A stretch of DNA of 55,361 nt. It comes from Gammaproteobacteria bacterium (GTDB lineage Bacteria > Pseudomonadota > Gammaproteobacteria > SZUA-152). The stretch is taken from contig JAOUJW010000033.1 in NCBI GenBank assembly GCA_029882975.1, forward strand, positions 1 to 55,361, in the 5' to 3' direction. Positions 1 to 55,361 of the stretch are shown piece after piece; the first letter of the stretch is position 1, and each line of letters begins with the position of its first letter. The notes beneath the pieces were generated by a model. That model was given only the letters and a program-made list of their open reading frames with translations. It was not told where the DNA came from and searched no databases. The translations under genes were made by a program, and so were the position numbers.

Positions 1-882
1 CCCATCGATCACAGTCAGACCACGGATCAGTGTGCCAACTGCCATAACAACGTCATTGCCACAGGTAAAGGCCCGGGTCATATTCCCACCACCTTGGCGT
101 GTGACTCCTGTCATAACACCAACACCTGGGTAGGGGCCGTGTTCAATCACGCCTTAGTGGCCGGGCAAGCCTGTGCTCAGGCCGGTTGCCACGATGGCGC
201 CAGTGGATTGACCTTTAAGTCTGTCACTCACCCCATCACCAGCAATCTGTGCGATCGTTGTCATACCACCAACGTCTGGACCCCCACGTTGCAACCCATC
301 GACCACAGCCAGACCACGGATCAGTGCGCCAACTGCCACAACAACGTCATTGCCACAGGTAAAGGCCCGGGTCATATTCCCACCACCCTGGCGTGCGATT
401 CCTGCCATAGTACCAACACCTGGGCCGGGGCCACCTTCAACCATGCCCTGGTGGCCGGGCAAGCCTGTGCTCAGGCCGGTTGTCACGATGGCACCAGTGG
501 TCGGACCTTCAAATCCGCCACTCACCCCATTACCAGTAACCTCTGCGATCGTTGCCACAGCACCAATGTGTGGGTGCCCACATTGCAACCCATCGACCAC
601 AGCCAGACCACCGATGCTTGTGAGAACTGCCATAACAACAGCATCGCCACGGGCAAAGGACCGGGGCATATACCCACCACCTTGCCCTGTGATGCCTGCC
701 ACACCACCACAACATGGTTAGGTGCGGTATTCAATCATGCTCTTGTGGCCGGTCAGGCCTGTGCCCAGGCCGGGTGTCATGACGGTATCAGTGGGCCCAC
801 AGGCAAGCCTGCAACCCATCCCATTACCAGTAACTTATGCGACGCCTGTCATACCACCACTGCCTGGCTGCCGGTAATTGTG
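1..882 (+). repeat. Three tandem 294-bp units coding four-haem modules
   Basis: Units start at 1, 295 and 589 with the same opening codons (Pro-Ile-Asp-His-Ser-Gln), a period of exactly 294 bp or 98 residues. The next frame-matched position, 883, begins the diverged terminal module. Identity between units is high at both DNA and protein level, which points to recent duplication or gene conversion. Confidence 0.9.
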
Positions 883-1164
883 CCGTTCCGGCACGATCAG
901 ACCACGGATCGGTGTGATACCTGTCATACCTTGCCGGGAGGGCATTGCACCATAGGGCCGGGGGATGATTGCAGTGTTTGCCATGTGACCACACCGCCGT
1001 GGACCAACACCATAGGTGATTGCCCGGCCCCTCCGGCGCCGCCGCCACCCCCACCGGGTATTCCGCCACCGCCGCCGGCTGTTCCACCGCCACCGCCGCC
1101 GCCACCACCACCGCCGCCCATGGGAGGAATGGGCATGGGGGGCATGGGTGGTATGGGTATGTGA
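1..1164 (+). CDS. Multihaem c-type cytochrome, 5'-truncated by window edge
   Basis: The frame is open from base 1, so the true start and signal peptide lie outside the window. The visible 387 residues carry 14 haem-binding motifs: 11 of CxxCH type and 3 of Cx4CH type (for example CAQAGCH). Each is preceded by a conserved non-motif His (as in DHSQTTD, GHIPTT, NHALVAG, THPITSN), which suits bis-His haem ligation. The repeat unit is 98 residues with four haems. The C-terminus is a proline-rich segment with a run of 12 Pro, followed by Gly/Met repeats (GGMGMGGMGGMGM). The protein is a close paralogue of the next gene, with the same architecture and tail. It probably carries electrons in the periplasm or outside the cell; the redox partner is unknown. 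Confidence 0.92.
   Translation, partial: PIDHSQTTDQCANCHNNVIATGKGPGHIPTTLACDSCHNTNTWVGAVFNHALVAGQACAQAGCHDGASGLTFKSVTHPITSNLCDRCHTTNVWTPTLQPIDHSQTTDQCANCHNNVIATGKGPGHIPTTLACDSCHSTNTWAGATFNHALVAGQACAQAGCHDGTSGRTFKSATHPITSNLCDRCHSTNVWVPTLQPIDHSQTTDACENCHNNSIATGKGPGHIPTTLPCDACHTTTTWLGAVFNHALVAGQACAQAGCHDGISGPTGKPATHPITSNLCDACHTTTAWLPVIVPFRHDQTTDRCDTCHTLPGGHCTIGPGDDCSVCHVTTPPWTNTIGDCPAPPAPPPPPPGIPPPPPAVPPPPPPPPPPPPMGGMGMGGMGGMGM
1048..1161 (+). repeat. Polyproline / Gly-Met low-complexity tail coding region
   Basis: The DNA is a CCG/CCA-rich microsatellite-like tract that encodes proline runs, followed by GGN-ATG repeats that encode Gly-Gly-Met. The tract should be prone to replication slippage. 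The same tail ends the next cytochrome. Confidence 0.85.
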
Positions 1165-1513
1165 TCACCAATTGTGGTTAAGTGCATGATTTTGGGGTGT
1201 ATGGTTATAGATTGCGCATTATTTAAGTAGTGAACTATTTGCAATGGGACCATTGATTACATTAATATGTAATCACGAGTAATCCTATCGGCTATTCCAG
1301 AGTACTGATATTACGGGGGATAGAAGTCATACGGATCCAGTTGTTGAGTGGATGAGAGTAACGACAAACAGCAGGGTCAGTGATATCAGCCATCTGGAAT
1401 AAGTAGCAACATGGTGTGAGTACGTAATACCTGTTGCAGGCTTTTCCACTCGGTTAGCAAGTTCGGGGGATAGGTTGCCACAATAATAAACCAGGGGCGG
1501 TAGTGGTAGACGT
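1165..1513. other. 349-bp intergenic region between the two cytochrome genes
   Basis: No gene is seen here. The region holds a near-perfect 20-bp dyad (1255-1274) and two direct copies of CGGGGGATAG, at 1314-1323 and 1464-1473, 150 bp apart. No U-tailed terminator hairpin is visible after the first gene, so read-through into the second is possible. Confidence 0.6.
1255..1274. promoter_or_regulatory. Inverted repeat, candidate operator
   Basis: Arms GATTACAT (1255-1262) and ATGTAATC (1267-1274) are perfectly complementary around a 4-nt centre. There is no T-run, so a terminator is unlikely. The left part (TTGAT plus spacer) loosely recalls an FNR/CRP-type half-site, but the right half does not match that consensus. 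The site lies 240 bp upstream of the 55-motif cytochrome. Confidence 0.4.
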
Positions 1514-4500
1514 ATGCAAGCACTAGGGCGGGTCATGAGTAGCAGACGCGGTCTACAACGCACATGTTGTGGCGTTTTCCTGTTGCTGTCTCTTTTTTTT
1601 CTGGGTGAGTTGCTCGCAGCACCGGCGCCTGCGGCTGATGACACACCTTTAAAAGATCCTACGGACTTTGATCATACCCAAACCGGCTTTCCATTGTTGG
1701 GCCTGCACGATTTGCTGGCTTGCGAAGATTGCCATTTCAATTCCATTTTCGAAGCACTACCGACCCAATGTTCTGCTTGTCATGATGGCAGTTTGGCCAT
1801 CGGCCAGCCTGTGGATCATATTGTTACCGCGGCACCTTGCGACAGCTGTCACGAACCGACGGGTTTTGCCATATCCGCCGCTGCGGTCTTTGATCATAGT
1901 GTGGTGGGCGTTCGTCCCTGTTTTTCATGTCACAATGGAATTTTGGCCACTGGAATGGATGCTCAGCATCTCCCCACCAGTAACCGTTGCGAAAGTTGTC
2001 ACAATACGCAAGCCTGGCTGCCCATAACGGGGTTTGATCACACCGAAGCGCCAAGCCGTTGCTCGCTTTGTCATGACGGCATCAGGGCTACCGGCAAAGG
2101 TCCCACTCATATAGTTACTAATGAGGAATGCGAAGTATGCCACTTTGATACCAGTAATTGGTTTGCGGCTTTTGATCACAGTACTGTGGCAGGGCAGGCT
2201 TGTGCCAGTGCCGGTTGTCATGATGGTACAGGAACCGGCTTAGGCAAGACAGCGACTCATCCCTTAACCAGTGATTTGTGTGAGCGGTGTCACCGTACCG
2301 GCGGATCTTTTTCACCTACTTTAATCCCCATCGATCACGGTCAGACCACAGACGCCTGTGCCAACTGCCACAATAACGTCGTTGCCACAGGGAAAGGCCC
2401 CAATCACATACCCACTACTTTGGCCTGCGACGTGTGTCATAACACCACCAGCTGGCTGAGTGTGACTTTTGACCACACGTTGGTGGCCGGGCAGGCCTGT
2501 GCCGGCAGCGGTTGTCACGATGGTTTGAGCGGCGTCACCGGTAAAAGTGCCACCCATCCTCCCAGCACCGATCAATGCCAAAGTTGTCACAGTACCACTG
2601 TCTGGGTGCCGGTTTTGACTCCCATGGATCACAGTCAAACCAGTGCAGCTTGCGCCAGCGCCGGTTGTCACGACGGTAACAGCAGCGGTACCGGCAAAAC
2701 GGCCACTCATCCGACTACCACCGACGCCTGCGAAACCTGCCACACCAATAGTGCCTGGTTGCCACTGATTTTGCCGTTCCGTCACGATCAGGCCGTAATT
2801 ACCGATTGTGCTACTGCCGGGTGTCACAGCAGCGCCGATAAAAGCGTTACTCATCCGCTCACCAGTGATCTATGTCAAGCTTGTCACACCAGTTCTGCCT
2901 GGTTACCTCTGGTGTTGCCCTTTGCACACGATCAAGCCGCTGATGTATGCAGCAACTGTCACAACGGCAGCATTGCCTTGGGCAAACATCCTGCTCACGT
3001 GCCCACCACAGCGGAATGTGATATTTGTCATCACAGCACCTTGAGTTTTCTGGTTTCCATATTTGATCATGGCACGGTGGTGGGGCAACCCTGTGCACAA
3101 TCCGGCTGTCACGATGGCACTGGCATTGGCTTGGGTAAGAGCCTGAACCATCCGCTCACCACCGAAGCCTGTGAACTGTGTCATCAGTTCAGTGGTTGGA
3201 CCCTGTTATTGACTCCATTCAACCACAGCCAAACCACCGCAGCCTGTTTCAGCAGTGGCTGCCATGATGGTCTGGGTCTTGCCGGTGGTAAGAGCACGAA
3301 CCACCCGCAAAGCAGTGATAATTGCCAGGCTTGCCACACGGATACCGCCTGGATACCCCTGCGGCTACCGTTTGGCCACAGCGAAACCCAAGCGGCCTGT
3401 TTTAGCGCCGGTTGTCATGACGGCAACAGTGTTGCTGCCGGGAAAGGAGCTGCACATCCCTTAACTACGGATACCTGTGAGCTGTGCCACACAAACACTG
3501 CTTGGTCACCAACCTTATTACCGTTTAACCACAGCCAGACCAATGACGCTTGTGGTAACTGTCACAACAACACTATTGCTATTGGCAAGGGTGCCAGTCA
3601 TCCAACCAGTGTGGATGCCTGCGAGCTGTGTCATCTTTATATCAACTTTGTGACTTTGGTGACTCCGTTCGATCACAGTCAGACCAGCGCGGCCTGTAAT
3701 GCGGCGGGTTGTCATGACGGTGTGAGTGCTCGCCCATTTAAGAGCGCGACACATCCCTTGACCTCCGATGTGTGTCAGTCTTGTCATAATAACACCGCCT
3801 GGGTTCCCACTCTGATACCCATTGATCATACGCAGACCACGGATGCTTGTGCCAACTGCCACAACAATGCTATTGCTACGGGGAAGGGTCCCACTCACAT
3901 CGTGACCACTGCGCCTTGTGATACCTGTCATAACACCACGACCTGGCTGGGTGCCTTTGATCACAGTCTGGTGGCCGGTCAGCCCTGTGCTCAATCCGGC
4001 TGTCATGACGGCACCGGGACGCCAACCTATAAACCGGCAAGTCATCCCTTAACCACCGAGGCTTGTGAAGCCTGCCACAGCAGTAACGGCGCATGGTTAC
4101 CGGTTATCCTGCCATTTGATCACAGTCAGATAAACGATGCCTGTGCCAACTGCCACAACGGTACAATTGCAACGGGCAAAGGACCAAGCCATGTGGCAAC
4201 AACCGCCGCTTGCGATGTGTGTCATACCACAACATCATGGTTGGGAGCGGCTTTTGATCACAGCACTGTAGTTGGCCAACCATGTACACAATCCGGTTGC
4301 CACGATGGTGTAAGCCCAAGAACGGTAAAATCCGTCACCCATCCGGTAACCAGTAATTTGTGCGATCGTTGTCATACCACTAACGCCTGGCGACCCACAT
4401 TACAACCCATTGACCACAGCCAGACCACCGATGCCTGCGAAAACTGTCATAATTCTGTGATTGCTACGGGTAAAGGTCCGACGCATATTCCTACCACCTT

Positions 4501-5866
4501 GCCCTGTGACTCCTGTCATAACACCAGCAGTTGGTTAGGGGCTGTGTTCAATCATGCTTTGGTGGCAGGGCAGGCTTGTGCCCAGTCCGGTTGTCATGAT
4601 GGGGCCGGTGGGCCTACCTTTAAGTCTGTGACCCATCCCCTCACCAGCAATTTGTGTGACCGTTGTCATACTACTAATGCCTGGCGACCCACACTACAGC
4701 CCATCGATCACAGTCAGACTACCGCGGCTTGTGAAAACTGTCACAATACGGTGATTGCTACCGGTAAAGGTCCGGGACATATTGTTACAACATTGCCGTG
4801 CGATTCCTGCCACAACACCAGTTCCTGGTTAAATGCAACTTTTAATCATTCTCTGGTAACGGGACAACCCTGCGCTCAAGCCGGTTGTCATGACGGAGCC
4901 GGTGGTGCCACCTTTAAATCCGTGAATCATCCGGTCACCAGCAATTTGTGCGATCGTTGTCATACCACCAACGTCTGGATACCCACACTACAGCCCATTG
5001 ATCACAGTCAGACCACCGCCGCCTGTGCCAATTGCCACAACAATACCATTGCCACCGGTAAAGGCCCGGGGCATATTCCAACCACTTTGCCTTGCGATTC
5101 ATGTCACACTACCAATACTTGGGCCGGAGCGACGTTTAACCATGCTCTGGTTGCGGGCCAACCTTGTGCCCAGTCCGGCTGCCACGATGGAGTCAGCGGT
5201 CCTACCTTTAAATCCGGCACTCACCCGTTGACCAGTAATTTGTGTGATCGTTGCCACACCACCAATGTGTGGGTGCCCACGTTGCAACCCATCGATCACA
5301 GCCAGACCACAGCGGCTTGTGAAAGCTGTCATAACAACACAATTGCTACAGGCAAGGGTCCGGGGCATATACCCACTACCTTACCTTGCGATTCCTGTCA
5401 CACCACCACGACTTGGCTTGGGGCGGTATTCAATCATGCCTTGGTCGCCGGCCAGGCTTGCGCCCAGGCGGGCTGCCATGATGGCGTGAGCGGTCCAACG
5501 GGTAAATCCGCTGCGCATCCCATCACCAGCAATTTGTGCGAGGCATGTCACACCACCAATGCCTGGGTGCCGGTGATTGTGCCGTTCCGGCACGATCAGA
5601 CCACGGATCGGTGTGATACCTGTCATAATTTGCCGGGGGGACATTGCGCCATAGGTGCGGGCCAGGATTGCTCTGCTTGTCACGTGACGACCTCATGGGT
5701 TAACACTATTGCCGATTGTCCGGCAACCCCGGCGCCACCACCGGCGCCAGGCTTACCGCCACCGCCGCCGGGCGTTCCGCCGCCACCGCCACCGCCGCCA
5801 CCACCGCCACCACCGCCACCGGCGGGTGGAGGTATGGGGGGTATGGGCGGAATGGGTGGCATGTAA
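1514..5866 (+). CDS. Giant multihaem c-type cytochrome (55 haem-binding motifs)
   Basis: The protein is 1450 residues with a Sec signal peptide over about the first 42 (hydrophobic core FLLLSLFFLGELLAA). Reading through it gives 55 haem motifs, 41 CxxCH and 14 Cx4CH, about one per 26 residues. An additional conserved His precedes nearly every motif, which suggests bis-His haems throughout. From 3818 onward the gene consists of six exact 98-residue four-haem units; the N-terminal part is older and more diverged. Residues 1403-1450 form a Pro-rich tail (15 consecutive Pro at 1422-1436) ending in GGM repeats. ATG at 1514 or 1535 could be the start. The product should mature in the periplasm through the Ccm system and may be exported or surface-exposed. 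A long-range electron conduit is an inference; no porin partner gene is visible nearby. Confidence 0.95.
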   Translation: MQALGRVMSSRRGLQRTCCGVFLLLSLFFLGELLAAPAPAADDTPLKDPTDFDHTQTGFPLLGLHDLLACEDCHFNSIFEALPTQCSACHDGSLAIGQPVDHIVTAAPCDSCHEPTGFAISAAAVFDHSVVGVRPCFSCHNGILATGMDAQHLPTSNRCESCHNTQAWLPITGFDHTEAPSRCSLCHDGIRATGKGPTHIVTNEECEVCHFDTSNWFAAFDHSTVAGQACASAGCHDGTGTGLGKTATHPLTSDLCERCHRTGGSFSPTLIPIDHGQTTDACANCHNNVVATGKGPNHIPTTLACDVCHNTTSWLSVTFDHTLVAGQACAGSGCHDGLSGVTGKSATHPPSTDQCQSCHSTTVWVPVLTPMDHSQTSAACASAGCHDGNSSGTGKTATHPTTTDACETCHTNSAWLPLILPFRHDQAVITDCATAGCHSSADKSVTHPLTSDLCQACHTSSAWLPLVLPFAHDQAADVCSNCHNGSIALGKHPAHVPTTAECDICHHSTLSFLVSIFDHGTVVGQPCAQSGCHDGTGIGLGKSLNHPLTTEACELCHQFSGWTLLLTPFNHSQTTAACFSSGCHDGLGLAGGKSTNHPQSSDNCQACHTDTAWIPLRLPFGHSETQAACFSAGCHDGNSVAAGKGAAHPLTTDTCELCHTNTAWSPTLLPFNHSQTNDACGNCHNNTIAIGKGASHPTSVDACELCHLYINFVTLVTPFDHSQTSAACNAAGCHDGVSARPFKSATHPLTSDVCQSCHNNTAWVPTLIPIDHTQTTDACANCHNNAIATGKGPTHIVTTAPCDTCHNTTTWLGAFDHSLVAGQPCAQSGCHDGTGTPTYKPASHPLTTEACEACHSSNGAWLPVILPFDHSQINDACANCHNGTIATGKGPSHVATTAACDVCHTTTSWLGAAFDHSTVVGQPCTQSGCHDGVSPRTVKSVTHPVTSNLCDRCHTTNAWRPTLQPIDHSQTTDACENCHNSVIATGKGPTHIPTTLPCDSCHNTSSWLGAVFNHALVAGQACAQSGCHDGAGGPTFKSVTHPLTSNLCDRCHTTNAWRPTLQPIDHSQTTAACENCHNTVIATGKGPGHIVTTLPCDSCHNTSSWLNATFNHSLVTGQPCAQAGCHDGAGGATFKSVNHPVTSNLCDRCHTTNVWIPTLQPIDHSQTTAACANCHNNTIATGKGPGHIPTTLPCDSCHTTNTWAGATFNHALVAGQPCAQSGCHDGVSGPTFKSGTHPLTSNLCDRCHTTNVWVPTLQPIDHSQTTAACESCHNNTIATGKGPGHIPTTLPCDSCHTTTTWLGAVFNHALVAGQACAQAGCHDGVSGPTGKSAAHPITSNLCEACHTTNAWVPVIVPFRHDQTTDRCDTCHNLPGGHCAIGAGQDCSACHVTTSWVNTIADCPATPAPPPAPGLPPPPPGVPPPPPPPPPPPPPPPAGGGMGGMGGMGGM
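3818..5581 (+). repeat. Six tandem 294-bp four-haem units
   Basis: Units begin at 3818, 4112, 4406, 4700, 4994 and 5288, each exactly 294 bp apart even where small compensating length changes occur inside a unit. Each unit encodes three CxxCH motifs and one Cx4CH motif. The later units are nearly identical to those in the upstream cytochrome gene. Confidence 0.9.
5720..5863 (+). repeat. Polyproline and Gly-Gly-Met tail coding tract
   Basis: It encodes residues 1403-1450: a Pro/Ala segment, a run of five Pro, a run of fifteen Pro, then four Met each preceded by Gly-Gly. Translating the long Pro run is expected to need EF-P. The tail is shared with the upstream paralogue but differs in run length. 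Confidence 0.85.
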
Positions 5867-5885
5867 CTCCCGGCCAATAGAACAG

Positions 5886-5915
5886 AACGGTCTTTTTGAG
5901 ACCGTTTTGTTTTTT
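5886..5915 (+). terminator. Rho-independent terminator of the cytochrome gene
   Basis: A perfect stem of AACGGTCT (5886-5893) with AGACCGTT (5899-5906) and a 5-nt loop is followed at once by TTGTTTTTT. It lies 20 bp after the stop codon and is the clearest intrinsic terminator in the window. Confidence 0.92.
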
Positions 5916-6004
5916 AAGAAGAGTTACTGGTAAAGCCGGAATAAAGGTTTGCGAGGCTTAACAGAAGAGTGATTGTGACCCGGGGTCCACTATGGGGAGA
6001 GTGC

Positions 6005-6988
6005 CTATCGGGAGGGTTTCTCCTCATTGTCATTATCGGCGGGCTCAGGCTTCTCAGAATCGGATTCTACCTCAGCTTCTGATTCGGCAGACTTCGTGAT
6101 TGCCTCTGCGTCTACGTTGCTGGTATCGTTTTCTGCTTCCTTTGCGGCGATTTCAGAAATTTCTTCAGCAACAACATCCGCTTCAAGATCCACGGTACGT
6201 TCTAGATCAGCGTCTGTTTCCGGGAGCTCAGTCTCTTGAACTTCGTCAGCATTAGCCGCTTCAGCTGACACCACTACCACCGTAACGTTGTCAGTGGCTC
6301 CTCGTGCCAGAGTGGTTTCGATGAGACTTTTGCAAATATCTTCTAAATCGTTGTTTTGCAGGAGTTCGACCAGTTCGTCGTCGGCAATGTGTTTATACAG
6401 GCCATCACTACAGAGTAAGAATTTGTCGCCGGGTTGGGCTTCATCTACGTCCACATCAACAAATAATTGGTCCGATGCACCAACCGCCCGGGTAATGATA
6501 TTGGCGGCGGGATGAGACTCAGCGTCTTCCGGCAGTATAACGCCTCTTTCCACCAGTTCTTCTACTTGACTGTGATCGCGGGTGAGACGGGAGACATGAC
6601 CGTTGCGAGACAAATAAGCACGACTGTCGCCGGCCCACAGCAGGGCGTAGTGATCATCGAGCGCTACCATGGCCATGACGGTGCTGCCTATGGTGCGATT
6701 GTCTTTGTGCTGCGCTGCCAGGTCTCGCAGCTGTCGATTGACCGTGATTAAACGGTCCTCAATTTCGTCGATATAGGTGCTGAGTCGGGTACGGGGTGTA
6801 ATGGCGTCCAATTCCGATACGATACTATTACTGGCCACATCACCGGCGTGATGACCGCCCATGCCATCGGCGATAGCCCACAGTTTAATGTCCGCGCGAT
6901 CAAGGAAAGAGTCCTCGTTGATTTGCCGCACATGGCCAACGTGGGTGGAAGAGCAAGAAGTCCAACGAAGTAGTGGTGAATCAGCCAT
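6005..6988 (-). CDS. PP2C-family Ser/Thr protein phosphatase (Stp1/PrpC-like)
   Basis: It dephosphorylates Ser/Thr-phosphorylated proteins using two metal ions and is the natural antagonist of Hanks-type kinases. PPM motifs are visible in order: RQINEDSF, ADGMGGHHAGD, WAGDSRAYL, TRDHSQVEELVERG, LLCSDGLYKH and ATDNVTVVVV, with the metal-binding Asp residues intact. After about residue 245 the protein continues as an acidic, low-complexity Glu/Asp/Ala tail of about 80 residues that is not part of the catalytic fold. ATG at 6988 is preferred over a TTG four codons upstream, because GGAA sits just ahead of it. Two kinase genes lie 5-10 kb away on the same strand, so it probably counteracts them. 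It is soluble and cytoplasmic. Confidence 0.92.
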   Translation of the reverse strand: MADSPLLRWTSCSSTHVGHVRQINEDSFLDRADIKLWAIADGMGGHHAGDVASNSIVSELDAITPRTRLSTYIDEIEDRLITVNRQLRDLAAQHKDNRTIGSTVMAMVALDDHYALLWAGDSRAYLSRNGHVSRLTRDHSQVEELVERGVILPEDAESHPAANIITRAVGASDQLFVDVDVDEAQPGDKFLLCSDGLYKHIADDELVELLQNNDLEDICKSLIETTLARGATDNVTVVVVSAEAANADEVQETELPETDADLERTVDLEADVVAEEISEIAAKEAENDTSNVDAEAITKSAESEAEVESDSEKPEPADNDNEEKPSR

Positions 6989-7367
6989 TAAATTTTCCAA
7001 TTATTCATTAAGTTCCAAAAACTGCATCAAATCAGTATAGTTGACCACGCTCTCAATTCTGGAGGAACTGCTTCACGAATTTATATTTTAAGCCCACCTG
7101 CTTTGATATACGCAGTATCAAATATAAATAGCGGCAAGTTGTATCCATTTTATGAAGTGGAATTTGCAAAATAGGCTGACTACGATTTGTTCTAACTGTT
7201 TATAATTGTACGTTCCGATAACTATATATGAAATAAGCATTAGAGGTCCATACAAAAGCATAAATTTTTGGAAAATTTGCGTGCATTCTCGTAATTTAGC
7301 CGCAAATTTGGCCCGGATTTCCCAAACTAATTGATTTTATAATGGTTAAGGTAAACAGAGGATAAAA
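6989..7367. other. 379-bp AT-rich divergent intergenic region
   Basis: It separates the divergent phosphatase and flavin reductase genes. No ORF resembling a rubredoxin is present, although rubredoxin genes often sit beside this kind of reductase. Apart from the -10-like box at 7338-7343 and poly-A/T stretches I see nothing further. Confidence 0.6.
7338..7343 (+). promoter_or_regulatory. Consensus -10 box (TATAAT) for the flavin reductase
   Basis: A perfect TATAAT lies 25 bp before the ATG, and an AGAGGA ribosome site follows at about 7356-7361. No good -35 hexamer sits at 16-18 bp spacing, so the promoter may depend on an activator. A start site about 7 bp downstream would leave a very short leader. 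Confidence 0.4.
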
Positions 7368-8528
7368 ATGCGAAAACTTATCATTCTTGGTACGGGTATG
7401 GCGGCATACAGCCTTGCCAGAGAATTCCGTAAACTGGACAACGAAACCCCAATGACCTTGATCAGCGCTGATTCGGGTGATTTCTATTCCAAACCTATGT
7501 TATCGAATGCCTTGGCGCAATCCAAAACCAGCGAGACTTTGGTTACTACACCGGCGGCTAAAATGGCAGAGCAGATTGGGGCTGAAATTTTGTCCCATTG
7601 CCACGTACGCTGCATCGATAGTGAAACAAAAACTGTGGCTTATTCCCGTGACGGTGCGATTAATCAATTGAGTTATACGCAACTGGTCATCGCTTTGGGC
7701 GCAGAGCAACGTCAACTTCCCTTGGAAGGGGATAAGCAAGAGATATTGTCTGTGAACAGTCTAGAGGATTATGCGGTGTTTGAAAAACGCCTTAAAGACA
7801 GTGCTCATGTGGCAATAATTGGTTCCGGTTTGATCGGTTGCGAGTTTGCCAACGATATTATTACCACAGGACGTAAAGTGACAGTAGTGGGCGCATCCGC
7901 ATTTCCTTTAGCCAATTTGTTGCCGGAGCAAGCCGGGGAGTTTTTCCAGAAAAAGTTACAAGAGCAGGGTATTGCATGGAAAAACGGTTTGAAAGTAGTG
8001 TCTATTGAAAAACACGCTAAGAGACTGCAATTGCGGATGAATGATGGCAGTCATTTGGATGCGGACCTGGTGTTATCGGCCATCGGTTTAGCACCGCGGG
8101 TGCAATTGGCACAGCAAGCCGGAATAGAAACCAATCGAGGTGTCGTGGTGGATACGCTATTGCAAAGCTCTGTGCCCGATGTCTACGCATTGGGAGATTG
8201 TGCTGAGATTAATGGTTTGACCCTGGCTTATATTCTTCCCATTATGCACAGCGCCAGGGCGTTGGCGAAAACACTGACAGGAACACCTACCGCAGTGAGT
8301 TTTCCCGTCATGCCCGTGGTGGTTAAAACTCCCGCTCATGCTGTGGTGGTTTCCAACCTGCCCGCGGGATCCCAGGGTCATTGGCACATTGACATTCACG
8401 CAAATGGTGTCGTTGCCTTGTTTCGGGATGAGTTGGGGAAATTATTGGCTTATGCCTTAACGGGAAGCGAAGTGAGTCGAAAACAAGAACTCAACAAGGA
8501 AGTGCCCGGGGTAATGCCTGGCCCTTAA
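7368..8528 (+). CDS. FAD-dependent NAD(P)H:rubredoxin reductase-like oxidoreductase
   Basis: The 386-residue length is typical of rubredoxin-NAD+ reductases. The N-terminal FAD dinucleotide fold is ILGTGMAAYSLAREF; the central NAD(P) fold is VAIIGSGLIGCEFAND (about residues 145-160); the second FAD motif is VYALGDCAE (about 267-275). The enzyme would move electrons from NAD(P)H through FAD to a small redox protein, as in alkane oxidation or in oxygen and NO detoxification. SD AGAGGA precedes the ATG. No rubredoxin or rubredoxin-like gene is adjacent, so the acceptor is unknown. The related NorW (flavorubredoxin reductase) family is the main alternative. Confidence 0.82.
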   Translation: MRKLIILGTGMAAYSLAREFRKLDNETPMTLISADSGDFYSKPMLSNALAQSKTSETLVTTPAAKMAEQIGAEILSHCHVRCIDSETKTVAYSRDGAINQLSYTQLVIALGAEQRQLPLEGDKQEILSVNSLEDYAVFEKRLKDSAHVAIIGSGLIGCEFANDIITTGRKVTVVGASAFPLANLLPEQAGEFFQKKLQEQGIAWKNGLKVVSIEKHAKRLQLRMNDGSHLDADLVLSAIGLAPRVQLAQQAGIETNRGVVVDTLLQSSVPDVYALGDCAEINGLTLAYILPIMHSARALAKTLTGTPTAVSFPVMPVVVKTPAHAVVVSNLPAGSQGHWHIDIHANGVVALFRDELGKLLAYALTGSEVSRKQELNKEVPGVMPGP

Positions 8529-8567
8529 ACCTTAAGTCCAATTCTTCTTTTTCTACAGTAGCGGTCA

Positions 8568-9416
8568 CTACTGCAGCACGTATAGTGGTAACAGTTCCGG
8601 CCATTGCTGTTCCCAACAACACACATGATCGAAGTGAGGCAACACTACCGTTTTGCTGTTGCTTTGTTGTTGTAGAAATTCTGTAACAATGGCTTGAGGC
8701 ACATTGGTATCTTGACCGCCAATGAAGTGAACCTGACGGATAGAAGGACGCAAGGGTTCTTGACCGGCCGGATTTATGGAACCGCTGAGTTCGGAAAATT
8801 CATGTAAGCGAGTCCACTTTTGCGTATCCAAATTGGCGGCTATGGTGACCACGGTATGAGTTTGTTCAAATCGGGGTGCCAACAACATGGCCAGTACACC
8901 GCCGCCGCTGTAGCCGATAAAACTAAGATGGGTGTAAGGGTTTTTGTTCAGATAGATGCGTAAAGCGGCAACCATGCCGCCCACTACAGTAGCGGAATAG
9001 CGTTGATGGGTCCAAAGCAGGGGTTGACAGTTACTATTCACGTTGGGCTGTTGATGCTTCCTCTCTATTCCGTAACAGGGGCGACTGAGGTAGATCGCCG
9101 GTTGTGTGTCTAAGGCCATTAGCTTTAAGGCTACCGGGTTTCTTGGGGTTGGATCAGCCGCTACCGTGAACCGGTCCAACCACGGGGAACCGTCGCCTTC
9201 GAGATAGACATGTAAATGTCGGGAGTTTAGGGAAGTGTGTTTATTGCTATAAATAACCTGTAAAAAATCTTTGGTTTGTATAGTGTGTCGATCCAAATCC
9301 AGCTTTTTGCTGAGTTGGGTCAAGCGTTCCACCGGAGTGGCGCATGCGCTCAGGCTTAAGAGCAAAACCCACAGAGTGAATACTCTGTGGGGTTGGGCTG
9401 AGTTCACGGTGCTCAA
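8568..9416 (-). CDS. Lipoprotein alpha/beta-hydrolase
   Basis: The 282-residue protein has an N-terminal lipobox (LSAC) after a hydrophobic stretch, so it is probably a lipoprotein. The hydrolase fold is indicated by the nucleophile elbow GYSGGG, a following Asp-containing loop (IGGQDTNVP) and a late His (HFDHVCCW), giving a plausible Ser-Asp-His triad. The substrate is unknown; esterase or peptidase are possible. The called start is TTG; a GTG three codons in is equally plausible. The gene begins 26 bp after the caspase-like gene on the same strand, so it is probably the third gene of a kinase-caspase-hydrolase operon. Confidence 0.72.
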   Translation of the reverse strand: MSTVNSAQPHRVFTLWVLLLSLSACATPVERLTQLSKKLDLDRHTIQTKDFLQVIYSNKHTSLNSRHLHVYLEGDGSPWLDRFTVAADPTPRNPVALKLMALDTQPAIYLSRPCYGIERKHQQPNVNSNCQPLLWTHQRYSATVVGGMVAALRIYLNKNPYTHLSFIGYSGGGVLAMLLAPRFEQTHTVVTIAANLDTQKWTRLHEFSELSGSINPAGQEPLRPSIRQVHFIGGQDTNVPQAIVTEFLQQQSNSKTVVLPHFDHVCCWEQQWPELLPLYVLQ

Positions 9417-9442
9417 TGCAAAGATGGTGTTTCAGCGTCGCA

Positions 9443-11470
9443 TCAGCTCTGTTTGGGGAGAAAGAAAAACTCCCCGGATTCGTGTCCGGCATGCCGAATT
9501 GGGGCATATAGCGGCTCTTGATTCACATTGAGTGTTTCGGCGCCAATGGATACTTTGGCAAACAGAAGATTGTAAAGCCGTTGTCCTTCCAGTATGTCGT
9601 TATTGTCGTTCAGTATATTCAGCAGAGCGTTGGCAAACAAAGAATGATTGTTACTGCCTTCATCGCTGACCGGTTTCAATCCGCCGGAGGTTAAAGCAAG
9701 TCTGGCTTTGGATTTAGCCATGGCACGCAGCCAGGTCAGACGTTCACTGCTGGAAGCATTATCATCCATTTGTGCCAGTGAAGACCGGGTCAGTGAACCG
9801 GAGTAACAGGAATCCGCTACGACCAGGACTCGTTTCACGGGCATAGAGCTGATGACATCGGAAATGGCCGAGTTGGGTATCCACTTGCGTTTATTGCTGC
9901 GATCGGCGTCCACCGGTAACCAGAACCCTGCAGTCTCATTATTGGCCAGTTCACCGTGTCCGGCGTAGTACACCAATAAATTGTCTTTTTCGGTTAATTT
10001 CTTGCTCAAGCGGTTTAAAGCCGCGAGGATCATAAAACGATTGGCGTTTACCAGTGTCGTGGTTCGAAAACCGTATTTATTGGAAAGCACAGCTGCCACA
10101 CTTTTGGCATCGTTTATGGCAGTTTTCAGTGTGGGGTATTGGGTATAGTTATTATTGCCGATGACCAGAGCATGGAAGTTACCCAGGTTGCCGGAAACTT
10201 CCTGGGTTTCCTTCTTATTAAAACCGGTTTTAACCATCCGTGGTGTATCACTTTGCACCAGATCAAATTCAATTTTGGCTCGCTTGCCTTGCCGGTCAAT
10301 AGCAACGATTTTAATGGGTTTGCGTTCCGCACTAACAGGTAGCAAGACTTTAAACAGGCCTTTTTCACTGATAGGATGCTGTTTGTCATTAATGGAAAGG
10401 GTTTTGAGACCTGCCGGTGCGTTGATATTGCCGATAATTTCCCGTGTTTTGGTTCCTGGGCGAACATTGACCACGGAGATGCCACGCATACTCACCAGCT
10501 GTGGATTCACCAGTTGAATGCTGGGACCTGCAATAGATACTTTGGCTAATTGCAGTGGCGTGACGGCGGTGCTTGGTATATCGGACGTCTGTGGAGGGGC
10601 TTCATCCGTTTGTGCCAGGCGTCGATTCAGTTCCATCTCCTTAATCACCAGTTTGGATTCCAATGCTTTTAACTTGTGTTTATCTGCATCCGTAAGGCGT
10701 TTTTGTTTTGCCAACAGGCGTTTCTGGCGACGTAAGTCACGTGTTTCCTGCGTCAGTCTATCTTTTTCCGATTGCAGCCTTTGTTGTTGTTCCTGTAAAT
10801 CTTCAGACTGTGCGGCCAGTTGTTCCTGCTCTTTGTTTAAGCCCGTTTTCAAGTTAACAATGTCACCTATGGTAGCCTTGATGGTTTCAGAGGCGATGGT
10901 GGATTCAAACTGCATATCAGTATCGCTGAGACCGGAAGCTTGACGATATAGCTCCAAGGCAAATTTTACATCTTGTGTTACCCCCAGACCTTTTTCATAA
11001 AGATAACCCAGGTTCAGTTTAGCGCGGGCATAACCTTGATCGGCGGCTTTTTTATACCAAGCGGCCGCTGTTTTATAATCGCTTTCAATGCCAAATCCTT
11101 TTTCGTAGATTTCACCCACATAGGTTTGGGCGACCATATTGCCTTCCTGGGCACTGGGTAGCCATACTTTTAAAGCGCTGGCACTGTTGGCTTGTTCATA
11201 GGCTACGTACTCACCACCGCGGTTTTCGCAGTCCAGTGCCGTCAGTTTGGCGGGGCGGCGGGGGGTGACATAAGTGGACCCTACACCCAGGCGTTTGATT
11301 TGCCCGGGCAGCAGGCAATCCACAATCATCAATTTGTCTGCATCTTGTTCGGTTCCGTCCGTTTTCAGGAGTACCAGTTCATCTGAACCGCAAGCAGATA
11401 GCAGTGCCAAAATCGCCACGACAGGCCACCGACCGGTGACAGGTAAGAATGTTGGGTTTGTTAAGTGCAT
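9443..11470 (-). CDS. Caspase-like (C14/metacaspase) lipoprotein with Sel1 repeats and coiled coil
   Basis: From the ATG at 11470 (SD GAGG six bases upstream) the protein has 675 residues. A signal peptide ends in lipobox LSAC (Cys27). Sel1-type repeats follow (about 108-180), then a charged coiled coil (about 211-290), a beta-rich linker, and a caspase fold from about 430 with FHALVIGNNNY, the catalytic His in YYAGHG (H505) and the catalytic Cys in DSCYSG (C555). Both catalytic residues are present, so proteolysis after Arg/Lys or Asp is possible. Predicted location is a periplasm-facing membrane anchor. The gene starts 25 bp after a Ser/Thr kinase, so the two are very likely co-transcribed. 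Upstream in-frame ATGs at 11494 and 11488 lack an SD. Confidence 0.88.
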   Translation of the reverse strand: MHLTNPTFLPVTGRWPVVAILALLSACGSDELVLLKTDGTEQDADKLMIVDCLLPGQIKRLGVGSTYVTPRRPAKLTALDCENRGGEYVAYEQANSASALKVWLPSAQEGNMVAQTYVGEIYEKGFGIESDYKTAAAWYKKAADQGYARAKLNLGYLYEKGLGVTQDVKFALELYRQASGLSDTDMQFESTIASETIKATIGDIVNLKTGLNKEQEQLAAQSEDLQEQQQRLQSEKDRLTQETRDLRRQKRLLAKQKRLTDADKHKLKALESKLVIKEMELNRRLAQTDEAPPQTSDIPSTAVTPLQLAKVSIAGPSIQLVNPQLVSMRGISVVNVRPGTKTREIIGNINAPAGLKTLSINDKQHPISEKGLFKVLLPVSAERKPIKIVAIDRQGKRAKIEFDLVQSDTPRMVKTGFNKKETQEVSGNLGNFHALVIGNNNYTQYPTLKTAINDAKSVAAVLSNKYGFRTTTLVNANRFMILAALNRLSKKLTEKDNLLVYYAGHGELANNETAGFWLPVDADRSNKRKWIPNSAISDVISSMPVKRVLVVADSCYSGSLTRSSLAQMDDNASSSERLTWLRAMAKSKARLALTSGGLKPVSDEGSNNHSLFANALLNILNDNNDILEGQRLYNLLFAKVSIGAETLNVNQEPLYAPIRHAGHESGEFFFLPKQS

Positions 11471-11495
11471 ATTAAACCTCGTAAACATGAACATA

Positions 11496-13193
11496 TTAAT
11501 GTTTGGGTACAGTAGTGACCATTAAGTATTTTGCCGTTAAATGCTTTTGCTGGGTCACAATTTGCTTGTGCAATAGCGACAAATAGTCCTGGGCATTTTC
11601 TTTCGTTGGGCGTTCACCAATGAGCGGTTCATTGGTCGCCATGACCACAATTTGGTTTTCGCCAAAAGGCTTTTGAACTTTCCACTGCTTGGCGTTGGAT
11701 GTGATACTGATACTTTTTAACGGTGCATGTTTTGCCGGCCGATTGTCTGTAGGGTAAAGGTGCACCACGCTGCCGTCAGAACGAAAATAGTCAACATAGA
11801 CGTAAGATTCAAAATCCGGGGTAAATAGTTCCAAATCCACCGGGTTGCCTTCAGAAAAACTGGAACTGTTGGCACGGGTTTCCACGTGTAAACCGCGATT
11901 ACTCACAACGTTACTTTGTCGGTCAGTGGAAAGAATGGATGCCACTTCGCAAAAGGGCCAGCTGAGTGACTTAATATCATAGGTAACATTGCTAATGCCG
12001 GGAACCGTATCCATCATATCCATTAATGCGAGCAAATCCTCTTCATGTGAAATATGGCCTTTGACCAATAGAGCATTATTGGCATCGGCTTGACTGCTTA
12101 AAGAGGCGCACTCGAATTGCAACAGGTTATAAGCGATTTTCTCCTGAATTTGTTCATCCAGATTGGATCCGCTTACTATCTTATTTCTGTCAATTTTAGC
12201 CGCATTGGGCGTGATCCCTTGCTTGGGAATTGCCGGTATGGATGTTGTTTCGATTTGCGTGGGCGGTTCAATGTTGTTTGAGGGAAAATGTTTGATTAGG
12301 CCCAGTACAATCATGGCTACGGCGGTAACCGCCAACCCCATGGGCAGCCAGTTATGCTGTTGGTTCTTTCCGGCTGATGTTGTTTCCGACTGTTGAAATG
12401 CCTGCAGTAATTCGGTGGCTGATTGAAATCGTTGTTCCGGTTCTTTGCTCAATAATTTGTTTATGATGCTGTTTAAATGTGCCGGTATATTTCGCACGGT
12501 ATGTTCTAAGGGTTCCGGGTTCTGATGCGCTATTTGGTAGGTGAGTGCGGCGAGGGTATCACCGCCAAATGGCTTGTGACCGGTGAGTAATTGGTACAGA
12601 ACCACTCCCAAAGAGAACAAGTCTGTACGGGCATCCAAAGACTTGCCTAATATTTGCTCAGGCGACATATATTTGGGTGTTCCCAAAACTTGTCCCTGCA
12701 AGGTGGAGCGAGTAATTTCCAGGTTTTCAATTCGGGCGATACCAAAATCCGTCAAAATAGCTTGTTGCGTTTTTTCAGACCAGGCGATGTTGGCCGGTTT
12801 TATGTCTCGGTGTATAACACCAAAGCTGTGAGCCCTTTCCAGTGCGGCTGCCAGTTGGGTGCCGATTCTAATAGTTTCATTGACGCTGAAACGTTTATTC
12901 TCTGCGGCCTTGTCCAGAAACCGGCCGGAAAGCAATTCCATGGCAATATAAGGTTGACCATTGGTTTCGCCCACATCGTAGATTTTGACGATATTGGGGT
13001 GGTTAAGTTTTCCTACCGCTTGTGTTTCACGGAGAAAACGATTGCGAAAATCCGGATTCACACAATGCTCCGGGCGTAAGATTTTTATGGCCAACTCCCG
13101 CTTAATCCGCGGATCGAAGGCTTTAAAAACCGTGGCCATTGCGCCACGGCCCAGTTCGCCTAGTATTTCATATCTGTCTATATTAAAGTTCAT
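11496..13193 (-). CDS. Hanks-type Ser/Thr protein kinase with TM and DUF4384-like C-terminus
   Basis: The 565-residue protein has an N-terminal kinase domain (about 8-265) with glycine loop GELGRGAMATVF, Lys37 in AIK, HRDIKPAN (HRD at 128-130), DFG (149-151) and SPEQ, all consistent with activity. One TM segment (about 282-302) follows. The periplasmic part has a BON-like stretch (about 370-420) and a DUF4384-like domain (about 440-535, VDLELFTPDF through VVMATNEPLIGERPT), a domain often found with caspase-like proteins. It is the first gene of the kinase-caspase-hydrolase cluster. The PP2C gene at 6005 could oppose it. The DUF4384 assignment is by recognition only. Confidence 0.9.
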   Translation of the reverse strand: MNFNIDRYEILGELGRGAMATVFKAFDPRIKRELAIKILRPEHCVNPDFRNRFLRETQAVGKLNHPNIVKIYDVGETNGQPYIAMELLSGRFLDKAAENKRFSVNETIRIGTQLAAALERAHSFGVIHRDIKPANIAWSEKTQQAILTDFGIARIENLEITRSTLQGQVLGTPKYMSPEQILGKSLDARTDLFSLGVVLYQLLTGHKPFGGDTLAALTYQIAHQNPEPLEHTVRNIPAHLNSIINKLLSKEPEQRFQSATELLQAFQQSETTSAGKNQQHNWLPMGLAVTAVAMIVLGLIKHFPSNNIEPPTQIETTSIPAIPKQGITPNAAKIDRNKIVSGSNLDEQIQEKIAYNLLQFECASLSSQADANNALLVKGHISHEEDLLALMDMMDTVPGISNVTYDIKSLSWPFCEVASILSTDRQSNVVSNRGLHVETRANSSSFSEGNPVDLELFTPDFESYVYVDYFRSDGSVVHLYPTDNRPAKHAPLKSISITSNAKQWKVQKPFGENQIVVMATNEPLIGERPTKENAQDYLSLLHKQIVTQQKHLTAKYLMVTTVPKH

Positions 13194-13585
13194 AATTGTG
13201 TGAAAAACGTATATAGAACACCGGAGGAATTATCTTATCGTAACAAAATATTCTATGTGTTTTTCTTGGGAATAAATACAGCAATATTCACGTTTGAGGA
13301 TTTTTTTGACCTGATTTTGGTTTTTGCCGTATCATTTGGCTTGTAAACAAATGCCAGGGATTATCTGAATTAGTTCTCCCAGATATACGTGAATAAAACC
13401 TCCATTGATCCATATGTAGAGATTTATCGCCAATATCGGTGCCTTTGCTGGGGCTCTGGGGATTTCGCTATGGGTTTAGACTGGGTCTAGCTTAAAAGGT
13501 AATAATAACATTTTTTGTGATAAAGATTACATAGACAATCTTTGTTGGATATAAATAATATCATGTAAAGGAAAGCTCGGAAATA
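13194..13585. other. 392-bp divergent promoter region
   Basis: It separates the divergent kinase and outer-membrane protein genes. It is AT-rich, with no ORF. Short dyads are present, CATTTG/CAAATG (13333-13353) and TAGAC/GTCTA (13477-13489); neither is long enough to call an operator with confidence. A purine-rich AAAGGAAA precedes the barrel gene. Confidence 0.5.
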
Positions 13586-14122
13586 ATGCGAATTTTGCTT
13601 AACTATCTGCTTGCTCTGGTGGGAACCATACTGCCGTTTGCGTCGATGGCACAAAGCGGCGATCAATATTATTTACCCAAACTAGGGCAAATGGTTATTG
13701 ATATCAATAAGGCAACAAACTTGAATTCCATTGGTTTAATGTATGGTTATGGAATTACCAAACACTTTAGTTTGGAAGCTGAATTGAACAGCAGTTTAAG
13801 CGGTGGTACGTATACTAAGGAAGATGCGCTGGGAAATGTCACCGAAAAGGGTGAGTACCAGGTGCGGACCTTGGCCGCTTATGCGGCAGTGAGAAAAATT
13901 TTATGGGGTTCCGTCTATGCCAAGGGCAAAGTGGGCGTTTTATTTGAGACGGTGGAACGATCCAGTGACCGCGATCAAACCTCAAGTGATGATTCAATTG
14001 GTTTTGCGGGTGGCTTGGGTGCAGGGGCGTACTTGTTCGAGCACCTTACCATGGAACTGGAAGCCACTCAGATTGATCGAAACATCGTATTTTACAGTTT
14101 AGGGATGCACATACGATTTTAA
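13586..14122 (+). CDS. Outer-membrane beta-barrel protein
   Basis: The 178-residue protein has a clear Sec signal peptide ending in SMAQ. The remainder shows alternating hydrophobic/polar beta-strands (SIGLMYGYGITKHFSLEAE, RTLAAYAAVRKI, SIGFAGGLGAGAYLF) and ends in IRF, the C-terminal Phe signature recognised by the BAM complex. It is probably a small eight-stranded OmpA/OmpX-type barrel. The gene is two bases upstream of the TPR/LysM lipoprotein gene, so the two probably form an operon of envelope proteins between the kinase genes. Function is unknown. Confidence 0.8.
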   Translation: MRILLNYLLALVGTILPFASMAQSGDQYYLPKLGQMVIDINKATNLNSIGLMYGYGITKHFSLEAELNSSLSGGTYTKEDALGNVTEKGEYQVRTLAAYAAVRKILWGSVYAKGKVGVLFETVERSSDRDQTSSDDSIGFAGGLGAGAYLFEHLTMELEATQIDRNIVFYSLGMHIRF

Positions 14123-14124
14123 CT

Positions 14125-15543
14125 ATGCGAATACCTTTTTTTATCTTTGTGACGATTTTCCTGGCGGCATGCGGAACCATGCCATTGCCGGTGGATATAA
14201 GCAATTCTTCACGAGTCAAAACCATAGCGCAGGCCCAATTGGATGCCTTGCAACGGGATGAGGAATCTGTAGTTCCATCGAACTCAGGAGCGGAATCCCT
14301 CACCGCTGCGTCAACCTCGCCACCCGTCACCGTGGTGTTGCCCAAAGACAGCTCTGTAGCCCAACAGGATTCCCAAGGCAGTGTGGTAATTGAAACCATC
14401 AGTCACTCTGGAAAAAAGCGCATCTTGGAAAGAATGGAATCCAACGCTCAGATACAAACCTCAGCGGCAACACCCAATGTTCAGTTGCAACCTCCCATGG
14501 TTCCAAGAAAGTCTATGGAAAAGCAAAAATCCAAAATCTCCGTGGACGTGGCTCCTATTATGTCATCAGAGGCCAGCGTGGAACGTCATGTGAAACGTGC
14601 AATTGAGAAATTAAAATCAGGAAACGAACATAGAGCCCGTTTGGAATTATCCACCGCGCTGGATAAAAGACCTGACTATGCGGATGCGCAAATTTTGTTA
14701 CAGCAGATTGATCAAACACCATCTGAATATTTTCAACAATCTTCTTACTTTGAACATAAAGTTCGCGCCGGGGAAACCCTTGCTTCACTGGCTGAGCAAT
14801 ATTTGGGTAGCCATCTAATGTTCTACATGTTAGCCAAGTATAATGATTTTAGCGGTAAAATCTCGGTAAACCCCGGTATGATATTGAAAGTGCCGGGAAC
14901 CAAACCTAAAATCAGTCCTGATTCAGATATTGCGGAGCAATCTATTGAACAAATACAAACTCTGACGAAGTCGCAACGTCTCATTGTGGATGAAGCGAAA
15001 TCATTAATGGCCGAAGAAAAATATTTGAGTGCAATTGATATTCTCAGTAGTGTGAAGAATCCGTCTTCTGAAGTGGAAGATATGCTGGACAATGCATATA
15101 TCACTTACAGTTCTGAACTGATTGCAAGGCTGAGTTTGTTAGAAGCGCAAGCACTGCTGGAGTCCGCTTTGAGCAGTCGCCCGGAAAGTCGTCGCTTAAA
15201 AAAGCAACTGGTACTGGTGCAGTCAAGACGGGAAGCGGAAAAGTTGTTTAAAATAGGCTTGTCAGAGTTAAGTGCGGGAAACGAAGTGGAAGCCTATGAA
15301 GTATTCAGTAAAGCCATCGAGCTGAATCCTAAACACCTCCTCGCGAAAAAGCGCTTAACATCTATTAAGGGGAGCGTGGTAAAGGAATATCATAAGCGCG
15401 CCATGGAACACTACATGAAACAAGAATTGAAACAAGCCATTAAAATTTGGGATGAAATTCTTGAGATGGATCCTGCCCATGCCATGGCCAGGGTTTATGT
15501 TGAAAAAGCCAAGGTGCTTCAAAAACGATTGAAGCAGTTGTAA
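14125..15543 (+). CDS. Lipoprotein with LysM domain and TPR repeats
   Basis: The 472-residue protein starts with a lipoprotein signal (FLAAC, Cys at about residue 14). A low-complexity linker follows, then a TPR-like helical stretch (about 155-195), a LysM peptidoglycan-binding domain (about 210-255, VRAGETLASLAEQYLG), and a longer TPR array to the C-terminus (AYEVFSKAIELNPKH, AIKIWDEILEMDPAH). It would tether to the outer membrane and bind the cell wall, scaffolding protein complexes. The start is two bases after the barrel stop, which implies co-transcription. It converges on the second kinase gene with only an 8-bp gap and no visible terminator. Confidence 0.82.
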   Translation: MRIPFFIFVTIFLAACGTMPLPVDISNSSRVKTIAQAQLDALQRDEESVVPSNSGAESLTAASTSPPVTVVLPKDSSVAQQDSQGSVVIETISHSGKKRILERMESNAQIQTSAATPNVQLQPPMVPRKSMEKQKSKISVDVAPIMSSEASVERHVKRAIEKLKSGNEHRARLELSTALDKRPDYADAQILLQQIDQTPSEYFQQSSYFEHKVRAGETLASLAEQYLGSHLMFYMLAKYNDFSGKISVNPGMILKVPGTKPKISPDSDIAEQSIEQIQTLTKSQRLIVDEAKSLMAEEKYLSAIDILSSVKNPSSEVEDMLDNAYITYSSELIARLSLLEAQALLESALSSRPESRRLKKQLVLVQSRREAEKLFKIGLSELSAGNEVEAYEVFSKAIELNPKHLLAKKRLTSIKGSVVKEYHKRAMEHYMKQELKQAIKIWDEILEMDPAHAMARVYVEKAKVLQKRLKQL

Positions 15544-15551
15544 CCTTAGCT

Positions 15552-17222
15552 TTACTCCAGTGTGAACTTGCTTCCGAGTTTGGTGCTTTCCTGAGAGGGG
15601 TCCGGCGAAAATGGTTGGTTTGTGCGTTGTGCTTTTGATTTCACAGCTTTTCTTTGCAGTTGATCTGCCATATCGTTAAAAGACATATACAGGTCGCCAA
15701 CTTCGTCCTTTCGTGTCACTTCTATGCGGCTGTGGGTTTTTCCCTGCTTTATATCGTTCATGGCAGCGTTCAATGTTGACAGCGACGCGGAAAAATATTT
15801 TCCTAGAATATAGGAGAACACCGATACGACCAAAAGATTGATGATGAGCAATACCGTCATCATGTACAGGGTCAGTTCGGTGATTTTCTGCACGGATTTT
15901 TGTTCAATACCCAAATACACGCTGCCAATTTTTTTGTTCTGAAACATGATTGGTGCTTCAAAGTTTGTAACCTTTATTTCGCTGGAAAAAATGTTCTGCA
16001 TGAAATCCACAATGTTCATATTGTAGTCGGATTGGTCATTACTTCTTGGTGTGTAGCTTTTCCCTACATCTTTTGTGACAGAGGAACCTCTGACAATACC
16101 TTTATGATCCACAATGGTTAGATAATCAAAATCTTGTTGATTGCGGGCTTCCCTGACAAACAATTCGATGGATATCCAGTCCTCACTCAGAACCTGAACC
16201 GCACTTTCCGCGGCCACAAATTTCACGATGGAATCTCCGTATTCAAGCATTTGATTGGTCATCGCTTGAAATTGCTTTTGCATGACCAGACTGATGGTGG
16301 CAACCATGGAGATGGAAAAAATCACTGCCATAAATGCGCTCCACTTTAACGGGATAGGGAAGCGGTGTTGGCTGCCTTGAGCGGGTGTGTCACGGGATAA
16401 ATTCTTGACGGTGCGAATAGCGTCCATGAGATCTTTGCCGGTTTGAAACCTCTGTTGTGGGTTTTTGTTCAGCAGTCTTTCGACGATTCCGGCGAGCGCG
16501 GGGGGGACCTCGGGGTTAAGGCTTTGGATCGGTTTGGGGTCGACGTGGGTAATTTGATACATCAAAGAGGTTATGGAGTCACCGGTAAACGGCCTTTCAC
16601 CGGTTAACAGCTGATACAAAATAACTCCTAATGAAAATAAATCTGAGCGACGATCCACTATGGTGCCGGAGACTTGTTCCGGAGACATGTACTGAGGGGT
16701 CCCAATGACGTCACCCACCCGGGTTTGGTGGGTGAGGTCTGAGTCATCAATATGGGCGATACCAAAATCAGTGATTTTGGCGCTGTTCAAACTGTCTGCA
16801 CAAATAATATTGCTGGGTTTAACGTCACGGTGGACGATACCTTTTTCGTGGGCATAGTGCAGCGCAGACGCTAACTGGAACGTGATTTCTAAAATGTTGT
16901 CAATTCCCAATCGGGTTCCGCGTTTAATAATCTCATTGAGGGGAGTACCTTCAAGAAACTCCATAACAATGAACGGGCGATTGTTGAATTCATCAACATC
17001 ATAGACTGTGACAATATTGGGGTGGGTCAGATTGCCAACGGCTTTGGCCTCACGTAGAAAACGGACCATGTATTCACCATCAACCCGATGTTCCTCACGC
17101 AATACCTTCAGGGCCAGTTGCCGGTCGATTCGAGGGTCATAGGCTTCATACACATCGGCCATGGCGCCCTGGCCGATTTGACCTTTAATTTTATAGCGTT
17201 GGATCTCGGTAATCACAGTCAC
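15552..17222 (-). CDS. Transmembrane Ser/Thr kinase with periplasmic sensor and HAMP
   Basis: The 556-residue protein has its kinase domain at the N-terminus (about 10-270): GQIGQGAMADVY, Lys39 in ALK, HRDVKPSN (HRD 131-133), DFG (152-154), SPEQ. TM1 lies at about 294-314, a periplasmic Cache/PAS-like region at about 315-450 (FDYLTIVDHKGIVRGSS, KKIGSVYLGIE), TM2 at about 451-473 and a HAMP-like segment at about 472-525, then a short polar tail. The catalytic domain precedes the sensor and HAMP, so HAMP lacks a downstream output domain. Translation starts at GTG (17222) with GGGA upstream. It follows RNase E by 36 bp on the same strand, so transcripts may read through. Confidence 0.9.
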   Translation of the reverse strand: MTVITEIQRYKIKGQIGQGAMADVYEAYDPRIDRQLALKVLREEHRVDGEYMVRFLREAKAVGNLTHPNIVTVYDVDEFNNRPFIVMEFLEGTPLNEIIKRGTRLGIDNILEITFQLASALHYAHEKGIVHRDVKPSNIICADSLNSAKITDFGIAHIDDSDLTHQTRVGDVIGTPQYMSPEQVSGTIVDRRSDLFSLGVILYQLLTGERPFTGDSITSLMYQITHVDPKPIQSLNPEVPPALAGIVERLLNKNPQQRFQTGKDLMDAIRTVKNLSRDTPAQGSQHRFPIPLKWSAFMAVIFSISMVATISLVMQKQFQAMTNQMLEYGDSIVKFVAAESAVQVLSEDWISIELFVREARNQQDFDYLTIVDHKGIVRGSSVTKDVGKSYTPRSNDQSDYNMNIVDFMQNIFSSEIKVTNFEAPIMFQNKKIGSVYLGIEQKSVQKITELTLYMMTVLLIINLLVVSVFSYILGKYFSASLSTLNAAMNDIKQGKTHSRIEVTRKDEVGDLYMSFNDMADQLQRKAVKSKAQRTNQPFSPDPSQESTKLGSKFTLE

Positions 17223-17258
17223 TGTTCCCGCAGGATGAATGTCATGTGCACTCGGGCA

Positions 17259-20237
17259 TCACGGTTTATAATTATCCTGTGGTTTGTCGCTATTGCTAAC
17301 GTCAGATTCGGACTTTTTTTCTCCATCCGGGGATTTGCCTTGATGTGCAGCCGCTGGTTTATCCCTATCTGTATTGTAAGTCGGAATGGCAACCGGAGCT
17401 TGCGCCTGTGTTGACGAGTTTTCAGCGTTTCTCTGACTCTGGTTCGGCGCAGGATCCGATTTCGATGGCACGGGCATGTCATTACCGGTGTAAGCCGGGC
17501 GTTCCGCTGTGGCAGAGGCCGTTTCGCTAAAGCCCGTTTTAGATTCCGCATGTGCGGTGCCGGCGTCAGGCTTGTTCCATCCGGCAGAGCCTAGGTCAGA
17601 ACTCGTGTTAGAGCCTGGGTTGTGTTTGTTACTCTCATGAGGCTTGGATGCCGTCAACTGAGCGGAAGTCTCAGTTTTAGGCTCAGCCGCATTGGGTTGT
17701 TCGGGGCTGGATGGTTTGTGTTCTTTGGCGGATGGCGAAGGATGCTCCCAGGGTTTTCTTGTCGCCTGTGTCGATGCAGTCTCTGCTGTCGCCGTTGGGG
17801 TATTGGCTGATTGTGGTGCGGTTTCAACGCGAGATTGAGGCGCAGTCTCATGTTTCGGCGCAGACTCTGATTTTACGGCTGTGGCTTCAGCAGTTTTTGT
17901 TTCCATCGGCCGTGGCGCGTCGCTTCCACCGGGTTGGGCGGCTGCGTGTTGGACTGGAGCGGTTGCCACCGTGTTTTGGGTTTCGCTAACCGTATCAGGC
18001 TGGGCGCGCGAGCCCTCGCCACCGGCGGGGTTTCGTTCTGCTGAGCGACTGGAATCCACCGTCTGCGTTCGTGGCGCAGAAGATTCCTGATTTGCGCCGG
18101 CATTGCTGTTGTTTTGTTCAGCGTTGCTTTGACTAATGTTGCTCTGACCGGTGTTCTCTCCGGTGTCGCTGTCGCCACTGGTTGTTTTGCTTTTGTTGCC
18201 TGTATCCGCTGAGTCTTTACGACGCCGTCTACCGCCGCGTCTACCGCGCCGACCGCTGCTTTTTTGAGCGGATTGTCCCGCATCTGCCTGGGTATTCGTT
18301 GTCGCTGTCTCTGGGGCCGGTTTGCTTGCGGCTTCCTGTGCTTCAGGTTGCGGTTTTTCGCTTTTCTGAGGCCGGCTCTGGCTTTGGCCTTGCCCTTTAT
18401 TGTCGCTGCGTTTGGTTTGTTCCGGCCGTTTTTGCTGTCGTTTACGTCCGCTTTGGCCTCTGTCCTGACGTTCCTGCCGGGGACTACTGCTACTACTGCG
18501 ACTGGTTTTCTTCCGCGGGGGTGTCCTGCTTTCAGGAGCTGTGCTGCGACTGGGTTCCGGCTCTGAGCCAAACAGATTGGACCACAGTCTTTTTAACAAC
18601 CCACCGGAAGATTTTTGTTGCGGTGCCGGCTGTTGAGGCACCACTTCTTTCACTGCCGGTTCTTCCGAGGTGTAACGGGTAGTGTCCGTAATAATTTCAC
18701 GGCTTTCTTCCCGTTCAGTGGTTAAGGTATAACTGGAGGCAGTTGCGCCGGCTTGGTCCGACTCTGCAGTGCGGATTCGTTGAAATTCATAGTGAGGGCT
18801 TTCGAAAGACGGGTTTGGAACAATGACAATTTGAACCTTTTGTCGGCTTTCAATTTCTGTAACTGCCAAGCGCTTTTCATTTAATACATAGGTGGCGACA
18901 TTGACTGGAAGGTGCGCAACGATTTTCGCAGTTTGCTCTTTCATTGCGTCCTCTTCCAGCAGTCGAAGTACGGACAAGGCCATGGATTCTGTGCCGCGAA
19001 TAGTGCCTTGGCCTTCGCAGCGAGGACAAATGATCTGGCTGGACTCGCCCAAAGAAGGTCGTAGTCGCTGGCGTGACATTTCCAATAGTCCGAAACGGGA
19101 GATACGTCCGATTTGTACTCTGGCTCGGTCCATCTTCAGGGCTTCACGCAAACGATTTTCCACTTCGCGTTGATTTCGTTGCGCCAACATATCGATGAAA
19201 TCAATGACGATCAAACCGCCTAAATCACGCAGGCGTAACTGACGTGCGATTTCGTCAGCCGCTTCCAGATTGGTGTTCGTTGCAGTTTCCTCAATATCAC
19301 CTCCCTTGGTTGCCTTGGCCGAGTTGATATCGATGGATATTAAGGCTTCCGTGTGGTCAATGACGATGGCGCCCCCTGAGGGCAGGCGAACTTCACGCCC
19401 GAATGCGGTTTCAATTTGTGATTCGATTTGATACCGGGTAAATAAAGGGACTTTGTCTTCGTAGAACTTAACCTTATGCAGATTATGCGGCATAACCAAC
19501 TGCATAAATTCCCGGGCTTTGTCAAAAGTGGGCTTGTGGTCTATTAAAATTTCACTGATATCGGTACGCAAGTAGTCTCGGATGGCCCGAATGATGACAT
19601 TGCTTTCTTGATAAATCAGAAACGGCGCGGTGCGTTCTTGGGTTGCTGTTTCGATGGCTTTCCACAGATCAATGAGATAATTCAAGTCCCATTGTAATTC
19701 GGCTACACTTTTGCCCACACCGGCTGTGCGTACAATCAGGCCCATGTCATCGGGTACGTTCAACGCTGCCATGACATCGCGTATGTCGTTGCGATCGTCG
19801 CCGGAAATTCGTCGTGAAACCCCGCCGGCTCTAGGGTTGTTAGGCATAAGGACCAAATATCGACCTGCCAGACTGATAAAGGTGGTGAGAGCAGCACCTT
19901 TGTTGCCACGCTCCTCTTTTTCAACTTGGACGATTATTTCCTGGCCCTCTGATAGGGCTTCTTTTATGTTGATTTTTCCTGAGGAAGTGTCTGTGCCGGG
20001 TTTAAAATAGATGCGGGAAATTTCTTTCAGGGGCAAAAATCCATGCCGTTGAGCCCCATAATCCACAAACGCAGCTTCCAGACTGGGTTCAATGCGTGTG
20101 ATTTTGGCTTTGTAAATATTGGCTTTTTTTTGTTCCCGACCAGCGGCCTCTATATCCAAATCGTATAATTTCTGGCCGTCAACAAGCGCTACACGCAACT
20201 CTTCGGGTTGAGTTGCGTTAAACAACATTCTTTTCAT
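17259..20237 (-). CDS. rne: Ribonuclease E
   Basis: The ATG at 20237 gives [10 protein letters not shown], matching the conserved RNase E start, with AGAGAGAA upstream; an ATG ten codons earlier is in frame but unlikely. The protein has 992 residues. The S1 domain lies near 38-120 ([19 protein letters not shown]), then the catalytic DNase I-like part with [13 protein letters not shown] and [11 protein letters not shown] carrying the metal-binding Asp residues, and the zinc-link CPRC. From about residue 520 the tail is low-complexity, rich in Arg, Gln, Ser, Ala and Asn, with Arg-rich RNA-binding patches ([11 protein letters not shown]), as expected for the degradosome scaffold. It acts in rRNA/tRNA processing and mRNA decay at the membrane. 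It is divergent from rluC, the usual gammaproteobacterial arrangement. Confidence 0.97.
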
Positions 20238-20666
20238 ATTGTAAATTCTCTCTGCGCTCAACCGCATAACGTGGAAAGGTCACTAAGCGGGCAGGCTTTG
20301 GGAGCAGTCTCCTCAAGCTTCGCTGGTCCTCACACGTCGGGGGAGCGCTTTATCTGTTATATAATCGAAAAACGAACAGTGTGATATACACGTGTTCAAA
20401 ATCTGTCCCGAGTTCACACAACGAACTCTAAAGAAGCTTTATTTTTTACTCAGTTCTAAATCCTAAACACAGGTATCTGCGATCGTATTGCTGCTGTGCC
20501 ATAGGCCGCGTTAGGGGACATCCAGGCAACTTGGGGCTAACTATAGCTTATTGCAAGCAGCAAGCCTATAGCACTTATACCTATATAGTACCTACTGAAT
20601 ATAGCAGTGTAATTAATAGTGTTCAAATATATGATTAAACTATTAATATTGCAATAATATACGCAA
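20238..20666. other. 429-bp rne-rluC divergent region with long rne leader
   Basis: No gene is seen. The part nearest rne (about 20270-20350) is GC-richer and able to fold, and the rest is AT-rich. In Escherichia coli the long rne leader is a structured autoregulatory target of RNase E, and a comparable role is plausible here. A TATAAT string on the plus strand at 20360-20365 has no convincing -35 partner. Confidence 0.5.
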
Positions 20667-21623
20667 ATGAAAAAATTGTCTGTAGTTAATTCCAATAACC
20701 CTCAATTTATTACGGTGAATGAAGAGGAGGAGGCTCAACGAATTGATAATTATTTGATCAAATTGTTGAAAAACGTCCCCAAAAGTCATATCTACCGTAT
20801 ATTGCGCAAGGGTGAGGTGCGAGTGAACAAGGGCCGAGTAAAAGCGGCTTATCGCATCCAAGTGGGTGATATTGTTCGAATACCTCCAATTAAATTGCAG
20901 ATTACCCCGGTGGTCACGGCGGGCGTTAAACAACTGGCTTGGATAGATTCCAGCATTGTTTACGAGGATAGTAAGCTCCTGATCATCAATAAACCATCCG
21001 GTTTGGCGGTCCACGGAGGCAGTGGAATCAGTTTAGGGGTGATTGAATGCCTGCGTCAGGCGCGCCCGGATGCACCGCTTTTGGAGTTGGTGCACCGTTT
21101 GGATCGAGAAACCTCCGGTTGCTTGCTGATCGCGAAGAAACGCAGCGCGTTACGCTATCTGCATCAATTGTTTCAGACCAATCAGATCCAAAAAACATAT
21201 GTGGCCTTGGTGCAAGGGCCGTGGTCCGGTGGTGTCCAGCACGTCAAAGCGGCATTAACCAAGAATATGCTCAGTTCCGGTGAACGTATCGTTCGAGTAG
21301 ATGCCCAAGGTAAACAGGCACATAGTATTTTTGAGCCGCTAGAGGTTTTTAAGAATTCCACCTTAGTTCGGGTCCGGCTCAAAACGGGTAGAACCCATCA
21401 GATCCGGGTACACGCCTCTCACATTGGCCATCCTATTGCAGGGGATGAGAAGTACGGGGATAAGGAATTTAATAAGATAATGAAACAACATCATGTTAAG
21501 CGCTTGTTTTTACACGCGCAAAGCCTGCGGTTTATTCACCCGGATACGGACGAGGTGCTACTTGTGGAAGCACCATTACACACCGATTTAACAACAGTGC
21601 TTGAAGATTTGCAGAGGACCTAA
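20667..21623 (+). CDS. rluC: 23S rRNA pseudouridine synthase RluC
   Basis: It isomerises specific uridines of 23S rRNA to pseudouridine (positions 955, 2504 and 2580 in E. coli). The 318-residue protein has an N-terminal S4 RNA-binding domain (about 20-80, SHIYRILRKGEVRVNKGRVK) and an RsuA/RluC-type catalytic domain with HRLDRETSGCLL (catalytic Asp near 146) and TGRTHQIRVH. Its place next to rne on the opposite strand matches known rluC loci. It is translationally linked to the next gene by a one-base stop/start overlap. Confidence 0.95.
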   Translation: MKKLSVVNSNNPQFITVNEEEEAQRIDNYLIKLLKNVPKSHIYRILRKGEVRVNKGRVKAAYRIQVGDIVRIPPIKLQITPVVTAGVKQLAWIDSSIVYEDSKLLIINKPSGLAVHGGSGISLGVIECLRQARPDAPLLELVHRLDRETSGCLLIAKKRSALRYLHQLFQTNQIQKTYVALVQGPWSGGVQHVKAALTKNMLSSGERIVRVDAQGKQAHSIFEPLEVFKNSTLVRVRLKTGRTHQIRVHASHIGHPIAGDEKYGDKEFNKIMKQHHVKRLFLHAQSLRFIHPDTDEVLLVEAPLHTDLTTVLEDLQRT

Positions 21624-22276
21624 TGGCAGTTGGATACGAATTACTCATATTTGATTGGGATGGCACACTAATTGATTCGGAAAAAAACATTATTCGCTGC
21701 ATGCAGTTGGCTTTGGAGGATATTGGAGCACAAACCCGTGAGCCGGATGCCATCAGCCATATTATTGGTTTGGGTTTAGCGGAAGCCATAGAAGCCTTGT
21801 GTCCGGAATTAAAACCGGCGCAACGATCACAACTGGTGGAACGCTACCGTTATCATTTTCTAAGCAGTGAACCGTCAGAACCGTTTGCCGGAGTGGCAGT
21901 TACCTTGAACGCGCTGGTCGATCGCGGCTATTACTTGGCGGTGGCCACCGGCAAGGGGCGAGTGGGACTGGACAAGGCTTTGGCAGAGACAGGGTTTAAA
22001 CCCCATTTTCATGTCACGCGATGCGCCGATGAAACGCGATCCAAACCACATCCGCAAATGGTGCTGGAGATTATGGACTTTGTGGGTGTGGATGCTCATC
22101 AAGCTCTGATGATCGGCGATACAGTGTATGACCTGGATATGGCGACGAATGCCGGGATGGATTCAGCCGCGGTTTTATATGGAGTGCACGCAGCGGAAAA
22201 GTTGCAGGCGTGTAATCCAATAGTTTGTTTACAGAGCATGACGGAATTGTTGCCCTGGCTCGAGCAAAGGGCGTAG
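21623..22276 (+). CDS. HAD-superfamily hydrolase, phosphoglycolate phosphatase-like
   Basis: The 217-residue HAD IA protein has motif I FDWDGTLIDSE (nucleophile Asp), motif II at ATGKG, motif III Lys in SKPHPQM, and motif IV MIGDTVYDLDMA. Gph or small-sugar-phosphate phosphatases are the nearest families; the substrate cannot be read from the sequence. Its start overlaps the rluC stop by one base (TAATG) with AGAGGA upstream, giving a tight operon. The same rluC-HAD-S49 peptidase order occurs in pseudomonads. Confidence 0.88.
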   Translation: MAVGYELLIFDWDGTLIDSEKNIIRCMQLALEDIGAQTREPDAISHIIGLGLAEAIEALCPELKPAQRSQLVERYRYHFLSSEPSEPFAGVAVTLNALVDRGYYLAVATGKGRVGLDKALAETGFKPHFHVTRCADETRSKPHPQMVLEIMDFVGVDAHQALMIGDTVYDLDMATNAGMDSAAVLYGVHAAEKLQACNPIVCLQSMTELLPWLEQRA

Positions 22277-22339
22277 CGTTATGTTCCTTAGCCGGGTCTG
22301 ATGCGTATTTGACAAGAGGTTTCAACTAGAGGTTAGCCA

Positions 22340-23362
22340 ATGAGTGATTTGGAAAGAAACGAGGGTGGGCTTGCAAGGCCGGATCCGCAAAACAATTCGC
22401 AAACACAAAACCCGGCAAGCGACGTATCGCCGGACTGGGAACGGGATTTACTCAACCGCCTGGCATTTGCCTCGGTCAACGAACAAAGGCGGGCGCGGCG
22501 CTGGGGGATCTTTTTTAAATCGTTGACGTTCTTATATTTACTGATGTTTTTTCTGGTAATGCCCGGGGACTGGAAAAGTCCCGATTCCAGCAAAGAACAC
22601 ACGGCGCTGGTTCAGGTGGAAGGGGTTATTGGGCCGGATTCAGAAGCCAGCGCGGACATTATTATCGGCGGATTACGTGCTGCGTTTAAGAATAAAAATT
22701 CCAAAGCCGTGATATTACGGATTAACAGTCCCGGCGGTAGCCCGGTGCAATCCGGTTATGTGTATGATGAAATCAAACGATTGCGCAAGAAATATCAGGA
22801 CAAAAAACTTTACGCCGTGATCACCGATATGTGCGCTTCCGGCGGCTATTATATTGCGGCCGCGGCCGACGAAATATACGCCGACAAAGCCAGTCTGGTT
22901 GGTTCCATTGGGGTGTTGATTAACAGTTTTGGCTTTGTAGATGCCATGAAGAAACTGGGCGTGGAGCGACGGATGTACACGGCTGGAAAAAACAAGGGAA
23001 TTCTGGATCCCTTTTCTCCAGTGAAACCATCAGATCGCAAGCATATCGACAAAATGTTACAGGGTATTCATCAGCAGTTTATTCAAAGCGTAAAAGACGG
23101 TCGTGGCGATAAGCTGAAACAGAGCCCCGAACTGTTTTCCGGCCTGTTTTGGAACGGCGATGAGGGCGTCAAGCTGGGTTTAGTCGACGCCTTGGGTAGC
23201 AGCAGTTACGTCGCCCGTGAAGTGGTGGGGGCTGAGAAAATCGTCAATTACACACCGAGGTCGGATTTTCTGGAGCGTTTTGCCGATCGATTGGGTGCCT
23301 CCTTCGCAAAAATGATGGTGCAGTTGGTGGGGACAGGCGCTCAAAGTGCGGATCTGTTCTGA
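22340..23362 (+). CDS. S49-family signal peptide peptidase (SppA-type)
   Basis: The 340-residue protein has a single N-terminal TM (FLYLLMFFLVM, about 65-75) followed by a ClpP-like S49 domain. The nucleophile Ser is in CASGGYYIA (Ser167) and the general-base Lys in AGKNKG (K219 most likely). INSPGGSPVQSG and GSIGVL are family signatures. It degrades cleaved signal peptides or membrane protein fragments on the periplasmic face. The length matches the short, single-domain SppA forms. SD AGAGG precedes the start; it is third in the rluC operon. Confidence 0.9.
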   Translation: MSDLERNEGGLARPDPQNNSQTQNPASDVSPDWERDLLNRLAFASVNEQRRARRWGIFFKSLTFLYLLMFFLVMPGDWKSPDSSKEHTALVQVEGVIGPDSEASADIIIGGLRAAFKNKNSKAVILRINSPGGSPVQSGYVYDEIKRLRKKYQDKKLYAVITDMCASGGYYIAAAADEIYADKASLVGSIGVLINSFGFVDAMKKLGVERRMYTAGKNKGILDPFSPVKPSDRKHIDKMLQGIHQQFIQSVKDGRGDKLKQSPELFSGLFWNGDEGVKLGLVDALGSSSYVAREVVGAEKIVNYTPRSDFLERFADRLGASFAKMMVQLVGTGAQSADLF

Positions 23363-23425
23363 TCGGGTTTGAGCCGGTACAGGGCTTCGCATTGGCGATT
23401 CAAGCTTTGCCGTAACTTTGCCGGT

Positions 23426-24556
23426 TTAAACACCGGCCGCCAGCTCCAAAGCCTGCTGTAATGCCTGTCGGGGTGTATAAAAGTGCGGTGAAAAACGAAT
23501 TCCGCCACCGCGAATGGCACAGACAACATTATTATCCGTTAGATGCCGGAAAACGCTTTCCGTATTTGCGTGTACATGACGGAAACTGACTATCCCGGAG
23601 AGGTGCTCCTGTTCCGGGGTGAGCAGTTGCAGAGTGTCGCTGTTAAGGATGAAATCCATGGCATAGCGACTGTTTGCCACAACGTCGGATTCCACCGCTT
23701 CCAACCCATATTGTAAAAGCAATGAAAGGCTGGCATCCAAGGCATGGATACCCAGCATATTGGGGCTGCCGCATTCAAAGCGTCGTGCGCTGCTCGCCGC
23801 TTGCCACTGGGTCTGATCGAAATTGAGAAAATCTTCCGTCATATGCCAACCAAATTGATGCAGCTTCAGTTGTGAAATGAGTGATTCCCGGCAATAAAAA
23901 AAGGCCAGGCCTTCCGGGCCCAGCATCCACTTATGTCCGTCTGCCATGGCAAAATCGATATGGTCTGCTTCCACATCAAACTGTAGAGCGCCAACGGATT
24001 GTATGGCGTCAACACAAAACAAAATCTCATGTTGACGACAATGTGCGCCTATGGTTCTTAGGTTGGGCTTTAAGCCGTTGCTGTATTGTACCGAACTGAT
24101 GGATACCAGACGGGTGTTGTCATTGCATTGGTCGATAATCCGTTGCGCGGCATCGGTTCCGTCCTTGCTTTCACTTAAGGTGGCATAACGTGTTTGTACG
24201 CCGTAGCGGTGTAGTGATTCCCACACAATACGATTGGACGGAAATTCCATATCGCTTATGACAACATTGTCACCCGGTTGCCAGTCTAAACCGTAGGCGA
24301 CCACAGATAGGGCTTCAGAGGTGTTTTTTAATAGAGCAACATCGTCCGTATTGGGGGCGTGGATTAAGGTTTGTATTTTACGTCGCAGTTCCCATTCCGT
24401 CTCCATCCAGCGTGGGTAATTTTTGGCTCCTACAAAGAGATTTTCCTGGGCAAAATCACACACTGCTTTTCGGGTTCTTTCCGGCCAGGGTGCTACCGCG
24501 GCGTGGTTTAAATAAATCAGTGACTGGTTTAACAAAAATTCATCTTCCAAGTGCAT
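23426..24556 (-). CDS. Class V PLP-dependent aminotransferase / cysteine desulfurase-like
   Basis: The 376-residue fold-type I PLP enzyme has IYLNHAAVAPWP at the N-terminus, DAIQSVGAL with the PLP-pyridine Asp, and the Schiff-base Lys in ADGHKWMLGPEG (about residue 213). No cysteine desulfurase Cys loop is seen, so an aminotransferase, lyase or kynureninase-like role fits better than an IscS role. The C-terminus has IRGGGIRFSPHFYT. It lies on its own between the convergent S49 gene and the divergent slt gene. The substrate is unknown. Confidence 0.82.
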   Translation of the reverse strand: MHLEDEFLLNQSLIYLNHAAVAPWPERTRKAVCDFAQENLFVGAKNYPRWMETEWELRRKIQTLIHAPNTDDVALLKNTSEALSVVAYGLDWQPGDNVVISDMEFPSNRIVWESLHRYGVQTRYATLSESKDGTDAAQRIIDQCNDNTRLVSISSVQYSNGLKPNLRTIGAHCRQHEILFCVDAIQSVGALQFDVEADHIDFAMADGHKWMLGPEGLAFFYCRESLISQLKLHQFGWHMTEDFLNFDQTQWQAASSARRFECGSPNMLGIHALDASLSLLLQYGLEAVESDVVANSRYAMDFILNSDTLQLLTPEQEHLSGIVSFRHVHANTESVFRHLTDNNVVCAIRGGGIRFSPHFYTPRQALQQALELAAGV

Positions 24557-24918
24557 GATATTTCACTTTAAGTAGGTTGATAAGTTATTTAAAAACAGAT
24601 AATTAATAATCAATGCTAATGTGAATAATTGAGTTTAAGCACAGGGGCTTTTTCTATATAATTGTTATTATAAGGTACGATAACGTAACAATCGTCATTG
24701 AAAAGTGGTTTGTACCTGATTTTCACGCAAAACTGCGTGTTACTGCTGCCGTGTCTCGTTGCGGGAGTAACCATTGGGCCGGAGCTGCGGTTCAAAAACA
24801 TCAGTTCACAGCATCCGTGTGTGACAAACGTGAGTTTGGTTTTATGTTATTTTCTGGCAAATGGAAAATTGAGCACCGCTTTCGAACCCAGTCAATGTTT
24901 CCGGGGGGTGGTGTATAT
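24557..24918. other. 362-bp divergent intergenic region upstream of slt
   Basis: It is AT-rich near the aminotransferase gene, with a TATAAT at 24657-24662 (plus strand) and a weak TTTAAG 17 bp upstream as a possible promoter. From 24751 the slt frame is open upstream of the true start, but the encoded residues do not resemble a signal peptide or any domain I recognise. I see no other feature. Confidence 0.45.
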
Positions 24919-26871
24919 ATGTCCCAAGCGTCCAGTTTGTCCAGTCGTCGCTTGATCCGCCTGCTTGTCCTGTGCCTGGGAGCCGGACTGATGCTTCCCG
25001 TTTCAGCCAATGTTCCCGATAAACCTGTAGAACGCCGGCACTTTGAAGATGCCGTAGTAGCATTGGAAGACGACAACCTGGAGTTGTTCCGACAATTGGC
25101 GGAAAAGAATAGGAACTATGTTCTTTATCCCTATCTGCAATACTATGAACTCCGTAAGCGGGTGGAGCAGGCGGAGGCGAAGGAGATCAGGGGGTTTCTG
25201 GATAAATACCGGGATTTACCTTTCAGCTCCGCATTACGTGCGCAGTGGTTGTCCCATCTGGCTAAAACTAAAAACTGGAGCTTGTATCGTCAGTTTTATA
25301 CCGATCAGGTACGCAACGATTTACAGTGCCATCACTTTACGGCATCTCTGGCCGACACACTAAGTAAAAAGCAATTACAGCAGGTGCTGGATCGTGCTGA
25401 AAAGCAGTGGCTCAATGGGCATAAGGACAGAGCCGAATGCAAACCTATATTTGAAGCTTTACAGTCCTACGGTCGAATCACTACAGCGTTGCGCTGGCAA
25501 CGGATTGAGTTGGCCATGAAAGTGGGTAATCTCAAACTGGCCGGGCAATTGTCCGAACCATTTGGCAGCAGAGATAAAAAGTTGGTTCGTTTGTGGCAGG
25601 AAGTTTACAAGAAGCCCGAAAAACTTTTTACGCATCGAGAAATGCGGCGTAATAGTCTGGTGAAAAGAAAAATAGCTTTTCACGGCATTCAACGTTTGGC
25701 GAAGCGCGATGTAGAAGCGGCCGGAAAATTGTGGAACACAGCCAAACGCCGGTTTCCCTTTGAAAAAGATCAAAAGCTGGAGATGGCCCGGTTTCTGGCT
25801 TTAAGGGCGGCCTATCAGTCCAAACCCAATGCTTTGAAGCTGTTGAAACAGTTGCCTCAGGATGTATCCGATTTCTCCGATAAACAATTACGGGCGCGGG
25901 TTGCACTGAAACATCAGAACTGGACAGAATTGATGGGGGCGATCAAGGCAATGGCGTCTGTCAGTAAGGAAGCTAAGTGGCAATACTGGCAGGCCAGGGC
26001 TTGGGAGCAATTGGGTCAAAAGGATAAGGCTATATCCCAGTTTGAGCGCTTAGCCACCCAAACCAATTACTATGGTTTTTTGTCTGCGGACCGTGTGAAG
26101 AAACCGTATCAGATTACCTCGGAGCCGCTGCGTCGGGATGAGGCCGCACTGGCTATGTTACGCAAGGATCCGGGCGTGCAACGCACCAAAGAGTTGTACG
26201 CGCTTGACCGCATTACCGAAGCGCGACGCGAATGGAACCAGGTAATTGCCAAACTGGATGAAAACTTGACCAAATTGGCCGCTTTGTTAGCTCATGATTG
26301 GCAATGGCACGATAATGCTATTCTTACCGTCGCTAAAACCGGCCACCGAAAGGATTTGAACTTACGATTTCCCACTCCGTTTCGCGACCTTATTTACGAG
26401 ACCGCAGAGAGTTACGGTTTGGATCCGGAGTGGGTTTATGGTGTTACGCGACGAGAAAGCGCATTCAATACCTATGCTCGATCCAGTGCGGGCGCTATGG
26501 GGCTGATGCAGATACTACCGAGCACAGCTCGTATCCAATCCAAATCTCTGGGCATGGCAAAGCCCAGTTATAAGGATTTGTTTGAAAGTGAACGCAACAT
26601 CGTGTTGGGCAGTTCCTATTTGAACAAAATGCTGCAACGTTTTTCCGGCAATCAGGTGGTGGCCACAGCAGCCTACAATGCCGGACCCAATCGTGTATCC
26701 AAATGGTTACCTAAAGACGGTGACAAGGTGGAAGCCGACATTTGGGTGGATACCATTCCTTACAAAGAGACCCGAGAGTACGTCAGAGCAGTGATGGCCT
26801 ATGCTGTCATTTTTGAGTGGCGCTTAAATCAAACCATAACACCCTTACATAAGCGCATGGAAAATTTCTAA
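24919..26871 (+). CDS. slt: Soluble lytic murein transglycosylase
   Basis: The start is ATG 24919, which yields a clear signal peptide (LIRLLVLCLGAGLMLPVSA) and a 650-residue protein close to Slt70 size; a G-rich ribosome site (GGGGGGTGG) precedes it. A long superhelical alpha-domain (U and L domains) fills residues about 40-480, and the lysozyme-like C domain carries the catalytic Glu in RRESAFN (E513) plus GAMGLMQILPSTA and AAYNAGPNRV. It cleaves the MurNAc-GlcNAc bond of peptidoglycan to give 1,6-anhydro products, in the periplasm. Confidence 0.95.
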   Translation: MSQASSLSSRRLIRLLVLCLGAGLMLPVSANVPDKPVERRHFEDAVVALEDDNLELFRQLAEKNRNYVLYPYLQYYELRKRVEQAEAKEIRGFLDKYRDLPFSSALRAQWLSHLAKTKNWSLYRQFYTDQVRNDLQCHHFTASLADTLSKKQLQQVLDRAEKQWLNGHKDRAECKPIFEALQSYGRITTALRWQRIELAMKVGNLKLAGQLSEPFGSRDKKLVRLWQEVYKKPEKLFTHREMRRNSLVKRKIAFHGIQRLAKRDVEAAGKLWNTAKRRFPFEKDQKLEMARFLALRAAYQSKPNALKLLKQLPQDVSDFSDKQLRARVALKHQNWTELMGAIKAMASVSKEAKWQYWQARAWEQLGQKDKAISQFERLATQTNYYGFLSADRVKKPYQITSEPLRRDEAALAMLRKDPGVQRTKELYALDRITEARREWNQVIAKLDENLTKLAALLAHDWQWHDNAILTVAKTGHRKDLNLRFPTPFRDLIYETAESYGLDPEWVYGVTRRESAFNTYARSSAGAMGLMQILPSTARIQSKSLGMAKPSYKDLFESERNIVLGSSYLNKMLQRFSGNQVVATAAYNAGPNRVSKWLPKDGDKVEADIWVDTIPYKETREYVRAVMAYAVIFEWRLNQTITPLHKRMENF

Positions 26872-26892
26872 TCCATTCCTGACCTTTAGAGA

Positions 26893-27747
26893 TTATATAA
26901 AGCGGTTCAACCAAGTCTCGTGTGACCCCCAATTGGTGATTCGAAGCTCACCGCCATTGGATACGTATTCCAACAATATGGCTTTTTCACGCTTGGACAA
27001 TTTGCGCATATCCTCTTCACCACGACTGTTTAAGTAAATAGTTTTGTATTGGTGGATGTCCGCCTTATTATCGCCGTTGCTGTCACTGAATAGTGAGGAT
27101 AGAGTGGGAAACAGTAGTTCGTGCTCATATTCGTTAAGTTGGTAGTAGTCGAAAAAGCGCCGAACTAAGTGAGGATCTTGGAAAGGGCTATGGTCTCCTT
27201 GCCGGCTGATGTGCTCGAAGGGATTGAATAAATCCATGACAATGGCAATTTTATTACGCGTCAGTTCCGGATTTTGCAACGTCAGCCGACCCAGGTCTGT
27301 GCTCAGGTCATCCAGCGACAATAGAATGCTCGTAGCGTGTTGGCCACGATCGATGGATAATTGCAGCGGCAGACTGACAGAGCCCAATATTTGTAAATGA
27401 AACCGGCCGTCAGCATCGGTACAGGTGTAGGAGTAGAACGCTTGCTGGGGCTTGCGGCAGGCGCCGCTGGCGATACTGATGGAGCCTAGCTGATAGTCGG
27501 ACAGGGTTTTCTTTTTGCTGGATTTGGATTTGGGTTTGGGAATGAAAACGGTGGCCGATGCCACGGGATTTCCATTGCGATCCACCACTTGCCCTCGCAC
27601 GTATTGCAATAAGCGGTCAATATCCGGGAGCGCCAAGGGGGCGGCAAAATGTTCAGGTGCAGGAGCTTGTTGGGATATTCCGGCGCAACCGCTGAACAGC
27701 AGCGTTGCAGACAACAGCAAACTGAATTTACGGCTAAGGCGGCACAT
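26893..27747 (-). CDS. Lipoprotein with carboxypeptidase-regulatory-like domain
   Basis: The 284-residue protein begins with a lipoprotein signal (LLFSGC, Cys near 21). Residues about 48-75 (VRGQVVDRNGNPVASATVFI) match the start of a carboxypeptidase regulatory-like Ig fold, and DADGRFHL is typical of the same domain. Near 220 an EF-hand-like loop is visible (DSNGDNKADI), a possible Ca2+ site. Function is unknown; cell-surface binding is an inference. A strong SD AAGGAG lies 9 bp before the ATG. It converges with slt (21-bp gap). Confidence 0.75.
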   Translation of the reverse strand: MCRLSRKFSLLLSATLLFSGCAGISQQAPAPEHFAAPLALPDIDRLLQYVRGQVVDRNGNPVASATVFIPKPKSKSSKKKTLSDYQLGSISIASGACRKPQQAFYSYTCTDADGRFHLQILGSVSLPLQLSIDRGQHATSILLSLDDLSTDLGRLTLQNPELTRNKIAIVMDLFNPFEHISRQGDHSPFQDPHLVRRFFDYYQLNEYEHELLFPTLSSLFSDSNGDNKADIHQYKTIYLNSRGEEDMRKLSKREKAILLEYVSNGGELRITNWGSHETWLNRFI

Positions 27748-27923
27748 GGTCGTGGCTCCTTCCCTCGGAGTGTTAATTCCCGTCAGTGTATCAGAATCAG
27801 GTCAAGTTATGAACACTTCTTACGCTTCGCTTCAAATTATGAGGATTAGGTTAAAAATTAATCAAAGCATAAAAGCGTGTAAAAACAAAGAAATGCCTTA
27901 TGACAATAGCTGCGAGTCGACTA

Positions 27924-27940
27924 CACTATAGACTATAGTG
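27924..27940. promoter_or_regulatory. 17-bp perfect inverted repeat, candidate operator
   Basis: CACTATAG (27924-27931) and CTATAGTG (27933-27940) flank one central base. It lies between the divergent lipoprotein and four-TM protein genes, 56 bp before the probable ATG of the latter. No T-tract follows, so a regulator site is more likely than a terminator. Confidence 0.4.
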
Positions 27941-27995
27941 CAGTGTGCAGGTTTTCCAAGAAAAATTTGTTTTTTTGTTGATACAAAGCAAATGT

Positions 27996-28826
27996 ATGAA
28001 TCCCATAGTCTATAAAATCGTGGTCACAGTCATTGCTCTGCTAATCAGTGCTGCAGCAGGCTTGGGTTTGTTGGATCATTTTGGTGAGCGTTATACCGAA
28101 CAAGCCTTTGAACGGGCAATTATCACATTCGGTGTTGCCAGGGGACTTAATGCCGTCATTTCCGTGGCTCAGGGAACGGAAGTGGCCATTCACCCGGCAG
28201 GGTTTGGTGTCAATTTTACGCCAGGACAAATCCTCGATCCCATCAATGACCTTATCGAACAATTTTCGTGGGTAATGTTGGCAAGCAGTGCATCTTTGGG
28301 GATTCAAAAAATATTCCTGTCTATCTGTTCATCCTGGCCGGTGACGCTGACGTTGATGGTGCTACTGCTGGTGTGGTTGTGGGGTGTTTGGCGCTCCGTG
28401 TTCCCTGTGGCGCCTGGGCGTTGGCTCACTTCCGCCTTATTGATTTTATTGTTTATACGTTTTTCCGTTCCTGTCGCAGCCATTGCCGGTGAAGTGTTCT
28501 ACCGATATTTCTTGTCAGAGCAATACCAGGAAGCTACACAACAACTGGAGCAAACTAAGGAAGCCATCAGTTCATTGAATGCGAATTTTCAAAATTTCCC
28601 GGAACCGCAAGGGATGTTGGACAGAGCTAAGGGCTGGTTTGACTCCGCAATGAATTTGATGGATTTGGATCGCAGGCTAGAGGCCTACAAGCAGGCGGCA
28701 ACCGATGCCAGTCGCCATGCCATCAACCTAACCGTAGTATTCCTGATTCAAACGGTCATTTTTCCCATTCTGTTTCTTTGGGTTATCTACCGTTTTCTGC
28801 GAAATTTTTCCCTCTTCAGGCAGTGA
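27996..28826 (+). CDS. Four-TM membrane protein of unknown function
   Basis: The ATG at 27996 is preferred over the GTG at 27945, because it places the first TM (VVTVIALLISAAAGLGLL) right at the N-terminus, although neither start has a strong SD. The 276-residue protein has TM segments near residues 7-25, 108-128, 135-160 and 245-268. Between the third and fourth TM lies a helical, partly coiled-coil region (ATQQLEQTKEAISSLNANF). No catalytic motif was recognised. It stands alone between divergent and tandem neighbours; its role is unknown. Confidence 0.75.
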   Translation: MNPIVYKIVVTVIALLISAAAGLGLLDHFGERYTEQAFERAIITFGVARGLNAVISVAQGTEVAIHPAGFGVNFTPGQILDPINDLIEQFSWVMLASSASLGIQKIFLSICSSWPVTLTLMVLLLVWLWGVWRSVFPVAPGRWLTSALLILLFIRFSVPVAAIAGEVFYRYFLSEQYQEATQQLEQTKEAISSLNANFQNFPEPQGMLDRAKGWFDSAMNLMDLDRRLEAYKQAATDASRHAINLTVVFLIQTVIFPILFLWVIYRFLRNFSLFRQ

Positions 28827-28971
28827 CCCCTTGTGACCTTTATGGTAATGTAAAAACCGATTGTCTCCGGACAGCCGTGATAAACAAAAGTAATTCTTAC
28901 AAAAACTATAACCTATAACAAGGCATACGATTGCCAAACAGCTCTTATCAGAGGCTGTATAAGGAGGAACT

Positions 28972-29931
28972 ATGTCCGCCAGGCACCCTATAATTGCCAT
29001 TACGGGGTCTTCGGGATTGGGTACTACGGTGACCCAAAATGCTTTTACGGATATTTTTCGTAGATTGGGTATCAATGCTTCGTATGTATTGGGTAACGGT
29101 TTTAGACGCTATGAGGCAGATCAGGTGGTGGAAGAATTTAAGGCTGCCGCAGCCGCCGGTCGCCCAATCAGCCACTTTGGGCCTGAAACCAATCTCTTCG
29201 ATCGTCTGGAAAGTTTGTTTCGTGAGTATGCCCGAAAAGGTACCGGGCTAAGTCGCGAGTATATTGCAAACGAAGAACAATCAGTCCGATTTGGGCGACC
29301 CATCGGAACCTATTCGAATTGGGAGGATATACCCACGGGGGACTTATTGTTTTACGAAGGGCAACATGGTGCTTGCATCGAGGCGACCTGGTCCATGCGT
29401 AGCATGAGTGCTTCGCACAATCCCGTTGTGATCAATGAACGACACAAATTGGATGTAAGACAGGATGCGGGCGTCGATATTGCTCGCTGGGTAGATTTGC
29501 TTATTGGGATTGTTCCCTGCGTTAACATGGAATGGATTGAAAAAATTCACCGCGACGGCAAGACCCGACAACGTTCAGCTGATGAGGTGACCACCAGTAT
29601 TTTACGTCGCTTGCCGGACTACGTTCGTTATATTACACCTCAGTTTTCATTGACCGATATTAACTTCCAACGTGTACCATTGGTGGATACATCGAATCCG
29701 TTTATTTCCCTGGATGTTCCCGGTCACGATGAATCACTGGTGGTGATTCGATTTCGGGAACCCTATCGCTATGACTTTCCCAGGTTGCTGAATTTAATTG
29801 ACAAGGCCTATATGTCGCGTCCCAACACCATGGTCATACCGGGTGGTGAAATGGAAAATGCCATAGATGTGATTTGCACGCCATTGGTTCAGGAACTGAT
29901 GGAGAAAAAACGCCAACAGGAGATGGTGTAA
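28972..29931 (+). CDS. Phosphoribulokinase-like protein with altered active site
   Basis: The 319-residue protein aligns by eye along its whole length with bacterial type I phosphoribulokinases and E. coli PrkB: GSSGLGTTV (P-loop region), SHFGPE, LLFYEGQHG, VNMEWIEKIHRD, TPQFSLTDINFQRVP and VDTSNPF. Two residues of the normally conserved GDxFHR motif are changed: residue 42 is Asn instead of the catalytic Asp, and residue 45 is Arg instead of His (GNGFRR). K191, R194, D195 and R199 are kept. About 28 extra residues are inserted at roughly 140-170, after EGQHG. SD AAGGAGG is perfect. No RuBisCO or other Calvin-cycle gene lies near. Ru5P phosphorylation is doubtful; a regulatory or new-substrate role is possible. 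Confidence 0.85.
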   Translation: MSARHPIIAITGSSGLGTTVTQNAFTDIFRRLGINASYVLGNGFRRYEADQVVEEFKAAAAAGRPISHFGPETNLFDRLESLFREYARKGTGLSREYIANEEQSVRFGRPIGTYSNWEDIPTGDLLFYEGQHGACIEATWSMRSMSASHNPVVINERHKLDVRQDAGVDIARWVDLLIGIVPCVNMEWIEKIHRDGKTRQRSADEVTTSILRRLPDYVRYITPQFSLTDINFQRVPLVDTSNPFISLDVPGHDESLVVIRFREPYRYDFPRLLNLIDKAYMSRPNTMVIPGGEMENAIDVICTPLVQELMEKKRQQEMV

Positions 29932-29948
29932 GGTTCTTCAGACCATCG

Positions 29949-30263
29949 TTAAAAGATAAACAAGGTCATTTTCATACTCGGGTGTACAGTGCATTCAATA
30001 TCCACGACGCCTTTACTCTTAAATTGCAGTGATCGCATCATGCCGGGTTTAAATTTTCCCAGGTCAAACTGAAACTCTTCTGTTTGACTGATAATATTGT
30101 GGACCACACTGTCGGAATTACGAAATGTCAACGTGTCTCCCGGCTTGATGACTTTGATAGGCGGATTGAATTTCAATTCATTTTGCGAAATGATATGTTC
30201 TTCCGAGTATGCGGTTGTGCATAAAGCTGACAATACTACGAGAAAGAATATTTTGTTAAACAT
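29949..30263 (-). CDS. Periplasmic cupredoxin (plastocyanin/azurin-like)
   Basis: The 104-residue protein has a signal peptide (FFLVVLSALCTTAYS) and a cupredoxin domain. Type 1 copper ligands are visible: H55 (DSVVHN), C91, H94 and M97 (ECTVHPSM). It would be a one-electron carrier in the periplasm. Its start is 25 bp after the dihaem peroxidase gene, so the two are probably co-transcribed and the cupredoxin may donate electrons to the peroxidase. SD GGAG precedes the ATG. Confidence 0.88.
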   Translation of the reverse strand: MFNKIFFLVVLSALCTTAYSEEHIISQNELKFNPPIKVIKPGDTLTFRNSDSVVHNIISQTEEFQFDLGKFKPGMMRSLQFKSKGVVDIECTVHPSMKMTLFIF

Positions 30264-30288
30264 GTTGCAGACTCCGTTATCGTTCTAA

Positions 30289-31374
30289 TTATTCAGGCAG
30301 CGTGACCTGAGCCAGTTTGGGATCCCATTTGCCCGTCAATGCCTTGAGAAACGCCACCAGGTCTTTTTTATCCTTTGCATCCAAATTGGCCTGAATAAAA
30401 TTGGGTGACAAATTACTTTGTACGACACCCCCATTCGCATAGTGGTCCACCACTGCTTCCAGGGTGGCAGCGGAACCGTCATGAAAATAGGGCGCTGACT
30501 GGGCAATGTTGCGTAGTGGTGGAGTTTTAAATGCGCCTCGGGTCATTCCCACTTTGACTTGGTGGTGCCGGCCCAGGTCCGGGTTTTTCTTACCAAATGA
30601 TGCTAAGCCAATGTTATGGAAACCGTTGTCGGTAAAACTGGGAGGGCGGTGACACACAGCGCAATTACCCTTGGACGGGTTTAAAAATATTTTAAAACCT
30701 CGAATTTGAGACGGCGTCATGGCTTTGTCGTCTCCCTGTAGCCAGTGGTCAAACGGAGAATTGTTGCTGACGACCATTCTTTGGTACATAGCCAAAGCCT
30801 TGGAAACACGGGTTTGGTTAATCCCCAAACCGTAAAATGCATCCTTAAAGGCGCTGACATATCCAGGAATGCCTTTTAATGTCTTCAACATGTTATTCAC
30901 GGTGTTATGCATTTCTTCCGGGTTTACAATGGGACCCATAGCTTGATCTTCCAGTGTTTTGGCGCGTCCGTCCCACATGAGAATTTTATTAAAACCCACG
31001 TTTATAATCGTGGGTGTGGCACGCTTGAGTGTTTTGCCTTTATGACCTTTGGCTGTGGCCAATCCATCGGACCAGCCCAATTCGGGGTTATGGCAGGTGG
31101 CACAAGACATCGTGCCATCCCCACTGAGACGGGGGTCAAAAAACAACATTTTACCCAATTCAATTTTTTTCTTGTCAAAACGGTTACCACCCGGAGCCTG
31201 AGGCAGGTTGGGTAACAACCATTGACTTAAAATTTGTTTAGGCGCTTCACTGGATGTATCCATCAAGGATTCAGCCCATTGTGTCATGTCCTGCAGCTCT
31301 GCTGTGCGGCTGGTTGAGGGGAGCAAGAAACTAAATATGGAAAAAACTAAAACCAGTCCTATTTGCCGAAGCAT
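30289..31374 (-). CDS. Dihaem cytochrome c peroxidase / MauG-family protein
   Basis: The 361-residue protein has a signal peptide (about 1-25) and two haem c sites, CATCH (91-95) and CAVCH (238-242), with the spacing of bacterial dihaem peroxidases. MWDGRAKTLEDQA and TPPLRNIAQSAPYFHDG are family signatures. It would reduce H2O2 in the periplasm using electrons from a cytochrome or the neighbouring cupredoxin; a MauG-like oxidation of a protein substrate is the alternative. SD AAGGA precedes the ATG. It heads the pair with the cupredoxin. Confidence 0.9.
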   Translation of the reverse strand: MLRQIGLVLVFSIFSFLLPSTSRTAELQDMTQWAESLMDTSSEAPKQILSQWLLPNLPQAPGGNRFDKKKIELGKMLFFDPRLSGDGTMSCATCHNPELGWSDGLATAKGHKGKTLKRATPTIINVGFNKILMWDGRAKTLEDQAMGPIVNPEEMHNTVNNMLKTLKGIPGYVSAFKDAFYGLGINQTRVSKALAMYQRMVVSNNSPFDHWLQGDDKAMTPSQIRGFKIFLNPSKGNCAVCHRPPSFTDNGFHNIGLASFGKKNPDLGRHHQVKVGMTRGAFKTPPLRNIAQSAPYFHDGSAATLEAVVDHYANGGVVQSNLSPNFIQANLDAKDKKDLVAFLKALTGKWDPKLAQVTLPE

Positions 31375-31588
31375 TATCGTCGTCCTTTCAATCTATTATG
31401 GTACGCTGATGAAAACTATGGTTATTATAAGTCAATCAATTATTTTTATTGTATTAAATAATTAGACAGATTTTAAAGCATTTTGGGTGATTTGTTGACT
31501 ATTTACCAAAAGAGTAAGTAGCCGATGCGAAGACTAAACGGAATAATGATAAGGCAGCGTGTTTATGACTCTGGATAATATATCGAAA

Positions 31589-31984
31589 TTACGAAATGAG
31601 TTCATCTTTGACTAATTGCATGGCCTCCTCTGTGCGGTCTGTGCAAATGGCTGCAAGACTTTGATTATTGTCACTGCGAATTATGCGAATACTGCGTAAA
31701 TTGATTTGGGCCTCTTTGAAGCGACGAGCGATCTGCGCCAGGGCGCCGGGTTTGTCATCCAGACGAATGAGAATCACATCTTCTGTCAACGCTTTGATGT
31801 CGGGTAGGCGGTTGAGCAGGTTTAAGGCGTCATCGTAGCGATCTACGGTGAGTATGATTACACCGGTGTCGGCGTAGCCATCACCAGTAAGTGATTCTAT
31901 GTTAATGTTTTCTGCGGCCAGCGCTTCGGTGATTTCCGCAACCACCCCCGGCCGATTTTGAGCTACGATAGTGATTTGTTTCAC
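31589..31984 (-). CDS. Tandem ACT-domain amino-acid-binding protein
   Basis: The 131-residue protein consists of two ACT domains: IVAQNRPGVVAEITEALAAENINIES, then IRLDDKPGALAQIARRFKEAQINLRSI. No catalytic domain is attached. The start is GTG 31984, with GAGGATAAGGG just upstream, overlapping the end of the decarboxylase gene region; a TTG at 32023 would give 13 more residues inside the upstream gene. ACT domains bind amino acids and regulate partner enzymes; here the partner may be the histidine decarboxylase, from which it is separated by 10 bp. Confidence 0.82.
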   Translation of the reverse strand: MKQITIVAQNRPGVVAEITEALAAENINIESLTGDGYADTGVIILTVDRYDDALNLLNRLPDIKALTEDVILIRLDDKPGALAQIARRFKEAQINLRSIRIIRSDNNQSLAAICTDRTEEAMQLVKDELIS

Positions 31985-31994
31985 GCCCTTATCC

Positions 31995-33131
31995 TCATGG
32001 TGTCTGCTTTTGCTCGTTGACAATATCCGCGATCAGCGCATCAATATGTTCCCGGGTAACATGAGGCATGGTAACAATATGGGCAATATTGTTCTGAACT
32101 GCAAGTTGCCAGGTTTCCAGGATTCTTTGTGGGGGTCGTGGAATAACAACCGTAATGGAATTGGTGTTGCGCCAGGCGTTTATACCAACGGCACGAAACT
32201 GTGCGATAGCATAGTCGGCGATTTGCAAACAAGCGGCAATAATTTTTCTAAAGCCTTCGAACTTTACGGTTTTTAAGGCATACCAGAGAAACAGCGGCGT
32301 CACCGCATTGCGGGAGCCGCTCAAGGTGGTATCCAGAGTGCCAACGTACTCTATAGATCGAGCGATTCGGTCCACATTGGTTTTTTTAGCCAGCACGACT
32401 CCGCATGGTATGGGGGAGCCAATCATTTTATGGCCGCTGATGGATATGCTGTCTATGCCGGCATCAAAATCGTAATCAGGCGGATTGTTTATAAACGGTA
32501 ATATCATTCCGCTTAGGGCGGCGTCCACGTGGATGTAATAGTTGGGGATGGCCAGATTATGCAAAATCTCTCGAATTTTTACCACGTTATCCAAGGCACC
32601 TTTCATGGTAGTACCAATATTGGCGAAAATGATGGGAGTGACATCCCGGTGGATCCGGATGGTTTCGTACAGATCCTCGTAGTCCATTTCTCCGTTTTCC
32701 TGACTTTTTATCATAATGTTGCGTACATGCAACACTCGTAAACTCTTGGAAACGCTATAGTGGGTGTCTTCTGAGTAATACAGCATGCCATCAGGGTAGA
32801 GTTCTCGTGCCAGGAAGATGCCGTACATATTACCCTCGGTCCCACCGTTGGTGATGTAACCCCAGGTATCCGCAGTAGCATGAGTCCACTGGGAAAATAT
32901 GTGCAATACTTCCCGTTCGATTTCATGGGTATTCAAATGAAACAAAGTGGGAACAAAGGGGTCGCCGACATTATTCAGAGGGTAACTAAGAAAGGGGAAT
33001 AGGGGGCTGTAATCAAAATTGCAGGTGCACGGGTATCCCAGGAAGTGATTGGATTCCACCTTGATCTGCTGCAACAGCGTGTGCAGCTTGTTTTGGTCGT
33101 CCTTGCTCAAATCATCAAATTGCCAGACCAT
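31995..33131 (-). CDS. hdc: PLP-dependent histidine decarboxylase
   Basis: It converts histidine to histamine and CO2. The 378-residue length equals that of the classic gram-negative PLP enzymes. The PLP Lys is in SISGHKMIGSP (K235), NGGTEGNMYG binds the cofactor phosphate, HVDAALSG holds the cofactor Asp, and the N-terminal FLGYPCTCNFDY is typical. SD AAGGAAAA precedes the start. No histidine/histamine antiporter and no siderophore genes are in the window; an ACT-domain protein gene follows at once. Other group II decarboxylase specificities cannot be ruled out. Confidence 0.88.
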   Translation of the reverse strand: MVWQFDDLSKDDQNKLHTLLQQIKVESNHFLGYPCTCNFDYSPLFPFLSYPLNNVGDPFVPTLFHLNTHEIEREVLHIFSQWTHATADTWGYITNGGTEGNMYGIFLARELYPDGMLYYSEDTHYSVSKSLRVLHVRNIMIKSQENGEMDYEDLYETIRIHRDVTPIIFANIGTTMKGALDNVVKIREILHNLAIPNYYIHVDAALSGMILPFINNPPDYDFDAGIDSISISGHKMIGSPIPCGVVLAKKTNVDRIARSIEYVGTLDTTLSGSRNAVTPLFLWYALKTVKFEGFRKIIAACLQIADYAIAQFRAVGINAWRNTNSITVVIPRPPQRILETWQLAVQNNIAHIVTMPHVTREHIDALIADIVNEQKQTP

Positions 33132-33280
33132 GTTTTTCCTTTTTCAATAGGTATTCTTTCTGATAGGATCCTGCGTCCAGGGAGTTACCGGTTTTTATGT
33201 TTCTCCCTGAATCAGTTATCATAAAAATAATGTAGCAGCTGCAGCGTGAATTGTAAGTGCAACAGATCAATATCAATATA

Positions 33281-33328
33281 CAGCCGTTAACAACTACAGC
33301 AGTTAATGACTACAGCGGTTTTACCGTT
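33281..33328 (+). repeat. Three tandem 16-bp repeats upstream of hrpA
   Basis: Units start at 33281 (CAGCCGTTAACAACTA), 33297 (CAGCAGTTAATGACTA) and 33313 (CAGCGGTT then diverged). They end 34 bp before the hrpA ATG, in the hrpA leader or promoter, and could be iterated binding sites. Confidence 0.5.
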
Positions 33329-33362
33329 ATCTTCTTTGTGAACAATTCCACGGATTGAGCCT

Positions 33363-36300
33363 ATGTCTGAATTCTCCGGCGAAAAGAAAGACGCTGACGG
33401 TGAACCACCTAAGCGTGTTGAAAGCGTGAAAAAGCCTGAACGAGCCGAAAGTACCAAGGGGGCGCATTCCCGGTGTCGGAATCAACTCAAATTGTGGCAA
33501 CAGACGCTACCACAGTGCATGTTGCGGGATCGATACCCTTTGGCCAGGCGTATTCAACGGTTTGATTGTTCCAAAATCCGACCGGAGTTGTTGCAGCGGT
33601 TGGAGCGAGACATCAATGCTTCTCAACAAATGCTGCAACAACGTCGCACCGGCTTGCCCAAACCGAACTATGCCGAAGAACTGCCCATAAATGCAAAAAG
33701 AGAACTGATCAAGAGCGCCATAGAACGGAATCAGGTGGTCATCGTCGCCGGTGAAACCGGTTCCGGTAAGACCACCCAAATCCCCAAATACTGTCTGGAG
33801 TTAGGGCGTGGTACCGCTGCACTTATCGGACATACCCAACCCCGGCGCATTGCTGCTCGAACGGTGGCTGCGCGCATCGCAGCGGAACTCAACTCGGAAA
33901 TCAGTCACTATGTCGGGTTTAAAGTACGGTTTTCGGACCATGTATCTGAGTCAACCTACGTTAAACTGATGACAGACGGGATTTTGTTGGCGGAAATACA
34001 AAATGATCGATATTTGAATAGCTACGATACCATTATCATTGATGAAGCCCATGAACGCAGTTTAAACATTGATTTTCTATTGGGCTATCTCAAGCTCATT
34101 CTACCTAAGCGTCCGGATTTAAAAGTTATCATCACCTCAGCCACTATCGACACGGATCGATTTTCCCGGTTTTATCACGATGCTCCTGTGATCGAGGTCA
34201 GTGGTCGTACTTACCCGGTGGACGTGCTCTACCGCCCCCTGGTGAGCCTGGATGCGGAAAAAGAGCCCCAGGAAAAAGATCAATACCAAGGTATCCTTGA
34301 TGCGGTCGATGAACTTAGCAGTACTTATGGCTCAGGCCATACCCTGGTGTTTCTCAGCGGTGAACGGGAAATCCGGGACGCCGCGGAAGCCTTACGTAAA
34401 CATCATCCGGCACATACGGAAATTCTGCCATTGTATTCCCGCTTGTCAGTCAGTGAGCAAAATCGGGTGTTTCAGCCGGGAAGTCGTCATCGCATTGTCT
34501 TGGCCACCAATGTGGCAGAAACCTCATTAACGGTGCCGGGTATAAAATATGTGGTAGACCCCGGTTATGCCCGTATTAGTCGCTACAGTTACCGAAGTAA
34601 GGTACAGCGCTTGCCCGTGGAACGGATTTCTCAGTCCAGTGCCAATCAACGCAAAGGGCGTTGCGGTCGCGTGATGGACGGTGTTTGTATCCGCCTGTAC
34701 TCGGAAGAGGACTTTGCTCAACGTCCGGAATTTACCGAACCGGAAATTCGGCGTACCAATTTAGCTGCGGTAATTCTGCAAATGGAAAACCTCAAATTGG
34801 GAAAAGTGGATGAATTTCCTTTTATTGAGGGGCCGGATGGTCGTTTTATCAATGACGGTTACAAACTTTTGTGGGAACTGCAGGCCGTCGATGCCGCCAG
34901 AACAATTACGGAGTTGGGCCGTAAGCTGGTGCAGCTACCCATTGATCCCAAATTGGGACGCGTGTTATTAGCGGCAAAGTTCGAGCAGTGCCTGCGAGAG
35001 GTTTTGATCATCGTCAGCGCATTGAGTTGTCAGGATCCCAGAGATCGTCCGGCGGAAAAACAAAATGCTGCGGATCAGGCTCATGAAAGGTTTTACGATC
35101 CGGCTTCGGATTTTTTGTTCTATACCAATGTGTGGCAGGAGTTACAGGAGCAGAAACAACACTTATCCAACAATAAATTTCGCAAGTTTTGCCAGCAACA
35201 CTATTTGTCTTATTTGCGGGTAAAGGAATGGCAGGACCTGCATCGACAATTGAAGCAAAATGTGACCCAAATGGGCTGGCGTTTGAATCAGGAGCCGGGA
35301 AACTATGCTCAGATACATCGTGCCATACTCAGCGGTTTCTTAGGTAGTGTAGGCATGAAATCGGAGACCTATGCTTACAGTGGTCAACGCAATATCACTT
35401 TTTATGTGCATCCGGCTTCGGCTTTAAGCAGAAAGACACCCAAATGGCTGATGGCAGCGGAGATTGTGGAAACCAGCAAACTATACGCTAGAAACGTTGC
35501 GAAAATTGAACCTCAGTGGCTGGAGTCAGTTGGCGGTCATTTATTAAAAAAGACTCATTCGGATATTCATTGGGAAAAAAACTCGGGACACGTGGTGGCC
35601 TTGGAGAGTGCCACACTGTACGGTTTGCCCATTTATTCCGCTAAGCGAATTAACTATAGCGCAATCGACGCTCATACTTGCCGCGAGTTGTTTATACGGC
35701 ATGCATTGGTGCAAGGGGATTGGAATGCCAAATTCGATTTTATCCAACATAATACGGCTCTGATGGACGAAATAGAACAGGAAGAAGCCAAGATTCGCCG
35801 TCGTGATATATTGGTGGATAAAGCCGTTCTGGAAAGTTTTTTTGCTGAACGCATTCCCGAGTTTGTGAATAATGCGTCTAATTTCAAGAAATGGTACAAG
35901 CAATCTTCCGCGGCAAAAAACCAATCCTTGTTTTACACTCGTCAGTTGCTGATCCAGGAAAACTCGATTTTTGCACAACAGGACCAATTTCCCAAAACAC
36001 TGCAAATAAACGCCCAGGTAAAATTGGAATTGCAGTATTGTTTTTCACCCGGTGATGAGAATGACGGCGTTACCGCGCTTATACCAGCTCCGGTACTGGA
36101 CCAATTGAACCCGGTACCATTTGAGTGGTTGGTTCCCGGTTTGATAAAGGACAAAGTGGTACATCTGATCAAGGGTCTACCCAAGTCCTTGCGCAAATCG
36201 TTTGTGCCGGCACCGCAGTTTGCTGATGCTTGTTTGCAAGGTAAGGTGAATGCGGGAGAACCGTTGTTGTCTTATCTCAGCCGGGAATTGCTACGAATGA

Positions 36301-37346
36301 CCGCTATTAAGATAGAGCAGGGTGACTGGCAAGCAGAGAAGTTACCACAGCAATACCTGATGAATTTTCAAGTGTTGGATAGACAAGGCCGCGAGTTGGC
36401 GCGGGGCAGAGATTTAAGCCAAATAAAATCCCGGTTATCCGATCACACTCAAGCCATCATCGATACCGTGGATCAATCCGCAAAGGAGCCGGAACAGGTG
36501 GTCACCTGGGATTTTGGTGATCTACCTAAGGAAACCTGCCTTCAGGTGCAAGGTAACGATGTCAGTGTATATCCTGCACTTGTGGATAGGGCCGACAGCG
36601 TCATTATAAAGAATTTCAGCGATGCATCACAGGCAAATGAGCAGCACCCTCAAGGGGTGTACCGTTTGTATTTGCTTGAAAACAGATCCTCCATGAAATA
36701 CTTAAGTCGTAATATTCCCCGCTTGAGTCAATTGTGTATGCAATACGCAACTCTGGATTCCTGTGAGGCGTTGCGCAGCGATATTTGCCAGGCGATTGTA
36801 AAACATTTGTTGTTTGAGGATGGCAAGGATATAAGGACCAAAGAGCAGTTCAGGCGTCAGTCTCATTTTACCAACGAGGGTTTACAAGCCGGTGCCAACG
36901 AATTGGCTACGGTTTTGCAGCAGGCTTTGGATGCTCACCAACAAATCCGCACCCGGCTAGACTCGATCAAGGCACCACAACCATCAGTGGAGGATATGTC
37001 TGATCAGTTGGACTGGCTCATCTATACCGGTTTTGTTGTGGAAACACCTTATCGCTGGTTATTGCAACTACCTAGGTTTTTGCAGGGATTGACGCTGCGA
37101 TTGGGTAAATTGCAGCAGAACCCGGATCACGATGGACAACGCTTAGAGACGTTTTTACCCTATTGGCACGATTTTGTGGAGTTATATAATCAACAGTACG
37201 AGCAGGGGGGGGTGAGTTCAGCGCTCATGGAGTATCGATGGGTCTTGGAGGAAATGAGGGTTTCTGTGTTTGCGCAACCGCTGAAAACTTCAATGCCTGT
37301 ATCCTATAAACGTTTGGAGAGGATGTGGCAGGTTATATGTGCCTAG
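33363..37346 (+). CDS. hrpA: ATP-dependent DEAH RNA helicase HrpA
   Basis: The 1327-residue size and order of domains match E. coli HrpA. A basic, charged N-terminal region (about 1-110) precedes the helicase core: Walker A GETGSGKTTQ near 130, DEAH near 226, SAT near 258, then the second RecA domain with TNVAETSLTVPGI and QRKGRCGR. Ratchet/HA2 and OB-fold regions follow to about 690, then the long HrpA-specific C-terminal domain (DUF3418). HrpA rescues stalled or collided ribosomes. It is monocistronic; three 16-bp repeats lie ahead of it and a GC-rich hairpin follows. Confidence 0.96.
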   Translation: MSEFSGEKKDADGEPPKRVESVKKPERAESTKGAHSRCRNQLKLWQQTLPQCMLRDRYPLARRIQRFDCSKIRPELLQRLERDINASQQMLQQRRTGLPKPNYAEELPINAKRELIKSAIERNQVVIVAGETGSGKTTQIPKYCLELGRGTAALIGHTQPRRIAARTVAARIAAELNSEISHYVGFKVRFSDHVSESTYVKLMTDGILLAEIQNDRYLNSYDTIIIDEAHERSLNIDFLLGYLKLILPKRPDLKVIITSATIDTDRFSRFYHDAPVIEVSGRTYPVDVLYRPLVSLDAEKEPQEKDQYQGILDAVDELSSTYGSGHTLVFLSGEREIRDAAEALRKHHPAHTEILPLYSRLSVSEQNRVFQPGSRHRIVLATNVAETSLTVPGIKYVVDPGYARISRYSYRSKVQRLPVERISQSSANQRKGRCGRVMDGVCIRLYSEEDFAQRPEFTEPEIRRTNLAAVILQMENLKLGKVDEFPFIEGPDGRFINDGYKLLWELQAVDAARTITELGRKLVQLPIDPKLGRVLLAAKFEQCLREVLIIVSALSCQDPRDRPAEKQNAADQAHERFYDPASDFLFYTNVWQELQEQKQHLSNNKFRKFCQQHYLSYLRVKEWQDLHRQLKQNVTQMGWRLNQEPGNYAQIHRAILSGFLGSVGMKSETYAYSGQRNITFYVHPASALSRKTPKWLMAAEIVETSKLYARNVAKIEPQWLESVGGHLLKKTHSDIHWEKNSGHVVALESATLYGLPIYSAKRINYSAIDAHTCRELFIRHALVQGDWNAKFDFIQHNTALMDEIEQEEAKIRRRDILVDKAVLESFFAERIPEFVNNASNFKKWYKQSSAAKNQSLFYTRQLLIQENSIFAQQDQFPKTLQINAQVKLELQYCFSPGDENDGVTALIPAPVLDQLNPVPFEWLVPGLIKDKVVHLIKGLPKSLRKSFVPAPQFADACLQGKVNAGEPLLSYLSRELLRMTAIKIEQGDWQAEKLPQQYLMNFQVLDRQGRELARGRDLSQIKSRLSDHTQAIIDTVDQSAKEPEQVVTWDFGDLPKETCLQVQGNDVSVYPALVDRADSVIIKNFSDASQANEQHPQGVYRLYLLENRSSMKYLSRNIPRLSQLCMQYATLDSCEALRSDICQAIVKHLLFEDGKDIRTKEQFRRQSHFTNEGLQAGANELATVLQQALDAHQQIRTRLDSIKAPQPSVEDMSDQLDWLIYTGFVVETPYRWLLQLPRFLQGLTLRLGKLQQNPDHDGQRLETFLPYWHDFVELYNQQYEQGGVSSALMEYRWVLEEMRVSVFAQPLKTSMPVSYKRLERMWQVICA

Positions 37347-37351
37347 GGTTC

Positions 37352-37374
37352 ACCTGGGCCGGTTCAGCCCAGGT
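37352..37374. terminator. GC-rich hairpin between convergent hrpA and DUF4124 genes
   Basis: ACCTGGGC (37352-37359) and GCCCAGGT (37367-37374) form a perfect 8-bp stem with a 7-nt loop. No long T-tract follows on either strand, so an intrinsic terminator is only moderately supported, but the placement between convergent genes fits a bidirectional one. Confidence 0.45.
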
Positions 37375-37388
37375 TCAATATCATGATT

Positions 37389-37961
37389 TTATTTCCAAAG
37401 ACTACCCAGTTCCTTGGCGTCTTTCTCCGAAATTTTCGCTTTGTCGGTTTTCTTTTTCACAATCGCGGTGGCAAACTGAGCGGTATTTTTGAGTACAATC
37501 TGCCAGTCGGAATCACCGCTGCGTTTGGATGCCGTGCATTTTAAATCGGTATTGATCAATTTATCCGCTTCGGTGTATTTGGCGGTGCCTTCCAGAATGA
37601 TGTGAACCGCATCACGGTTAATGCTGCGCTCCAAAATGGAAGGAAACTCAACCGCGGGTTTGACCCGCAATTTGGGATTTTCACTTCGAAATCGGTCTAC
37701 ATATTGGTCAGAACACTGCTTGTCAGCTTGTTTGGTGAGATTGTTAATCTCCGCAACCGCATAGTGGCGTTCTTGTTTTTCGCTGGCCAAGGGTTCTTTC
37801 GTAAGTCTTATTCGTTCGGTTTTCTGCTTTGCATTACAGGGTTTGTCTGTAAAAGTGATTTTACCCGTTTTAGGGTTCACACACTTGACGATGTTACCGG
37901 CTAAGACGGGCGTGGATAAAGCCAGTAAAACGATTGTGGTAATTAAGTGATGGTTTTTCAT
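37389..37961 (-). CDS. DUF4124-domain periplasmic protein
   Basis: From ATG 37961 the 190-residue protein has a signal peptide (HHLITTIVLLALSTPVLA) followed by the DUF4124 signature: VKCVNPKTGKITFTDKPC. The C-terminal half is basic and mixed alpha/beta. The longer frame from 37997 would start at GTG and bury the signal peptide. The family is common in gammaproteobacteria; its function is unknown. Confidence 0.78.
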   Translation of the reverse strand: MKNHHLITTIVLLALSTPVLAGNIVKCVNPKTGKITFTDKPCNAKQKTERIRLTKEPLASEKQERHYAVAEINNLTKQADKQCSDQYVDRFRSENPKLRVKPAVEFPSILERSINRDAVHIILEGTAKYTEADKLINTDLKCTASKRSGDSDWQIVLKNTAQFATAIVKKKTDKAKISEKDAKELGSLWK

Positions 37962-38145
37962 GGCGGCTTTAAACGGTTGGTTTAACAAAGTTTGCACACA
38001 ATTGTTGATGCTGCTCTAGCATCTATCGGCAGGTATTATAGAAGTTTTAGTGTTTTCCAGCTTAAACCTTTTACTGAGTGGTTTGCAAATTCTCCTGGGT
38101 TATATGGAAAAGGTTAATTATAACAAATACTTAAATGAAATTCCT

Positions 38146-39495
38146 TTAAGGTGCCATGAGTTTCGGAAAACTGTAGGGCTTGCCATTAAAACTGAGTTGA
38201 TTGTTGCGTAATCGCGCCAAGGCCAAATACTTGTCCTGGTTACGCACCACAAAGCCATCGGCCACATAATCGTCCATAAATTCCTGGATTTCGTCGCCGC
38301 TGAAATCGCTTGCGGCGGCCACATATTTGTGAATTTCCTCGATTGGCATGGACAGATTGGCATCCAGAGTAACGGAGTTCAGCCACTGGTTGAAGTCGGT
38401 GTTGTTTAATGCCGGCAGCGCCAGGGTCAAATCACCGGTTATGGAGCCGCCCGGCATGGCGATGTTGAGATTGCTGATTCGCAGAGTAGCTTGTTCCGGT
38501 ATTAACTCGTTCAGCACCGTTCTAAGTTGTTCGATGGTTTTATTACGGGTTTTCTTATCAGCTTGAGATTTTAGCTCCAGGAACAACGATACAATGTTGG
38601 GTATGGAACCTACCGCCTTGCTGTTAATCTTATCCAATTGCACTTCCATTGAGCCGGGGCCGATAACCAAAAAGCCGTTATTGAGTTCTCTAAATTCAAT
38701 ATGCTTTTTAATATTGACGCTTTTATTGTCCAGTATGGAAATGTAATACCCCCAAATATTATTGATGGTGAGTGCCGTGTTACCCAGTGTGATTCTGGCG
38801 CTGTCGCTGGAGTAAGACAGGTCTCCTTCGGTGAGAAGACTATCGCCGCTGGATAAGAAGTTAAAGCCCAAGCTGACATTATGAAACAAGGCGGATAGCC
38901 GAGTATCTTTCCACATAAGCGATGAGCTGGTTAAACCACCGGTGATTTGATTGTCTTCATGTAACAATAAAACATTGGCCACTAAATCATCGACACTGAA
39001 CATGGGTTTACCATCTGTGCCGTTTAAAAACAGGGATTGACGCTCAACGCTGCTACGCGCGTAGTGACGGTCGGGCACGCCTGTGCGGATGTTGATGGAG
39101 TTGCCACCGTTTTGTGTGTAGTCCGGATGTTGCAGAGAGAAAATGGTATTTATCGTGGCGTATTCCAGTTTGGGTAACCAGGGTACATCCGGGTCAAGAA
39201 CAATGGGCTTATGGGTGATGCGGTGTTGCATGGTTGCTGTGACCGGTTCAAAGGGCAGGTGGGTTTGTAGCTCACCGACGGAGTAAAACCAATGTTTTTC
39301 GTAGTGCTCGTTGAGTATTTTTATATTAAACGTATTGGTGACCAGTTGTTTTTGTTCCCGGTAGACAGATTCAATGACCTGTCCGATGTAGTAGGGGACA
39401 AACACTACCAACCCGGCCAGAAGCAAAACGAACAGCGGTAGCATTTTGCTTTTTTTCTGTTCACGAAAAACGTTTTTTTCTTTTTGACGAAACAC
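38146..39495 (-). CDS. DUF945 (YdgA-like) membrane-anchored protein
   Basis: The 449-residue protein has an N-terminal TM anchor (MLPLFVLLLAGLVVFVPYY) and the long beta-rich DUF945 region, with ELNNGFLVIGPGSMEVQLDK and ATLRISNLNIAMPGGSITGDLTLALP. Homologues such as E. coli YdgA are inner-membrane proteins facing the periplasm, with no defined activity. The frame begins at GTG 39495; the ATG at 39444 directly before the TM is an alternative. It is transcribed in the same direction as the ankyrin gene 270 bp upstream. Confidence 0.75.
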   Translation of the reverse strand: MFRQKEKNVFREQKKSKMLPLFVLLLAGLVVFVPYYIGQVIESVYREQKQLVTNTFNIKILNEHYEKHWFYSVGELQTHLPFEPVTATMQHRITHKPIVLDPDVPWLPKLEYATINTIFSLQHPDYTQNGGNSINIRTGVPDRHYARSSVERQSLFLNGTDGKPMFSVDDLVANVLLLHEDNQITGGLTSSSLMWKDTRLSALFHNVSLGFNFLSSGDSLLTEGDLSYSSDSARITLGNTALTINNIWGYYISILDNKSVNIKKHIEFRELNNGFLVIGPGSMEVQLDKINSKAVGSIPNIVSLFLELKSQADKKTRNKTIEQLRTVLNELIPEQATLRISNLNIAMPGGSITGDLTLALPALNNTDFNQWLNSVTLDANLSMPIEEIHKYVAAASDFSGDEIQEFMDDYVADGFVVRNQDKYLALARLRNNQLSFNGKPYSFPKLMAP

Positions 39496-39584
39496 AAGCT
39501 AACCGCTTTTAAAGTTGGGAACCGTTGATTAATCCTTGGATGAGCCGATATGGTAACAGATTTGATAAGCGCGAAGCGAAAAGC

Positions 39585-39648
39585 GTCGGCTTCCCTGTAG
39601 TTGCTCTTTCCCCATATCCCTTTGGGGAAAACGAAGGGAATACCCGAC
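39585..39648. repeat. Long imperfect hairpin, possible dispersed element or RNA
   Basis: Nested complementary blocks pair across the region: GTCGG (39585) with CCGAC (39644), TTCCCT (39591) with AGGGAA (39635), and TTTCCCC (39607) with GGGGAAA (39624). A short frame crosses it on the minus strand, but the paired structure explains the sequence better. It lies between two minus-strand genes. Confidence 0.5.
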
Positions 39649-39689
39649 ATATTTCCGAGTTTTTTAAAACTTCCGCTCCGTGCTCACGC

Positions 39690-39711
39690 TCCTTGCCAAC
39701 ATGGGCAAGGA
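39690..39711. repeat. Perfect 8-bp hairpin next to the long hairpin
   Basis: TCCTTGCC (39690-39697) pairs with GGCAAGGA (39704-39711) over a 6-nt loop. It lies about 55 bp after the ankyrin stop codon and could end its transcript, but no T-tract follows directly. It may also be part of one element with the hairpin at 39585-39648. Confidence 0.45.
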
Positions 39712-39765
39712 AACAATAAGCGGTACTGTTAGCATAGATGCCATTCATTGTTAATCAGGTGGTCC

Positions 39766-40755
39766 TTAGTGAGTGCTGGCGTTGGTAATGATGGCGACAA
39801 CAGCCCGGTGATTTTCCTGCAATGCGGTTTGTAGGGGGGTGACCCCCTTGCTGGTTTCCAGCTTGGAGTTGGCGCCGCTATTGAGCAGTGTGTGTACCAC
39901 TTCCACGTGTCCTTTAATGGATGCGAGATGCAAAGCGGTAATCCCTTCCTTGGTTTGTTCATTGACATCAGCGCCTCGGTCCAGAATGGCGCTTACTGTT
40001 TTTGCCAGTCCGGCATTGGCCGCCAACATCAACGGGCTCATGTTGTACTTTAGATCACGGGCTTTTAAATCCACCTTGCCGTGTTGCAACATTACCAGAG
40101 TGGCTTTTTCATAACCTTTGAGGCAGGCCAGCATGAGCGCAGACATATGGTTCTGCTTATCTTTGAGATTTTGATCGGCACCTTGTTCCAGTAACAGTTG
40201 CAGTGCCATAGTGCGGTTTTTTGCTGCTGCATGCATCAAAGCGCTATAACCGCTCTTATCCGTATGATTGACATTGGGGTTGGCATTAAAAATCAACCGC
40301 ATTAATGATTCTTCACCTTTATTGGCTGCGATCATTAGCGGTGTCCAACCGTTTTTATCAGGGGCATTAATGTCCGCACCGGCGGCTATCAGCGACTTTA
40401 CGCTGGAAAGGTCGCCGTTTCGAACCGCCAGCAACAGGGCGCTGGTGCCGTCGGGAAGTTGCACATCGCCTTTGGCACCGTGTTGCAGCAATTCTCGAAC
40501 CACTGTGGCATGGCCACCTTGAGCAGCCGCCAATAGCGCGTTCCAGCCGTCTTTGTTGCGTTCGTCCACAGAAATGTTGGCATTTAGGTACAAGGTCAAC
40601 AAATTGGACTCACCCAAACGGGCCCGTTCGATAAAGCTGCTGGCACTGAATTCAAAACCCAGACTTTCGATTTCCGTACGGAATTCTGTCGGGTCTTTGG
40701 CGCATCCCCCCAGCACTGATAGTAATAGTGCGTAACTGAGTATTTTATAAACCAT
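39766..40755 (-). CDS. Ankyrin-repeat lipoprotein
   Basis: From ATG 40755 (SD GGTGA six bases upstream) the 329-residue protein begins with a lipoprotein signal ending in LGGC (Cys18). About eight ankyrin repeats follow (for example GWNALLAAAQGGHATVVREL, GWTPLMIAANKGEES, GITALHLASIKGHVEVV), which form a protein-binding solenoid. Residues upstream of this ATG in the same frame do not look coding. The lipid anchor puts it in the periplasm or on the outer membrane. The partner is unknown. Confidence 0.85.
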   Translation of the reverse strand: MVYKILSYALLLSVLGGCAKDPTEFRTEIESLGFEFSASSFIERARLGESNLLTLYLNANISVDERNKDGWNALLAAAQGGHATVVRELLQHGAKGDVQLPDGTSALLLAVRNGDLSSVKSLIAAGADINAPDKNGWTPLMIAANKGEESLMRLIFNANPNVNHTDKSGYSALMHAAAKNRTMALQLLLEQGADQNLKDKQNHMSALMLACLKGYEKATLVMLQHGKVDLKARDLKYNMSPLMLAANAGLAKTVSAILDRGADVNEQTKEGITALHLASIKGHVEVVHTLLNSGANSKLETSKGVTPLQTALQENHRAVVAIITNASTH

Positions 40756-41005
40756 TTTTTTCACCACATCGGCATATTGGAACCGGGGCATGGGTTCCCT
40801 GTATTATGCCTGGAATAAAGCATTGCATAAAGAGAGTTGCAGGAGTATTTTGGGCAAATTCGCCTCATGAGGCACAAAATAGCTGCAATCCCGGTTAATT
40901 TATTGACCAGAGCGGCAAGTAACACCAACAAAAAACCAAGAACGCGACAATAACAACACAAAATTCGCGAATTAGAGGGGGGCGCTTATCACTACGCCGA
41001 ACACA

Positions 41006-42442
41006 TTGTATTGGTATGATCTGGAAACTTTCGGCATCGATCCTCGGGAGTATCGAATTGCCCAATTCGCCGGACTGCGAACCGACCTGGATCTTAACAT
41101 TGTGGACGATCCTTTGGTCATGTATTGCCGTGCCTCGGATGACTGTTTACCTGACCCCAATTCCTGTCTCATCACCGGCATAACTCCGCAGAAGGCCAAT
41201 GGCCTGGGGATGATAGAAAGCGAATTTATTGAACGCATAAATGAGCAATTTGCCAGACCCAACAGCTGCGTGGTGGGGTATAACAATATTCGCTTTGACG
41301 ACGAGTTTGTACGCTATACCTTGTATCGCAATTTTCTCGATCCTTATGCTCGGGAGTGGCAAAACGGCAATTCGCGCTGGGATATTATCGATATGGTACG
41401 TTTGACCTGGGCCTTACGACCGGATGGGATAAATTGGCCCACGCACGACGATGGCAGTCCCAGTTTCAAGCTTGAGGATCTCACACGGGTTAACCACATT
41501 AAGCATGAAGCGGCTCATGATGCTATGTCGGATGTTTATGCCACCATTGCCATGGCTAGGCTGATACGAGATAAACAACCCCGATTGTTTGATTTTGTCT
41601 TTGCCAACCGATCCAAGCAAGCCCTGGGGAAGTTACTCAATACCGTGCAAGCGAAGCCGGTGGTTCATGTTTCCGCCATGTATTCCAGTTCACGCAAATG
41701 CACCGCTCTGGTTTTACCCTTGGTGCCCCATCCCGTCAACAAGAACGCCGTGGTGGTCTACGATCTGAGTGAAGACCCGGAGCCGTTGTTTCAGTTGAGC
41801 GCTGCTGAAATTAAGCAACGGCTCTACACACCCGCTTCGGAATTGGAAGCAGCGGGTTTGGCGCGCATTCCGCTGAAGTTGGTTCATATAAATAAGAGTC
41901 CTATTGTGGTACCTCTGTCGGTATTGGACGAAGCCGCAAGCCGGCGGGTGGGCCTGGATAAACAAAAGTGTGCACAAAATCGGGAACGCCTGTTGGCCGG
42001 TCAGGGCTTGTCATCGAAAATGCGGCACAAGTTACAGCAGGTGTACCGGGAAAATGGGTTTGCACCGGATGCCGATCCGGATCACGGTTTGTACAATGGT
42101 TTTTTCAATGATGCCGACAGGCGCAAAATGCAGAGCATCCGTCGCAGTACTCCGAAACAACTGGCGGAATTGGATTGCGTGTTTGATGACCGTCGCTTAC
42201 CGGAGATGTTGTTTCGCTATCGCGCCAGAAATTTCTATGAAAGCCTAAACGAAGATGAAAAACAACAATGGCAGGAACACTGCTACGAAAAATTGACTCG
42301 AGCATCGGCAAACGCTATGACTGTTCTACGTTACCAAGAAATTTTGCGCGATTTACGCCGGCAACATCCCGGCAAGGCGGCCTTGCTGGATGAACTGCAA
42401 GCCTATGGCGAGTCGCTATTGCCCCAGCTTGAGCCGGCTTGA
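41006..42442 (+). CDS. sbcB: Exodeoxyribonuclease I
   Basis: It degrades single-stranded DNA 3' to 5'. The 478-residue protein shows the DEDD exonuclease core: YDLETFGIDP (Exo I), GYNNIRFDDEFVRYTLYRN (Exo II) and HEAAHDAMSDVYATIAMA (Exo III), followed by the SH3-like and helical C-terminal domains of ExoI. The start is a problem. TTG at 41006 is the only ATG/GTG/TTG before the DLE motif, but the strong SD GAGGGGGG (40975-40982) is 23 bp from it and only 5 bp from an in-frame ATC at 40988. Initiation there would give Ile-Thr-Thr-Pro-Asn-Thr ahead of the family's normal Leu-Tyr-Trp start. Confidence 0.93.
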   Translation: MYWYDLETFGIDPREYRIAQFAGLRTDLDLNIVDDPLVMYCRASDDCLPDPNSCLITGITPQKANGLGMIESEFIERINEQFARPNSCVVGYNNIRFDDEFVRYTLYRNFLDPYAREWQNGNSRWDIIDMVRLTWALRPDGINWPTHDDGSPSFKLEDLTRVNHIKHEAAHDAMSDVYATIAMARLIRDKQPRLFDFVFANRSKQALGKLLNTVQAKPVVHVSAMYSSSRKCTALVLPLVPHPVNKNAVVVYDLSEDPEPLFQLSAAEIKQRLYTPASELEAAGLARIPLKLVHINKSPIVVPLSVLDEAASRRVGLDKQKCAQNRERLLAGQGLSSKMRHKLQQVYRENGFAPDADPDHGLYNGFFNDADRRKMQSIRRSTPKQLAELDCVFDDRRLPEMLFRYRARNFYESLNEDEKQQWQEHCYEKLTRASANAMTVLRYQEILRDLRRQHPGKAALLDELQAYGESLLPQLEPA

Positions 42443-42467
42443 TTCGAAACGGTTCAGCTTTCCGTGC

Positions 42468-42486
42468 CCCGGCCTGCCGAGGCGGG
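42468..42486. terminator. GC-rich hairpin between convergent sbcB and M16 genes
   Basis: CCC-GG-CCT pairs with AGG-C-GGG over a GCCG loop with one bulged base. No T-run follows, so intrinsic termination is only weakly supported. Confidence 0.3.
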
Positions 42487-42563
42487 ACCCGACGCCCCTG
42501 TTGGTAAAAAGAACATAACTATCCGATAACCGAACCGAAATTGTTCAAATAACCGATACGGCA

Positions 42564-45515
42564 TCAAATCAAATGCTTCTCCAACCCCATCCTCTCCAAC
42601 ACCTCTGCGTTAGAGTGATTGGAAATCACCGCTACGCTGGCTGTTTGAGGATCAAAATAGGTTTGGCCCACTCGCTGTAGATCAGCGATGGTGACGTCCA
42701 GGATCTTGGAGCGATAGGCCTGACGTTGTTCCGCAGTGCGACCAAATAAGAGATTGGTAAAGGCATCCTTGGCTTCACCGGCTGGGGAGCTGGGTTTGTC
42801 GATTCCACTGATAACCCCCAAAATGGCCTCTTCCAGGGGTTGCTGTTGATGTTTTTCCTTGAGTAGCCATTCGATGGAACGATCGAAATCGTCCAAGGTT
42901 TCCTCGAGTCGCGGGTCTCGATAAGAGTAAAATCTAAACGCTGCGTTCTCCGCAAGAAAACTCGCACCACCGCCATAGGCACCGCCTTGTTCGCGAATGG
43001 AGCGATGTAAATAGCCGTTACGCAGAAAACCGGCCAGTACTGCCAGAGCCGGTGCGTCAGCATGACTCATGGTGACGGTTTTATAGGCTTTGGCACAAAA
43101 ACTCACGGGAGCATTGGTGAGCCAGGCTTGCTTTACTTTTTCTTCTACAGGTGCCAGTTGCAACAGACTGCCCTGCTTGTGGCCATAGCGTATTGCATCG
43201 TCTTGCCACAAAGCGTTTAAGGTTTTGAGCATGGTGGCTTCCTGTTCGGTTTCTCCCACCAGCAGGAATTGCAGGGAACTGGATTTAATGCGTTGATGCA
43301 GTGCTTCCAGTTTGGCAGCAAAGGCTTGCAAGGCGTTGTCTTGTTTCAAGCTTTCGTCCAAAGATTTGATGTGCTGTATTGATGCCACACCACTGAGGCG
43401 ATGCTTAAGGGCTGAGGCCGCGCACAGGCCACTGGTGGCGGCTGACATAGCCAAACCGTGCCCGTTACGCATAACCCCCTGTTCGCGGCTGGCCCGTAGT
43501 TGGGAAATGAGTTCACGGACTCTACCCAGTTCGTCAAAACGGGCGTTTTCCAGTGTGTCATAAAGCAACTGGGAAAAGGCAGGATTGTTACTGCTTAAAG
43601 CTTTACCGGAAACAAAAAAATAACCGGAGGTTTCCTGTACGTTATCCACATGGCTTCTAATGTTGCTGAAAGCACTGATGCCCCCGGAGACTCGTGCCTG
43701 CAAGGCCTGGGTTTGTAAATAATCCATATCGCCACAACCCAATTCCGTAAGGCAATAACTGTAATAGGGCAGTATTTCCAACAGTTCTTCATCCAGATTG
43801 GGAAGAGGAATAACGGCTTGTTGGTACACCAAGCCATTGGTGGGTTGAGGGTAATAGTGAACCGGAAAGGGCAAGTCGGCCACTTGGCTGCCCTGGGCAA
43901 TGTGCATGCTGGCGGGGATATCACTCAGCTCTACCTTGGGTAATATGTCTGCATCTTCCGTTTGTGCCTGGCGCGCCAGCAAGTCCTGGGTTTGTTGCAG
44001 GATTTTTTTCACATGGGTCTCACTCAAAGAGGACTTGAGCTGCGCTAATTTGTTTCGTTCCTCTTGCTGAGCCCGCTCATCGTGTTTGGGATCGGGGATC
44101 ATGCTGAGTCGAACCCGATGCGGGTTGTTCAGCAGCATATCTTTGACTAGATTTTGAGCATAATTGGCTTGTTTAATATCCTGGTGCAACTGCTCCAGGA
44201 CCGGGTCCAAGTTTAAGGACGCGACCGGGTCGCCATTATGGATGGCCGTTGGCAGGGCATCCAGAATGATTTGCAGCCCGTAAGGGTAGCTGCCGCCCGT
44301 GATTTCCCGCTGTTCCAGCTCTAATTGGTGTAACACCGACTCCAGTTGCTCTTGCGGTACGCCGTCCAGAGCCACTTGTTCCAAAACGTCCAAAATCATG
44401 GCTTCTATGGCAGCTGCATCCTCGGTTTTTGCTCCTTCCAGCCCACACATAAAGGTCATTTCCCGGTTGGAGTCTTCCACGCCACACAAGGGTGAGGGAG
44501 CCGAGCCCAGCGGACTGGTTTCCAAAGCTTTTAGCAGGGGGGAAGCGCTGTTATCCATCAATATTCCGGAGAGAATCTGGGCTTTGAGTTTGGATTTTAA
44601 GTCAATACTTTCTCCCAACAGCCAGCCTGTGACCACATGGGTTTTATTGGGTTGAGGGTCGTTATCATCCGCTTGATAGGTTTCTTCCACGGTAATGGGC
44701 GCGGAATAACGTTTTTCTAAAGGGACTTCTATGGTTTTGTCGGAACGCTGGAACTGGGACAGAACCCGGTCCTCAAAGCGTTGTTGCAGCTCCACCGCAG
44801 GAATGTCACCAAAGGTCAGAAACACGGCATTGGAAGGGTGGTAATGGGTCTGATAAAAGGCTTTCAGTTCTGCATAACTCAGATTGGGAATATCCGCTGG
44901 ATCACCACCGCTGTTGTAATGGTAGGTTACGCTTGGGAACAAATGTTTGGTCAGGTTTTGCCACAATAGACTCACCGGGGAACCCATGGCGCCTTTCATT
45001 TCATTAAACACCACGCCTTTGTATACCAGATCGGATTGAGGGTTTTCCGGTTCTGCAAATTCTACGCGATGACCTTCCTGGGCAAAATCCAGTTCGTGCA
45101 GGTTTGAGAAAAACACCGCATCCAGGTAAACATCGAGTAAATTGTAATAATCCTTGCGATTTTGACTGGCGAAGGGGTAGGCGGTCCAATCGCTGCTGGT
45201 GAAAGCGTTCATGAAGGTGTTTAAAGAACGACGAATCATCATAAAAAAGGGATCGCGTACCGGGTAGTTCTTGCTACCGCATAATGCCGTGTGTTCCAGG
45301 ATATGAGCGACCCCGGTGGAGTCTGTGGGTACGGTTTTTAACCCCACCAGAAATACGTTTTCAGAATTATCAGCAGCAACATGATAATGCCGGGCGCCGG
45401 TTTGCTTGTGTTCATATTCTTCCACGGTGACATTCAGTGATGCGATGGTTTCACTACGGCGCCATTGAAAGGCGGGGTGGGTATCTGCAGGTTTTAAGGC
45501 TGTTTGATTTTCCAT
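42564..45515 (-). CDS. M16C-family zinc metallopeptidase (presequence-protease-like)
   Basis: The 983-residue protein is the size of PreP/Cym1-type peptidases. The inverted zinc motif HILEH (H71, E74, H75) and distal ligand E172 in FNEMKGAMG are intact. The C-terminal half carries GGAYGGGASF and the substrate-binding repeats of the family. It should degrade unstructured peptides up to a few dozen residues. No signal peptide is seen, so it is probably cytoplasmic. The start has no strong SD. Confidence 0.92.
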   Translation of the reverse strand: MENQTALKPADTHPAFQWRRSETIASLNVTVEEYEHKQTGARHYHVAADNSENVFLVGLKTVPTDSTGVAHILEHTALCGSKNYPVRDPFFMMIRRSLNTFMNAFTSSDWTAYPFASQNRKDYYNLLDVYLDAVFFSNLHELDFAQEGHRVEFAEPENPQSDLVYKGVVFNEMKGAMGSPVSLLWQNLTKHLFPSVTYHYNSGGDPADIPNLSYAELKAFYQTHYHPSNAVFLTFGDIPAVELQQRFEDRVLSQFQRSDKTIEVPLEKRYSAPITVEETYQADDNDPQPNKTHVVTGWLLGESIDLKSKLKAQILSGILMDNSASPLLKALETSPLGSAPSPLCGVEDSNREMTFMCGLEGAKTEDAAAIEAMILDVLEQVALDGVPQEQLESVLHQLELEQREITGGSYPYGLQIILDALPTAIHNGDPVASLNLDPVLEQLHQDIKQANYAQNLVKDMLLNNPHRVRLSMIPDPKHDERAQQEERNKLAQLKSSLSETHVKKILQQTQDLLARQAQTEDADILPKVELSDIPASMHIAQGSQVADLPFPVHYYPQPTNGLVYQQAVIPLPNLDEELLEILPYYSYCLTELGCGDMDYLQTQALQARVSGGISAFSNIRSHVDNVQETSGYFFVSGKALSSNNPAFSQLLYDTLENARFDELGRVRELISQLRASREQGVMRNGHGLAMSAATSGLCAASALKHRLSGVASIQHIKSLDESLKQDNALQAFAAKLEALHQRIKSSSLQFLLVGETEQEATMLKTLNALWQDDAIRYGHKQGSLLQLAPVEEKVKQAWLTNAPVSFCAKAYKTVTMSHADAPALAVLAGFLRNGYLHRSIREQGGAYGGGASFLAENAAFRFYSYRDPRLEETLDDFDRSIEWLLKEKHQQQPLEEAILGVISGIDKPSSPAGEAKDAFTNLLFGRTAEQRQAYRSKILDVTIADLQRVGQTYFDPQTASVAVISNHSNAEVLERMGLEKHLI

Positions 45516-45641
45516 TAATGACTCATTTTTGTTGCTGGTTTGTGTGAAGTTAGAACCCTGTTCAATTTCTTAAATATGGAGTTTATTTGAACGAATTCAA
45601 TGTGCAAGAGGGAAAGTTGCCGTTTTTGCTACGGATGTCAT

Positions 45642-46544
45642 TTATGCCACTTTTTTCCGGCTTTTCTGCGATGCGGTGCACAACAGTTTAGCGCAGGCGG
45701 AGTAAGCAGCGATCATGGTATCTATCATAGGAACATCCAAGCGTTGCGGGTCGATATAAAACATGTCGTTGATAGTATAGATCATAGCCAGCAGGATGGC
45801 GGCGCCCGGTACTTTGGATAAGTGCTCTATGGCTTGCTGTTCATTTTGAAAGCTAAGGTTTTGTTTTAGTTCCCTAGCCATATTATTTAGTTGGGACAGA
45901 TTCAGGACCCGCAGGCGATGTTCCAGAGGAATCCGCTGGCCTTGTAGTACGATGAAGTTTTTAGCCAACCATTCAAGATGGGGCCGGATTTCATTATTCT
46001 TTGGCACCAGTACCGTATTGGGTTTGCCTGTGTACAGATTGCGGTAAATGCGGTAATTGTCCAAGAACCGACGAATGCCACCAAAGACATCGAAGACAGC
46101 CAGATTGAATGGAGTGCTCCAGTGTGGTGCGTAGGTGCACAAATGTTCCAAGTCCTTCATAGTGAGTTCCGAAAAGTCAAACAGCTCCGGTTGTTCGGGT
46201 AAGAACAAATGATCTTGCTTTCGGGTTTGACCTCGTTGCAAAGCCAGTTGATAATCCCGCATCCGCTTAATAACGACCTCGTCCACATATTTTTCGATTT
46301 CTAACAACCGTGGCCTGGTAAAGAGTAAAAACTGGGTTAGACTTGTACAGTCTTGTGCGCTTAGCAACGACTTTAACTGATTAATTTGTGGCGGGTTTAT
46401 TCCTGCAACGTGGACGGTATCAGCGACAAATACAGGAACCTGATTGGACGGAGGTAACGCAGGTATGCTCTGGAGGATCTCAGACACTAAGCGCAAGGCG
46501 ATAATCACAGCGGCAACCAGCAGTAATTGGGTTATGGCTATCAT
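45642..46544 (-). CDS. Membrane-anchored protein of unknown function
   Basis: The 300-residue protein has an N-terminal TM (ITQLLLVAAVIIALRLV, about 4-20) and a soluble, mainly helical remainder. I do not recognise a family. A hydrophobic stretch near 250-268 (AAILLAMIYTINDMFYI) could be a second membrane segment or a core helix. It lies in tandem with the M16 gene (126-bp gap) and divergent from the NERD-like gene. Codon use looks like that of its neighbours. Confidence 0.7.
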   Translation of the reverse strand: MIAITQLLLVAAVIIALRLVSEILQSIPALPPSNQVPVFVADTVHVAGINPPQINQLKSLLSAQDCTSLTQFLLFTRPRLLEIEKYVDEVVIKRMRDYQLALQRGQTRKQDHLFLPEQPELFDFSELTMKDLEHLCTYAPHWSTPFNLAVFDVFGGIRRFLDNYRIYRNLYTGKPNTVLVPKNNEIRPHLEWLAKNFIVLQGQRIPLEHRLRVLNLSQLNNMARELKQNLSFQNEQQAIEHLSKVPGAAILLAMIYTINDMFYIDPQRLDVPMIDTMIAAYSACAKLLCTASQKSRKKVA

Positions 46545-46755
46545 GTCCAGATCCGGTTTGTTACGGGTAGTCTCGGTTCAGTGTGTAAAATATCCAAAAA
46601 CTGATGTTTTTAAACCTTTAATAACAAAAACTTATGTGGCAAACTGCGACTCAGGTTACAAAACCACTTACAACAGTAGTAGAAAAATTATAGATCCAAA
46701 TAGAACAACTACTTACTTCTCGACATAACTTTTAACAACTTTACTTTTTAAACAC

Positions 46756-47352
46756 ATGAACCAATTAATTGAATTTGATCCAATGCAGATGATAGGCCTG
46801 GGGGTCGCTGCCGCGTTGCTGGTAGGGTTGATTTTCTGGTGGATTTATAAACTGGCTCATCCTTCCCTGGAAAAGCAGGTAGAGAAAACCATCAAGGAAA
46901 ACAGCGAGGACTATGCTAAGGACATTGTGGTCTCCGATGGACTGTACGGCTACCATTTTATCGACTATCTGGTGCTGTTACCGGGAAGAATCGTGGTGTT
47001 AGGCTTACATTCTTTTGAGGGCTATATTTTCGGCGCCGACAAAATTGAAGAATGGGCTCAAGTACTCAACAATCGCAGTTATAAATTCGAAAATCCTTTG
47101 TTAAAAAACAGCCACTATGTGCAATCGGTTCAGGAATTGACCAGAAACACGGAAGTCATTGGCCGGGTGCTGTTTACCGGTAATTGCAGTTTTCCCAAGG
47201 GCATTCCGGAAGGAGTGATCGAATTGGGTCAACTGCCCAGTATGCTCGATGAACTGAAAAGAGACACTGATTCGGAAGCAACGAAGGTGTTGTGGGACGA
47301 ATTGTTGGCGGCCTGTCGACAACAGAAAAACAAATATCTTAACGATAAATAA
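46756..47352 (+). CDS. Membrane-anchored NERD-like (nuclease-related) protein
   Basis: The 198-residue protein has an N-terminal TM (LGVAAALLVGLIFWWIY, about 15-31). Residues about 62-145 follow the NERD pattern: a conserved Asp in HFIDYLVLLPGRIVV, a GYIFGADKIEEW turn, and FENPLLKNSHYVQSV. The expected catalytic Glu-x-Lys after the strand is replaced by Gly-Leu-His (83-85), so nuclease activity is doubtful. It may be a structural or RNA/DNA-binding relic. It is convergent with the Sel1/SPOR gene. Confidence 0.68.
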   Translation: MNQLIEFDPMQMIGLGVAAALLVGLIFWWIYKLAHPSLEKQVEKTIKENSEDYAKDIVVSDGLYGYHFIDYLVLLPGRIVVLGLHSFEGYIFGADKIEEWAQVLNNRSYKFENPLLKNSHYVQSVQELTRNTEVIGRVLFTGNCSFPKGIPEGVIELGQLPSMLDELKRDTDSEATKVLWDELLAACRQQKNKYLNDK

Positions 47353-47387
47353 CAAGACAAATAAACAACCTATCTCAAGCGCATATC

Positions 47388-48833
47388 TTATTTTCGCAAT
47401 CGTTTTTGAATCGTAGAAAACTGCGTAATCCAGGGTTTGTATCGCTTTAACTCAGGGTCCAGTTCCTTCAACTGCATACTCGCCGATTTTTCATCGCGGA
47501 ACCTGCCATACAATAAATTAAACCACTCTTGATTGGTTTGACGGGAATACACACTGTAATAAGCCAGTTTGGAAGGCGTGGACACTTTGCCGGCAATGGT
47601 CAGCAACGCTCGCAGATCCGTACTGCCGGCCAATTGCAGGGTATAGTGATTGGGGTTTTGTTGCATGACCCAATTGGAATCGCGTACCAAGGAGTATGCA
47701 GGTTTCGTAGGTGCGCTCGCTATCTTCTTATGCTGGGGTGGCATGGGTTTGGTGTGTGGATTGCGGCTGTCACTTCCGGCCAACCGGGTTGGTGTTCTTT
47801 CAGTTTGTTCCTGTTTTGGGTGAGGTTGTTGGCTGCTGCGTTTTTTGTCAGATGCCTGCTTCGATGTGGTTTTTTGCGACGTGCTCGCTTTGGTCACGGG
47901 TTGTTGCTTCGGACTCTGCTTTTTCGGGCGTTTCTTGTCTTTATTCGCAGTCTTAATATTATCGCCGTCCGTGGTTTTACTGTCTTTGTTTTGTCCTTCT
48001 TTTACCTGTTGGTTCAGCTCGTAGTGGCGTTTGGATGCATGAAAACGCACTACCGGATTGACCTTGCCTTTGTGTTTCTTAGGTAAATTTCCCCAATCTT
48101 CCAACAGGGTTCGCGCCGCTTTGACCCCTTGCAAAGACGCAATTTGCAGCCAGAAAATCGCTTCATTACGGTCCTTTTTTACACCCCGGCCCTTGTGATA
48201 CAAAACGCCCAGATTGTATTGTGCATAGGGGTAACCCAACTCAGCCGCTTCACGATACCATTTGGCCGCCTTGCGGTAATTTTTGCTCACCGAAATACCT
48301 TTTTCGTAAAACACTCCCATATTGTTTTGCGCCACAATATGATTTTGTTGCGCAGCCAAACGATACCAGTTAAAAGCGCGCTTTAAATTCTGGCGTACCC
48401 CTTTGCCCGAATGAAACATCCATCCCAGGGTGGCTTGGGCTTTGGCATTGCCCTCATATGCCAGTGGTTCCCAGATTTTATAAGCGTATTCATAGCGGCC
48501 GAATAAAAAAGCCATGCGTGCCAGTTTGTACTCTTCCTCGATATCCACTTCGGCAAAATCCAGGTCCGTGTCCCGGTACAAGGTTTCGCCATAGGCCGTG
48601 CGCAAGCAGGGATCCATATCCGGGATATACGACTCAATAGAGGTGCTCGGGTTACCGGGTGTTTCGGGTTGGGTGACCGGTTTTTTTCTGTTTTGCTGTG
48701 GGTCAAAGCTCAGATCCACCACCGCATCCGGCACAAAAGCGCCTGTTGCCGGCGCACTTAGCGTGGAGCCGGAGAATAATATCATCAGGCTCAACATGCT
48801 TAAGAAAAATGCAGAAATTATCCCGTATCTCAT
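47388..48833 (-). CDS. Sel1-repeat protein with SPOR-like C-terminal domain
   Basis: The 481-residue protein has a signal peptide (FFLSMLSLMILFSGSTLSAPA). Sel1 repeats lie at about 120-250 (AQATLGWMFHSGKGVRQNLK, AQNNMGVFYEKGISV, AQYNLGVLYHKGRGV). A Lys/Ser/Gln-rich linker follows (about 255-385), and the C-terminal 80 residues (HYTLQLAGSTDLRALLTIAG, YGRFRDEKSASMQLKEL) look like a SPOR domain, which binds denuded glycan at the septum. It is periplasmic and possibly works in cell-wall or division complexes. Confidence 0.82.
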   Translation of the reverse strand: MRYGIISAFFLSMLSLMILFSGSTLSAPATGAFVPDAVVDLSFDPQQNRKKPVTQPETPGNPSTSIESYIPDMDPCLRTAYGETLYRDTDLDFAEVDIEEEYKLARMAFLFGRYEYAYKIWEPLAYEGNAKAQATLGWMFHSGKGVRQNLKRAFNWYRLAAQQNHIVAQNNMGVFYEKGISVSKNYRKAAKWYREAAELGYPYAQYNLGVLYHKGRGVKKDRNEAIFWLQIASLQGVKAARTLLEDWGNLPKKHKGKVNPVVRFHASKRHYELNQQVKEGQNKDSKTTDGDNIKTANKDKKRPKKQSPKQQPVTKASTSQKTTSKQASDKKRSSQQPHPKQEQTERTPTRLAGSDSRNPHTKPMPPQHKKIASAPTKPAYSLVRDSNWVMQQNPNHYTLQLAGSTDLRALLTIAGKVSTPSKLAYYSVYSRQTNQEWFNLLYGRFRDEKSASMQLKELDPELKRYKPWITQFSTIQKRLRK

Positions 48834-49269
48834 AAGATGGCTACAATTCCAAAGTGCGCAAACCTGAATCGCACAAATAAATTAATAAAAACAATGAATT
48901 ATATATTTTGATTATATTCAGTCTGAAACAAGGTTTTATTGTAAGACATTTTGCACTGAAAAAGAAAACCCTTTCCTACACAAGTAATTGAGGGATCTAA
49001 GCCCTGCAACATCTTACAACGAGCCCCAACAACCTCCAACACCCTCCAACACCCCTCAATGTATGAGTATAGCGCCGCGGAAGCCAAACCCAAACAGTCA
49101 ACATCTGTATTAATTTTAATCAAACTGAGAGAGGCTAAGTATACCCCCGGTTGCTTAGCAACCTGCCTATCCCGTATCATCGGCGTTTAGGAACCTCTGC
49201 TCGTCCGGGAAATAATCAGACGTTCCCCAATAATAAGCATCAAGCAAATCCGCAAGAGGGGACCCCGCA
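48834..49269. other. 436-bp intergenic region with structured leader
   Basis: It separates divergent genes. The first part is very AT-rich (48880-48920). Two perfect 10-bp tandem copies of CCTCCAACAC lie at 49033-49052. The plus-strand leader of the next gene contains two hairpins (49149-49163 and 49190-49226). No ORF that looks real was found. Confidence 0.5.
49149..49226 (+). promoter_or_regulatory. Two stem-loops in the leader of a lipoprotein gene
   Basis: GGTTGC/GCAACC (49149-49154, 49158-49163) is a perfect 6-bp stem with loop TTA. GGAAC-c-TCTG (49190-49199) pairs with CAGA-c-GTTCC (49217-49226) across one mismatch. They sit 44-120 bp before the ATG at 49270, where GAGGGG is the ribosome site. 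The leader may be regulatory, but no known riboswitch class was matched. Confidence 0.4.
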
Positions 49270-49857
49270 ATGAAAAAAACCATCACAACACTAGCGCTCA
49301 CAATGGCTCTGTTGCAGGGGTGCACTGAAGATGTGGTGGACTTGTCTTGTGCCAGGGAAGACATTTTACTGGATGGTCGATTTCAAAATCTGATCAGTGC
49401 GTGGATACAGTCTGGTGGACGTGTCGATAGTTGGAATCAATTGGATCCAAAAGTGCCAGGCTGGGAATATGGGGGAGTAGATGATCCAGATTCGAAATAT
49501 GCTCGATTACTCGGCGTAAACGGTATTAACGTGCTGAATCCACACTATATTCAACAGACGGTGACAATCCCCACTAGTACAAGCAATTTGTACCTTACCG
49601 GATTTAGACGATTCCAGTCAGAAGAAGGTGTGTCCGGTGATCAACTGATAATAGGATTTCTCGAGGCCAGTTCGAGCGATAATATTGTAATGAACAGCCC
49701 GATAGATACGGGTGGTTGGATAGAGTTCACGGAACCGTTTAACAACACCTATGCAGGCATGACGGTTACACTCAGAATTCAAGCCATATCCGACGCGGCG
49801 GTCATTAGTACATTTGATTTTGAAAATTTATCGCTTATCGCCGAATCCTGTTCATGA
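49270..49857 (+). CDS. Small lipoprotein, possible jelly-roll binding domain
   Basis: The 195-residue protein has lipobox LQGC (Cys18) after a short hydrophobic signal. The rest is beta-rich with features of a carbohydrate-binding-like jelly roll: LLDGRFQNLISAWIQSGG, VPGWEYGG, YIQQTVTIP, TVTLRIQAISDAA. No catalytic residues were recognised. SD GAGGGG lies about 9 bp ahead of the ATG, next to a structured leader. It precedes the Rhs gene by 222 bp on the same strand; whether it is linked to it is unknown. Confidence 0.72.
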   Translation: MKKTITTLALTMALLQGCTEDVVDLSCAREDILLDGRFQNLISAWIQSGGRVDSWNQLDPKVPGWEYGGVDDPDSKYARLLGVNGINVLNPHYIQQTVTIPTSTSNLYLTGFRRFQSEEGVSGDQLIIGFLEASSSDNIVMNSPIDTGGWIEFTEPFNNTYAGMTVTLRIQAISDAAVISTFDFENLSLIAESCS

Positions 49858-50079
49858 GCAAACGCTCAATTTACCCCGTCCCACCATCCAAAAAACGTGA
49901 ATATTACCACCCCCCTTGTCTGCCTCAGCCACTGACGTAAAATTCCAGGTTGTTACTGTGGGTGGCATTATGTCAAAGGCCATGGAAGATCGCAGCAGGC
50001 TGAATTTTTTAAGCAGAGGGTAGTGTGAACAATCTATGAGCACAATCAAATACAGCTACAAAAACAACAGGTAACACCA

Positions 50080-53000
50080 ATGCATCCGATCAACGGAAGA
50101 ACTCCCGGAACTGTCGGCATGGATCCCACCACTGGAGATGATGCGGCACAAACTCCTATGACCACCGGTACGATGGCTCAAGACCCGGGGCCTCGTGATG
50201 ACGCGTTGCAAGAGCTAAAAACTGAAGTGGTACTGGATATTAGCCAGCTGGTTCTGGATCTCACGGGTATTATCGACCCGACACCGGCTTCTGACGGGAC
50301 TAACGCACTCATTTCTCTGGCTCGTGGCGATTTTTGGGGCGCGGCAATCAGCGCCATTAGCATAGTACCTCTGGTGGGCGACCTGGCAAAAACCGCTAAG
50401 TTACCCCGTTACGTGCAATCGGTACGCAAAGCCGTGTACATCGCCAAGCTGGATCCCCAATGGGCATCCGCTCTGCGCGAACTGTTTACCAACCTCAACA
50501 GTGTTTTGGACAAAGTTTATAAAATGTCCGACGTGTTGCCCGATGCCGCTTTGCGTCAACTCAAACAAATTAAAGGGGAAGTGGACGAATTCATCAACCC
50601 TAAGCTGGGTGGTAAATACGAAAGTAAAGTCGCCAGTGGTGGCGGCACACCCCAAACGCCTTCTCAAATACACAGAAAACCGGAAACCAGTCCGGAACCG
50701 GCCAGGCCTGCAGAAACTAAGGACGCCACAGAGGCCAGTAGCAGTAATAAAGACCCCGGCACAACTGAAACCAAGCAATGCACACCAGCCAATCCAAAAT
50801 GTCAGGGTGAGCCCATCAGCATGGTCACCGGTGAAGAGTTGCTGGAACAAGTGGACTTTGTATTGCCGGGACCAATCCCCCTGGTTTGGCAGCGCACGTA
50901 CCGCAGCAGTAACTCCCAAAATACCGGCATCGGCGCCGGATGGATGGGACCTTGGCGCGCGCGCTTAAAAATAGAATCCGATAAAGTCGATTACAAAGAT
51001 TATCAAGGTCGTCATATTTCGTTCACCAAACCCAAGGTGGGTGATGGTTGCCGCAACATTACGGAAAAACTCACACTCTACCGCGATTCGGACCAACAAT
51101 ACCGCATTGTCGACGATAGCGGTCAAGTGTTTTGGTTCACTGGGCCAAAAACGGTAAAACGGCTGCAAAAACTCGCTAATAACGACAGCCACGCCATTCA
51201 ATACCACTACAGCGACAGCGGTAGACTGATACGAATGACCGATAGCAGCGGTCGACAGCTGAAACTGGATTACAACATCACCAATCATGTGAAGGCGGTG
51301 TACCTTCTGGACGAGAAGGGTGAAAAGCAGGGCGCCCCTCTGGTGCAATACAGTTACAGCAATGATGGCGATTTAATTGCCGTGGCTGACGGCAACGGTA
51401 ACAAAGAAACCTTTGCTTATAAAAATCACATCATCACCCGACGTACCACGCGGGACGGATTTAGTTTTTATTTTGAATGGGACCAGTACGACAACTTCGG
51501 CAAGTGTTTACACAACTGGGGTGATAACGGTACCTACGATTACCGCTTTGAATACGACATTAAAAACAAAATTACCCACAGCACCGATGGCCGCGGCAAT
51601 ACCCTTGAGTTCCACTACAATGCCATGGGGTACATCACCAAGGAAATCGATCCGGAAGGTGGTGTCAAAGTATTTCACTACAATGACACAGGCCAGGTTA
51701 CGGAAACCACCGATGCCTTGGGCAATGCCACACAGACGCATTACAACAAAAACGGCCAAGTCAGTAAGGTAGTCAACAGCAACGGTGATGAAACGTCCAT
51801 CATCTACAATCTGGGCGGTCGTCCGGTTGCTTTAATCGATGCCCAAGGTAATAAATGGCAGCGCAAATACGACAGCAAGGGCCGTCTTAGCGCCACTATC
51901 GATCCTAACGGCGCCACCACCCAATACAAATACGACAAACGAGGCAACCTGATCCAGGTCACCGATGCCGGCGGTCGTAGTCGGCAATACGAATGGAACA
52001 AGAAGCATGAGCTTATTGCTCAAACCGATGCCGCCGGCAATCGTACGGAGTATCAATATGATGCTCGCGGCCAGGTAAGCAAAGTCACCGACAGCCAGGG
52101 TAAACAAACCCTGTATTTTTACGATGGCAATGGCAACATCACTCAGGTGTTTAACCCGGACAACAGCAACATTCAACTGCAATACACGCCCGGTGGCCAT
52201 TTGACCCATCATATCGACGCGCTGGGCCGTACCACCCAATACCGCTATGACGGTCTAAGTCAACCGGTGGAACGCATTGATGCCAACGGTCGGCGCTTTA
52301 TGTACGAGTACGATGCCGAGCGCAACCTGACCGCACTCATCAATGAAAACAATGATCGCTATGAGCTGCACTACGACAAGAACGAACGCCTCATAAAGGA
52401 AGTGGGTTTCGACGGTCGGGTACAAGAGTACAGCTACAACGCTGCCGGACACTTGCTGCAACACGCAGATGGCGCCCATCGAATCACCCAGTTTAAACGC
52501 GATAACAATGGCCGTTTGTTGCAAAAACAATCGTCCGACCAGGAAGTCAGTCGCTTTCAATACGACAACTTGGGCCGCTTAAGTGCCGCGGAAAACCACC
52601 ATTCCAAACTCAGTTTTAAATACGATGCCGTCGGTCGTTTAATCGAGGAATGGCAAAACGGAGATTGTATCCGTCATGGCTATAACGACATCGGGCAAAA
52701 AATCGAGACTCAATTACCCGGCGACGAACGCATCCAGTTCCAGTACAACGAATTAGGCTTATACACCCAAGTTAACTACAACGGTGAAACCGTCACCCAG
52801 GTCCAACGCGACCAACAGGGACGGGCTATTGTTCGTGAAAGCGGTGAACTAAAAAGTCATTTTGATTACGATCCCATGGGTCGGCTTATTAAGCAAAGCA
52901 CTCAAGCAAAAGACCATCATCCTATTCTGGAACGCAGTTACCGTTACAATAAAGCCGGTAATCTGAAATTCATCGACGACTTTAAACACGGTGTAACTAA

Positions 53001-54186
53001 GTTCCACTACGACGCGCTGGATCGTTTGCAAGCCGTACAAGGCCTAACCCAGGAACGTTTTGCCTTTGACCCAGCCGGGAATATTTTGGATTTCGATCAA
53101 GTGGCGCAGGCCAAAGCCGGCGGTCAATCCGCCGGGTTCGTCAAAGGCAACCGGCTGCAGGTATTTCAAGACTACCGTTTCGAATACGACGACGTCGGCA
53201 ATCTCATCAGCCAGAAGAAAGGCAAGAAAGAAACCCGGTTTCACTACAACCACCAGAACCAATTGACACGGGTGGAAAAAGACGGGCAGGAATTCAACTA
53301 TTGCTACGACCCCTTCGGACGCCGGGTCAAAAAGCAAGACGCGTTTGGCGAAACCACTTTCCTGTGGAGCGGCGATGTCATCCTGGCGGAAAAACGCAAT
53401 AATTTGAACATCACCTATTTGCACGAACCCAACAGCTACGTGCCCTTGGCTCAAGTCCGAGACGGTCAAATCTACCACTATCACACCGATCACCTGGGCA
53501 CACCCCAGCTAGTCACCGATGGCGTGGGAGAGGTGGTATGGGAAGCCCGCTACAAAGCCTACGGCAGTGTCGTACAATACGAAGTGGAAGCCATAGAAAA
53601 CCCCATCCGCTTCCAAGGCCAGTACTACGACACGGAAACTGGGCTACACTATAACCGTAATCGCTACTACCACCCGGTCATTGGGCGTTTTACCTCCGTC
53701 GACCCCATTGGTTTACTGGGCGGCACCAACAACTACGAGTATGCGCCAAACCCTACGGGGTGGGTGGATCCGTTGGGGTTGAGTTCGAAGGATTGTGGTA
53801 CGCAGGGAACCGCTACAGTAAATTTTCATGAAGGTGGTCACTTTAGTGTTGAGATAAATAGTTCATCATCGCAGCAGAAAACTCATCAGGTAATAACATC
53901 GGCAGATCGTAGTACGACCCAAATTGTGGACGCGGATGTGCGACCTCCATCAAAGCCAATTAAGTCTTCTGCTACAATAGACATACCAGATGCGCAAAGT
54001 GCCATAGCCAAACAGAAGGAACTTATGGATCAAGGAAACTTAGGTGCATATGACAAAATAGATAACAGTTGTGTTTCACATGTTTGTGATGTGTTAGATG
54101 CTGGTGGTCTTGAAACTCCTGCGCCTCAGGGGTCGGCGCAGTCCAAGCATTTATTTAGAATTTTAAAAGGAAGTTCTGCAAAATGA
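50080..54186 (+). CDS. Rhs-family polymorphic toxin with C-terminal permuted-papain-like tip
   Basis: The 1368-residue protein has an N-terminal part (1-230) with a hydrophobic helical segment (about 72-100, GAAISAISIVPLVGDLAK) but no PAAR motif. A DUF6531-like start follows near 245 (GEPISMVTGEELLEQVDF), then YD repeats over about 370-1130 that form the Rhs shell, the core end GRFTSVDPIGLLGG, and the autocleavage-type PLGL at 1231-1234. The variable tip (1235-1368) differs in base composition and carries H1254 in GGHFSVEI, then C1331 in NSCVSHVCDVLDAGG. The His-before-Cys order resembles circularly permuted NlpC/P60 or LRAT-like folds. The toxin is followed by a 4-bp-overlapping candidate immunity gene. 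Delivery route is unclear; no VgrG, Hcp or TcB/TcC partner was seen. Confidence 0.92.
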   Translation: MHPINGRTPGTVGMDPTTGDDAAQTPMTTGTMAQDPGPRDDALQELKTEVVLDISQLVLDLTGIIDPTPASDGTNALISLARGDFWGAAISAISIVPLVGDLAKTAKLPRYVQSVRKAVYIAKLDPQWASALRELFTNLNSVLDKVYKMSDVLPDAALRQLKQIKGEVDEFINPKLGGKYESKVASGGGTPQTPSQIHRKPETSPEPARPAETKDATEASSSNKDPGTTETKQCTPANPKCQGEPISMVTGEELLEQVDFVLPGPIPLVWQRTYRSSNSQNTGIGAGWMGPWRARLKIESDKVDYKDYQGRHISFTKPKVGDGCRNITEKLTLYRDSDQQYRIVDDSGQVFWFTGPKTVKRLQKLANNDSHAIQYHYSDSGRLIRMTDSSGRQLKLDYNITNHVKAVYLLDEKGEKQGAPLVQYSYSNDGDLIAVADGNGNKETFAYKNHIITRRTTRDGFSFYFEWDQYDNFGKCLHNWGDNGTYDYRFEYDIKNKITHSTDGRGNTLEFHYNAMGYITKEIDPEGGVKVFHYNDTGQVTETTDALGNATQTHYNKNGQVSKVVNSNGDETSIIYNLGGRPVALIDAQGNKWQRKYDSKGRLSATIDPNGATTQYKYDKRGNLIQVTDAGGRSRQYEWNKKHELIAQTDAAGNRTEYQYDARGQVSKVTDSQGKQTLYFYDGNGNITQVFNPDNSNIQLQYTPGGHLTHHIDALGRTTQYRYDGLSQPVERIDANGRRFMYEYDAERNLTALINENNDRYELHYDKNERLIKEVGFDGRVQEYSYNAAGHLLQHADGAHRITQFKRDNNGRLLQKQSSDQEVSRFQYDNLGRLSAAENHHSKLSFKYDAVGRLIEEWQNGDCIRHGYNDIGQKIETQLPGDERIQFQYNELGLYTQVNYNGETVTQVQRDQQGRAIVRESGELKSHFDYDPMGRLIKQSTQAKDHHPILERSYRYNKAGNLKFIDDFKHGVTKFHYDALDRLQAVQGLTQERFAFDPAGNILDFDQVAQAKAGGQSAGFVKGNRLQVFQDYRFEYDDVGNLISQKKGKKETRFHYNHQNQLTRVEKDGQEFNYCYDPFGRRVKKQDAFGETTFLWSGDVILAEKRNNLNITYLHEPNSYVPLAQVRDGQIYHYHTDHLGTPQLVTDGVGEVVWEARYKAYGSVVQYEVEAIENPIRFQGQYYDTETGLHYNRNRYYHPVIGRFTSVDPIGLLGGTNNYEYAPNPTGWVDPLGLSSKDCGTQGTATVNFHEGGHFSVEINSSSSQQKTHQVITSADRSTTQIVDADVRPPSKPIKSSATIDIPDAQSAIAKQKELMDQGNLGAYDKIDNSCVSHVCDVLDAGGLETPAPQGSAQSKHLFRILKGSSAK

Positions 54187-54461
54187 TGATTCACTGTCAG
54201 GAACATGGTGATCAAGGCGGTGTTCAAGTATCTCCAGATATTGAACAATCTATACGCTGTAAAGAAACTTGTAGTACGCACATTGTGAATTATGAATTTG
54301 AAGGAGAGGTGGTCGATACATTCTATTTGTCAAAGTCTTATGCGGAATCGAACGGTTTAGAGCTAATTGACGTGTTACCTTTGCCTGATGATTATCCGAA
54401 ATGGGTATTGGATTTAAATGTAGTGTGCGAAGTATGTTTCAATTCCTATGTAAAAAAATGA
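54183..54461 (+). CDS. Candidate immunity protein for the Rhs tip
   Basis: The 92-residue protein starts on ATGA, overlapping the Rhs stop by four bases, the usual position for an immunity gene. It is acidic and contains two Cys pairs (C26/C30 and CEVC near the C-terminus) plus an N-terminal CQEH, so it may bind zinc. The base composition is AT-rich like the toxin tip. I do not recognise a family; the function is inferred from position only. Confidence 0.68.
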   Translation: MMIHCQEHGDQGGVQVSPDIEQSIRCKETCSTHIVNYEFEGEVVDTFYLSKSYAESNGLELIDVLPLPDDYPKWVLDLNVVCEVCFNSYVKK

Positions 54462-54472
54462 AATCGTAAGAC

Positions 54473-54506
54473 GTAGGGCGGAATAGCGTTTTTTGCGTAT
54501 TCCGCC
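54473..54506 (+). repeat. REP-type hairpin with GTAG head, upstream of RAYT
   Basis: The tetranucleotide GTAG (54473-54476) is followed by the stem arms GGCGGAATA (54477-54485) and TATTCCGCC (54498-54506). A GTAG/GGAG head plus hairpin is the hallmark of REPs mobilised by REP-associated tyrosine transposases. It lies 41 bp upstream of such a gene. Confidence 0.75.
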
Positions 54507-54546
54507 AAGCAGACTTCAATACACCACATAATTAACTAAAACTCCC

Positions 54547-55098
54547 ATGCCCAACTACCGCCGCACCCAACATCCCGGCGGTTGCTATTTCTTTACCGTC
54601 AATTTATTGCAACGCTATCCTAATCGCTTGTTGGTGGATCATATCGATTCTTTACGAACCGCCGTAAAAAAGGTCAAAACGAAATTACCGTTTCACATCG
54701 ATGGTTGGGTAGTCTTACCGGATCACATGCATTGTATTTGGACCCTACCTGAAGGCGACCAGGATTACGCTACACGTTGGCGATTAATCAAAACCCACTT
54801 CGTCAAATCCCTACCGAAAACCGAACGGCTGAATACCACAAGGCAAACCCGAGGCGAACGCGGAATATGGCTACGCCGCTATTGGGAGCATTTCATCCGT
54901 GATGACCGGGATTATGAAAAGCACATGGATTATTTGCATTATAATCCCGTAAAACACGGTCACGTGGCCCGTGTGAGGGACTGGCCACACTCCAGCTTTC
55001 ATCGCTGTGTGGATTTGGGAATTTATCCAGAGAACTGGGGTAACGGAGAAATTGAAGAATTGAATGTGGGGGAGTTTGACGATAGTGTGGTAGTGTGA
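54547..55098 (+). CDS. REP-associated tyrosine transposase (RAYT, IS200/Y1-like)
   Basis: The 183-residue Y1 transposase has HUH-type ligands in LPDHMHCIW (H60, H62) and the catalytic Tyr in DYLHYNPVKHGHV (Y129 most likely). LPFHIDGWVVLPD and RGIWLRRYWEHFIRD are typical RAYT signatures. It nicks single-stranded REP hairpins. The flanking GTAG hairpin at 54473 supports this. It is inserted downstream of the Rhs immunity gene and followed by an orphan toxin tail. Confidence 0.9.
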   Translation: MPNYRRTQHPGGCYFFTVNLLQRYPNRLLVDHIDSLRTAVKKVKTKLPFHIDGWVVLPDHMHCIWTLPEGDQDYATRWRLIKTHFVKSLPKTERLNTTRQTRGERGIWLRRYWEHFIRDDRDYEKHMDYLHYNPVKHGHVARVRDWPHSSFHRCVDLGIYPENWGNGEIEELNVGEFDDSVVV

Positions 55099-55105
55099 AA
55101 TTTGA

Positions 55106-55231
55106 GGTAGTCAAGGACCAGAGTTAGAGCCCATTACAAATTCATACCCGGAGTACGGAAAAGGTGGGCATGCTCAACTTACTACAGATCAAATCGTAGA
55201 ATTTGATAAAGTTGAAATATTACCTGAGTAG
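55106..55231 (+). pseudogene. Orphan Rhs-type toxin C-terminal fragment
   Basis: After the RAYT stop the plus frame reads 41 codons to a TAG at 55229, with no start codon of its own. Residues PITNSYPEYGKGGHAQ then LTTDQIVEFDKVEILPE look like the C-terminal end of a polymorphic-toxin tip (Tyr-Gly-x-Gly-Gly...Gln...Asp...Leu-Pro). It is not a copy of the present tip, which suits a displaced older cassette. The family cannot be named from this length. Confidence 0.5.
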
Positions 55232-55361
55232 AAAAAGAGTTATAGTCAAATCTGGTGTACGCGACCATGATCAGGCAGCGCTCCTTTGACGTTTAACTGT
55301 TTGTTTCTTTACTCCATCTACAAATCTTACATCGTTAATCACTTCGGCTAAAAGTGAAAAC
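55232..55361. other. Window end with possible partial reverse gene
   Basis: The remaining 130 bp contains only the partial reverse-strand frame at 55271-55361 and about 39 bp of spacer. Confidence 0.4.
55271..55361 (-). CDS. Possible partial CDS entering from beyond the window
   Basis: On the minus strand a frame is open from the window edge to a TGA at 55271, encoding 29 residues that end in VDGVKKQTVKRQRSAA. The basic tail could be the C-terminus of a transposase or of a DNA-binding protein, but the fragment is too short to tell from chance. Confidence 0.25.
   Translation of the reverse strand, partial: FSLLAEVINDVRFVDGVKKQTVKRQRSAA

Follow-up and report, generated by a model that had tools for sequence, protein, structure and literature searches.

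What is a single polypeptide with 55 haem-binding motifs built from, is its gene genuine, and what might it do for the cell? The gene lies near the start of contig C33 of a gammaproteobacterial genome (G000), and the whole contig of 55,361 nt was analysed (the window). It forms a single unbroken frame of 1450 aa with 41 CxxCH, no Cx3CH and 14 Cx4CH motifs. A preliminary description of the sequence had given exactly this count, and its density of about one haem motif per 26 residues was right as well. All 55 CH dipeptides of the protein fell inside a haem motif, and shuffling its residues in 2000 trials gave a mean of 1.4 motifs and a maximum of seven. The protein contains 57 His beyond the motifs, and an extra His is present since the preceding motif for 54 of the 55 motifs, in agreement with the earlier remark that nearly every motif has one. 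The nearest of these is located seven residues before the first Cys in 41 motifs and eight before it in 11. Only four Cys are not part of a motif: the signal region has two of them, and the other two are close to the C-terminal cap. Pfam matches were of the cytochrome c7/multihaem type or incidental Cys/His-rich ones; no enzyme domain was found by Pfam, as expected from the earlier statement that no catalytic domain is attached. No lipobox was seen by eye in the N-terminus. Having 55 haems does not make the protein a record holder, because proteins with 63 and 85 haems were already reported in 2017 (PMC5566968); frames with 80 (L056) and 144 (L131) motifs were also found here. The features of the locus are listed in Table 1.

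Table 1. Features of the 55-haem gene and its immediate surroundings; positions refer to the window.
Feature	Position (nt)	Strand	Basis
C-terminal remainder of a tailed paralogue truncated by contig start (14 motifs)	1–1164	+	Motif count, alignment
Giant multihaem cytochrome c, 1450 aa, 55 haem motifs	1514–5866	+	Translation and motif count
Probable Sec signal peptide, about residues 1–41: hydrophobic LLLSLFFLGELL, then AAPAPAA	1514–1636	+	By eye
Conserved N-terminal entry region FDHxxTGFxLxGxH..., common to PCC3-type extracellular cytochromes	1667–2161	+	Alignment of 21 sequences; used for tree
Array of 55 haem motifs in dihaem repeats of about 49 residues	1721–5683	+	Motif count, spacing, parity
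Motifs 24–52, Cx4CH every fourth haem (tetrahaem super-period)	3398–5479	+	Motif order
C-terminal dihaem cap CxxCHxLPGGHC...DCxxCH...W.N...C	5612–5719	+	Common to four tailed proteins of own genome
Tail: proline runs, then GGGMGGMGGMGGM to last residue	5720–5863	+	Translation, tail census
Possible rho-independent terminator: 8-bp stem, 5-nt loop, T-rich run	5886–5914	+	19 bp past stop codon

The preliminary description held that the array is built from a four-haem module. When sorted by parity, the motifs fell into two alternating classes. All 28 odd motifs were CxxCH, with a Trp within the next eight residues in 23, while the 27 even motifs comprised 13 CxxCH and all 14 Cx4CH, with DG, NN or NG following in 23 cases and a Lys within the next 16 residues in 24. 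Steps between motifs of the same class measured 48–51 residues in 24 of 27 cases for the odd motifs and in 23 of 26 for the even ones. The two parity classes and this same-class spacing identify the repeating unit as a dihaem, about 49 residues long. Confinement of Cx4CH to one parity within a protein was also observed for 56 of 56 such motifs in nine proteins that are free of N and have two or more Cx4CH; this test covered the loci fetched by then, and two N-containing frames of locus L081 that were left out have agreeing patterns (424222 and 424242). A strict four-haem period is continuous only for motifs 24–52; Cx4CH occupies every other A site there and so gives the four-haem impression. 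As the basic unit, the four-haem module was ruled out, since Cx4CH is confined to one of two alternating haem sites. The dihaem rule provides a simple parts list for the design or truncation of such wires.

Could the gene be an unexpressed relic or a product of assembly? The contig starts inside a paralogous repeat, and contigs C30 and C37 of the same genome also start in tail repeats, as might be expected under such an explanation. Against it stand the one clean frame, strong purifying selection and conservation in other genomes, and we consider it highly improbable. The longest exact DNA repeat was 26 bp within the gene and 52 bp between the gene and its upstream paralogue; the short internal repeat, together with the low dN/dS of the modules, makes repeat collapse or expansion unlikely. 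For the module comparison, we took the four 98-residue C-terminal modules out of nine strict four-haem ones. These had 79–86% of residues alike versus 72–77% of bases, and dN/dS was 0.054, 0.057 and 0.084 in three of the six pairs, dS being saturated in the other three. Judged by these sequences, the modules are old copies held by purifying selection. Across proteins, 65 of the 77 invariant columns in 21 aligned N-terminal regions were Cys or His, a few of the 77 being conserved by choice because the rows were picked by the FDH..TGF motif and haem count. In 61 eight-haem windows (of 174 qualifying), all 28 invariant columns were Cys or His and seven of eight haems had an extra His; of this, only the extra His is an independent result, as the windows were cut by motif. 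Such conservation fits a bis-His haem chain for electron transfer or storage, the job that had been proposed for the protein earlier. Bis-His ligation is predicted from the extra His of 54 motifs and from a CcmF-type protein (TIGR00353) encoded in the same genome and scoring above the cut-off.

Matches to the 55-haem protein were present in 17 of 57 genomes in a sample of relatives and in 34 of 274 in a sample of the class, with its own genome counted in both. We read 51 loci, most of them fetched for matching this protein, so that the set is biased towards it. A 21-haem-type cytochrome was encoded together with another large one in 24 of these loci, a porin homologue was present in 24 and an inner-membrane homologue in 23. 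These loci are arranged as PCC3 was described by He et al. 2017 (PMC5566968), who gave median haem numbers of 34 and 21, individual values of 63 in Amphritea and 85 in Agromonas, and about 22–39 residues per haem for the extracellular multihaem cytochromes (MHCs). In Gallionellaceae, the two PCC3 cytochromes have 21–27 and 10–35 haems (PMC10734462). The N-terminal region of the 55-haem protein was 34–46% identical to cluster-encoded rows among 20 aligned N-terminal regions. On a tree of 37 N-termini (165 columns, midpoint root), it was placed on the same side as the cluster cytochrome of its own contig C37 (99/93). By sequence, then, the protein is a relative of PCC3 extracellular cytochromes. 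The earlier comparison, made in idea, with extracellular cytochrome wires stands insofar as a long bis-His chain fits, and is put more exactly by this kinship with the PCC3 extracellular subunit. PCC3 has been reported in many bacteria, and its electron-conducting role is putative.

Some of the other loci deserve mention in their own right. A single frame of 4071 aa in L131:3021-15233 (G234:C17) has 144 haem motifs (133 CxxCH, one Cx3CH and 10 Cx4CH, the last all at even positions), no N and a longest exact internal repeat of 74 bp; a PCC3-type inner-membrane protein and a 24-haem gene lie upstream, and a porin homologue lies downstream. The largest haem number in one protein given in the consulted text of PMC5566968 is 85, and more than 100 motifs have been mentioned for gene neighbourhoods (PMC11475568). 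A 2058-residue frame with 80 CxxCH motifs (L056:11071-17244, G001:C130) ends like the 31-haem proteins on contig C43 of the genome studied here. Four neighbouring ORFs with 11–15 motifs in a Phycisphaeraceae metagenome assembly (L032) are distant relatives of the 55-haem protein.

On the contig itself, the truncated paralogue ends 349 bp upstream of the 55-haem gene and shares 85% identity with its product, the same cap and a like tail. Besides these two giants and a dihaem peroxidase of the MauG type (two haem motifs) 24 kb further on, the contig has no ORF with at least two haem motifs. Neither a PCC3 porin nor an inner-membrane homologue was detected on the 55 kb (tblastn, E 1e-5), nor was a WX3HX13H frame of at least 150 aa; the PCC3 gene cluster, with its porin, periplasmic 21–24-haem MHC and inner-membrane protein, is thus absent here. 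Downstream of the gene are a convergent PP2C phosphatase, a NorW-like flavoprotein, a caspase-Sel1 protein, Ser/Thr kinases and a small OmpX-like barrel protein (178 aa, 13586–14122); at 6005–17222, the phosphatase, the caspase-Sel1 protein and two of the kinases adjoin the cytochrome genes. The best matches of the PP2C gene (64% and 62% identity) were in G004:C6 and G002:C203, where the stretches fetched contained no ORF with at least three haem motifs. The terminator stem (5886–5906) was program-listed on the minus strand, and the plus-strand T-run was read from the sequence. Terminator-like sites in the region were not above shuffles (4 vs a mean of 5.8), and neither were promoter-like sites (3 vs 6.3); Rfam gave no match over 131 kb. 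The plasmid search gave one distant match, at 24% identity, to Emticicia oligotrophica NC_018749. A join with contig C30, reversed and running into C33, was not adopted; contig G001:C30 supports conservation of the C30 side only.

As for porin–cytochrome partners elsewhere in the genome, which the preliminary description had proposed to look for, two PCC3-like clusters and an MtrB-family porin beside a decahaem protein were found. The clusters, on C1 and C37, share one gene order. An inner-membrane protein with SGxxG and two WX3HX13H comes first, followed by a 21-haem cytochrome, another cytochrome (24 motifs on C1, 17 on C37) and a putative porin (722 or 769 aa, with a signal-like N-terminus and the ends WDFL and NYTF); on C37, an additional 143-aa ORF precedes the porin. 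The MtrB-family match, the only one in the genome, adjoins the 10-motif protein on C3. Two gspD matches scored above the cut-off. Further giant cytochromes are encoded on C30 (39 and 21 motifs, both tailed) and C43 (31 and 31 motifs), and a gene for eight motifs with a PAPT tail at the start of C37 lies about 9 kb from the PCC3-like cluster there. In the latter product (L052:3-1376), the N-terminal part is long, free of haem motifs and Fn3-like by eye, and the PAPTPAPT tail runs off the contig. The tandem genes on C43 (L053:7041-9668 and 9887-12508) adjoin genes for a histidine kinase and an HD-domain protein. Their products have lipobox-like N-termini (LSAC) and, ahead of the haems, a stretch that looks Ig/PKD-like by eye, and represent a third type of giant cytochrome. 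A CHASE2-Ser/Thr kinase is encoded upstream of the C30 giant cytochromes (L051:6957-9407), an arrangement kept in a second species of the genus (L071:3909-6389).

The end of the 55-haem protein carries a feature absent from the preliminary description. Sixty residues follow the last motif: the end of the cap, proline runs and, as the last residues, GGGMGGMGGMGGM; the Pro/Gly/Met tail accounts for 48 of them. We took a census of such tails in the 51 loci, filtering for at least eight motifs, a mean spacing below 31, fewer than 60 residues per motif and no N runs. This yielded 88 cytochrome-like ORFs, 80 of them with a complete 3' end, of which 25 were periplasmic-like (unevenly spaced). The remaining 55 include some that are truncated at the 5' end, among them the first ORF of the window, and a few of non-PCC3 type, for example the 10-motif protein adjoining the MtrB match; nine had at least 48 residues past the last motif and 46 had at most 40. 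Pro, Gly, Met and His made up 64–75% of eight of the nine tails and no more than 38% of any of the 46 short ends. The ninth, in a 662-aa protein from C30, had 29%, a PKD-like insert (by eye) and the end GGMGCGM. Tail-like sequence was also present in four of eight ORFs cut at the 3' end (L051, L052, L136 and L071), and a six-motif fragment of genome G010 ends in GMGGGGGGGGGM. In total, 14 ORFs from seven genomes and three families had a tail or tail-like sequence. The tails of G059 have His as the periodic residue (GGGHGGGH) instead of Met.

Tailed proteins occurred on both sides of the N-terminal tree (99/93), which requires six changes. Well-supported branches force at least three, and these could be one gain and two losses; the tail labels came from a simple pattern that left seven rows unclassified, including the cut one from G001:C30. 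Tails may have been swapped. Among the 10 loci with tailed genes, three have a porin homologue (L052, L081 and L133) and one an inner-membrane homologue (L052), and the search for PCC3 porin homologues gave nothing in the stretches read of the other seven. An inner-membrane protein and a 21-haem gene came to light in the adjoining stretch of G059:C126. Read along one strand, that contig encodes the inner-membrane protein, the 21-haem cytochrome, a split cytochrome gene (10 and 14 motifs, the split being the cut between the two stretches read), a 34-haem cytochrome, a 193-aa ORF, tailed 73- and 37-haem proteins and, directly after the latter, a porin homologue of 1098 aa; the cluster is interrupted by a transpeptidase-like gene on the opposite strand. 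Taken together, the two stretches (L133 and L147) represent a PCC3 cluster enlarged to five or more multihaem genes. In G010, the tailed fragment precedes a 17-haem gene, a 142-aa ORF and a porin homologue. That all tailed genes are orphans was ruled out by the porin homologues in three of 10 loci and by the G059:C126 cluster.

The tail thus accompanies PCC3 in some genomes and stands apart in others; the 55-haem protein belongs to the latter kind. The tailed pair of G059 supports its link with PCC3 by analogy, because that pair is on the other side of the tree. We found no description of such a tail in the open-licence literature searched, and the words proline and methionine are absent from the main text of PMC5566968. 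The 55-haem protein is of a known kind; the variant, with no PCC3 partners on the contig, a truncated paralogue and a proline-run/Gly-Met tail, looks new. A tentative idea, which we would not favour over its negation, is that giant PCC3-type cytochromes more than once gained, or exchanged, a spacer of prolines and a Gly-rich end with regular Met or His, that some, like the 55-haem protein, left the porin clusters, and that the tail is a docking or metal-contact device letting one covalent chain of some 40–80 haems bridge the cell to another structure. Tailed members away from porin genes may let the extracellular part be studied alone.

Our main reading, to which we give a probability of about 70%, is that the 55-haem protein is a secreted haem chain of the PCC3 extracellular type, acting as conductor and reservoir together with the conduits of its genome and using its tail for attachment. 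Its haem loading, location, electron transfer, direction of flow and tail role are what we infer here. The protein, built from a signal peptide, an N-terminal entry module, some 27 dihaem units, a C-terminal dihaem cap and the tail, would be exported by Sec, loaded with haem by the Ccm system and brought to the cell surface, perhaps via the type II secretion system. At the surface, electrons would pass between the haem chain and the conduits that the genome encodes across the outer membrane (two PCC3-like clusters and one MtrAB-like pair), and the chain would both hold electrons and conduct them over long distances towards a mineral, an electrode, a sheath or a partner cell. In the tail, the proline run would act as a rigid spacer, and the Gly-Met end would serve for attachment or metal contact; that Gly with regular Met or His contacts metal is a guess. 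MtrA, with 10 haems, has a largest dimension of about 100 Å, as cited by He et al. (PMC5566968), and by extrapolation from that ratio a straight chain of 55 haems could be some 50 nm long. The wire shape is putative, given that AlphaFold2 models of pieces of the protein were poor (pLDDT 48.9 for 480 aa with 21 rows and 66.4 for 196 aa with 61 rows) and a Foldseek search of the PDB with the 196-aa model returned no matches. If all haems are loaded, one gene would yield a covalent conductor with 55 redox sites and a length set by the number of repeats, with no need for polymerisation.

This reading draws on the 24 of 51 loci (a biased sample) that pair a giant with a 21-haem-type cytochrome, on the PCC3 set of C1 and C37, which is as described in PMC5566968, and on the tailed 73- and 37-haem proteins within the PCC3 cluster of G059:C126. 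Against it, the contig has no PCC3 partner or third giant haem gene, and the link between the protein and the conduits is putative. The function of PCC3 itself is putative. Both clusters of Sideroxydans ES-1 were down-regulated on Fe(II) (PMC8788666); the extracellular subunit Slit_1448 was at 0 in all eight proteome columns, whereas its inner-membrane and porin partners were above 0 in all eight (PMC12016527); and in CL21, the inner-membrane component of one PCC3 copy rose with iron oxidation activity (PMC12442390). The lack of a PCC3 partner on the contig would also suit a periplasmic or surface electron capacitor, which would mainly store electrons and carry none over distance; 55 one-electron sites in a single chain point the same way, and such a role has been proposed for PCC3 (PMC10734462). 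We think this unlikely, as related PCC3 extracellular subunits are encoded between a 21-haem cytochrome and a porin-like gene, and the Pro/Gly/Met tail suggests attachment rather than free storage. The regular repeat, the low-complexity tail and the tandem tailed copies on C33 and C30 and in G059 and G123 might instead indicate a self-assembling nanowire like OmcS, OmcE or OmcZ, each chain forming one filament segment and the tails joining segments. A phmmer search of PDB sequences (E <= 0.01) gave one marginal match, to MtrC (E 7e-4), and none to OmcS, OmcE or OmcZ, and we regard self-assembly as quite improbable.

Placing the proposed secreted haem chain among known systems, we found that the NCBIfam model of the DmsE/MtrA decahaem family (TIGR03508) matched locally over seven stretches of its repeat. 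The score of 143.0 bits was below the curated cut-off of 192.2, however, the motifs number 55 rather than 10, and the MtrB-family match of the genome is on C3, beside the 10-motif protein. The OmcS, OmcE and OmcZ nanowires are made of small subunits that polymerise, with haems stacked over long distance. The 55-haem protein would resemble them in this working principle of stacked haems; the PDB search gave no sequence match to them. PgcA of Geobacter is, from its description, alike in being an extracellular cytochrome with proline-rich repetitive segments, which have been discussed as aiding association with oxides (PMC5732950); it differs in having three haems, PTx repeats between the haems and lipid attachment. 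With PCC3 extracellular cytochromes, the protein shares a low residue-to-haem ratio (26), haem repeat units, the N-terminal FDHxxTGF region and relatives in clusters of inner-membrane, 21-haem, giant and porin genes, two of them in its own genome. It differs from them in its contig, which carries a paralogue in tandem and no PCC3 partner genes, in its proline-run and Gly-Met tail, and in its 14 Cx4CH motifs, all of them on one haem class.
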